Shown piece by piece: positions 1 through 39,731 of a stretch of 39,731 nt of DNA. Every line of letters begins with the position of its first letter. The first letter of the stretch is position 1. Made by a program: the position numbers and the translations under genes. Source of the stretch: Promethearchaeota archaeon (lineage in GTDB: Archaea; Asgardarchaeota; Lokiarchaeia; Sigyniarchaeales; SOKP01); the NCBI GenBank assembly GCA_019894855.1, contig JAGXNS010000005.1, positions 13,703 to 53,433 of the forward strand, written 5' to 3'. The notes beneath the pieces were generated by a model. It did not search any database and was not told the origin of the DNA. It saw only the letters and a list, made by a program, of their open reading frames with translations.

Positions 1-2
1 CA

Positions 3-1697
3 TTATGGGATTCGGGATTCAGTGCATATGAAAAAAGCCGTGATTCCGGCTGGACGATTTCCGGAGCTAATAGATCAATTGACCTAGAAGCAAATTCCAT
101 AATGATGTCAGCGTGCTTAAAATTTTTCGAATACACGGGAAATATAACATATTATAATAGAGCTTGGCAATTGTTTAACACTTTTGAAAACTCTTTTTAC
201 GATGGAGCTGTAAATTCTTATAAATCATCGATAGATTCCCCTGTTAACGATAATAAAAACTTGTACGCAAATTTAAGATTGTGCGAAGCCTATTTAACTG
301 CTTTCGAAATTTATAGTAATACTCAATTAATTTCTGAGTATAATGTAACGAGTGAAATTCCTGATTTTTTATTTAACCAAGATGCTTTAAACATTACAAG
401 TATCTACTCATATAGTAAAACTGATAAGTATTATAATATAACTACGGGGGATTATGAATCATTTACAATTGAATATCAGATTGATACTGCTTCTATTAGC
501 TATATATTTAAAAATCCAGAAAGAGTAATTTTAAATACCATATCACAGCAAGTTACTAACTCATCCACGACCTTTTTATACAATATCACTGATGCGTTTG
601 AAATAGGACAGGGTTATTACCTTCAAATATTTGTTAACTCAACAAATTTTGGAACTTCTCATGTACTTAAGCAATTTAATGTTATCTCTGGCTTAGTAGC
701 CTCGCCAATTTTAGGTTTGCCCGCCATACTATATCAGGGACCTATTCTTAACATCACAATCCCAATCAACAATACGCGCAATCAAAATGTAAATTTAACA
801 GTTTCCATGGAGGGAATTAACATAATTAACGATATTCAAGATATTGCGTTTAATACTCTCGTTTTAACAAATGTTACATTTAATATTACAACTACATTCG
901 ACGCAGCTATTGGGCCTCAAAATATTATTTTTATCTTTAAAGAGAATAATATCACCTACTTAGAAATAATAAAAATAATAGATATAGGATATTCATTCGA
1001 TTATACTAATTTTATATATCAAAATAGTATAGTTAATGGAGTGAGCGCTTTTGCTTCGCTAACTTTGATTAATTTCCTTCCAAATGCTACCCAAACCTTG
1101 AATGTGAGTTTCTATGAAGATGATGTTTTAATTCTTAGGGAAGAAACGCATTTAAACGAAAGGGAAATTAAAACTGTCTATTACGATCTAGACTATTTAG
1201 ATACAGAAACTCATCTCGTTAATGTTATTATGAACATTTCAAAGGGTGATACAATCTTTTATAGTAAACAATTTAATGTAGAGATAATAGAAAAGTTCGA
1301 AATTTTAAGTGTTTCTTTTCCAGAAACAATATTACAAGGTAGTGCTGCTCAATTTATTTTAATTATACAGAACAACCACGATGTTTCTGAACCGTTTATT
1401 CTTTATGTAAATGGTGTTCCAGTTGAGACTAATCTCAATGGTTTAGGAGCAGGAATCAATAGAATTGTAGCTGAAGTAATTCCCAGCATAAATCCTTATG
1501 ACTTTAGTAAAAAATCTTACATTTTTGAAATAAAAGATAGTTTAGATGAACCTATTGTAAAATACTACTTTGAAGTTCAAATGGAACTTTCGTCATTTAA
1601 TTTAGTGATATTTTATGTTCTTCCTGTTCTAATTCCTATATGCATTATTTTAATATATAAAAACAAAGAGATAAAGAATAAAATGTTAAGAAGGTGA
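3..1697 (+). CDS. Cell-surface protein with C-terminal membrane anchor (5' end missing)
   Basis: The reading frame is open to the first base of the window, so the N-terminus lies outside; the first ATG pair (about 102) is internal. The first ~120 residues are helical and rich in Trp and Tyr (including the stretch YYNRAWQLF), resembling an alpha-helical toroid such as a glycosidase or epimerase fold, but I cannot name the family. The rest is beta-rich with many Asn-X-Ser/Thr sites, in the style of CARDB/Ig-like extracellular repeats. The last ~30 residues are one hydrophobic helix followed by a short basic tail (KNKEIKNKMLRR), so the protein is probably anchored with its bulk outside. The next surface-protein gene starts 7 nt after its stop, which suggests co-transcription. 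Substrate or ligand unknown. Confidence 0.7.
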   Translation, partial: LWDSGFSAYEKSRDSGWTISGANRSIDLEANSIMMSACLKFFEYTGNITYYNRAWQLFNTFENSFYDGAVNSYKSSIDSPVNDNKNLYANLRLCEAYLTAFEIYSNTQLISEYNVTSEIPDFLFNQDALNITSIYSYSKTDKYYNITTGDYESFTIEYQIDTASISYIFKNPERVILNTISQQVTNSSTTFLYNITDAFEIGQGYYLQIFVNSTNFGTSHVLKQFNVISGLVASPILGLPAILYQGPILNITIPINNTRNQNVNLTVSMEGINIINDIQDIAFNTLVLTNVTFNITTTFDAAIGPQNIIFIFKENNITYLEIIKIIDIGYSFDYTNFIYQNSIVNGVSAFASLTLINFLPNATQTLNVSFYEDDVLILREETHLNEREIKTVYYDLDYLDTETHLVNVIMNISKGDTIFYSKQFNVEIIEKFEILSVSFPETILQGSAAQFILIIQNNHDVSEPFILYVNGVPVETNLNGLGAGINRIVAEVIPSINPYDFSKKSYIFEIKDSLDEPIVKYYFEVQMELSSFNLVIFYVLPVLIPICIILIYKNKEIKNKMLRR

Positions 1698-1704
1698 TTA
1701 ATGA

Positions 1705-3432
1705 ATGATTAAACGAAAGCGATTTATTAAAAATGTAGTATTTGCTCTTACTCTATTCTCTCTAATTCTGAGTTTATGGGCTATTTCAATGTCTGTAAGC
1801 AACATAACCGCATTAGATAACGATAGCGATAAATTCTTAGTAGATTTTAAGAACGATCTTGAAGTAAAAACCGCTAGCAACGGGAATCCCTCGTTAGATT
1901 ACTCGGACATGTCTCAAAACGCGTCATTAATTTATAGATTATTTGAATCTGTAGAATTTAACATAAACGCTTCAAAATTCGCTAACCCTAATTATACCAT
2001 CATGCAAATTCATTATTCAAACGGAGATATAGAAGATTTTGATATGATAAATAAGGCTGGAACAGATAATTTTACTTATACTTATAAACCTCTTTATAAC
2101 GCTCCATTAGATTTTCAAAATGTAAGCTTTCTGATATACAATATGTCAGATTATCTTCTTAGTTCCTCAATCCCGATAACTAACTTCACAATTACGACAA
2201 ATTATTTCATATCCCCTGATAAAACCGAATATAATAGGGGTGATACCCTCAATGCTGATTTAGGTGTATGTAATCTCCCTCAACCCTATGATTTTAACTG
2301 GAATGTGTCGATAGTTGACGGCGATAACGAGACTTTACATAATGTTCTATTTGATATTGGTAATGATCTTTTTCACATCTCTATTCTAATTGATGATAGA
2401 TTTGAATTCTCAAATAAGATCTATTATATTAAACTTAACATAACTGATGTTTCAAGTGGTACTAAGGAAGCTGCGTATCTACCTTTTAGAGTTTTGAATA
2501 CTTTACCTGAAATTTCAGGTCCTACAGTTGAATTTTCTAAAGATCCCATAAAAAGAGTAGAAGATTGTATAATAACCTTAAATGCAACAGACCAAGATCC
2601 AGACACACTTCCCGAAAATCTAACCGTTTCCATGGTAATTCAAACATCCACTGGGGAATTATTAACTCCAATTGAATTAACAAACCATAATAACTGGACT
2701 TTCTCAACTACTTTTTCTGTAGCTACTAACAAATCTGTAGGCATATATCAAATAAGTATCGAAGTTGAAGACCAGTTTGGTGGAATAGGCTCCTATAATA
2801 CATCTATAATTGTCGAAAATAATCCTCCCGAAATTTTAGGCTATTTCGTAAATGGATTAAGCATGAACCAAAGTATTATTGTGAATTATGGTGAAGATTT
2901 AAATTTTAATTTTGATGTAACCGATGTTGAAAACACAATTGCTTATATTACAGTAGCACTTTTAGATGCTAAATCCAATTGGTATAATATCACAAGAGAA
3001 TATGCGCCTGGTATGAGAATAACAATTCGTACAGAGGAATTAATAACTGGTATTTGGTATGCTTACATCTCCGTAACCGATATTGATGGTGCTACGACAT
3101 ACCTTAATTCAGATTTTGGTCTAGCACCCCAAGAAATCAATATATTACCTGATTTATTAACACCTATTCTGCCTTGGATTAGTTTTTCCATAGGGATTAT
3201 ACTTGGCGTGTTAGTAGGAGTGGGTATATTATACAAGAAATTTAAACCTAAATCTGTAGAGTTGAAAAAAGCACCTTCTAAAAAATCAGCTCAACAAAAA
3301 CCTACAAAAAAAGTAAAGCCAGTTCCTTCAAGAAAAAAAGATGTAGAAGAAGAAATTGAGAAAGATGAAGTAGGAGAAGTTGAACCTCCCTCTAAAGAAC
3401 CACAAAGAAAAATAAAAAGAAAGTTAAAATAG
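1705..3432 (+). CDS. Cell-surface protein with Ig/cadherin-like domains and basic cytoplasmic tail
   Basis: 575 residues. An N-terminal hydrophobic segment (about residues 10-32) follows a basic start and looks like a signal peptide or anchor. The middle is beta-rich with acidic repeats (for example DQDPDTLPENLTV and DVENTIAYITV) typical of Ig- or cadherin-like extracellular modules, with many N-glycosylation-type sites. A second hydrophobic helix near residues 490-512 precedes a highly charged tail of about 60 residues (Lys/Pro-rich, then Glu-rich, then Lys-rich). ATG at 1705 is preferred over ATG at 1701, which is out of frame; AAGGTGAT at 1691-1698 is the SD. Tandem with the upstream surface protein. 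Function unknown; adhesion or a surface layer role is inference. Confidence 0.7.
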   Translation: MIKRKRFIKNVVFALTLFSLILSLWAISMSVSNITALDNDSDKFLVDFKNDLEVKTASNGNPSLDYSDMSQNASLIYRLFESVEFNINASKFANPNYTIMQIHYSNGDIEDFDMINKAGTDNFTYTYKPLYNAPLDFQNVSFLIYNMSDYLLSSSIPITNFTITTNYFISPDKTEYNRGDTLNADLGVCNLPQPYDFNWNVSIVDGDNETLHNVLFDIGNDLFHISILIDDRFEFSNKIYYIKLNITDVSSGTKEAAYLPFRVLNTLPEISGPTVEFSKDPIKRVEDCIITLNATDQDPDTLPENLTVSMVIQTSTGELLTPIELTNHNNWTFSTTFSVATNKSVGIYQISIEVEDQFGGIGSYNTSIIVENNPPEILGYFVNGLSMNQSIIVNYGEDLNFNFDVTDVENTIAYITVALLDAKSNWYNITREYAPGMRITIRTEELITGIWYAYISVTDIDGATTYLNSDFGLAPQEINILPDLLTPILPWISFSIGIILGVLVGVGILYKKFKPKSVELKKAPSKKSAQQKPTKKVKPVPSRKKDVEEEIEKDEVGEVEPPSKEPQRKIKRKLK

Positions 3433-3479
3433 GAAAAATATTCTTATTTTAAACTTTAAATTTCTTTCTGTATTAGTGT

Positions 3480-4391
3480 TTAAGCTAAAACATCGTGAAG
3501 TCGATAGTGAAACTTTCCTAGTTTCCCTCCGTAATTGCCTGCACTAATTTTATTAATCCCCGGAACTTGAACGGCGGCGTGTATGCCTAATTTCATTGCC
3601 TCTTTTATGATTTCCTCAGATGCACCATCAAGTATTATTTCGTATACGCAATTATCTTTTTCTCCTAATAAAGAGTTATCAATTTTCTGTCTGAGAGTTG
3701 GACATAAGGGATCATTTGTTGATGCGTTTAAGAAACTATATGCTGAACCGACTTTAGAACCTGAACGTGCTATTCCACCTGGAAAAGGGGTTATGACATT
3801 TTCTAAATCTTTAATAGCTTCAATAGATTTTTCAGAAGCCTCTAATGTGGCTTTCTGTGTTTCACCATATATCAAAAAATTACCTCCGGCGATTCCTTTT
3901 CCGACTTTGAAAACGCTCTGTACTTCAAATTCTCCATCCATAACAGGAATTTTCCACGCTTCGAATGGATAAGAAGCTTCAATTTTTTCCTCAAATTTAT
4001 CTCCAAAAAATTTTAATTTATACCCCGTTTTGATTTCAAAATCTTTTTCTGGAACGAGAGAGGTATTTAAAGCGTCAAAACAAGCTGTAGTTGGGCAAGT
4101 TAATATACATTGTCCTACTCTGTTTAGCAACACTTGATCCATCTTATCTTTTTTAGTTTTAAAAAACATCAAGGCAACTCCTGGGCGATTATCGGGGGTC
4201 TTGTCTGCTGGGACATATACATCAACTCCTGCCTCTGCATCACAGTGGATAGTTGATGTTCCGTAGCCCGTTGCGATTTGACTGGCAATTTCTACCCATT
4301 TCTCATTTACCGCAGTTACTAGAATTCTGGTAAAAACCGCTCCGAAGGCTTCGCAAAAAGTATCTTCTATCTCCACTCCATTTAATTCCAT
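3480..4391 (-). CDS. ftr: Formylmethanofuran:tetrahydromethanopterin N-formyltransferase
   Basis: 303 residues, close to the ~297 of known Ftr enzymes, with collinear signatures: N-terminal ELNGVEIEDTFCEAFGAVF, then CDAEAGVD, TPDNRPGV and GQCILTCPTTACFDAL. It moves the formyl group between formylmethanofuran and H4MPT in the cytoplasmic methyl branch of the Wood-Ljungdahl pathway. ATG at 4391 gives the exact family N-terminus. It is divergent from mtd across a 150-nt intergenic region, so the two C1 genes probably share a control region; mch lies at 26.7 kb. The gene is intact. In Asgard archaea the direction (CO2 fixation or formyl oxidation) cannot be read from sequence. Confidence 0.95.
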   Translation of the reverse strand: MELNGVEIEDTFCEAFGAVFTRILVTAVNEKWVEIASQIATGYGTSTIHCDAEAGVDVYVPADKTPDNRPGVALMFFKTKKDKMDQVLLNRVGQCILTCPTTACFDALNTSLVPEKDFEIKTGYKLKFFGDKFEEKIEASYPFEAWKIPVMDGEFEVQSVFKVGKGIAGGNFLIYGETQKATLEASEKSIEAIKDLENVITPFPGGIARSGSKVGSAYSFLNASTNDPLCPTLRQKIDNSLLGEKDNCVYEIILDGASEEIIKEAMKLGIHAAVQVPGINKISAGNYGGKLGKFHYRLHDVLA

Positions 4392-4423
4392 TTTCTAATC
4401 AACTTTTAATATTATATCTAAAT

Positions 4424-4486
4424 TTGATAATAATTACAATTTTTAATAATTTAAAATAAAAACTAAAAACGTTAATTAATTATCAA
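4424..4486. promoter_or_regulatory. Divergent ftr/mtd control region with TTGATAAT / ATTATCAA inverted arms
   Basis: The ftr-mtd intergenic region is almost pure A+T. It holds two complementary 8-mers, TTGATAAT at 4424-4431 and ATTATCAA at 4479-4486, 47 nt apart. The same half-site core (TTGATAA/TTATCAA) recurs as a tight hairpin or dyad at 10637-10656. In such AT-rich DNA the core alone occurs often by chance, so a regulator site is only a suggestion. Confidence 0.25.
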
Positions 4487-4544
4487 TCAAAATAACTAAT
4501 AGAATTTATCAAAATATTGTTTAATAAATTTAAAGTTGTCAAAA

Positions 4545-5384
4545 ATGAGTGAAGAAAAATTTTTGAAGATTGGAATTCTAAAAAATGGGACAATTGGTTC
4601 TTCGCTATTGCTTGCTTTTTTACTGGATGAAAGAGCTGAAGCTACTCGAATTAAAGTACGAGAAGTTACCTCGGGAGCGAAGATGAACCCTCCAGAAGAA
4701 TGCTTAGAAACTATGAGAAAATTGTTGGAATTCGAACCTGATTTAATCTTAATGTCCAGCCCAAACGCTGCATTAAAAGGACCAAAAGCAGCAAGAGAAT
4801 TAGCAGGGGCTATTCCTACGATTGTAATCTCTGATTCTCCAGCAAAAAAAGCCATCGAAGAATTTAAGGAAAAAAACATGGGTTATATTATCGTAGGTTG
4901 TGATTCTATGATAGGAGCAAGACGTCCATTTCTAGACACTATTGAGATGAGTTGTTTCAATTCAGATCTATTAAAAGTTCTAACGATTACTGGTGCTTTT
5001 AATATAATAACTAACGAATTAAATAAAGTTATAATGGATATGTTAGAAGGGAAGGTGCCTACTTTACCTCAGATTGAAATTAATGCTACTAACGCTACGG
5101 AGGCAGCAAATTTTTCAAACCCTTACGCCCAAGCTAAGGCTATTGCCGCCTTTGAATTAGCAGCCTCAGTTTCTAAGATTACGGGGAGAGCATGCTTTGT
5201 TTTAAAAGATAGAGCGGAATATATGCCGTTATTGGCTGCAGCTCACGAAATGATGAAAACTGCTGCTGAATTATGCACACAAGCTAGAGAAATAGAAAAA
5301 TCTAACGATACTGTATTGAGAACGCCTCATCATGCTAAACAACATCTTTTAACCAAAAGAAAACTCCACGAAAAAGAAGCATAA
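4545..5384 (+). CDS. mtd: F420-dependent methylene-tetrahydromethanopterin dehydrogenase
   Basis: About 279 residues, the usual length of Mtd. The N-terminus KIGILKNGTIGSSLLLAFLLDERA, then VTSGAKMNPPEE, then IPTIVISDSPAKKA and a C-terminal helical region (ALAAAHEMMKTAAELC type) match the family throughout. It oxidises or forms methylene-H4MPT using F420/F420H2. ATG at 4545 is chosen over in-frame TTG at 4536 because the family begins a few residues before KIGI; neither has a clear SD. Divergent from ftr. A second, unrelated methylene dehydrogenase of MtdA/MtdB type lies at 8.1 kb, so the step may be served by two electron carriers. A 12-T run follows the stop and probably ends transcription. 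Confidence 0.93.
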   Translation: MSEEKFLKIGILKNGTIGSSLLLAFLLDERAEATRIKVREVTSGAKMNPPEECLETMRKLLEFEPDLILMSSPNAALKGPKAARELAGAIPTIVISDSPAKKAIEEFKEKNMGYIIVGCDSMIGARRPFLDTIEMSCFNSDLLKVLTITGAFNIITNELNKVIMDMLEGKVPTLPQIEINATNATEAANFSNPYAQAKAIAAFELAASVSKITGRACFVLKDRAEYMPLLAAAHEMMKTAAELCTQAREIEKSNDTVLRTPHHAKQHLLTKRKLHEKEA

Positions 5385-5421
5385 TTATTATTATTAATAT
5401 ATATTTTTTATAAAATTCTTA

Positions 5422-5433
5422 TTTTTTTTTTTT
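5422..5433 (+). terminator. Oligo-T terminator after mtd
   Basis: A run of 12 T starts about 38 nt after the mtd stop codon. Oligo-T tracts alone can end transcription in archaea. No hairpin is seen on this side. Confidence 0.5.
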
Positions 5434-5468
5434 AATTTCTTGAAATAGGTAATAGTACAAAAAAAATT

Positions 5469-5504
5469 AAGGGAATCCCCTTAAAACATTTTTTGGATTC
5501 CCTT
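5469..5504 (-). terminator. Hairpin plus T-run terminator of the minus-strand cluster
   Basis: A perfect 10-bp stem, AAGGGAATCC at 5469-5478 and GGATTCCCTT at 5495-5504, encloses a 16-nt loop. Read on the minus strand it is followed by AA and a run of eight T. The stem contains the last codons and stop of the 5481-5741 gene. It is the most GC-rich inverted repeat I noticed outside genes and would end the cluster of minus-strand genes upstream. Confidence 0.65.
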
Positions 5505-5741
5505 TATCTCAGATTTTAATAAATATATTAAAGTTTCTATATATTGTCTATTAATTGAGTCTTTCTCACGAATAGCATTATACGCGTTTAAATATTCACT
5601 TAATTGTGTTTCTTTTTCAATTATCTCCGCTTCAAAGTAACCTCGAGCAAATTCAGAGGTAAATTCTCTTTTAGAAGATAAAATGATTTTTTCATCAAAA
5701 CTATTTACTTCATTATCCAAACATATCACCGTTATGTACAC
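5481..5741 (-). CDS. Small hypothetical protein downstream of CDC48
   Basis: 86 residues; family not recognised. The first ~20 residues could form beta strands (YITVICLD), and the rest is a charged helical stretch rich in Glu and Lys with regular hydrophobic spacing, possibly coiled coil. No membrane segment and no cysteine cluster. The start is GTG at 5741, immediately after AAAAG on the minus strand, 14 nt downstream of the CDC48 stop, so it is probably the last gene of that transcript. Its 3' end forms part of a terminator hairpin. The tight spacing suggests a partner or adaptor of CDC48, but that is inference. Confidence 0.55.
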   Translation of the reverse strand: MYITVICLDNEVNSFDEKIILSSKREFTSEFARGYFEAEIIEKETQLSEYLNAYNAIREKDSINRQYIETLIYLLKSEIKGIQKMF

Positions 5742-5755
5742 CTTTTAATTTTTTT

Positions 5756-8029
5756 TTATCTGTAAATATCTTCGACAGTTTCTTTAATAGTTTCTTTGTA
5801 AGCCCTTTTAGCTTTATTAGCGCCTAATTGTACTTTTTCTATTGCTCTTTCAAAATCAGCTTGAGAAATTTTAATCTTTTTATATGAATGAGGATTTTGG
5901 GTATCTATATTATCATCAATAACACCTCTACGAATGGCCAAAAGTGTGGCTTCTTCGCAGATTGCTTTTATATCCGCTCCTGTATTTCCTTCTAACCCTT
6001 CAGCTAGTTTTTCAATATCAATATTATTATCTATCGGACGATTAGCAAGGTGTATTTTAAATATCTTAATTCGAGATGTTTTATTTGGTAATGGAACTTC
6101 AATATGCCTTCCGAATCTTCCTGAACGCAGAATGGCAGGATCGAGAATATCGGGTCTATTTGTAGCCGCTATTAAAATGACACCTATTAATTCTTCTAAA
6201 CCATCTATTTCTGTTAAAAGTTGCGCTACAACTTGTTCAATGACCCTTGAACTTGATGATATAGATCTTCTTGCTGCGATAGCATCAATTTCGTCAAAAA
6301 ATATAATACAAGGAGCAGCCGCTCTTGCTTTTCGAAATATTTCTCTTACAGCTTTAGCACTTTCACCAACCCATTTTGATAGAAATTCAGGACCCTTTAC
6401 TGAAATAAAATTTATTTCAGTTTCATGGGCAAGCGCTTTAGCCATTAATGTCTTACCCGTCCCAGGAAGACCAAATATTAAAATTCCATTAGGAGGTCTC
6501 GATTTCATATGCTTATAGAACCCCGAGTACTTAAATGGCCATTCAACAATTTCTCTTAATTGCTGCTTTGCGTCTTCTAATCCGCCAATATCTTCCCAAG
6601 TTTCAGTTGGTTGTGTAACGAGTACTTCTCTTAATGCAGATGGATCAATACTATTTAATGCTGTAACAAAATGTGTCATTTTGATTATTAATTTATTTAG
6701 AATTTCTTCCGGTATAGGTTTATTTAAGTCAATATTGGGTATTATCTCCCTTATCGCAAGTATTGCTGCCTCTTTGCATAATGCTTTTATATCCGCACCG
6801 ACAAAACCATGTGTTTTTTCAGCAATAAGATTTAGATCAATATCTTCATTTAGAGGCATTCCTCGAGTATGGATCAATAAAACTTCATAACGACCTTTAG
6901 TATCAGGTACTTTAATTTCAATTTCTCTGTCAAAACGGCCTGGTCTTCTAAGTGCTATATCAATATTATTTACTTTATTTGTTGCACCAATAACAATGAC
7001 TTCACCTCTCCCTTCTAAACCATCCATAAGTGATAAAAGTTGAGCCACAACTCTTGATTCTACTTGATCCTTATTATAATCCCTTTTATGAGCAATTGAA
7101 TCTAATTCGTCAAGAAAAATAATAGAGGGGGCGTTAATTTTAGCTTCTTCAAATCTTTTTCGAAGATTTTCTTCACTTTGTCCAAAAAATTTACTCATTA
7201 TTTCAGGTCCACTGATATTTATAAAATAGGCATCAGTCTCATAAGCCACTGCTTTTGCTAGTAATGTTTTACCTGTACCTGGAACCCCATGGAGTAGAAC
7301 TCCTTTTGGAGGATCAATTCCAATTCTTTCAAAAAGTTCAGGATGTCTAATAGGTAGTTCAATCATTTCTCTTATTTTTTGAATCGCATCCTCTAAACCA
7401 CCGATATCCTCGTAAGTTATTTTTCCCTGAATTTCTTGTAATCTCTGTTCTAATTCATTAATTCCTTCATATGTTATTTCTTTTTTTTTTATTTCGTTAA
7501 TTTCTTGAGTTGATTTTTTACTAAATAATATTTTTGTATCTAGTCGAATTTTAACTGCTTCAGAATTTGGGGTGTAATCGACAACTACAAGGTCAATTCT
7601 GCGTGCCATAGCGTAGAAGCTTAAGCTATCTCCTTTTGTAATTGCCCTATTTTCTAATTTTCTAGCTAAGGCTTGAGGATCTCGCGGGATTAAGGAATTA
7701 TCTAACCCAGTAAAAGTGATGGTACTGGCAATATCTATACTAATTTTTTTTATTTCAACAAGGTCATCAATTAAGGCTCCCAAATTTCGCCTTAGGGAGG
7801 GATCCATACGAATAATCATTTTTCCTTCATCTTCATTTTTTCCTGTTGACAAAGAAGCAACAGTTTTTTTGTTTACTGTAGGATGAATGATTTTAATTAC
7901 ATCACCTACCTTGAGATTTAAATTTGAAACTATCTCTGGGTCTAATCTTACAATACCTCTCCCTGCATCTTCTTTGAATGCGTCTTTAATCCTTACTTTC
8001 CTAACAATCCCATCATTATTCTCAACCAT
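5756..8029 (-). CDS. cdc48: CDC48/p97/VAT-type AAA+ ATPase
   Basis: 757 residues from the ATG at 8029, which has AGAGGGG about 8 nt upstream; an in-frame start 39 nt earlier lacks support. Order: N-terminal double-psi beta-barrel substrate domain (about 1-185), AAA domain D1 with Walker A GVPGTGKT (248-255), Walker [10 protein letters not shown] (303-311) and RRPGRFD arginine-finger region (361-367), then D2 with Walker A GLPGTGKT (520-527), Walker [10 protein letters not shown] and sensor-2 [11 protein letters not shown]. It forms a hexameric unfoldase that pulls proteins from complexes or toward the proteasome. D2 reads RSGRFGRH where CDC48 proteins usually have RPGRFDR. It lies in a cluster behind a C1 dehydrogenase, an unusual setting. 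Confidence 0.95.
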
Positions 8030-8088
8030 TTTTTTCCCCTCTATATTAACAAATAAATTAACACACAAAAAATTAGAAATTTAAGAAT

Positions 8089-9102
8089 TTACATCTTAGA
8101 TAACAATTTTTTAGCAACTTCGAACGCATAGTTATAATCGAATACTTTTGTACCTTTAGTTTTTGTTGCTTCTTTTAATATTTCTCCCTCCGAATTTGCT
8201 TTTAAGCGACCTAATGCCAAAGCCCCGATTCCAAAAATTCCTAAAAAAATTTCTTCATTATCGTGTTTTGGAAGTATTCCTTCAATTCCATAGGGGGGAA
8301 CTAAATTGATATCTACTACAATTTTCTTACCATCTAACCTTTCCATAAGATCGCTTGTTAAAATTTCAACACCAGCAGCAGCTAGAGACCAGATAATAAG
8401 CGCATCTTTAGCAACATCATATCTTTGTTCTTTTTCAGGAGCAAAAATCCCTTTAATCTCGGTTGCACCCTCCCCAGCTTCTTCGGTTACTTCTTTAGCA
8501 AGATTTTTTATAAATTCTTCGTTTGATTTATCCCAAGTTTCAATTAAAAATGTATTTAACCCTTCTCTTGCTGCTAATATGGCTGCAATTCTAGCAACCG
8601 GGCCTGCCCCATAGATTACGACTTTTTCTCCTTTTAAATCACTAATTTTATGTATATTTTTAGCATCGTATAAAGTCTTAGCTACAACTGCAGAAGCAGT
8701 AGTATGAGAGCCTCTTGGATCAATTATTACAGGACATTCAAATGGAGGCACTAAGGATTCAATAACTTCCTTGGCGATTTTTTCCCCTTCCTTTACATCA
8801 GATCCCCCAATAAAAAATGTTGTAGGTGCTTTAGGTTTACGTGAAAATATTGCATCTTGGACAAGTTTAGGAACTTGATCCGCAGTCATTCTACTTATTG
8901 GCACAACAATATCAAAACCAGCGTCGTAAGCCATGTTGATGTCAAACGGAGAAGCGTTATCATCCGTGTCAAAAAAATAACAAATCTTATCTGATGTATC
9001 CTTTTTTTTTATTTTAATTGGCGTCAATTCTATTATTGATTTTTTACCGAGAATACTTTCAATTTTATTAGCAATTTCATTATTTTGAGTAATTTTTCTC
9101 AT
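8089..9102 (-). CDS. MtdA/MtdB-type NAD(P)-dependent methylene-H4MPT (or methylene-THF) dehydrogenase
   Basis: 337 residues. After a ~40-residue N-terminal extension it follows the MtdA/MtdB family: YFFDTDDNASPFDINMAYDAG, a TADQVPKLVQDAIFSR region, FFIGGSDVKEGEKIA, then DPRGSHTTASAVV and a Rossmann motif VVIYGAGPVARIAAILAA. The C-terminal LGIFGIGALALGRLK also matches. In methylotrophs these enzymes use NAD(P)+ to oxidise methylene-H4MPT or methylene-THF. With ftr, mch and F420-type mtd nearby, H4MPT is the likelier C1 carrier. Extension and cofactor choice cannot be settled by eye. Upstream genes are two uncharacterised paralogues, downstream is CDC48, and spacings of 54 and 59 nt suggest one transcript. 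Confidence 0.85.
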   Translation of the reverse strand: MRKITQNNEIANKIESILGKKSIIELTPIKIKKKDTSDKICYFFDTDDNASPFDINMAYDAGFDIVVPISRMTADQVPKLVQDAIFSRKPKAPTTFFIGGSDVKEGEKIAKEVIESLVPPFECPVIIDPRGSHTTASAVVAKTLYDAKNIHKISDLKGEKVVIYGAGPVARIAAILAAREGLNTFLIETWDKSNEEFIKNLAKEVTEEAGEGATEIKGIFAPEKEQRYDVAKDALIIWSLAAAGVEILTSDLMERLDGKKIVVDINLVPPYGIEGILPKHDNEEIFLGIFGIGALALGRLKANSEGEILKEATKTKGTKVFDYNYAFEVAKKLLSKM

Positions 9103-9156
9103 CTCACATCGTTAATTAAATTATAAAATTCAAAAATTATTATAACAAAATAAAAA

Positions 9157-9888
9157 TTATTTAGATATCTCAACTTCAACCTCTTCTTCATATTCTTTTT
9201 CTATTTCTGCGGTTTTAATAGTTCTTTTGATTTTAATTTGTTCTGTCTCTATGCCTAAATCGTTTGCTAACTTATCAAGGCCTTCAAAGTGTCTTAAATC
9301 GCAAATAAATAACCCCTTTAATTTTTCTCCTTTAATCTCCTTCGCAAGGTTTAAAATATTCATCATCATCCAAGCCTCTCTAACTTTATATCGAATTTCA
9401 TCTTCTTGGGTGTCATAATCTTTTTTGAGATATTCCTTCCATAAAGCTAATTGTTGAAAAAGTTCATCCTCGGAAGGAACACCACCATTTTCTGTAATTA
9501 TCCCTTTGATTCGCTCTTCAAGTGTTTGTAACATATTTCTGTGTTCATTCAATGCGGCAGAAAGATAAAATTCTGCATTTTCAGAGATATCAGCATGTTT
9601 AAATCGAATTCCTTTTTTTTTGAATAAGGTTTTTAGAGGATCGTTAGGATTTAACGGGTCATCCCAAAAATTTGGTTTTTCTTCTAAAGCAAAATCAGGA
9701 GAATATTTTTCTATTAAATTATCGATGAGTTGAAGATATTCTTTGCTAATAAGATGTAATGACCATAGCAAATCTTCCTTTTTTTCTTTAGGAACTTCGA
9801 ACCACCAATCTATTGGAAACTCACTTTCTACCATAATAAGCTTTAGATGCTTCTTTTTTAATGGCTTTAATTCTAACACTTCTGTCAT
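9157..9888 (-). CDS. Uncharacterised protein, paralogue of the gene just upstream (pair member B)
   Basis: 243 residues, soluble, acidic with a Glu-rich C-terminus. I do not recognise the family. The N-terminus EVLELKPLKKKHLKLIM closely parallels EVLDLKPVKNKKIIAYM of the neighbouring protein. Two further blocks align: KKGIRFKHADISENAEFYL with KLGIPYIQVDIPDYAMGYL, and the C-terminal LANDLGIETEQIKI with LRDLGVKVISYT, after a central helical region with W-x-x-x-L. The alternating strand/helix pattern suggests a Rossmann-like or TraB-like alpha/beta fold, but this is weak. ATG at 9888 has GGAG upstream. It lies 24 nt after its paralogue and 54 nt before the methylene dehydrogenase. Confidence 0.6.
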   Translation of the reverse strand: MTEVLELKPLKKKHLKLIMVESEFPIDWWFEVPKEKKEDLLWSLHLISKEYLQLIDNLIEKYSPDFALEEKPNFWDDPLNPNDPLKTLFKKKGIRFKHADISENAEFYLSAALNEHRNMLQTLEERIKGIITENGGVPSEDELFQQLALWKEYLKKDYDTQEDEIRYKVREAWMMMNILNLAKEIKGEKLKGLFICDLRHFEGLDKLANDLGIETEQIKIKRTIKTAEIEKEYEEEVEVEISK

Positions 9889-9912
9889 ATTTTTTTAACT
9901 CCTTTTTTTTAA

Positions 9913-10530
9913 TTAAAATACAATATTTTGAATTGTATGTTTTTTAGTATAGGAAATTACTTTTACTCCCAAATCTCTTAAATTTGCTACAACTTGAGGG
10001 CAAATATCCTCGCAAATATCTTCTTGAACAAAATGTACAAAAGAAACTACTTCATTTTCAAAATGTGTTGTAAAATCTAACATTTTTTTTACGATCCACT
10101 GTGGTCTTAGCTTTAAACTCAAAAAAATCTCTTTTTCTTGAATTTCTTCGCTTAACATGTCAATCCAATTTTTTAGACTTTGTCCTTTGAAAGATTCTCT
10201 ATCACTCATATTGTCGTATTCTTCAAATAATTCATTTTGAAGTTCTTGTTTTTCAACAATATCTTCATAAAGATATCCCATTGCATAATCTGGAATATCT
10301 ACTTGAATGTATGGTATTCCAAGTTTATCTAATGTTTGTGCAAAAGGTGTTTTCTTAAATTCCTTCATATCTACTTGAAAATCTACAGTAACAAAATTAA
10401 CATCTTTCTTTTTAAGAAAATTAGTTAATCTTGATGTATCGTTATTTTGAAAATACCTGCCATTCTCTTTTGAGGACATATACGCTATTATTTTTTTATT
10501 TTTTACTGGTTTCAAATCCAAAACTTCCAA
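9913..10530 (-). CDS. Uncharacterised protein, paralogue of the gene just downstream (pair member A)
   Basis: 205 residues, first gene of the minus-strand cluster. It shares collinear blocks with its 243-residue neighbour (N-terminal EVLDLKPVKNKK, central KLGIPYIQVDIPDYA, C-terminal NLRDLGVKVISYT), so the two arose by duplication and may form a heterodimer. Near the C-terminus there is a small acidic/Cys group, EDICEDICPQV, absent from the paralogue. Start TTG at 10530 is supported by GAGGTG 9 nt upstream and by alignment of the two N-termini. A TATA-like element lies at 10599-10609. Function unknown; gene order suggests a link to C1 chemistry. Confidence 0.6.
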   Translation of the reverse strand: MEVLDLKPVKNKKIIAYMSSKENGRYFQNNDTSRLTNFLKKKDVNFVTVDFQVDMKEFKKTPFAQTLDKLGIPYIQVDIPDYAMGYLYEDIVEKQELQNELFEEYDNMSDRESFKGQSLKNWIDMLSEEIQEKEIFLSLKLRPQWIVKKMLDFTTHFENEVVSFVHFVQEDICEDICPQVVANLRDLGVKVISYTKKHTIQNIVF

Positions 10531-10598
10531 TTAATAATACACCTCTTTTACTTCAACTTTTTAACAAATTATTTACCTAATTAAATTGTCATAAGCTT

Positions 10599-10609
10599 AA
10601 AATATAAAG
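10599..10609 (-). promoter_or_regulatory. TATA box for the minus-strand C1/CDC48 cluster
   Basis: On the minus strand this reads CTTTATATTTT, about 70 nt before the TTG start at 10530. That predicts a leader of about 40 nt containing the GAGGTG SD at 10540-10545. Confidence 0.45.
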
Positions 10610-10636
10610 AATTTGACAAGAAAATTTTGTAACTTA

Positions 10637-10656
10637 TTGATAAGAAAACTTATCAA
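10637..10656. promoter_or_regulatory. Dyad TTGATAAG-N4-CTTATCAA between divergent promoters
   Basis: Perfect 8-bp arms (10637-10644 and 10649-10656) flank AAAA. The dyad lies about 28 nt upstream of the minus-strand TATA element, where an archaeal activator could bind, and about 90 nt upstream of the plus-strand one. A T-rich tract follows on the plus strand, so a terminator hairpin is an alternative, but no plus-strand gene precedes it. Confidence 0.4.
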
Positions 10657-10744
10657 ATTTTTTTTCTAAACAATTTTTTTAGTTAATCGAAAACCGTCAT
10701 TCTTTTGATGGAATTCAGCGATCACATAATCATTTTCTAACATA

Positions 10745-10753
10745 TTTATATAG
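10745..10753 (+). promoter_or_regulatory. TATA box of the HTH-HdrA/hydrogenase unit
   Basis: TTTATATAG lies about 100 nt before the ATG at 10854. Archaeal spacing predicts a start site near 10775 and a leader of roughly 80 nt, which is long for archaea and leaves room for control. Confidence 0.5.
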
Positions 10754-10757
10754 TTTT

Positions 10758-10771
10758 ACAACATATGTTGT
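10758..10771. promoter_or_regulatory. Perfect 14-bp palindrome, candidate operator at the transcription start
   Basis: ACAACATATGTTGT is fully palindromic and lies 5-18 nt after the TATA box, between TATA and the expected start site. Repressors in archaea often bind there. A second palindrome with the same TTGT half-site, TTGTTAACAA, lies at 10803-10812 in the leader. The first gene product has an N-terminal winged helix, so autoregulation is a reasonable hypothesis. Confidence 0.45.
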
Positions 10772-10853
10772 CATGAAGAAAAAATAATTTATCAAAAAAA
10801 AGTTGTTAACAAATTAAATTTAGAATAAAAATTCAATAGGAAAGTTCAAAAAA

Positions 10854-13400
10854 ATGGATGTTTATTCAATTTTAGCCAATCCGCTGAGAAGAAAACTCTT
10901 ATACATTCTCGAAGAAGAAGGTTTTATCCCATATACCGAATTAATGGTGAAGTTAGGTGTAGAACAAACAGGACAATTAAATTTTCATTTAAAAAAGCTT
11001 CATAATCTAGTAAGTAAAGATAAGAAATCGTATTATTTAACGGATGACGGTAAAAGAGTTTTAAGGATTATAGGATTAAACAAAAGAATTTTATCTGGAG
11101 AAGAAATAGACTATTTGAAATCAAAAGGGAGTAAAATAAATAGAATAGGTGTTATTATTTGTAATTGTAACACAGAAATTTCAAATGTCCTTAACATTAC
11201 TGCCTTAGAAAACTATATAAGTAAAATAAATAATGTGGTCTCAGTTAAAATCCTTGATAATTTATGTCAAGAAAAAAACCAAGATAAAATAAATAGTTGG
11301 ATTACGGATAACTTCATAAATAAAATTGTTATTGCTGCTTGTTCTCCTAAAACACATCAACATATATTTGAACGTCTTTTTCAAGATATAATTGATCATG
11401 CAAATATTGAGATTGCAAATATAAGAGAACAATGTTGTTGGGTACATTATTCAAGTAAAAAGCATTTTGATAGTCTTTTAACGCTGAAAAAAGCGCAATT
11501 ACTTATAGAAGCCTCAGTTAATCGAGCATGTCTTCAAAAACCAATTAAAATAAAAAGGGTTGAAGTCGAAAAAAGTTGCGCTATTATTGGAGGTGGGATT
11601 GCAGGTATGAACATAGCGTTAAACTTATCTAGGGCAGGCATCAAGTGTTACTTAATTGAAAAGTCTCCTACATTAGGAGGAAAAGTAGCAAGATGGCAAA
11701 AGGTTTCTAACATGGGAGATTGCTCTGCTTGTTTCATCTCTGAATTAATTGGGGAAATTGTAAAAGAAAAAAAAATCGAGATATTGACAAATACGGAAAT
11801 AATAAGTGTATCGGGAGAAGTTGGCAATTTTACTATAGGTTTAATTAAAAAACCTCGTTATATTGATGAAACTAAATGTACAGGTTGCAAGCAATGTATT
11901 GATGTGTGCGCTCAAGAGAAACTTAATATATACGAATTTGGATTAACAAATAGAAAAATAATTCACTTTCCTTTTCAATATTGTTACCCTTATGTCCCAG
12001 TTATTGAAGAAGAAGATATTAATAATTGCCTTGAATGTGGAGTTTGTGAACGTGCTTGTGCAAATAAAGCAATAAATTTAATAGAAAAGCCTAAGGAATT
12101 ACGAATTAAGGTAGGCGCAAAGGTTATAGCTATTGGTTCAGATCTTTACTCAAATTTAAAAGAATATAATTATAATCCTCGAAATGATGTTATAACTTCG
12201 GCAGAATTTGAACGAATTTTATGTTCAGATAGCCTATCTGATGGAAAAATCGTGAAATTGTCTGATGGGAAACCAGTGAAAACAATATCAATTATTCAAG
12301 AAGTAGGATCTTCAAACTATCTATGTGAATATTCGGATATTTTAGCCCTAAAGTATATAGATGTTATTAAAGTAAAGAACACTGATTGTGAAGTTAATGT
12401 TTTTTACGATTTAAGTAAACTAAAAGAAAAAGACGAGATAATATTAAAATCTACTCATTCTAGATTTCTTTACGCAAATAAAGTATCAATTGAGAAAAGA
12501 GAGAATTTTAATAGTGTAATTGCGGATTCTATTGAGTTTCAGAGTGATTTGATTGTTTTAAATCTAAAATTAATTCCAAATAAGGATCTGAAATCTCTAA
12601 GAAAGATTATGGACTTCACATTAAATGATTATGGTTTTATGAGCGAAGAGACTTTAGCTTCTGGTATTTATGGTGTCGGAACAATATTTGGACCATTAAG
12701 TTATCATTCAACTATTGCAACTACCAATAACATAGCGTTAAAAGTAATATTACTTCTTTCAAATGATTATTTAATAACGGAATATACTGGAATAGAGATT
12801 AATGAAGATCGATGTGGGTTATGTAAGCTCTGCGTTAATGCTTGCCCTTACAATGCAATAAGCATAAACTCTGAAAGAATTACTATTGATAAGTTTAAAT
12901 GTAAAGCTTGTGGTATGTGTGTAAGTATTTGTCCTACTAATGCCATCGAAATGAATATAAATACATCAGAGAAAATTTTAAAAACGATTGAAATTTTTTC
13001 AAAATTCAATAAAAAACCAAAAATCATCGCTTTTTGTTGCAAATCGTGCGGTTACGCTGCCGCTGACGATGCAGGATTAAAAAAATTGTTATATCAGCCT
13101 AATGTTTTTATAATCTCTGTTCCTTGTACTGGACGTATTGATACTGAATTCATTATTAAATCTTTTGAAATGGGGTTTGATGGAGTTATGATTATCGGCT
13201 GTAGAAAGGATTCTTGTAGATATATTGATGGGATTGAAAAAATAAGAAAAAGAGTTGGCCTTTTAAAAAAAATTCTAGGACCAAAGTTAAGAAGACGGAT
13301 AATAGTGAAGGGTGTAAACGGAGTAGAAGGACAGACATTTGCTGAAATCTCTACTAAATTTTATAATTTATTAAAGGAGGAGATTAAAAGTGAAGCTTAA
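10854..13400 (+). CDS. Winged-helix / HdrA / MvhD fusion (heterodisulfide reductase A-like flavo-iron-sulfur protein)
   Basis: 848 residues. Residues 1-75 are an ArsR-like winged helix (NPLRRKLLYILEEEG, QLNFHLKKL recognition helix, YYLTDDGKRVL wing). Residues 95-230 are the HdrA N-terminal domain (GVIICNCNTEIS, VIAACSPKTH). FAD site GGGIAGMNIA lies at 246-255, with GGKVARW after it. Four ferredoxin-type [4Fe-4S] motifs follow: C342/345/348/352, C392/395/398/402, C654/657/660/664 and C683/686/689/693. Residues 722-813 are an MvhD domain (C728, C729, C732, C758, C783, C788). HdrA normally bifurcates electrons from H2 to heterodisulfide and ferredoxin with HdrBC; none is encoded here. The hydrogenase small-subunit gene overlaps its end by 11 nt. 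The DNA-binding module on HdrA is odd and suggests a regulatory or promoter-bound role, which is inference. Confidence 0.9.
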   Translation: MDVYSILANPLRRKLLYILEEEGFIPYTELMVKLGVEQTGQLNFHLKKLHNLVSKDKKSYYLTDDGKRVLRIIGLNKRILSGEEIDYLKSKGSKINRIGVIICNCNTEISNVLNITALENYISKINNVVSVKILDNLCQEKNQDKINSWITDNFINKIVIAACSPKTHQHIFERLFQDIIDHANIEIANIREQCCWVHYSSKKHFDSLLTLKKAQLLIEASVNRACLQKPIKIKRVEVEKSCAIIGGGIAGMNIALNLSRAGIKCYLIEKSPTLGGKVARWQKVSNMGDCSACFISELIGEIVKEKKIEILTNTEIISVSGEVGNFTIGLIKKPRYIDETKCTGCKQCIDVCAQEKLNIYEFGLTNRKIIHFPFQYCYPYVPVIEEEDINNCLECGVCERACANKAINLIEKPKELRIKVGAKVIAIGSDLYSNLKEYNYNPRNDVITSAEFERILCSDSLSDGKIVKLSDGKPVKTISIIQEVGSSNYLCEYSDILALKYIDVIKVKNTDCEVNVFYDLSKLKEKDEIILKSTHSRFLYANKVSIEKRENFNSVIADSIEFQSDLIVLNLKLIPNKDLKSLRKIMDFTLNDYGFMSEETLASGIYGVGTIFGPLSYHSTIATTNNIALKVILLLSNDYLITEYTGIEINEDRCGLCKLCVNACPYNAISINSERITIDKFKCKACGMCVSICPTNAIEMNINTSEKILKTIEIFSKFNKKPKIIAFCCKSCGYAAADDAGLKKLLYQPNVFIISVPCTGRIDTEFIIKSFEMGFDGVMIIGCRKDSCRYIDGIEKIRKRVGLLKKILGPKLRRRIIVKGVNGVEGQTFAEISTKFYNLLKEEIKSEA

Positions 13401-14154
13401 ATTTTTAATTACATCCTTAACATCTTGTACTGGTTGTATATCAGCATTAATATCGTTAGATGTATTTCCACAATTTCTTGAGAGATCGAAAATCGAATAT
13501 TTTCCATTTATATCTGACAATTTAGAGATCAAAGAATGCGATGTAGCGCTAGTAGAGGGGTGTGTATCAGAAAAGAATCAAATAGAATATCTTCAAGAAA
13601 TACGAAAAAATGCAAAAAAACTATATGCATTAGGTACATGCTCAGCATTTGAGGGGATTCTTAGTCTCTCAAATAAAAAAGAATCGTATCCTATTTCAAA
13701 GTTTGTAGAAGTTGATGGTATTATACCTGGATGTCCTCCTCCCTCCATACTTTTAGGAAATTGTTTATTGAAGTTAGTTGCGAACAAAAAAATCAAGCTA
13801 AGTTTAAAAAATATGTGTTCTACTTGTCCTTTAAACACCCACGCAAAATTAGATTTACCATTAACTATTGAAAAAATTGTTCCAAAAAACAATGAAATTC
13901 GTTTTCCGGAAGAAAATTTATCGTGTTTTTTAAATGATAGGATTTTATGTTTAGGGCCTATTACTCGAGATGGATGTGGCCATCTCTGCATAAATCAAGG
14001 ATTACCCTGTGAAGGCTGTTTAGGCACGGTTTCAAAGGGTTTTACATCGAATTTAGTCAATTTCTTAAGCCTTTTTAACCTTTCTAAAGATTTAAGAAAA
14101 TATAAAGGGATATATTACAGGTTCTCAAAATCACCTGTAGGAGGGAGGGTTTGA
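13390..14154 (+). CDS. [NiFe]-hydrogenase small subunit, MvhG-like (group 3 type)
   Basis: 254 residues. The proximal cluster pattern is present: C13 and C16 (SCTGC), C84 (LGTCSAFEG) and C115 (GCPPP). Further cysteines at 143, 146, 187, 196, 200, 207 and 210, including GHLC and PCEGC, would bind medial and distal clusters. There is no Tat signal or membrane helix, so it is cytoplasmic and resembles F420-non-reducing hydrogenase MvhG. It relays electrons from the Ni-Fe site to the MvhD domain of the upstream fusion. GTG at 13390 with AAAGGAGGA just upstream overlaps the HdrA gene by 11 nt, which implies translational coupling. The large-subunit gene follows with a 1-nt overlap. Confidence 0.88.
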   Translation: MKLKFLITSLTSCTGCISALISLDVFPQFLERSKIEYFPFISDNLEIKECDVALVEGCVSEKNQIEYLQEIRKNAKKLYALGTCSAFEGILSLSNKKESYPISKFVEVDGIIPGCPPPSILLGNCLLKLVANKKIKLSLKNMCSTCPLNTHAKLDLPLTIEKIVPKNNEIRFPEENLSCFLNDRILCLGPITRDGCGHLCINQGLPCEGCLGTVSKGFTSNLVNFLSLFNLSKDLRKYKGIYYRFSKSPVGGRV

Positions 14155-15455
14155 TGGATAAAGTTGTAGAAGCATGCACAAGGGTTGAAGGTCATGGAAA
14201 CTTAAACATTTATTTAAAAAACGATGAAATTTATCAAACTGAATTGAATTTTTCAGTATTTAGAGGATTTGAAAATATTTTACTAGGTAAAAAGTTATTA
14301 GATATTCCAAAAATAGTATCTAGAATTTGTGGACTGTGCCACGCATCTCAAACAATTGCAAGTTGCAAAGCAATAGAAGATTTATACGGAATAGAACCAT
14401 CACAACGATCAATTTTGCTTAGAAGGCTTTTGTTATCCGGAGAATTAACAAAATCGCACATTATGCATTATTTTTTTCAGTCCTTTCCAGATTTATTGAA
14501 AAAATTTAAAATTAATATTTTAATTAAAGATCCCTATAATTTAATTAATTACAATCCTCATTTAACGACAAATGTTTTTAATTTAATAAAAATTGGTTCA
14601 GAAATAAATAAACTAATAGGAGGAAGGGCACTACATCCAATTACTCCGATTCCTGGAGGACTAATATTTAATCCGACTAGAAAGAGTTTAATTTTTATAG
14701 AAAAATATCTAAAAAAAGGAATTTATTATATAGAAACTATAATTGAAAATTTTATAGATCTATTTTCTGCTTTTGATCCTCCTGCTGAATTTAATCTTTC
14801 TAATCCTATATATATCGGCTTAAAAAATAAAATTGGGTTTGATAGGTATGAAGGAGACCTCAGAATTGAACAAAATGAAACAACTTACGATGATTTTCAA
14901 GCGGAAAATTATTCAAAATATTTTGATAAAGACCCTAATCTTTATGGGATTATGTTTAAGTCGAATTCGAAAAATAAGATTTTAACAGGACCAATAGCGC
15001 GCTATAAGTTAACTCAAAATTATGGGATAGATAAAATATCCGGATATTTAAGCAATTTTGGAAAAAAATGGAAAAGCAATTTATTATTTTTAAACTTTTT
15101 ACAATTAATTGAAATTTATTACGAAATTCAAAAAAGTGTTGAAATATTAGATACTACTTCACTAAAAAGTAAAACAATACTTAAACAACTAAACTCAATA
15201 AAAAAATCAAATGGAATAGGCGTTATCGAAGCACCAAGAGGCATATTAATGCACCATTATCATTTAAATAAAGCTAAAATCGTTGATCAAGTGAAACTTT
15301 TCATTGCAACCGAAATAAATTTGCCTATTCTTAACAAAATGATCACTGAATATGCTAAAAAGTTATATGAAAAAGAAGATATTGATTCTGTTAAAGAAAA
15401 AGTTCAAACTATGATAAGAGCATTTGATCCTTGCATATCATGCGCTTCTCATTAA
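14154..15455 (+). CDS. [NiFe]-hydrogenase large subunit, MvhA-like, without C-terminal maturation peptide
   Basis: 433 residues from ATG at 14154 (TGATG overlap; GGAGGGAGGG at 14140-14149). Family marks: TRVEGHGNLN, FRGFENILLGK, N-terminal metal motif R57-I-C59-G-L-C62, GGRALHPITPIPGG, GVIEAPRGILMHHY and a C-terminal D425-P-C427-x-x-C430-x-x-H433. All four Cys that would hold Ni-Fe are present. Two features are odd. The protein stops exactly at His433, whereas MvhA precursors continue past this His with a peptide cut by an endopeptidase. The conserved His four residues after the second Cys is Gln66. Lack of the peptide is known in H2-sensing HupV/HoxC and in CooH. It oxidises, produces or senses H2 together with the preceding two proteins. 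Confidence 0.88.
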   Translation: MDKVVEACTRVEGHGNLNIYLKNDEIYQTELNFSVFRGFENILLGKKLLDIPKIVSRICGLCHASQTIASCKAIEDLYGIEPSQRSILLRRLLLSGELTKSHIMHYFFQSFPDLLKKFKINILIKDPYNLINYNPHLTTNVFNLIKIGSEINKLIGGRALHPITPIPGGLIFNPTRKSLIFIEKYLKKGIYYIETIIENFIDLFSAFDPPAEFNLSNPIYIGLKNKIGFDRYEGDLRIEQNETTYDDFQAENYSKYFDKDPNLYGIMFKSNSKNKILTGPIARYKLTQNYGIDKISGYLSNFGKKWKSNLLFLNFLQLIEIYYEIQKSVEILDTTSLKSKTILKQLNSIKKSNGIGVIEAPRGILMHHYHLNKAKIVDQVKLFIATEINLPILNKMITEYAKKLYEKEDIDSVKEKVQTMIRAFDPCISCASH

Positions 15456-15512
15456 CATTAAAAATCATAGAAATTAAGTATAATTGATTTAATGAAGAAA
15501 AATTGATTTGAA

Positions 15513-16550
15513 TTGAAAAATAATCTCTTAAATAAGACCAATACAGAGTGTCCATTTGAGGACTTATGTGAGACTCTTTTATTTTATTTTGATGAGACTA
15601 TCGGCCATGTCCCACTTCTTATTTGTCCAGAAAATGCGCTAGATGATGATTCGGGAAAAATGCGCCTTATAAGATACCATCCAATTTGGTTTTTAGAACT
15701 TAAAGATAAAACTACAATTAACCGAATCGATTTAGAAGACTGTAATCAAATGTATTTTGCAAAGAAATTTATTATTGAATCTAAGAGGGTTAAAAGAAGA
15801 GCAGGGTCTTTTCAAAAATTAGGTGAAATAATTGTGTTGATACTTGTGTTACCAACAGATTTAGATGTTTTTGGAGGAGAAGTATTAAACTTATTATCGA
15901 AAAAATTAATCGACAAATTTGAAAATACGCTTTATTATGTAATCGAGTCAGAAATTGCGAAACTAGAAGTTATTAAAACGGAGAAAATAATCAATAAGAT
16001 AAAAAAAGGAGATCAAATAAAAGAAGAAATAAAAGTTCTAATAAACCTTACTTGTGAGGAATATTTTTCATCTGTAATTAAACAAACTGATACAACCTCT
16101 TTCAAATTGCAAAAAGCAATTTCTTATTTAACATTTAAAGGAATCGACATTGACCACATTGTCATAAACAACCAAAATGAATCGTTTTCTAAAATTCGTT
16201 TATTTGATTATGATAGAGTTGTTCAACAAAAATCAAGAATTAAAGATCAATTTAAAATAACGAGTATAAATATTAACAATTTTCAAGAAATAGAAATTTT
16301 AGTAACGAATAACCTTAAAAAGGAATTCAACGATCTCATCATCCGAATTACTTACATTAAAGAATTTTTTGAAAAAGAGGTTTTGAATGAAAAAGTTGAA
16401 AAATACCTTCCCGAAGAAGAATTATTGTTTATTACGTCTGTAATTAAAAATACAACAAAATATTTGTTTTCCATTATCGAAGAACATTCTAATAGAACTA
16501 TTTTTTCAAATAAAATTGATTTAGAATTAATCAGACCTCATTCTTATTAA
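15513..16550 (+). CDS. Longin-like domain protein (tentative), neighbour of a Rag-type GTPase
   Basis: 345 residues. I do not firmly recognise the family. Residues about 20-120 have the pattern of a longin/profilin-like fold: FYFDETIGHVPLLICPE, an aromatic loop, a region ending FAKKFIIESKRVKRRAG and a hydrophobic strand EIIVLILVLPTDLD followed by an amphipathic helix. The C-terminal ~220 residues are charged and helical with a strand pair. The start is probably TTG at 15513; the only ATG upstream (15492) runs into a stop four codons later, and a TATA-like TATAATT at about 15478-15484 would give a leaderless transcript. Its last 20 nt overlap tail-to-tail with the Rag-like GTPase gene, hinting at a functional pair. 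Confidence 0.5.
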   Translation: MKNNLLNKTNTECPFEDLCETLLFYFDETIGHVPLLICPENALDDDSGKMRLIRYHPIWFLELKDKTTINRIDLEDCNQMYFAKKFIIESKRVKRRAGSFQKLGEIIVLILVLPTDLDVFGGEVLNLLSKKLIDKFENTLYYVIESEIAKLEVIKTEKIINKIKKGDQIKEEIKVLINLTCEEYFSSVIKQTDTTSFKLQKAISYLTFKGIDIDHIVINNQNESFSKIRLFDYDRVVQQKSRIKDQFKITSININNFQEIEILVTNNLKKEFNDLIIRITYIKEFFEKEVLNEKVEKYLPEEELLFITSVIKNTTKYLFSIIEEHSNRTIFSNKIDLELIRPHSY

Positions 16551-17487
16551 GATATTCTTTTAATTTTTTGAACTCTTCCCCATTCAAGGAGTCAATTACG
16601 GTCATAAAAGTTTCAGTAGTTTTATTTTTTGTAACAATCATCAACACGGATCCATTACTTACTTCTTTTACTATAATATAATTATTGTCGCTTTCATATA
16701 TGACAGTGGATAATTCTAGAGGGGACAATGGAGAATCTGAAAGATTCATAATCTTAGTAAAAATTTGATATATATTCGATTCAAGCGTTCCTATTTCTAG
16801 CTTCATAAATTGAAGTTTATGATGTAATTCTATTTTTCCTAATGTTGATGCTATTATTAAACCATCCGGTTGATTAAACAAAAAGTACTCGGAGATTGTA
16901 ATAACCTTCAATTGGTCTAGCATGTGCCTTATTTTACCTAGTTTTTGTAGCGCTAAAGTATTTTGTTGGATCTTGTAATCTAAAACTTCAATTAATCTAT
17001 GCTGAGCACTCCCCTCTTTCACCGATACCGGGGTAAAAGAAATTTTAGTTTTCATATCGTCGGTAAGCTTAGCAATAAGAACTTCATAAATTTCGTCTTC
17101 CTTCGATTCCTGAAGATCAGTTTTATTTAGTAAAACATACACTTTCTCGACTTGAGGACTAAATTCAAAGATATACTTCAAAAAATTATCAAAAATTTCT
17201 TTTAAACGAGGTTCGTCTGCTGCTGAATCCACCATGAACACTGCCGTCATAACTTCAGAAAATACAAGCTCTCGTTGTTTTTCAGAGAAGTATCTGTCCA
17301 TGTACAGTTGTTGTCCTCCTAGATCCCAGATGGATAATTCCATAATTCCACGAAAGATAAAATTTTCCCTCGAAACTCCTTTTGTAGGTTTTAAATTGAG
17401 CACTTTCATGAAGTTATATCCTAAACAAGTAGTTCGCAACAGTGATGTTTTGCCTGCGCCACCAGGACCAAATAACAGTACTTTTAT
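16531..17487 (-). CDS. Rag/Gtr-type GTPase with C-terminal roadblock-like domain; apparent AUA start
   Basis: 318 residues if started at ATA 17487. G domain: P-loop GPGGAGKT (7-14), G3 WDLGGQ (54-59), G4 NKTD (121-124). The remaining ~130 residues align in layout with the roadblock/longin domain of RagA/Gtr1 (ISEYFLF... IIAST, then YIIVKEVSNGSVLMIVTKN). Eukaryotic Rags form dimers that signal amino-acid status at lysosomes; here a regulatory switch partner of roadblock proteins is likely. Oddity: the first standard start is TTG at 17439, which would delete the whole P-loop. Upstream the frame runs to a TGA at 17495-17497 without ATG, GTG or TTG. GGTGA (17494-17498) lies 6 nt before ATA. A one-base deletion after ATG 17492 is the alternative. 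Confidence 0.8.
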   Translation of the reverse strand: MKVLLFGPGGAGKTSLLRTTCLGYNFMKVLNLKPTKGVSRENFIFRGIMELSIWDLGGQQLYMDRYFSEKQRELVFSEVMTAVFMVDSAADEPRLKEIFDNFLKYIFEFSPQVEKVYVLLNKTDLQESKEDEIYEVLIAKLTDDMKTKISFTPVSVKEGSAQHRLIEVLDYKIQQNTLALQKLGKIRHMLDQLKVITISEYFLFNQPDGLIIASTLGKIELHHKLQFMKLEIGTLESNIYQIFTKIMNLSDSPLSPLELSTVIYESDNNYIIVKEVSNGSVLMIVTKNKTTETFMTVIDSLNGEEFKKLKEYLNKNEV

Positions 17488-17575
17488 TTCATTTCACCAT
17501 TATACAATTTATACTTCTAATATATTTTTTATAAAAGGATGTTTATTTAATTTTTTCTAATTACGGATAATTTTG

Positions 17576-17585
17576 TTGATATCAA
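17576..17585. promoter_or_regulatory. 10-bp palindrome in the divergent Rag GTPase/apt promoter region
   Basis: TTGATATCAA is perfectly palindromic and lies midway in the 180-nt gap between the Rag GTPase and apt genes. It shares the TTGAT half-site with the dyads at 4424-4486 and 10637-10656. Short and AT-rich, so chance is quite possible. Confidence 0.2.
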
Positions 17586-17666
17586 TTACATTGACGATTG
17601 AATTAAATATAATTTTATAGTACCTTATGTAAACTTTAATTATAATTATATTAGATTTTTATTATT

Positions 17667-18194
17667 ATGAATTTAGAAGATTTTATTCGGAATGTTCCTA
17701 ATTTCCCAATCGAAGGAATTCAATTTAAAGACATTACAACTTTAAGTAAGAATCATGCTGCGTTCAAAGAATCCTGTGATAAGTTATTTAACAATTTTAA
17801 AAATAAGGGTATAACTAAAGTATGTGCTGTAGAAGCTAGAGGATATGTTTGGGGGGGTGTATTGGCATACCAGTTAGGTGCTGGATTTGTATTAATAAGA
17901 AAACCGGGAAAATTACCTGCTGAGACGGTAAGTGAGACCTATGAACTTGAATATGGAACTGATACAATTGAAATGCACAAAGATGCTATAGAAAAAGGAG
18001 AAAAAGTTCTCTTATTTGATGATTTGTTAGCAACAGGAGGGACCGCTAAAGCAGCTTGCAATCTAATAGAAAAAGCGGGCGGTGTTGTAGCAGGTATAGC
18101 ATTCGTTATAGAGCTCACGGGGAGCTTACACGGTAGAGATAAACTAGTAGAGTATGATACATATAGTTTAGTTCAGATTCCTGTAGAAGAATAG
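17667..18194 (+). CDS. apt: Adenine phosphoribosyltransferase
   Basis: 175 residues, the normal Apt length. N-terminal NFPIEGIQFKDITTL, the AVEARGYVWGG segment and the PRPP-binding loop VLLFDDLLATGGTAKAA are typical of the type I phosphoribosyltransferase Apt family. It converts adenine and PRPP to AMP in purine salvage. The downstream gene mtnP (22.8 kb) makes adenine from methylthioadenosine, so the two form a salvage route although they are not adjacent. ATG at 17667 follows an AT-rich TATA-like stretch. Probably a single-gene transcript; the next gene is 152 nt further on. Confidence 0.93.
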   Translation: MNLEDFIRNVPNFPIEGIQFKDITTLSKNHAAFKESCDKLFNNFKNKGITKVCAVEARGYVWGGVLAYQLGAGFVLIRKPGKLPAETVSETYELEYGTDTIEMHKDAIEKGEKVLLFDDLLATGGTAKAACNLIEKAGGVVAGIAFVIELTGSLHGRDKLVEYDTYSLVQIPVEE

Positions 18195-18346
18195 TCTTAC
18201 AACTAAAATTGTTCATTTATATTTGAATCTAACAACCCATTTTTTTCCCTTAAAATTCTCCATAATTTTTAGTCTGAAAACTTAAATAACGCTCTGTACT
18301 TTATACTCACAGTAATATATTAAACATAATACTAGGTGTAGATTTC

Positions 18347-19432
18347 ATCCCAGAACTTAAAAAAACACCCTTCTATAACCGTCATATAGAATTAGGAGCA
18401 AAGTTGGTAGATTTTGCTGGTTTTAGTATGCCAGTTCAGTACGACAGCATCATAAAAGAGCATGAAGCAGTACGATCTAAAGCAGGTGTGTTTGATGTTT
18501 CTCACATGGGCGAATTTCTGTTGGAAGGGGGGGATGTCATTGATTTTCTTCAATATATAATGATAAACGACTTAAACTTACTCGAAAAGTCAAAAGGCCA
18601 ATATTCTTGTATGTGTTACGATAACGGTACCGTCGTTGATGATTTAGTTTATTACGAAGAAAATTCAAACAGATTTAGAATGATTGTTAATGCTGGTAAT
18701 GTTGAAAAAGATTTACAATGGTTAAACGAACATATAGGTAGTAGAGACGTAAAAATCACAAACTTATCTTCGGAGCGATCTCGTTTAGCTTTTCAAGGAC
18801 CAAAGTCTGATGAATATCTACAACCATTGATGGATGTAGATCTAAACTCGGTTAAACGGTTCTATTTTGTTCGCGGTAATTTAAATAACGTTCCGATTTT
18901 TATCGCTAGAACAGGATATACTGGTGAGAGCGGATTTGAATTATCATTCGATAATGCCTACGCAGATAAAATTTGGAGTGATTTGATTCAAACTGGAGCA
19001 TCTCCTGCTGGTTTAGGGGCAAGAGATTCTTTAAGGTTAGAGGCTACCTATTCTCTATATGGACATGAAATAAACGATTCAATAACGCCTGTAGAGGCAG
19101 GACTTTTTTGGTTAGTTAAACCTAAAGAAGGTATAGATTACATTGGTAAAAAAATACTTATGGAACAAAAAACTCATGGAACTGAGAGAATTATAGTAGG
19201 ATTAAACTTATTGGAGCGAGGGATCATTAGAGAAAACTTTAAAATTTTCAAGGAAAACGTCGAAATTGGGTATGTCACCTCCGGAGGATATTCTCCAACC
19301 CTCAAAAAGACGATTGGCTTAGGCCTTATTAAAAAACATTACAAAGAAGTAGGAACTGAGCTTGAAATTCAAGTAAGAAATAAACATCTTAAAGGAATTG
19401 TCGTATCTATACCGTTCTTTCGCAATGTTTGA
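18347..19432 (+). CDS. gcvT: Aminomethyltransferase of glycine cleavage (T protein); apparent non-standard start
   Basis: 361 residues if started at ATC 18347. The conserved N-terminus ELKKTPFYNRH, IELGAKLVDFAGFSMPVQY and GVFDVSHMGEF matches T proteins, followed by DDLVYYE, RTGYTGESGFEL, LGARDSLRLEA and C-terminal GGYSPTLKKTIGLG. T protein releases ammonia and passes the methylene group to tetrahydrofolate, here probably H4MPT. Codons from 18290 up to TTG 18404 include no ATG, GTG or TTG, yet encode the family N-terminus. GGTG at 18335-18338 lies 8 nt before ATC, and a TATA-like CTTTATACT lies near 18299. Starting at TTG 18404 would remove ~19 conserved residues. First gene of gcvT-H-PA-PB. 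Confidence 0.88.
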   Translation: MPELKKTPFYNRHIELGAKLVDFAGFSMPVQYDSIIKEHEAVRSKAGVFDVSHMGEFLLEGGDVIDFLQYIMINDLNLLEKSKGQYSCMCYDNGTVVDDLVYYEENSNRFRMIVNAGNVEKDLQWLNEHIGSRDVKITNLSSERSRLAFQGPKSDEYLQPLMDVDLNSVKRFYFVRGNLNNVPIFIARTGYTGESGFELSFDNAYADKIWSDLIQTGASPAGLGARDSLRLEATYSLYGHEINDSITPVEAGLFWLVKPKEGIDYIGKKILMEQKTHGTERIIVGLNLLERGIIRENFKIFKENVEIGYVTSGGYSPTLKKTIGLGLIKKHYKEVGTELEIQVRNKHLKGIVVSIPFFRNV

Positions 19433-19467
19433 AAAAAACAATATGTTATGGTAAGAGGTAGATAAAT

Positions 19468-19860
19468 ATGGATTATGAATTCCCTGATAACTTAAAATAT
19501 ACGAAAACGCATGAATGGCTAAGAATCGAAGATAACACAGCCACTGTTGGTATAACAGATTTTGCTCAACATCAATTAGGTGATATCGTGTATATCGAGT
19601 TGCCAGAAATTGGGGCAGTTTTGGAAAAACAGAATAATGCTGGTGAAATTGAATCTGTAAAAGCAGTTGGCGAGTTATCAATGCCATTATCTGGAAAAAT
19701 TATAGAAGTAAACAGTAACCTTGTTGATAATCCCGAATTAGTTAATTCTTCTCCTTATGGCTCGGGTTGGATGCTTAAATTAGAATATACAGATGAAATG
19801 GAGATCAACGATCTTTTATCGGTTGAAGATTATAAGAGAATCGCAGAAAAAGAGAATTAA
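19468..19860 (+). CDS. gcvH: Glycine cleavage system H protein
   Basis: 130 residues, normal for H protein. The lipoyl-lysine site is in AGEIESVKAVGELSMP, preceded by TKTHEWLRIEDNTATVGITDFAQHQLGD and followed by GWMLKLEY. It carries the aminomethyl group between the P and T proteins. ATG at 19468 has AAGAGGTAG upstream. Second gene of the gcv operon, 35 nt after gcvT. The window has no lipoate-attachment enzyme, so that must be encoded elsewhere. Confidence 0.95.
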   Translation: MDYEFPDNLKYTKTHEWLRIEDNTATVGITDFAQHQLGDIVYIELPEIGAVLEKQNNAGEIESVKAVGELSMPLSGKIIEVNSNLVDNPELVNSSPYGSGWMLKLEYTDEMEINDLLSVEDYKRIAEKEN

Positions 19861-19915
19861 CGAGATTATGTTCAAACTTTTATTTTAAATTTTTTATTTA
19901 TAGGAGTTGTTTAAT

Positions 19916-21259
19916 ATGGATTTTATATCTCATGATGAGAAAACAATAGCTGAAATGCTTAAAATTATTAATGTTTCCGAAGTAGATGATTTGTTTCAAG
20001 ATATTCCTAAAGATTTAATCATTAAGTCATTAAATATCTCTGATGGGATGTCGGAACCTGATGTTTTGAATAAAATGAGGGAGTATGGCAGGAAAAACAA
20101 AATATATCCTCATTCATTTTTAGGTGCTGGTTGTTATTTTCACTACATACCTTCCTTAGTTGATTTTGTGATAAGTCGATCGGAATTTTATACTTCTTAT
20201 ACACCATACCAAGCAGAAGCTAGTCAAGGCTACCTACAAGCAATTTACGAATATCAGAGCATAATTTCACGGCTTACTGAAATGGAAATTGCTAATGCAA
20301 GTATGTACGATGGATCGACATCCCTTGCAGAGGCAGCTATCATGGCTTCCATTATAACGGGGAAAAATCAAGTAATTTTGTTAGAAGGCGTCCATCCCGA
20401 GTATATTGACGTAGTGAAGACCTACTGTTGGGGGCAAAACATCGAACTTAAAATTACTTCTGAAAATAAATTGAATGATGTGCTAAACGAAGATATTGCC
20501 GCTGTTATGTTTCAAAGCCCCAATTTTTTTGGAGACATTACCGATGGTCTAGTGATGTCAAATAAGGTGAAGGAAAAATATCCCAACTGTTTGTTGATCC
20601 AGTGTATGACTGACCCTACATGTTTAGGCCTCTTAAAACCTCCTGGAAAAACTAATGTAGACATATTTGTTGCAGAAGGTCAGTCCTTTGGAATAGATCC
20701 ATCATTTGGGGGGCCAGGCTTAGGCATTTTCACAGCAAAAAAGAAATTTCTGAGGAAAATACCGGGAAGATTAGTAGGAAAAACTAAAGAGATAAATGGT
20801 GACCGTGACGGTTTCTTGTTAACATTACAAGCTCGAGAACAACACATTAGGAGGGAAAAAGCAAGTTCGAACATATGTACAAATCAAGCATTATGCTCAC
20901 TATCTGCGCTTATTTATCTCGTCTCATTAGGAAAAACAGGGTTGCGCGAAATTGCTACCCAGAATTTTCAAAAAGCTCATTATGTTAAGAATGCGATAGC
21001 TTTAATCCCGGGATACAAAATTTTGAACAAAAAACCTACTTATAACGAATTTATTGTAAGATGTCCAAACATTAATGGTTTAATTCGAGAATGCAAAAAA
21101 ATGAACTTACTTCCTCCTCTTCAAGTATCAACCTATTACCCTGAAATGTCAGATGTTGTTCTTATTTGTGTAACTGAGCTAAATTCAAGTAGTTCTATCG
21201 AGAAATTCATTAAAGCTGCTAAATTAGCCATAAACAACGAAGAGGAGCGTGCTGACTAA
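19916..21259 (+). CDS. gcvPA: Glycine dehydrogenase (decarboxylating) subunit 1
   Basis: 447 residues from ATG 19916, preceded by AGGAGT at 19902-19907; the in-frame TTG at 19907 overlaps that SD and is rejected. Typical P1 segments: FLGAGCYFHYIPSLVDFVISRSEFYTSYTPYQAEASQG, MYDGSTSLAEAA and GPGLGIFT, with LQAREQHIRREKASSNICT near the end. It is the half of P protein without the PLP lysine and pairs with subunit 2. Split P proteins are usual in archaea and many bacteria. Its stop overlaps the start of gcvPB by one base. Confidence 0.93.
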   Translation: MDFISHDEKTIAEMLKIINVSEVDDLFQDIPKDLIIKSLNISDGMSEPDVLNKMREYGRKNKIYPHSFLGAGCYFHYIPSLVDFVISRSEFYTSYTPYQAEASQGYLQAIYEYQSIISRLTEMEIANASMYDGSTSLAEAAIMASIITGKNQVILLEGVHPEYIDVVKTYCWGQNIELKITSENKLNDVLNEDIAAVMFQSPNFFGDITDGLVMSNKVKEKYPNCLLIQCMTDPTCLGLLKPPGKTNVDIFVAEGQSFGIDPSFGGPGLGIFTAKKKFLRKIPGRLVGKTKEINGDRDGFLLTLQAREQHIRREKASSNICTNQALCSLSALIYLVSLGKTGLREIATQNFQKAHYVKNAIALIPGYKILNKKPTYNEFIVRCPNINGLIRECKKMNLLPPLQVSTYYPEMSDVVLICVTELNSSSSIEKFIKAAKLAINNEEERAD

Positions 21260-22695
21260 TGGATACTAATGATCTTTTAATTTTTAATAAGGGGAATGAG
21301 CTTGTTCAACAAAATTTCATACCAAAACTAGATATTAAATCTGAAAAGATAGAAGAGATATTACCCAAAAATCTTATTAGAGACGAACTACGAATTCCTG
21401 ACGTCTCTGAAGTTGAAATCGTGCGCCATTATATAAAATTAAGTAAAATTAATTATGGTGTGGATTCTGGAATTTATCCACTAGGTTCATGCACTATGAA
21501 ATATAACCCAAAAATCAATGAAATCGTAGCAAGAATGACTAGTTTCTCAAAATTACACCCCCTTCAAGATGAGAATGAAGGCGCTTTAGAAATATTGCAT
21601 GAAATTTCACAAATGTTAGGTGAAATTACTGGAATGGATGGTTTTACGTTACAACCAGCGGCTGGAGCACATGGAGAATTAGTAGGGTTATTAATTATAA
21701 AAAAATATTTTGAAACTAGAGGAATTGTAAAAAATAAAATAATTATTCCAGATTCAGCCCACGGTACTAATCCTGCGTCTGCAAAAATGGCTGGATTTTC
21801 GATAATTGAATTACAATCAAATGAACATGGCGAAGTTCCTCTGGATCACCTCGAATATGCGATGAAGCAAGGAGATGTAGCGGGAATTATGCTTACGAAT
21901 CCAAATACTCTAGGCGTTTTTGATAGGCAAATTAAAGACATAACAAGGATAGTCCATGAACACGGAGGGTTGTGTTATTACGATGGAGCAAATTTGAATC
22001 CTATGTTAGGGATTTGTCGCCCTAAAGACATGGGATTTGACATTGTTCATTTGAACTTGCATAAAACTTTTTCTACACCTCATGGGGGTGGTGGGCCTGG
22101 TTCTGGACCAGTGGGAGTTATTAACGAATTAATCCCATTTCTTCCTATACCTTGTATTGTATCAACGGATAACGGATTAATGTGTAATTATGAAAACCAC
22201 GAATCAATAGGGAGAATTAAAGCTTTTTGGGGTAATTTTAGCATAATTTTAAGGGCTTATGTTTATATCCTTTCTTTAGGTGGGGATGGATTAAAACGAG
22301 TTGGACAAATTGCAGTGTTAAATGCTAATTATCTGAAAACTCTGCTTAAGAAAAAATATAATCTTCCATACGACAGGATTTGTCAGCACGAATTTGTTCT
22401 ATCTGATAAATACTTACCAAATGAGATTACTACTGAAGACATAGCAAAACGGATTCTGGATTATGGTTTTTATGCTCCAACAATTTATTTTCCACTAGTG
22501 GTAAATGGAGCAATAATGGTTGAACCAACAGAAACAGAATCTAAAGACTCTTTAGACAAATTTGTTGAAGTTATGAACCAAATTCGCGACGAAGCGCTAA
22601 ATGAGCCCGAAAAACTAAAAAATGCGCCATCTAATACACCTATTGGACGTCTTGACGCAGTAAATGCTGCCAGAAAGCCGATATTACATGATTAA
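21259..22695 (+). CDS. gcvPB: Glycine dehydrogenase (decarboxylating) subunit 2, PLP-binding
   Basis: 478 residues. N-terminal FNKGNELVQQNFIP, then GIYPLGSCTMKYNPKINE, GAHGELVGLLIIKKYFE, PDSAHGTNPASAKM and the PLP lysine in NLHKTFSTPHGGGGPGSGP, as in known P2 subunits. With subunit 1 it decarboxylates glycine and loads the aminomethyl group on H protein. Coupled to gcvPA by a TAATG overlap. It is the last gene of the operon and converges on mtnP. Intact, no odd residues seen. Confidence 0.94.
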   Translation: MDTNDLLIFNKGNELVQQNFIPKLDIKSEKIEEILPKNLIRDELRIPDVSEVEIVRHYIKLSKINYGVDSGIYPLGSCTMKYNPKINEIVARMTSFSKLHPLQDENEGALEILHEISQMLGEITGMDGFTLQPAAGAHGELVGLLIIKKYFETRGIVKNKIIIPDSAHGTNPASAKMAGFSIIELQSNEHGEVPLDHLEYAMKQGDVAGIMLTNPNTLGVFDRQIKDITRIVHEHGGLCYYDGANLNPMLGICRPKDMGFDIVHLNLHKTFSTPHGGGGPGSGPVGVINELIPFLPIPCIVSTDNGLMCNYENHESIGRIKAFWGNFSIILRAYVYILSLGGDGLKRVGQIAVLNANYLKTLLKKKYNLPYDRICQHEFVLSDKYLPNEITTEDIAKRILDYGFYAPTIYFPLVVNGAIMVEPTETESKDSLDKFVEVMNQIRDEALNEPEKLKNAPSNTPIGRLDAVNAARKPILHD

Positions 22696-22768
22696 TTACA
22701 AGTGAAAAGGTATATCGAAAGTAGCAATAATAATTATAAAAAAATATAGATTAAATGATGTAGTTTTT

Positions 22769-23632
22769 TTAAATTATTGAGCCTGAAAGAGAATGCTTAC
22801 ATGAGCACTCGTTTTCAAAATCAATTTTGGGTATTGTTAGTTCTAACATTTTCATTAAGTTTACTGAGTTTTTCTCCATAGTATCTAAAATTTCTTCTAT
22901 ACTCACAGCAAGCTTCTTTACGGGCCCTCCACATGTCTCACAATATTCTTTAATTTCCACGACTCCACAGTTCTGGCATTCACCTGCCCATACATCTAAG
23001 TCTGTTACCATGGCAATACAACTGTAAAAAATCTCTTTTTCAGCTGCGAGGACTACTTCAGGGTAGGTTGTCATTCCTATGATATCTCCTCCCCATTGTC
23101 TAAACATTTTAGATTCGGCTCTTGTCGAAAATCGAGGGCCTTCAATACAAACATATGTACCACCATTTAGAATATCTAATCCCTCAATGCTTTTTCCAGT
23201 TTCGTAAAAGAGATTATTAAGATAGCTACAATATGGATCTGCTTGGTTAATATGACACACTTGTCCACCTTCATAAAAAGTATCTAATCTCTTCTTTGTT
23301 CTATCTATGTATTGATCTACCATGATAAATCTACCTTTTTCATGCTCCTTTTTTAAAGATCCAACAGCTGATGGAGAAATTATACCCTTGACTCCCAATT
23401 CTTTCAATGCCCATATATTAGCTCTAGAATTTACTTTGTGTGGTGGTATTGTATGACCTTTACCATGACGTGAAATAAATGCAACTTTTTTACCTTTAAA
23501 CTCACCAACTTGAATAAAATCAGAAGTGTGGCCATAAGGTGTATAAATTTTTAACTCTTCAACATTTTCGAGTTCTATATCCGATCCTGTTCCACCAATT
23601 ATTCCAATTTCAGCTTTACCTTTAAATTTCAT
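22769..23632 (-). CDS. mtnP: S-methyl-5'-thioadenosine phosphorylase with inserted zinc-ribbon
   Basis: 287 residues. Phosphorylase marks: IGIIGGTGSD at the N-terminus, SRHGKGHTIPPHKVNSRAN, VDQYIDRT, CIEGPRFSTRAESKMFR and MTTYPEVVLAAE. It splits methylthioadenosine (or related 6-aminopurine nucleosides) with phosphate to adenine and methylthioribose phosphate. Between residues 219 and 234, just after DLDVWAG, there is a CxxC-x8-CxxC knuckle (C219, C222, C231, C234) where the human enzyme has a short loop. This may bind zinc and stabilise the oligomer or alter substrate access. ATG at 23632. Adenine produced would be reused by apt at 17.7 kb. Confidence 0.88.
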   Translation of the reverse strand: MKFKGKAEIGIIGGTGSDIELENVEELKIYTPYGHTSDFIQVGEFKGKKVAFISRHGKGHTIPPHKVNSRANIWALKELGVKGIISPSAVGSLKKEHEKGRFIMVDQYIDRTKKRLDTFYEGGQVCHINQADPYCSYLNNLFYETGKSIEGLDILNGGTYVCIEGPRFSTRAESKMFRQWGGDIIGMTTYPEVVLAAEKEIFYSCIAMVTDLDVWAGECQNCGVVEIKEYCETCGGPVKKLAVSIEEILDTMEKNSVNLMKMLELTIPKIDFENECSCKHSLSGSII

Positions 23633-23753
23633 AATTTATATAGTATTTTTTTATGTTTGAAATTAACTAAATAAAAAACTTGATATTTTTGGATTGTTTT
23701 AACTATGTAAAAAGTTTTTTGATATTTATTAAAAATTAATACAGTTTTTTAAT

Positions 23754-25058
23754 ATGGTAAAAATTACATTTTTAGGGTGCTGTAGAGAAGTTGGACGCTC
23801 AGCAATATTAATCGAGTCAAAAAATGGAGCACAATGCATTTTAGATTACGGGATTAGATTTAAAGGGGAAGAACGTTTACCACTTAAAGGTGATATTCAT
23901 AATCTTAAAGCAATTGCTCTTTCTCACTGTCATGTTGACCATTCTGGAGGAGTACCATTTTTATTTAAAGATAGAGATGTCCCGTTTTTCACCAATCCAT
24001 TAACACTAAGAGTTTCAGAAATCTTACTTAAAGATATGATTAAAATTTCCAATTATCCCTACCCTTTCGGATACAGGGAGCTTAAAAAAACTAGAAAAAA
24101 CGCTTTATTTTTAAAAAATGGAGTACGCCAAAAAATAGATCATGAATTTTATCTTACTTTTTTCAGCGCAGGACACATCCCTGGAAGTGTTTCTATACTA
24201 GTTGAAGTCGATAAGAAGAAAATACTATATACCGGCGACATCAACAACCAAGAAACAAACCTAATTTCTCCAGCTAGCGCTCACGAGTTACCTGAGATAG
24301 ATGCTCTAATTACAGAATCCACATATTCTAATAGAGATCATCCCTTAAGAGAAGAACTCGAAAAAAAATTTATTGAAGACACTGTAAACATCATTGATAA
24401 CGGTGGAAATGTTTTAATTCCTGCTTTTGGGGTTGCTCGATCGCAAGAAATTTTGCTTGTTTTAGAAAAGTACAATTACAAAAATGACATTTACATCGAC
24501 GGGTTAGCAAGGAAAATTTTAACAGAGTATTCTCAATTTCCTGAATCTTTCCGGGATTTTACTCGCTTTAAGTCAGCCGCGAAAAAGGCTCAATTTGTTT
24601 CTAAAGAAAAGAGAAAGAAAATGGGAGGAAAGTCGCGAGCTTTGATTATATCACCGTCAGGTATGTTAAAAGGTGGAGCTGCTATAGATTATATCCCAAC
24701 TTTTTTAGATGATCCAAATTCTGCTGTTTTTTTAGTTGGGTATCAAGTAGAGGGGACACCTGGTAGAAAATTAGTTGATGAAAAAATCTTTGAGTTTAAA
24801 GAGATAGGCAAAAGAAACTACCCATCCCGAGATATGGTAATCAAAGCAAAGTGTAAAATAGAATACTTTGACTTCTCAAGTCACGCAGATAAAGCTCACA
24901 TAAACGAATATATTAATAAAATTAAATTCCGCAATAATTCTAAATTTGTATTTTGCGTACACGGAGATGAGAAATCAACGACATCCTTTGCTCACAATTT
25001 ATCAAAAAAAAATTATAATTCTGTTGCACCAGAGATAGGAGAAAGTTATATCTTATAA
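23754..25058 (+). CDS. Beta-CASP metallo-beta-lactamase ribonuclease (CPSF/aCPSF2-like)
   Basis: 434 residues. Motifs in order: LDYG, SHCHVDHSGG (motif 2), SAGHIPGS (3), LYTGDIN (4), ITESTYSNR (A), FSSHAD (B) and CVHGDE (C), so all metal ligands are present. There are no N-terminal KH domains, so it resembles the short archaeal aCPSF2 and not aCPSF1, which has the KH pair and ends transcription. Likely an endo- or 5'-3' exoribonuclease in RNA processing. ATG at 23754 gives MVKITFLGCCREVGRS, the family start. Converges on the DHH nuclease gene with a 24-nt gap. Confidence 0.9.
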   Translation: MVKITFLGCCREVGRSAILIESKNGAQCILDYGIRFKGEERLPLKGDIHNLKAIALSHCHVDHSGGVPFLFKDRDVPFFTNPLTLRVSEILLKDMIKISNYPYPFGYRELKKTRKNALFLKNGVRQKIDHEFYLTFFSAGHIPGSVSILVEVDKKKILYTGDINNQETNLISPASAHELPEIDALITESTYSNRDHPLREELEKKFIEDTVNIIDNGGNVLIPAFGVARSQEILLVLEKYNYKNDIYIDGLARKILTEYSQFPESFRDFTRFKSAAKKAQFVSKEKRKKMGGKSRALIISPSGMLKGGAAIDYIPTFLDDPNSAVFLVGYQVEGTPGRKLVDEKIFEFKEIGKRNYPSRDMVIKAKCKIEYFDFSSHADKAHINEYINKIKFRNNSKFVFCVHGDEKSTTSFAHNLSKKNYNSVAPEIGESYIL

Positions 25059-25082
25059 AAAGTAATATCTCAAATCAAATTT

Positions 25083-26600
25083 CTAATTCTCTCGCAATTG
25101 TTTTTCAATTACGCTATCACAATTTTCTAAAAATACATCTATTTTATTTATTGGTACTTTCGTACCTGCTGCTGGGGGATGTCCACCGCCCAGAGCTTCT
25201 AAATTTGAAAGTTCTAAAGCTTCTCTAATTGCTTCTGAAAGATTTACGCCCTTTTCCACAATATCTTTGTGAGCTCTCCCCGATATTTTGAACACTTCCT
25301 CGTCCTTTCTTTTTGCGCACCCAAAAATTGGTTTATTTATGTCAATAATACCACTTTTACTAAATATTAACATGGAAGCAATTGTACCCACAATGTTTTC
25401 AAAGATAACATTTTCGCCAAAAAAATATTGGATATTGTTTTTGTATTGGATTTTATTCTCATCCTTTAACCACGATAACGCTTGACCTAAAGATTTCTTA
25501 TAATTTAACAATTGATCTTTTGCTTTGTTATAAGCAATACTTCTATCACCCATTGCTATAGCAATTCCTAAAGATGCGTTATCACTTCTTCCACATGAAT
25601 TCAAAAGATATGCAAAATCATTTAAATCATGTAGTTGCGATCCCACAATTTCATTCTTTAATATATACTTACTTACGATAAGCTTCTCTATAATTTCAGA
25701 AGGCTCTATATTTAACTTAAGAGACATATATTCTATAATCGCAGAAGATACTTTTTGTTTTTCCTCTTGGTTAAGGTCGTTCAGTGTTTTTATGTCCCCT
25801 TGCGAAGTTTCCATTAAAATCCCCAATGATTTTAAAAATTTTAGCATTTTACTTGTATTATCACTTAATCCGGGAAGACTAATTTCACTTGAATATGAGA
25901 TTGCTTCATTTAAAGGCTTAATCGATGAAAAATTTAAATCGTTGTTCACTTCAACTAAATCTGCTTTGGTGGCATGTTCTAAAATTACAGTATTTAATCC
26001 ATTAAAAGAATTATTAGGGCCTCGACTTTGAACATCTCCCGTTGCTCCTACAAGTGCAATAGGAGATAAATCGAAATTTTTCTGATTTAAAGATTTTACA
26101 AAAAAATAACACATCCCAGCCCCTGAAATTTCACTGCTACCATCAAATTCGTAAAAATAAGGGTTGATATGCCAAGGTCTTGAATTAGAGTAAATTTCTT
26201 TAATTTTATCATCGTTTTTATCCGAAATATTTTGAGGTAAATGGTGATCCAATATAATGAAAGGAACATTGTCATCGAAACCATTTAGTTTTTCAGTGAG
26301 CTCTAAATATTGACCGCTTCCAAAATCAGCAAAGATTAAGAATTTCTTACTATCTTTAGAATTCTCTGCAATTTTTATTATCTCTTCTCTTTCCAATTGT
26401 CTTAAAACGGTTATTTGAAATGGTATCTTTTCTCTGTAAAAAGCTTTTCCGAGAATCGCTCCAGCTGATAATCCATCGGCATCAAGATGGGTATAGATAT
26501 GTACGGTTGATTCTAATTTTTGTAGATGGTCTATAAACCAATTTTTAGTCTTATTAAGATCGGAATTTAATAACTCAAGGTTTTTTGTTTTTTTATTCAT
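25083..26600 (-). CDS. DHH/DHHA1-family phosphoesterase, archaeal RecJ-like (GAN-type) nuclease
   Basis: 505 residues. DHH motifs: THLDADGLSAG (I), IFADFGSGQY (II), FIILDHHLPQ (III) and ALVGATGDVQ (IV). The C-terminal DHHA1 domain carries LEALGGGHPPAAGTKV. This architecture is that of archaeal RecJ-like single-strand nucleases, some of which bind GINS at the replication fork (the relatives of eukaryotic Cdc45). It could instead be a nano-RNase. ATG at 26600. It is divergent from mch with only 84 nt between, so the two promoters must overlap. Confidence 0.85.
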   Translation of the reverse strand: MNKKTKNLELLNSDLNKTKNWFIDHLQKLESTVHIYTHLDADGLSAGAILGKAFYREKIPFQITVLRQLEREEIIKIAENSKDSKKFLIFADFGSGQYLELTEKLNGFDDNVPFIILDHHLPQNISDKNDDKIKEIYSNSRPWHINPYFYEFDGSSEISGAGMCYFFVKSLNQKNFDLSPIALVGATGDVQSRGPNNSFNGLNTVILEHATKADLVEVNNDLNFSSIKPLNEAISYSSEISLPGLSDNTSKMLKFLKSLGILMETSQGDIKTLNDLNQEEKQKVSSAIIEYMSLKLNIEPSEIIEKLIVSKYILKNEIVGSQLHDLNDFAYLLNSCGRSDNASLGIAIAMGDRSIAYNKAKDQLLNYKKSLGQALSWLKDENKIQYKNNIQYFFGENVIFENIVGTIASMLIFSKSGIIDINKPIFGCAKRKDEEVFKISGRAHKDIVEKGVNLSEAIREALELSNLEALGGGHPPAAGTKVPINKIDVFLENCDSVIEKQLREN

Positions 26601-26684
26601 TTTTTATAAAATTTTAAAATAAACTTAATTTAATATATTAAAATAAGATTTTAATAATAAATACTCAATTAAAAAAAAAATTAA

Positions 26685-27692
26685 GTGAAAAATGTGACAC
26701 ACCACATTAAAATAAACGAGTTAGCTAAAAAAATTGTTAATAAAATAATAGAGAATAAAGAATACTATAAAACAGAAATAATTCAATATGATAATGGAGC
26801 AACCGTCTTAGATATGACAAATGCATCCTGGATTGGAGGAAAACTGGTTGGAGAAATTTGTATGGGTGGATTAGGAACGGTCAATTTTGCATCTTATAAA
26901 TTAAACGAACATTTTATACCGTGCGTTAATGTTCATACATCACAACCTTTGATATCTTGTATGGCGTCACAATTAGCTGGATGGAATGTAAAATTAAAAA
27001 AAGAAGTTGAAAAGGACGGGCAAATTAAAAAAAAAAAAGTGTTTGAATCTTTGGGATCAGGGCCAGCCCGGGCAAAAAGTAAAGTCGAGAAATTATTTGA
27101 TGAAATTGACTATGATGATGAATCTGATTGTGCCATTATCGTTTTTGAAACTCCAAAACTACCAACTGAAGAAGTAATGGCTTTGGTAGCTGAAAAATGC
27201 AGAGTTGGACCTGATAAAACGTATGCACTTTGTGCTCCAACAGCGTGTTTAACCGGCTCTATACAAGTAGCTGCGAGAATAGTCGAAACTGGAATGCATA
27301 AATTACACGAAATAAAATTTCCTCTTGATGTCATTAAGGATGGTTTTGGAACGACAACGATTGCCCCAATTGCGAAAGACGACCTTGGAGCCATGGGACG
27401 AACTAATGATTCAATCATAGCTGCGGGTATGACGTATTATACTATAGAAGTTGAAAAAGACGAACAAGATGATTTATTCGAATTATTGAAAAAGGCTCCG
27501 GCTAATACCTCAAAAAGTTATGGAAGACCATTTCTAGAGACATTTAAAGCAGCTGATTACGATTTCTATGCAATTGATCCTGGTTTATTTGCTCCGGCAA
27601 CTTATACTGTAACAAATATAAAAACTGGAAAGAGTACTACTGTTGGCGAAATTAACCATAAATTATTAAAGGAATCCTATAATTTAAATTAG
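26685..27692 (+). CDS. mch: Methenyl-tetrahydromethanopterin cyclohydrolase
   Basis: 335 residues. Matches Mch along its length: INELAKKIVNKII, WIGGKLVGEICMGGLGTV, VHTSQPLISCMASQLAGW, LGSGPARA, CAPTACLTGSIQVAARIVET, DGFGTTTIAPIAKDDLGAMGRTND. It interconverts formyl- and methenyl-H4MPT, the step between ftr and the methylene dehydrogenases. GTG at 26685 is the likely start; GTG at 26694 is possible. No SD is visible, and a TATA-like stretch lies near 26628-26642. A bidirectional hairpin follows the stop. Confidence 0.95.
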   Translation: MKNVTHHIKINELAKKIVNKIIENKEYYKTEIIQYDNGATVLDMTNASWIGGKLVGEICMGGLGTVNFASYKLNEHFIPCVNVHTSQPLISCMASQLAGWNVKLKKEVEKDGQIKKKKVFESLGSGPARAKSKVEKLFDEIDYDDESDCAIIVFETPKLPTEEVMALVAEKCRVGPDKTYALCAPTACLTGSIQVAARIVETGMHKLHEIKFPLDVIKDGFGTTTIAPIAKDDLGAMGRTNDSIIAAGMTYYTIEVEKDEQDDLFELLKKAPANTSKSYGRPFLETFKAADYDFYAIDPGLFAPATYTVTNIKTGKSTTVGEINHKLLKESYNLN

Positions 27693-27721
27693 AAGTTGTA
27701 TTGAAAATTTTTCTTCTAATT
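27687..27721. terminator. Bidirectional hairpin between mch and the convergent orphan
   Basis: AATTAGAAG (27687-27695) and CTTCTAATT (27713-27721) form a perfect 9-bp stem with a 17-nt loop, overlapping the mch stop. On the plus strand T-rich DNA follows. It lies where two convergent genes end. Confidence 0.45.
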
Positions 27722-27753
27722 TCTTTTAATTTTATTTGTAATCAAACTAAAAC

Positions 27754-28935
27754 TTAAAAATTAGTTAACTCGTGTTGATACTTTAATATCTCTGCATCAG
27801 AGATATCTTTGTCAAATTCTATTTCTTGAGGGACCCCCAAGTATGCGCACGCAATTTTAGCAGCAGCAGCAATTTCCGCTTTTTTTAATGTTAATGAATA
27901 TTCATCTACTGATTGGACTGGATCCTCAGAATTTGTTCGACGAAGAGTAACTCTATTTTGAAAATTTTCCTCGTAATTCGATCCACCATGATTTTTTTTT
28001 TCTCTTAGCTGAAATGACCTCTCAGATTTCATTTTATACAATAAAGACCCCATTTTATCAGCAACGTTAAAAGGTAGTTCATTATGCACAATTAATCTTA
28101 TCATGTTGTTGATATCAAAATAATTTAGAGTATCATATTTAACTCTTAAATAACTTTTTAGGTTATCTGGGTTTGCTTGACACTCGATTTCAGTCCAATC
28201 ATGAATAGCTAGCCTTCTTCTAAAAAAAATCAATTCCCAATCTATACCGAGCTCTTTTAAAAATTCAAGTAGTTTATTACTGTTAGGTTTTCTTGATTCT
28301 ATTATTATAAATAACTGCAAACCGTAATATTTATGTTCTTGTTGGAGAAAATACCCTCGTTGTTGCATAGACGCGAGAATTTTAATTTTAATAGAATAAA
28401 TGTCGTCGGACACATCTCTCTTCTCACACTTTAAGTAAATTACATTTCCTTCTTCACTCACATATTCACTATCTAAAAAGCCTAAGATACTTTCATCATT
28501 TTCTTTGATAAAATTTTTCAAACCGGACAATGTTGGTTTAACATCGTATTTTATTAAATCTTTTTCTCTGATTGAAACATAATCATTTTTACTTCCCCCT
28601 ACTGCCAATTTGATGGAACGTAGCTTTAACTCTTTCTCTTCTCCAAAAACAATTTTAAACGCATCTATTAGTGGAAATACTTCTTCTTCCAATATGTTAA
28701 GATTAGCCATCGAACTTTCAAATGGTTGGGGATTCTCCGAAAATTTGTTTAGTACTGGCGCTTCAGATGCATCTACTTCAATATCATAGTCTTTTGCTAA
28801 ATTCTTCCGAACGATACAGACTGATCTTCTTTTCTCGTTATACATAGAAAGAGTAGTTGAATTGTCAATAACCGCACGAAATTGTTCAATGGATTTCTCT
28901 TCAGATCCTTTAGACTTAAGTTTTCTTTTTCCCAT
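27754..28935 (-). CDS. Uncharacterised protein
   Basis: 393 residues from ATG 28935; an in-frame TTG 12 nt earlier is less likely. I do not recognise it. It is soluble, with a basic N-terminus (GKRKLKSKG), mixed alpha/beta content, and a segment FLQQEHKYYGLQLFIIIESRKPNSNKLLEFLKELGIDWELIFFRRRLAIHDW that looks like a core domain. The C-terminal ~50 residues are helical (KKAEIAAAAKIACAYLGVP). No cysteine cluster, membrane helix or nucleotide motif is seen. It stands alone, converging on mch and followed upstream by a 276-nt gap. Possibly lineage-specific. Confidence 0.5.
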   Translation of the reverse strand: MGKRKLKSKGSEEKSIEQFRAVIDNSTTLSMYNEKRRSVCIVRKNLAKDYDIEVDASEAPVLNKFSENPQPFESSMANLNILEEEVFPLIDAFKIVFGEEKELKLRSIKLAVGGSKNDYVSIREKDLIKYDVKPTLSGLKNFIKENDESILGFLDSEYVSEEGNVIYLKCEKRDVSDDIYSIKIKILASMQQRGYFLQQEHKYYGLQLFIIIESRKPNSNKLLEFLKELGIDWELIFFRRRLAIHDWTEIECQANPDNLKSYLRVKYDTLNYFDINNMIRLIVHNELPFNVADKMGSLLYKMKSERSFQLREKKNHGGSNYEENFQNRVTLRRTNSEDPVQSVDEYSLTLKKAEIAAAAKIACAYLGVPQEIEFDKDISDAEILKYQHELTNF

Positions 28936-29223
28936 AAACGCAACCAACGAATAACGAGTGTTTTATTCTTTCTCTGTTAAAGTAAAAAAATAGCATTCTT
29001 ATAATTTTATGTATATGGAATTATAATAGTCTTTCAGATGGTCTTTTAGCTCTATTAATTACTTAATTTCTCTCTATTAAAAATAATAAAGACTCTTAAT
29101 TTACTATTATATTAATCGCTTCTTAAAACTGAGAACGAAATAGTTCTACTCAAAATATAGATAGGAAACATTAGCTCATATTGAAAAGGACCTTTAAACA
29201 ATGGTATTAAATTATTTTATGTA

Positions 29224-29403
29224 TTAATCTAATTCCTCTTCTAAATAATAGTTATCATCTTTTTTAATATACACAACTGTTGAGCCAAAATTATTACGAA
29301 CCGTATATTTAGTATCATCAACTTCTAATAATTCTATCGAATATGGTATTCTTCTGTTTTTTAGAATATCTTCAACAATCTTTTTTTCTTCTAAAGCATC
29401 CAT
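29224..29403 (-). CDS. Small hypothetical protein
   Basis: 59 residues from ATG 29403, or 64 from TTG 29418. The sequence alternates a helix (LEEKKIVEDILKNRR) with beta strands (YSIELLEVDDTKYTV, STVVYIKKDDNYYLEEE), a plausible small alpha/beta fold such as a putative-signal-transducing (DUF2007-like) domain, but this is uncertain. Same strand as the PPOX gene and 72 nt after its stop, so they may be co-transcribed; an A/T-only inverted repeat (29421-29442) lies between. Confidence 0.45.
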   Translation of the reverse strand: MDALEEKKIVEDILKNRRIPYSIELLEVDDTKYTVRNNFGSTVVYIKKDDNYYLEEELD

Positions 29404-29475
29404 ATCTATAATTATCAAACAATCAAAAAAAATTTTTTGATTTTTGATAGATTTAGTAATTTTATTTTACTATTA

Positions 29476-29958
29476 TTATTCCGAAGCTTTTCCTGTAATT
29501 AAGTTAATATCTAATTTTAGTAAGCAAGTGTTTTTATAGGATTTTTCACTTTTAAAGAATTTTTTTTTTAATTTACTTGGATTCTCTTCTAAATGCTTTA
29601 GCATTATATCAAATGCATGCTTTTTTTCATCCAAGTTTTCTACAAAAGTCATATCTCCCCAAAAAACGATGGAACGGTATTTATGAGAGCAAGCACTCTT
29701 AACATAGCCTAAATCCTCTAGTATCGTGCCACAAACTTTTTGGTTTTCATTTAAATACTCTAGTTTTAATCCCTTTTGAGCACTATGAAAGTACAAGCAA
29801 TTGTTAATCTCGTCAAAACCATAACTAAGCGTTACTATATATGGTTCGTCGTTTCTACACATAGAAATTGTTGAAAACTTACCGTTTTTCAAAATTTCCA
29901 ATAAAATTCTTTTATCTAAAATTTCCCTTTCCTTTTTTTGCATATGATATTTCTGCAT
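29476..29958 (-). CDS. Pyridoxamine 5'-phosphate oxidase-fold FMN/F420-binding protein
   Basis: 160 residues. The order KNGKFSTISMCRNDEPYIVTLSYGFD, CLYFHSAQKGLKLEYLNENQKVC, and RSIVFWGDMTFVEN fits the split beta-barrel PPOX family of NimA-like or general stress flavoproteins. These bind FMN, haem or F420, and the cofactor and substrate cannot be told from sequence. Cysteines in CRND, VCGT, SACS and NTCLL are scattered and not a known cluster. ATG at 29958; an internal ATG six residues later is also possible. The gene faces away from the glycosyltransferase across a 261-nt gap. Confidence 0.75.
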   Translation of the reverse strand: MQKYHMQKKEREILDKRILLEILKNGKFSTISMCRNDEPYIVTLSYGFDEINNCLYFHSAQKGLKLEYLNENQKVCGTILEDLGYVKSACSHKYRSIVFWGDMTFVENLDEKKHAFDIMLKHLEENPSKLKKKFFKSEKSYKNTCLLKLDINLITGKASE

Positions 29959-30098
29959 AGTTTTTACTCACCTACTTAAACAAATTTAAAATCGAAATTA
30001 ACCATAATTAAAAATTACTGATTAGCAATAATTCCTCTGGATATTACTATAATATATAAAAAAATAGTTTCAAATAAAAAATATCACTTATAAAACTG

Positions 30099-30189
30099 AC
30101 GGTTTTAACGATTTTATTAAGAAACCGTGAAAATTTTAATAAAAGAAACAGTTTAAAAACCTAGATAACTGTTTATATATATATAATAC
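30099..30189 (+). promoter_or_regulatory. Glycosyltransferase promoter: TATA box with two upstream inverted repeats
   Basis: A long TATA element, TATATATATATAATA, lies near 30175-30189, about 35 nt before the GTG start, with AGGGG as SD. Upstream are ACGGTTT (30099-30105) with AAACCGT (30122-30128), and AAACAGTT (30146-30153) with AACTGTTT (30167-30174). The last arm abuts TATA, so a bound repressor would block TBP. Confidence 0.45.
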
Positions 30190-30219
30190 TATTAAAACTA
30201 TTATTAGGGGTCTTCAGTC

Positions 30220-31467
30220 GTGGTTAAAAATGTTCTTGATATTGGATTTTTTAGCACCATGTATAGCCAAATCAACGGAACCGCTCACGCAGTAAGATTT
30301 CTATCCGAAGCAATAGCTAACCTTGGGCACAATATTCATGTCTTTGCACCAAGAATTCAAAATGGTTACAAAATACCGAAAACATTGCATTTTCACGAAA
30401 TTGGAGGAGCGATAATCGGTCATAATACCGGCTTTGTTCTAAGTGCTCCTATACACAAGATCTTTTTCTGTCAACATGATTATTTAGATATTGCCCATAT
30501 TCATACACATGCAGTTGTAGGATCAATGGCTATAAATTGGGCTAAGTATTTAGGTATTCCAATGATAGGAACTCACAATAGCCCAATGCAATACTATACT
30601 GCTCAGTATGTTCCCATAATTGGTAAGTTGTTAACAAAAGGAGACCTGATCTGGAGATATGAACGCCACATTGTAGACAAGTATGATTTTGTTCACGTCG
30701 CTACTAAATCCAAAAAAGATTTACTACGAGATTATAGGTTCAAGGAGCCAATAGTTTGCATGACAAACGGAATTCGCGATCTGTATTACACAAATTTAAA
30801 AGAAAATGGAATCCGTGAGAAATATGGATTAGAAGGAAAGAAAGTTCTTTTATACGCCTCACGATTATCTCCTGAAAAACATCCTATAGATATTATTAAA
30901 ACCTTTAAAAGAGTTCATGATGAAGTTCCTGATGCTCATCTTTTGTTAGTTGGGAGCGCTGGACCTTCAAAGGACCAAGTAAAAAGAATAATTAAAAAGA
31001 AACCGTATAGAGATTTCGTATCTTATGCTGGAAGAGTTCCTTTTTCCGATTTATTAAAATTATACAATACTGCGGATTTAACTTGTTTATGGTCGTGGAT
31101 TGAAGCTGAAGGACTTGTATTGCTAGAAGCAATGGCTCAAGGAACTCCAAGTGTTGGAGCTAATGCATGCGGAATCAGTAATATAATTCGACACGGTAAA
31201 ACGGGTTATTTAGCCAATAATCTTGATCAGTTTAAAGATTACATTGTTGAATTGTTAAAAAATGATGATCTTAGGGCTGAGTTTGGAAAAAACGCTAAAG
31301 AAATTGCTCAAGATTATAGAGTAAGCGAGATATCAAAAACATGGATTAAACTATACAAATTTACAATTGATCAACTTTATCCATTACGATACAATAAAGC
31401 CGATAGGAAAATTCGTGTTGAAGTAGTAAAAGAGTTTTTACACCAATTACCTCATGCTACTTTTTAA
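30220..31467 (+). CDS. GT4-family glycosyltransferase
   Basis: 415 residues in a GT-B fold. N-terminal domain: FFSTMYSQINGTAHAVRFLSEAIANLGHNIHVFAPR with the glycine-rich acceptor loop. C-terminal domain: VLLYASRLSPEKHPIDII and the E-x7-E motif in WIEAEGLVLLEAMAQGTPSVG. It transfers a sugar from an activated donor; related enzymes make glycolipids (diglucosyl lipid or phosphoinositol mannoside type), so a membrane-surface role is likely but the acceptor is not determinable. Start GTG 30220 with AGGGG about 9 nt upstream. Its last 4 nt overlap the archaemetzincin gene end-to-end. Confidence 0.88.
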   Translation: MVKNVLDIGFFSTMYSQINGTAHAVRFLSEAIANLGHNIHVFAPRIQNGYKIPKTLHFHEIGGAIIGHNTGFVLSAPIHKIFFCQHDYLDIAHIHTHAVVGSMAINWAKYLGIPMIGTHNSPMQYYTAQYVPIIGKLLTKGDLIWRYERHIVDKYDFVHVATKSKKDLLRDYRFKEPIVCMTNGIRDLYYTNLKENGIREKYGLEGKKVLLYASRLSPEKHPIDIIKTFKRVHDEVPDAHLLLVGSAGPSKDQVKRIIKKKPYRDFVSYAGRVPFSDLLKLYNTADLTCLWSWIEAEGLVLLEAMAQGTPSVGANACGISNIIRHGKTGYLANNLDQFKDYIVELLKNDDLRAEFGKNAKEIAQDYRVSEISKTWIKLYKFTIDQLYPLRYNKADRKIRVEVVKEFLHQLPHATF

Positions 31468-32165
31468 AAATTATTCTTTAATCTAACTTCATTTAATTTA
31501 GACTGACATTTTTTACAGAGGTTTACTGATTTACTATCGATCTCTTCTATAATTTTTGAATATCGCATAACACAATCTCTGGTAAGACAGTGTTCAAGGC
31601 CAATAATAAGATGTCCAATTTCGTGAATTACCTCTTTTATTATCCTGTTTCTAACTTTTAAGTTATATTCTGAATCTTCATTAAAGTGAGGAATCAAATT
31701 ATGAGTAGATACTAAAGCACACTGGTGATTAATATTAGATTCTCCAAATAAGAAGAGTAAACTCTTGTCGTTACTTGAATAAAGAGGTAGGTCTGTAAGT
31801 CCTAAACCTACATTAAAATTGTGATCTTTCATCAGATTCTTAATAATATTGTATAATTTATTAGTTGGTTGGAGGATTACCTTTTTAGAAGTTTGTTTTA
31901 ACAAATTATGTTCTTCTCTAATCTCACTTTCATACAAAAATGAGGGAATTTCGGTTTCTCCAATAAAAAGAATTTCATAAAAAAATGAGTTGAATATTTT
32001 ATTAATATAAAAATCTATTTTCGTTAAAATGGATGGTAAAATCTTTCCAATAAAAATTATTCCCAAATGGCTCGGAAATATATGGTTTATAGAGTGATAT
32101 TGACTTGTTGGTAATGGTATTTCTTGATTAATGAAAAAATATTTATTATTTTGATATTTTGGCAT
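31464..32165 (-). CDS. amzA: Archaemetzincin zinc metalloprotease
   Basis: 233 residues. Signature at the C-terminus: H181-E182-x-x-H185-x-x-G-x-x-H192, C193-x4-C198-x-M200, then C217-x-x-C220. That is the extended zinc site plus the second, structural zinc of archaemetzincins. The N-terminal ~150 residues form the usual alpha/beta half. No signal peptide, so cytoplasmic; physiological substrate unknown for the family. ATG at 32165. Overlaps the glycosyltransferase stop by 4 nt in a convergent arrangement. Confidence 0.9.
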   Translation of the reverse strand: MPKYQNNKYFFINQEIPLPTSQYHSINHIFPSHLGIIFIGKILPSILTKIDFYINKIFNSFFYEILFIGETEIPSFLYESEIREEHNLLKQTSKKVILQPTNKLYNIIKNLMKDHNFNVGLGLTDLPLYSSNDKSLLFLFGESNINHQCALVSTHNLIPHFNEDSEYNLKVRNRIIKEVIHEIGHLIIGLEHCLTRDCVMRYSKIIEEIDSKSVNLCKKCQSKLNEVRLKNNF

Positions 32166-32283
32166 AATTTCATTATTTTACAATACGTTTACCCAACTTA
32201 ATAATTCATTATTATTATATATTTAAATTATTAATTATTTTATTAATTTAAATCATTTTTTCAAAAAACATAGTCTTAAAACA

Positions 32284-33324
32284 ATGTCTAATAACTCAAA
32301 TTCAGTAAATGTTCGAAAGGACGACCAAGAAGAAGAACAAAAAGAAATTATTAAAAAGGATATTATTCCACATTTTTTACCAACCTATAGAATAAAGTTC
32401 AAATTTTATTCGATTCCTATTGTTGTCGTAATAATCCTCTCTTCAATACTAGCGTATCTCACTTCCGTTGTTGCGGGAGTTCAAGTAGAAGGAAGCTACT
32501 TTCCTGAAGAAGAATTGGGTGCTTTAGCTGTTCTATTAAATGGTGTAATTTTTACGGTAATTGCAGTTGTATCAGGATTTTTAATAGTATTTTTTATAAA
32601 AAAGCTCGGGATGGGTGTCTTGAAGTACCTTTTTGGAATAAGTTTCGGTTTTGTTAGTTTTTTCATTACCCTAATGTTCTTGGATGTCATTATTTACTTA
32701 ATTTTCATCCAATTTCCTGAGACTACGTTTGTTTTTAAACTGTACCTTCTTTTTACGAATTTGTATCTACCACTGGGAACAGGTGTTTCTGTTTTCTTTC
32801 TTCTTTACAAATACTTCACTTCAAAATCTATAAAAACTAAAAATTTTATCGTCCTCTATATCAGTATTTTGATTAGTGCCTCTATGAGTATTGTTTTACT
32901 TTTTTGGAGCACTCTCGCTATTTTGGTTGGTATATCTTTTTGGGATATTTTTGCGGTCCTCTATAAAAAAGGGCCCATTAAAGAAATGATAGAATTACTA
33001 TCAGAGAATGATATTAAAGACGAGATGGAAGAAGCAGAAATAAAAGAGCAAATTGAAAGTGGTAATGCTATTTACGATACAACTAATTTAGAAATTGGGA
33101 TTGGAGATCTAGCTTTCTACGGTTTACTTACTTCCAGTGTACTTTTATTCACGAATAATATAATTATTACAGCTTTAACTACCGTAGCAATCGTAATTGG
33201 AACAGGAATTACTATCTCGAGATTGAAAAAGAATAGGATTTTACCAGGACTTCCAATTTCCATATTTTTAGGAATTGGCGCTTTTTTACTATCTCAATTA
33301 ATAGTAACAATCTTTTTTATATGA
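32284..33324 (+). CDS. Presenilin-type intramembrane aspartyl protease
   Basis: 346 residues with nine hydrophobic helices, as in presenilins: about 42-66, 80-105, 112-142, 150-178, 188-206, 208-226, 272-290, 292-312 and 320-345. Catalytic Asp221 is in SFWDIFAVLYKKGPIKEMIELLSEND, collinear with the YD region of human presenilin 1, and Asp275 is in GIGDLAFYG (GLGD motif). PGLPISIFLG (321-330) matches the PAL-type motif. A short acidic loop of ~45 residues joins helices 6 and 7. Trp replaces Tyr before the first Asp. It would cut membrane-spanning proteins within the lipid bilayer. ATG 32284; no other gamma-secretase subunit is nearby. Confidence 0.88.
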   Translation: MSNNSNSVNVRKDDQEEEQKEIIKKDIIPHFLPTYRIKFKFYSIPIVVVIILSSILAYLTSVVAGVQVEGSYFPEEELGALAVLLNGVIFTVIAVVSGFLIVFFIKKLGMGVLKYLFGISFGFVSFFITLMFLDVIIYLIFIQFPETTFVFKLYLLFTNLYLPLGTGVSVFFLLYKYFTSKSIKTKNFIVLYISILISASMSIVLLFWSTLAILVGISFWDIFAVLYKKGPIKEMIELLSENDIKDEMEEAEIKEQIESGNAIYDTTNLEIGIGDLAFYGLLTSSVLLFTNNIIITALTTVAIVIGTGITISRLKKNRILPGLPISIFLGIGAFLLSQLIVTIFFI

Positions 33325-33400
33325 GTTGTGATTTCTTATCATAAACCTATATAAAATTCATTTATCTCATTATTTTCCAATCATAAAGGTGTAATAAGTT

Positions 33401-34591
33401 ATGGTAGATATAAGTAAGGTTAAAACGATTTCAATTATCGGAGCCGGAACAATGGGTAGAGAGATCGCTCAAGTTGCTCTAATGTCAAACATATTTAATA
33501 AAGTTTACTTAAACGATACTAACGATAACGCTTTAAAAAATGCTAAAATCTATATACTAAATGGTCTTAACAAATTGGAATCCAAAGGTCTATTAGCGCA
33601 CGGATTAACAACGAATGAATTAATTAAAAAGCTGGTAATCGATAAAAATTTAATCTCCTCAATTAAAGACGCAGATTTTGTTGTTGAAGCAATACCCGAA
33701 ATAATGGAATTAAAACAAGAACTGTTTGAAGAAATAGGCCAATACGCTCCAGAGCACGCTTTGTTAGCAACAAACACATCGACTATGAGCATTACCAAAA
33801 TCGCAGAGGCATCAAAAAGACCTGAACAAGTAATTGGAATGCATTTTTTTACTCCTATTCCTTTGCTCAGGCTAATTGAATTAATAAAAGGAGAAAAAAC
33901 ATCGCAAGAAGCTTTTGATTTAGGTGTAGCAATCGGTCAAAGGTTACCCGCAATCAAGGGTAAAAGGTATATCGCAAAAATAGAAAAAGAAAGTCCAGGA
34001 TTCATTGTAAATCGCCTAACTATTGCGACAAGCCTTTTATTTAATTGGATTTTAGATATGGCTACTGATAAAGGGATTCCTTACGAGAAAATCGACAATG
34101 ATTTCGTGTCTCCCCCTGAATTGGGCCCATTAGCTAAATGGGATTTTTTAGGGTTAGATATTGTTTGCGATGTAATGAATTATTTTGTCAAAGAAATATC
34201 ACCTGAATTTGCTCCCGGTAAAACGCTTACAAACCTTCTCAAAGAAGGCAATTTGGGAAGAAAAACGCAGAAAGGTATATATGAGTGGGTTGAAGGAAAA
34301 CCTAATCGTAAAACTAATGAAAAAGCAGGCTTATTCAACCCAGAACAATATTACGCAATTCAATTAAACGAAGGATGTAGGTTATTAGAGGAAAAAATTG
34401 TTTCCGGATATAAAATAATTGACGATACAATGTTAGCAGGAATGGATATGCCAGGACCGTTTGGAGCTGGTAAAAGAAATTACGAAAAATGGTCATTAAT
34501 GCTAGAAGACCTCGCTGAAACAACCCAAATAAATTACTTTAAACCGTGTGACATGATGAAATCTGGAGCTTTTCTTAAACTTAGAAAGTAA
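33401..34591 (+). CDS. 3-hydroxyacyl-CoA dehydrogenase
   Basis: 396 residues. NAD-binding ISIIGAGTMGREIAQ at the N-terminus, DADFVVEAIPEIMELKQELF, NTSTMSI and GMHFFTPIPLLRLIELI with the catalytic His; then SPGFIVNRL and the C-terminal 3HCDH domain. It oxidises 3-hydroxyacyl-CoA (for example 3-hydroxybutyryl-CoA) with NAD+. No fused enoyl-CoA hydratase is present. An inserted stretch around 190-200 (KGKRYIAKIEKE) lengthens the linker. It suggests fatty- or amino-acid oxidation, or butyrate metabolism, in this organism. Single gene; ATG at 33401. Confidence 0.9.
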   Translation: MVDISKVKTISIIGAGTMGREIAQVALMSNIFNKVYLNDTNDNALKNAKIYILNGLNKLESKGLLAHGLTTNELIKKLVIDKNLISSIKDADFVVEAIPEIMELKQELFEEIGQYAPEHALLATNTSTMSITKIAEASKRPEQVIGMHFFTPIPLLRLIELIKGEKTSQEAFDLGVAIGQRLPAIKGKRYIAKIEKESPGFIVNRLTIATSLLFNWILDMATDKGIPYEKIDNDFVSPPELGPLAKWDFLGLDIVCDVMNYFVKEISPEFAPGKTLTNLLKEGNLGRKTQKGIYEWVEGKPNRKTNEKAGLFNPEQYYAIQLNEGCRLLEEKIVSGYKIIDDTMLAGMDMPGPFGAGKRNYEKWSLMLEDLAETTQINYFKPCDMMKSGAFLKLRK

Positions 34592-34673
34592 TTAATTTTT
34601 AATTGAAGTTCACGGTAGAAACGAAAATAAAACTAAAGTATGAAAATTAAATATCCTAAATCTTTATTTGAAG

Positions 34674-34681
34674 TATATAAA
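34674..34681 (+). promoter_or_regulatory. TATA box for the small winged-helix gene
   Basis: TATATAAA lies 29 nt before the TTG start at 34703, so the transcript is expected to begin at or next to that codon, i.e. leaderless. No SD is present. Confidence 0.4.
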
Positions 34682-34702
34682 AATTAAATTAAATTCTATA
34701 TT

Positions 34703-34993
34703 TTGAACGAGAAAAATACAACCCCTAAAACGGGATTTGATAAAATACTAGATTTTTTTAACGATAACCTCGCAATAAATCATCCCATCGCAATTGCAGA
34801 AGTTGTTGAGCAAACTGGATTTTCTTGGAGCTTTGTGAAAAAGACCCTAGCTAAGATAAAGGACGATTATGATGGATTTTTCTTCGAAAAATCAGGAAGC
34901 ACATGGATTATATGGAAAGACAGAAACCATATAATTAAGAAATTGGATGAAACTTGTTCTAGATTTTTAGTAGACGACAAAGAAGAATGCTAA
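34703..34993 (+). CDS. Small winged-helix-like protein
   Basis: 96 residues. The sequence has three helices followed by a strand pair: DKILDFFNDNL, IAIAEVVEQTGFSWSFVKKTLAKIKD (helix-turn-helix like) and GFFFEKSGSTWIIWKD (wing). It may bind DNA or be a protein-interaction module. The start is probably TTG at 34703; there is no ATG or GTG before the conserved part, and a TATA box 29 nt upstream fits a leaderless transcript. It converges on the radical SAM gene. Confidence 0.55.
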   Translation: MNEKNTTPKTGFDKILDFFNDNLAINHPIAIAEVVEQTGFSWSFVKKTLAKIKDDYDGFFFEKSGSTWIIWKDRNHIIKKLDETCSRFLVDDKEEC

Positions 34994-35001
34994 AATCAAA
35001 G

Positions 35002-36111
35002 TTACATATTCGATTTCGCTAGTTTTCTAAATTTTTTACCTGACAAGTATAAAATGCAGCAACCAGAACAAACTGGTAGTAGGCTATTTTGATTAAAATA
35101 GTTGCGAAAAATTTGAAATTTATCTCCATTCCAGATATCAGAAATAGAGTTCTTACTTAGATTTCCTAGAATAAGATCGTAAAAAATATGACATGGTGCG
35201 ATATCACCTGAAGCTGTAATATCAATTGAAGTCCAAGGACTTAAACAGCTTTTATAAATATCCGTCATTTCCTCCCATTTTGCGGCTAAATATGCTTTAA
35301 TATTTCCAGCTGAAAATGTTGGTGGTAAAAGTAAATAATTCTTATGCATAGAATCTAATTTTACAATTACGCTCTTAACTTGGTGGGATAATTCTTCTGT
35401 ATCTATGTTTGCAAAATCTCCCGGCGATCGGACCATGGCTTTCCAATAATTATTAGAATTAATTCCAAACTCAGACTTTAGGAATTTTGCATAAGATTTA
35501 CCCATACTCTCAGTTAAAAAGTTCTGCATCTGAATAGTAACCCAATCAATTTTATTGAGGTCGATGTCATCAAGAAATAACTTTTCTATTGAGTCGTAAT
35601 TGTCATTTGTAATTGTGTATATCAAACTAATAGTTGGTTTTTTTTTCCCTGCTTTTTCTTTTTCATTATGCAGAGTTTCTATACCTTTAATTGCTTTCGC
35701 ATAACTACCCGCCCCTCTCTGGAGATCATTAGTCTCTTGTGGACCATCTAGTGATACTCTTATTGAATCAAATCCAGTTCGCACTAGCATTGAAGCATTT
35801 TTAGCTAAGAGTGTTCCATTAGTAGGTGTATCAACAATTGAACCCGCATTTTTAATCCTAATTATTAACTCTTCTAAGTACGGATATGTTAAAGGTTCTC
35901 CACCAAATAAACTATAAAAGGGCGTTACAGACCTTAATTCTAATATAATCTTTTTTACTAATTCGAAATCCATAACAGCGGGTTTCTTACCTGACGATTC
36001 GTTAGAAGATGTACCCGTTTCTCCCCAAAAATAACACATCTTACATCTTAGATTACAGTTCTCGGTTAAGTGGAGCGTTACATTGCGTGGTAAAGAAGAA
36101 TATTTAAGCAT
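35002..36111 (-). CDS. Radical SAM protein with SPASM-like C-terminal Fe-S domain
   Basis: 369 residues from ATG 36111; an in-frame TTG 48 nt upstream adds a hydrophobic stretch (YRIIFWFS) and is less likely. The radical SAM cluster motif is CNLRCKMCYF after HLTEN. The TPFYSLFGGEPLTYPYLEELI segment is the SAM-binding Gly motif. The C-terminal part has CLSPWTSIDITASGDIAPC and VCSGCCIL, as in SPASM/twitch proteins that bind auxiliary clusters. Family members modify peptides, proteins or cofactors; no obvious peptide precursor is next to it. The roadblock gene lies just upstream on the same strand. Confidence 0.85.
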   Translation of the reverse strand: MLKYSSLPRNVTLHLTENCNLRCKMCYFWGETGTSSNESSGKKPAVMDFELVKKIILELRSVTPFYSLFGGEPLTYPYLEELIIRIKNAGSIVDTPTNGTLLAKNASMLVRTGFDSIRVSLDGPQETNDLQRGAGSYAKAIKGIETLHNEKEKAGKKKPTISLIYTITNDNYDSIEKLFLDDIDLNKIDWVTIQMQNFLTESMGKSYAKFLKSEFGINSNNYWKAMVRSPGDFANIDTEELSHQVKSVIVKLDSMHKNYLLLPPTFSAGNIKAYLAAKWEEMTDIYKSCLSPWTSIDITASGDIAPCHIFYDLILGNLSKNSISDIWNGDKFQIFRNYFNQNSLLPVCSGCCILYLSGKKFRKLAKSNM

Positions 36112-36205
36112 AGAAAACCAAAAAATAATTCTATAAAGTGTTTTAACTGGTAAAAGCAAGTGTGTAATTTAAATAGATATGTTTAATCTTATAAGGCTCT
36201 AAAGA

Positions 36206-36598
36206 CTAATCTACAATGTTACTAAGTGATTTTGGTGGGTTAGCCGAAAAATACGTCTTAATGGAAGGAATATCGAGCTCACTTAAAGCTGCATCTTTTT
36301 TACACGATGCTACTAAGATGCCATTCTGATTGATCTGTTGTATTAAGACTAATCCATTACTACAATCAACCAAAATTCGTTTTAAATTGCTCTCCGTTAT
36401 CTCGCTAATAAGTTCTTGACCTATATATTTCAAAGCCGTACACATTCCGGATACAAGAGTTTGATCGGTAAATCCAGTAGTAGACGATGCGAGGGCAATT
36501 GGTAATCCTTCATTATTCACAACAATGAGATCGTTAATTTCATCATTTTCATTACACAAATATTCTAAATGTTCTGCTAAATCAGAATTCATGAACAT
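36206..36598 (-). CDS. Roadblock/LC7-domain protein
   Basis: 130 residues forming a single roadblock domain: EINDLIVVNNEGLPIALASS, then a long helix, a strand RILVDCSNGLVLIQQI and GILVASCKKDAALSEL. Such proteins dimerise and bind small GTPases of the MglA or Rag type; both a Rag-like and a Ras-like GTPase are encoded in this window. ATG at 36598 or 36592. Upstream of the radical SAM gene on the same strand with a 94-nt gap, and separated from the FrhB-like gene by 299 nt. Confidence 0.85.
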   Translation of the reverse strand: MFMNSDLAEHLEYLCNENDEINDLIVVNNEGLPIALASSTTGFTDQTLVSGMCTALKYIGQELISEITESNLKRILVDCSNGLVLIQQINQNGILVASCKKDAALSELDIPSIKTYFSANPPKSLSNIVD

Positions 36599-36897
36599 AA
36601 CCTTGGTATTCGCTTAGAAAAATTTAACCAGAATATATTAAGAAATTTTGATATATATGTCTTTGTGTTGAGAATGATTTTTAAAAATGTAGCAGATTTT
36701 CGTCAGATTATGATGATCAATAGATTAAATACATCAATTTTATATAATTCGCAACAGAATTCAATGTATTATTCCTGAATGCTCATTATATGGAGAGTGT
36801 GAAATTTCGTTTAAGGTTTAAATGTCATGATTTATTTTACTACTCAATAATAATTGAAAAACTAATAGAATTTTAATCGTATAAGTGGGATTATTGA
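36599..36897. other. 299-nt intergenic region without recognised gene
   Basis: This divergent gap between the roadblock and FrhB-like genes holds AT-rich promoter sequence. I see no tRNA, no open frame of note and no strong hairpin. A C-box-like ATGATGA (36710-36716) and a D-box-like CTGA (36775-36778) are present, but D' and C' boxes are not clear, so a C/D RNA is not supported. Confidence 0.5.
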
Positions 36898-37839
36898 ATG
36901 AAGATTGAAAAATCAAGTCAAGATCTTGAAAATGAAGTTATTTATGGAGGGTTATGCATTCATTGCGGAAGTTGTAATGCTTTCTGTCCACACATGGATT
37001 TTAATAAAGAAACAGGGTTAGCATATGTAGTAGATGAGTGTGCTGAGACTGTAGGCTTGTGTTATAATGCATGTCCCCGCAGTTTTCTACCGATTTCTGA
37101 AATCGAGCAAAAAATGTTCGGTCAAACACGCGCTGATTTAGGAGTAGGAGTTTATAAAGATATAATCCAAGTAAAATCTAAAAATAAAGATAAAATTCTT
37201 TATAATTTAGTCTTAGCTGCTTTTGAATCTGGTGTAACAAAACATTTTGTTTTAGGAGAACCTAAAAGCCAAAAACCACCTGTGTCCTTTCCTGTGGTTG
37301 TTGACAGTGCAAGTGATGCGAAAAAATACATTCCCGAAAAAACTATGGATATGGTCGGTCCTTTGGTTACAGGAATTGGCAAAGCTTACTTAGACAGGAA
37401 GAGGGATATCGGTATTATCGGAAACCCTTGCCATCTTCAAGGACTCGCTAAGATACTAACAAGTGACTTTAACACAGGAGCGGAAAGAACTACTCTAAAA
37501 ATAGCCTTTGCTTGTTCCTCTGGTGGAATGGCAGGGTGTAAATATTGCACTGATTTTTCTGGTGAATTTTCAGATATTTCTTATAGCCCATGGGGCGCTC
37601 CAAAAGGCTCAGAAGAAGCATTTTTAATAATAAGAACGGATATTGGGCAAAAAGTTGTGGATCACGCGATAAAAGAAAAATTGATCGAAATAACGAGTAA
37701 AGAACCAGACCTTAGCGAGATGAAGAAATTCCTTAATAGGAAAAGAAGGAAAAACTTTATAAATTTACTAGGTAAAGACTTAATTACAGCTAAATATCTT
37801 CAATTGAATGTTGATGAATTTAGAGATATTCTTGAATAA
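36898..37839 (+). CDS. FrhB/FpoF-family coenzyme F420-oxidoreductase beta subunit
   Basis: 313 residues. N-terminal Fe-S cysteines C20, C23, C26 and C30 (GLCIHCGSCNAFC) plus C48, C55 and C59 (CYNACP). Then the FrhB core: VVVDSASDAKKYIP, GNPCHLQGLAKIL, and CxxxxxGGMAGCKYCTDFSGEFSDISYSPWG near the C-terminus. It binds FAD and exchanges electrons with F420. It could link F420H2 from Mtd to the HdrA/hydrogenase proteins or ferredoxin, but it stands alone here. A C-terminal basic stretch (NRKRRKN) is odd. ATG 36898. Ends in a palindrome shared with the convergent small GTPase gene. Confidence 0.85.
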   Translation: MKIEKSSQDLENEVIYGGLCIHCGSCNAFCPHMDFNKETGLAYVVDECAETVGLCYNACPRSFLPISEIEQKMFGQTRADLGVGVYKDIIQVKSKNKDKILYNLVLAAFESGVTKHFVLGEPKSQKPPVSFPVVVDSASDAKKYIPEKTMDMVGPLVTGIGKAYLDRKRDIGIIGNPCHLQGLAKILTSDFNTGAERTTLKIAFACSSGGMAGCKYCTDFSGEFSDISYSPWGAPKGSEEAFLIIRTDIGQKVVDHAIKEKLIEITSKEPDLSEMKKFLNRKRRKNFINLLGKDLITAKYLQLNVDEFRDILE

Positions 37840-37850
37840 GAGTCATAAAT

Positions 37851-37874
37851 GAGTTAAATTAACTCTCTTTTTTT
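37851..37874. terminator. Palindrome plus T-run between convergent genes
   Basis: GAGTTAA-A-TTAACTC (37851-37865) is followed by a C and a run of T on the plus strand. It lies after the FrhB-like stop and includes the stop region of the small GTPase gene. The loop is tight, so the T-run may do most of the work. Confidence 0.4.
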
Positions 37875-38396
37875 TAAAATTGCTTCAACTAGAGTTTCAA
37901 AAACATTAGCGTTATTATCTCCGGTTTTAGAGCTAGTCTCTATCAGAAAAGGTATATTGTGTTCGTTCTTGAATTCTTCTGCTTCTTCTTTTTTTACAGT
38001 TCTTCTTGATTCTGAAAGATCGGCTTTGCCTCCTACCATGATGAAAATCGGATTTGTTGTATTATTTTCTACGACATCGTACCATTCTTGAAGGTTCTGA
38101 AAGCTCGTATATCTCGAAATATCGTAACAGAGTAAACAACCTTGAGCTCCTCTAGAATAGTTCGGCAAGAAGAATCTGAACCTTTTTTCGCCAGCAAAAT
38201 CCCATATTTGAAGCTTAATATCAGTATTATCTCTTGTTGTGCTCCATGTCAGCAAATCTGTCCCAATCGTAATTTTCATGGGTACGAAATGGCCGGTAAT
38301 AAGCCTCTGTATCATAGTACTCTTTCCCACACCACCATCACCTACTACAACGATTTTAAATAAAAATTGGCGTTTTTGATTAGATTGTTGTGACAT
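37854..38396 (-). CDS. Ras/Rab-like small GTPase with altered G3 and G4 motifs
   Basis: 180 residues. P-loop GDGGVGKS (19-26), G2 Thr in KITIGTD, G3 DFAGEKRF (66-73), G4 region MVGGKADL (120-127) and G5 ETSSKTG. Two key positions differ from Rab/Ras: the catalytic Gln of DTAGQE is Glu70, and the Asn of NKxD is Gly123. No C-terminal cysteine for prenylation. It should bind a guanine nucleotide, but hydrolysis and base recognition may be weak or need a partner. Probably works with roadblock or longin proteins encoded near. ATG at 38396. Confidence 0.88.
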   Translation of the reverse strand: MSQQSNQKRQFLFKIVVVGDGGVGKSTMIQRLITGHFVPMKITIGTDLLTWSTTRDNTDIKLQIWDFAGEKRFRFFLPNYSRGAQGCLLCYDISRYTSFQNLQEWYDVVENNTTNPIFIMVGGKADLSESRRTVKKEEAEEFKNEHNIPFLIETSSKTGDNNANVFETLVEAILKKRELI

Positions 38397-38477
38397 TTTT
38401 GAGAAATTTACTGAAAGTTATTAGCGTTAGATTGTATTAATAATATGTTTTTTTTTTAAAAACTTTTATTCAATATT

Positions 38478-39347
38478 TTATTCACTACTGAAATCTCTAT
38501 AGTATTTGTGATTTATATTTTTTAATGTTTCAATAATATTGTTTTGCTTGCTTTCTGGCAATAATTGGAGCTTTTCTATTAATTCAGAGGGGTTTATGCT
38601 CGAAATATTTTTATAAATAAGGTAAAAAAGTAGGATAGTCATCAGTGGAGAAATTACTACAATTAGAAATGAAATTGCCGAGATTTTCAAGGGCAATGAA
38701 CTTTCAATTCCAGTTCCTGGAAGGTTATGCATTATTCCAAGAAAACCATTAAATTCAATCATGGTTACTATTACTAGGTTTAAAATATTTAAAAGGATAA
38801 ATGTACCTAGGTTTATTAGGTAAATTAGCTTAAAATTTTTAAGATCTAGTCTATTTACTAATATCTCCGAGTTTCCTTCAATACTACTTTTAGTTTCAAT
38901 TGCTATTTTGGAATATTTCCAAATATCAATTAAGATCCAATAAAATCCAAATGTGTAAATGAAATTAAAAAGAACATTAAAAAAGAAATCATAAGTCTGT
39001 ATGAGTTGAGGATGATAATATGATTCACCCCCAATCCAAAAAAGTAATATTAATTGTAATAATGCAGTAAAAATCAATCTATTAGCGTGCTTTTTTTCTA
39101 ATCCAAGAGGATTGTATGTGATTGTGTTATCATAAGCTGATAATCTCCATTTATTAGCATTAATTAATCGAAAAAATAGAGAAAACATGTAAGTTATTAC
39201 CGGAAAGAGCGTTAAAAAGATGTTTTTCCAAGATTGAGCCAAAATAAATAGGTAAAATATAATAAAAATAATTAGATCTCGGAGTAAAGATTCATTGAGT
39301 AATTTTCTCAAGGGTAAAAACTCCTTTTTTGCATTATTTCCGCTCAT
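38478..39347 (-). CDS. Six-helix integral membrane protein, function unknown
   Basis: 289 residues; I do not recognise the family. About six hydrophobic helices: residues ~22-41, 43-63, 88-107, 121-145, 170-200 and 220-246. The N-terminus is charged and cytosolic-like, and the C-terminal ~40 residues (NPSELIEKLQLLPESKQNNIIETLKN) form a soluble amphipathic helix. No transport or enzyme motif is visible. ATG at 39347. Same strand as the small GTPase gene but with an 81-nt gap. Confidence 0.6.
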   Translation of the reverse strand: MSGNNAKKEFLPLRKLLNESLLRDLIIFIIFYLFILAQSWKNIFLTLFPVITYMFSLFFRLINANKWRLSAYDNTITYNPLGLEKKHANRLIFTALLQLILLFWIGGESYYHPQLIQTYDFFFNVLFNFIYTFGFYWILIDIWKYSKIAIETKSSIEGNSEILVNRLDLKNFKLIYLINLGTFILLNILNLVIVTMIEFNGFLGIMHNLPGTGIESSLPLKISAISFLIVVISPLMTILLFYLIYKNISSINPSELIEKLQLLPESKQNNIIETLKNINHKYYRDFSSE

Positions 39348-39455
39348 TCTTAATAGCGTTAAAAATTAAGCATTAATAAATAAATTTATTAAGTCTTTAC
39401 AAATATAAACTCTGTTTTTTTAATTAAGATTATAAGATAACCATCGAATGTTATT

Positions 39456-39731
39456 ATGAAATTTTGCCCGAACTGCGAAAAAGTATTATTTCCTACTAAT
39501 AATCAACTTTATTGTAAAACTTGTTCTCTCTTTTATGTTTTAAAAAAGGGAAAATTAGTAGCAAAAAATGACAACGACTTATTGAACGAAATTAATCTTT
39601 CTGGTACCGACGATAACAAATCTGAAGCGGAATATAAAAAAAAATCTAATAAAGATACAAGCAATTTAAATCATCAAAAAACGAGTTACCGCACTTTTTT
39701 TCCATATGAGGATTATAGAACAAGTCAAGAG
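39456..39731 (+). CDS. N-terminal part of a zinc-ribbon protein, possibly a Rad3/XPD-type helicase (3' end missing)
   Basis: The frame opens with ATG 39456 (an earlier ATG at 39448 stops after three codons) and runs to the window end, 92 codons. Residues 4-23 make a zinc ribbon: CPNC and YCKTC, as in the N-terminal ribbon of TFS/RPB9. A polar linker follows, then FFPYEDYRTSQE, which resembles the entry motif (FPYxxxRxxQ) of DinG/XPD/Rad3 superfamily-2 helicases. That second match rests on a dozen residues, so the helicase call is tentative. Confidence 0.5.
   Translation, partial: MKFCPNCEKVLFPTNNQLYCKTCSLFYVLKKGKLVAKNDNDLLNEINLSGTDDNKSEAEYKKKSNKDTSNLNHQKTSYRTFFPYEDYRTSQE

Follow-up and report, generated by a model that had tools for sequence, protein, structure and literature searches.

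A winged-helix-HdrA-MvhD fusion encoded with a [NiFe] hydrogenase in Asgard archaea: a candidate H2- or redox-responsive transcription regulator

Our analyses identify a gene, carried by Lokiarchaea and by some other members of the Asgard archaea, in which a winged-helix domain, the flavoprotein HdrA and an MvhD domain are joined in a single open frame and followed by genes for the two subunits of a [NiFe] hydrogenase, and they favour, by a modest margin, its interpretation as a one-component transcription regulator responsive to H2 or to redox state, with the hydrogenase as sensor, which would control its own operon together with a C1-linked operon. The fusion itself, the conservation of the gene trio, the retention of the cofactor ligands and the presence of a repeat of fixed spacing, which also marks copies of the co-occurring operon located away from the fusion, are shown.

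The stretch of DNA analysed, referred to here as the window, comprises 39,731 nucleotides (positions 13703-53433 of contig C126, genome G000) of a 2.54-Mb assembly estimated to be 83.65% complete. The features considered are listed below in window coordinates.

8089..9102, minus strand: MtdB-like methylene-tetrahydromethanopterin dehydrogenase gene, a predicted target (Mpt_N, E 8.6e-26; no NCBIfam match)
9157..9888, minus strand: u243, of unknown function, in the same frame as the MtdB-like gene in some relatives
9913..10530, minus strand: u205, of unknown function, divergent from the fusion gene and co-occurring with it, a predicted target
10637..10656, no strand: candidate operator 1, TTGATAAGAAAACTTATCAA, matching 14/14 consensus positions, 106 bases upstream of the start of divergent u205
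10745..10753, plus strand: TATA-like element TTTATATAG upstream of the fusion gene, read by eye and without statistics
10755..10774, no strand: candidate operator 2, TTTACAACATATGTTGTCAT, matching 12/14 positions, directly after the TATA-like element and before the fusion start
10854..13400, plus strand: fusion gene (winged helix at residues 1-75, linker, HdrA at 97-713, MvhD at 722-841)
10857..11072, plus strand: DUF7347 winged-helix domain, residues 2-73 (Pfam, structure model, Foldseek), with a candidate recognition helix at about 39-52
13017..13376, plus strand: MvhD/FlpD domain, residues ~722-841 (Pfam, PDB matches)
13390..14154, plus strand: MvhG-like small hydrogenase subunit (Pfam, NCBIfam, conservation)
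14151..15455, plus strand: MvhA-like [NiFe] large subunit, with L1 motif RICGLCHASQ (Gln for His) and L2 motif DPCISCASH at the extreme C-terminus
15513..16550, plus strand: u345, of unknown function, co-directional after MvhA in 15/47 loci (some truncated), its membership of the unit being uncertain

The fusion gene encodes 848 amino acids from an ATG start, without interruption in the ORF list. Pfam assigned residues 2-73 to DUF7347 (E 5.9e-11, above the family cut-off) and residues 724-841 to FlpD/MvhD (E 2e-33), while residues 96-713 aligned to solved HdrA chains with E values down to 4.8e-103. The HdrA family test was passed, as the FAD-binding domain and the N-terminal, inserted and C-terminal iron-sulfur cysteine motifs are all present. 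The HdrA2 model of NCBIfam (NF040770) matched residues 97-842 with 548 bits, missing its cut-off of 1100, and the HdrA part is therefore a relative and not the named enzyme. The fusion gene overlaps the MvhG-like gene by 11 bases, and the latter overlaps the MvhA-like gene by 4 bases; neither HdrB nor HdrC was found in the operon or among the window genes scanned with family models, which represent part of the window ORFs; within that scope, the criterion for an HdrABC-MvhAGD enzyme complex, which calls for both subunits, is not fulfilled. These results uphold most of a preliminary description made from sequence alone. Its uninterrupted 848-residue frame joining winged helix, HdrA and MvhD held according to the ORF, Pfam, NCBIfam and structure matches, as did the overlapping hydrogenase genes that it placed next and, within the scanned genes, the absence of HdrB and HdrC. 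The MvhD domain that it set at residues 722-813 held only in part: the start at ~722 fits, and the end lies near residue 841, not 813. Its ArsR-like winged helix at residues 1-75, a claim that a structure prediction without such a fold would have refuted, also held, since these residues do model as a winged helix.

Of five models of residues 1-96, the top one reached a pLDDT of 87.5 (84.4 to 57.4 for the remaining four), its elements following the order helix-helix-helix-helix-strand-strand-helix. A Foldseek search of the modelled N-terminus against the PDB returned ArsR, MarR and HxlR winged helices as the top folds, among them NolR with DNA, CadC, YodB and the archaeal 1ub9 and 1y0u, with a probability of 1.00 and TM of ~0.5-0.7; the best E value was 1.2e-3, no match reaching E <= 0.001. 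The N-terminal domain is thus, by model prediction, a winged-helix fold of the ArsR/MarR type, from which DNA binding is inferred. A chance Pfam match as the source of this assignment was ruled out by the structure model and the Foldseek folds. The model of the full-length fusion was poor (pLDDT 58) and gives no view of how the winged helix and HdrA might be coupled.

The fusion was counted in 56 of the 227 genomes of the phylum, from a match list cut at its low end; its N-terminal part is visible in 55 of these, G123 contributing a C-terminal piece only. Twenty-six named contigs encode the fusion from residue 1 or 2, 25 of them titled Lokiarchaeota or Lokiarchaeia and one Sigynarchaeota. The remaining HdrA matches start at about query residue 46-98, one at 144, and, within the matched region, lack a winged helix. 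Several early-starting HdrA matches without the winged helix read through stop codons. An assembly artefact or a frameshift was ruled out by the open frame found in dozens of genomes. The preliminary description would likewise have been refuted by homologues with separate HTH and HdrA genes and an artefactual fusion, a case that was not met, as the fusion recurs in many genomes and in one clade.

Gene context was compared in 47 loci, comprising the window, the 26 named contigs and 20 further stretches. Two of them (L061 and L087) are the same in sequence, leaving 46 distinct loci; this pair was kept in the counts, and many loci are closely related. The fusion is cut by contig ends in L064 and L065. 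MvhG follows the fusion in 45/47 loci and MvhA in 44/47; the strand is shared in every case, and the missing genes correspond to contig ends. A tree built from 23 fusions together with 18 HdrA-MvhD proteins that lack the helix placed every fusion on the same side of a single branch (100/100), and a single origin of the fusion is for this reason the simplest reading and a likely one. The sequences were nonetheless hand-picked from longer lists, the tree carried a long-branch warning, and no formal clade test lies behind the branch. Mean pairwise identity was 0.638 for the winged helix, 0.54-0.68 for the HdrA parts, 0.61 for MvhD, 0.55 for MvhG and 0.435 for MvhA, and the cluster cysteines of HdrA and MvhD were invariant or nearly so. 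Because the identities of the two are comparable, the putative DNA-binding end has been conserved as well as the flavoprotein, and it is the large subunit that drifts most.

The hydrogenase passed the [NiFe] test, the four Ni cysteines of L1 and L2 being present in 43/43 alignment rows at each position (rows with a gap or X at a position were excluded from its count). The Glu of the MvhA RxEG motif was found in 41/42 rows and the Arg of APRG in 44/44, and the final L2 residue of the 43 rows was mostly His (39), with Val in three and Gln in one. Its L1 motif reads CGLCxxSQ, with Gln at the His position of the CGxCxxxH motif kept by the solved relatives 5odc_F and 7t2r_D. This Gln occurs in the window and in 34/43 rows, and His in 9/43 (families f18, f20 and f26); the His-bearing rows are deeper lineages with the same fusion, which implies that Gln is not required for the role of the fusion. 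Across 30 loci of the same genus, the fusion partner has Gln in 12/12, and the other [NiFe] hydrogenase reads CGICPIPHH in 18/18. In the window and in 32/43 rows the chain stops at the L2 His position, the other 11 rows having 6-11 extra residues, whereas 5odc_F, 9sw2_F and 7t2r_D extend 24-25 residues beyond the aligned end. Gln in place of His is characteristic of the H2-sensing RH proteins, in which it seems uninvolved in H2 sensing itself (PMC5665086), and RH are devoid of the C-terminal extension (PMC8229454). With two published traits of bacterial H2-sensing hydrogenases, the partner of the fusion may be sensory, its response to H2 being an inference; as the ligands of an enzyme have been kept, catalysis is equally possible. 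The test for group 2b failed, the closest models and structures being of the Shy/Vhu/Mvh types and no kinase occurring among the operon genes. The class was judged from these closest matches, without HydDB classification or a reference tree.

The upstream regions of the fusion have in common an inverted repeat, TTGAYAA-N6-TTRTCAA, which reached a best score of >=13/14 before the fusion operon in 33/47 loci, with a mean of 12.72 vs 10.24 in dinucleotide shuffles. Over the 47 regions the score peaked at a spacer of 6 only, all other spacers from 0 to 13 giving means of 10.2-11.1, and two or more sites scoring >=12 were present in 23/47 regions vs 0.05 expected from shuffles. Start codons were set by hand for this test in L051, L056 and L060. 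The consensus was first derived from the fusion upstream regions, and only the u205 set, the genome counts and the spacing control are partly independent of it. Within the window, the stretch between the fusion and u205 scored 14, and the others of its 18 intergenic stretches 8-12. A palindrome, ACAACATATGTTGT, was dropped as the operator core, the spaced repeat being what recurs in relatives.

No site scoring >=13 was found before the fusion in 14/47 loci (L054, L055, L057, L058, L063, L067, L068, L072-L077 and L080). In L054, L055, L057 and L067 a further gene now stands ahead of the fusion, with the site upstream of that gene, which is of the FrhB family in L055; a site also accompanies the HdrA gene that is oriented divergently to the fusion operon in L055, L067, L163 and L164. 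Loci L063, L068 and L072-L077 belong to f4, f5 or f26, and L080 to f18.

Genome-wide, the exact 20-mer occurs once in the genome of the window, at this promoter, vs once for the reversed control; the exact 18-mer occurs 2 times vs 3, and the 20-mer with one mismatch 18 times vs 13. The repeat is no rarer than its control in this genome, and the case for it rests on its place and on the relatives. By hand tally, the 56 fusion genomes contain 51 exact 20-mers, the reversed control occurring 11 times there, and the other 171 contain 56 vs 35 for the control. Promoters of the fusion, of neighbouring HdrA or FrhB genes or of u205 account for 27 of the 51 exact sites in fusion genomes. The second exact 18-mer of the window's own genome (C79:7361) was rejected as a site and is likely due to chance, as it lies inside an open frame and the reversed control yields 3 hits in that genome. 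Exact sites of the relatives in L151-L157 and L167-L170, within ORFs or before genes such as those for a glycosyl transferase (L153) and a nitronate monooxygenase (L156), were taken as background, not all neighbours having been named. For one repeat site, near Cdc48 in L162 (6200), there is no explanation. Scans for sigma-70 promoters and terminators, which are unsuited to archaea, showed no excess. In the absence of binding data, TTGAYAA-N6-TTRTCAA can be put forward as a possible operator of the fusion protein, and it remains conceivable that another DUF7347 protein is its true reader.

The divergent operon u205-u243-MtdB-like co-occurs with the fusion, its u205 gene being detected at >=85 bits in 46/227 genomes, all 46 of which bear the fusion. 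Every u205 match at this threshold lying away from the fusion was considered, except for a contig-start fragment (G080:C235); with tandem second copies beside the fusion also excluded, 24 copies remained. A site scoring >=13 was found within 300 bases in 14 of these (mean 12.75 vs 10.33 in shuffles), nine of them sharing a contig with the fusion at a distance of ~4-11 kb and five lying on other contigs; the other 10 score 11-12. At other spacers the same threshold was reached by 7/24 copies (spacer 12), 3/24 (spacer 9) and 1/24 (spacer 8). None of seven low-scoring u205 paralogues reached 13, six of the seven being in genomes without the fusion; they were drawn from 21 listed matches <85 bits, with extrapolated starts and, for one, 47 upstream bases. 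Two other matches <85 bits (G076 and G077) adjoin the fusion and carry the site. The window also encodes genes of tetrahydromethanopterin C1 metabolism (Ftr, F420-dependent Mtd and Mch), and a gene for an FrhB-family F420 flavoprotein stands before the fusion in some relatives (L055 and L058).

The preliminary description had proposed either a metabolic redox enzyme able to occupy DNA or, alternatively, a sensor with borrowed HdrA-hydrogenase wiring. This proposal is supported, both branches fitting the anatomy, and the sensor or regulator is favoured by the candidate operator and the two H2-sensor traits, DNA binding still being inferred. In the mechanism we propose, H2 would be split at the [NiFe] site of MvhA, and electrons would pass through MvhG to the fused MvhD cluster and on to the flavin and iron-sulfur clusters of HdrA. 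The order of this wiring is that of the methanogen MvhAGD-HdrA complex. The charge state of HdrA would be set by H2, and also by ferredoxin or, in operons headed by an FrhB-type gene, perhaps by F420; with HdrB and HdrC absent from the operon, it may shift the winged helices at the N-terminus or change how they dimerise, and TTGAYAA-N6-TTRTCAA would be bound by a dimer of them. With operator 2 just past the TATA-like element of the fusion gene and operator 1 near the u205 operon, redox input would lift repression. Repression is suggested by operator 2 directly following the TATA-like element, the sign of regulation being a guess. That the protein binds DNA, that electrons flow along this path, that H2 is the signal and that the effect is repression are all inferences, and no binding or activity data exist.

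Several known systems resemble parts of this arrangement. One is the MvhAGD-HdrABC complex of methanogens (5odc, 8rvu), to which the HdrA (E 4.8e-103 to 8rvu_a), MvhD (E 3.6e-22 to 5odc_D) and MvhA (E 1.4e-48 to 5odc_F) parts can be matched. In contrast to it, the fusion adds an N-terminal winged helix, unites HdrA and MvhD in one chain and lies in an operon without HdrB/HdrC, and its MvhA partner ends without the 25 residues past the aligned end of 5odc_F and mostly has Gln in L1. The regulatory [NiFe] hydrogenase HoxBC, acting with the kinase HoxJ and the regulator HoxA (group 2b), shares the Gln for the active-site His and the missing C-terminal extension, whereas the Asgard hydrogenase is archaeal, is closest to Shy/Vhu/Frh models (of the group 3 kind), has no kinase and is wired through MvhD-HdrA to a DNA-binding domain, as inferred, in the same chain. 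In HydDB, H2 sensing is attributed to group 2b, with a putative sensory role for 2c and a possible regulatory one for 2d; [FeFe] group C is likely regulatory, and group 3 is not called sensory in the relevant sections (PMC5037454). PutA, a proline flavoenzyme with a DNA-binding domain, is autoregulated by redox state, as would be the case for the fusion in the reading proposed here, but differs from the fusion in folds, substrates and domain of life and is not fed by a hydrogenase. SurR of the Thermococcales is an archaeal regulator of energy metabolism answering to sulfur or redox, but works as a thiol switch, without an HdrA or hydrogenase module. In Methanosarcina barkeri, HdrR is an archaeal transcription regulator tied to heterodisulfide reductase, but is, by the title of its report, a separate regulator of the hdrBCA operon and not part of HdrA (PMC11218639).

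Archaeal HdrA-MvhD fusions, which the preliminary description rightly held to be known, also have MvhD at the HdrA C-terminus, but the main text reporting them makes no mention of helix-turn, HTH or winged domains (PMC11237513). For its statement that the HTH addition had not been seen before, no counterexample emerged: neither an HdrA-winged-helix fusion nor an archaeal H2-sensing transcription regulator was found in the open-access literature searched. Since most subscription journals were not covered, novelty is provisional; new here is the candidate operator TTGAYAA-N6-TTRTCAA.

Different scenarios might also explain these observations, two of which overlap with the preferred reading. The protein could be a trigger enzyme, that is, a working H2-oxidising and ferredoxin- or F420-reducing HdrA-Mvh complex that also binds DNA and, like PutA, autoregulates its operon and a few others. 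This is consistent with the conserved cofactor ligands, catalytic Arg (44/44) and Glu (41/42), and with the FrhB-family gene ahead of the fusion in L055 and L058, but is unlikely given the absence of HdrB/HdrC from the operon, the faster evolution of MvhA (0.435, the fastest part) than of the winged helix (0.638, among the slower), and the L1 Gln and lack of a C-terminal extension in most rows. A regulator reading the redox state of ferredoxin or F420, with the hydrogenase serving for discharge and not as a sensor, and with a signal other than H2, is supported by the conserved ferredoxin-type clusters of HdrA and by the FrhB-type gene of some operons; hydrogenases of this class are, moreover, reversible. 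We consider it improbable too, as the hydrogenase has sensor-like features and its subunits are retained in all 44 loci long enough to show them.

The least probable alternative, and in our view a very unlikely one, is that the winged helix serves only as a protein-protein or dimerisation module and that the inverted repeat belongs to another regulator. In its favour, there is no direct evidence of binding, a similar domain is encoded elsewhere in the same genome (G000:C115, 39% over residues 2-73), and the repeat is there no rarer than its control. Against it, the repeat is found at the promoters of both the fusion operon and the co-occurring operon, even when the latter is elsewhere, and the excess of exact sites is mainly in fusion genomes (51 vs 11, as against 56 vs 35 in the others).

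The Asgard archaea have been portrayed as syntrophs that produce H2 or depend on it, and as relatives of the eukaryote ancestor; H2 sensing in them is an open question. The preferred reading, that of an H2- or redox-responsive regulator, names a candidate sensor, a DNA site and a target operon precisely enough for an in vitro test. A bolder version, for and against which we find the evidence evenly poised, is that the fusion represents the first archaeal H2-sensing transcription regulator and the first one-component H2 sensor, of one old origin and present in several Asgard lineages. If this were true, a [NiFe] hydrogenase would feed a DNA-holding protein directly, with no kinase or second messenger, the bifurcation module of HdrA would serve as a signalling wire, and regulatory hydrogenases would extend to the archaea and to a direct enzyme-to-DNA design.

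The u243 gene of unknown function (9157-9888) and the MtdB-like dehydrogenase gene (8089-9102) are separate in the window; in L055 and L162, DNA stretches from related genomes, they are merged into a single frame of 553-558 aa. This shared frame raises the possibility that u243 acts as a domain partnering the dehydrogenase. The adjoining u205, also of unknown function, is weakly similar to u243 (23%; E 9e-4 when only these two are compared). In five further related stretches (L225, L226 and L228-L230) the winged helix-HdrA-MvhD fusion has two tandem u205-u243-MtdB-like sets next to it, the second of which is also preceded by candidate operators scoring 13/14.

Candidate operators likewise lie between the fusion operon of L055 and a divergent HdrA gene (4279-6195, minus strand). 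The latter is interrupted by a single in-frame TGA, and is probably a selenocysteine HdrA. In L162, an exact operator-like repeat (6200-6219) directly follows a Cdc48-like gene on its 3' side, and no target for it is obvious.

The window also contains three genes typical of Asgard archaea:

16531-17439, minus strand, Gtr/Arf-like GTPase, overlapping the end of u345 (a gene of unknown function)
36206-36598, minus strand, Roadblock protein
37854-38396, minus strand, Ras-family GTPase

An FrhB/FdhB-family protein that contains a ferredoxin-type stretch is encoded at 36898-37839 (plus strand; C-terminal domain E 2.6e-14).

In L162, a gene at 4331-5782 (plus strand) encodes an FrhB-family flavoprotein with a TrmB-type HTH at its C-terminal end, the Pfam match (E 1.8e-5, 25.0 bits) falling slightly below the cut-off of 25.6. 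This protein could represent a second case, in the same lineage as the fusion, of a redox enzyme and a DNA-binding domain joined in one protein.
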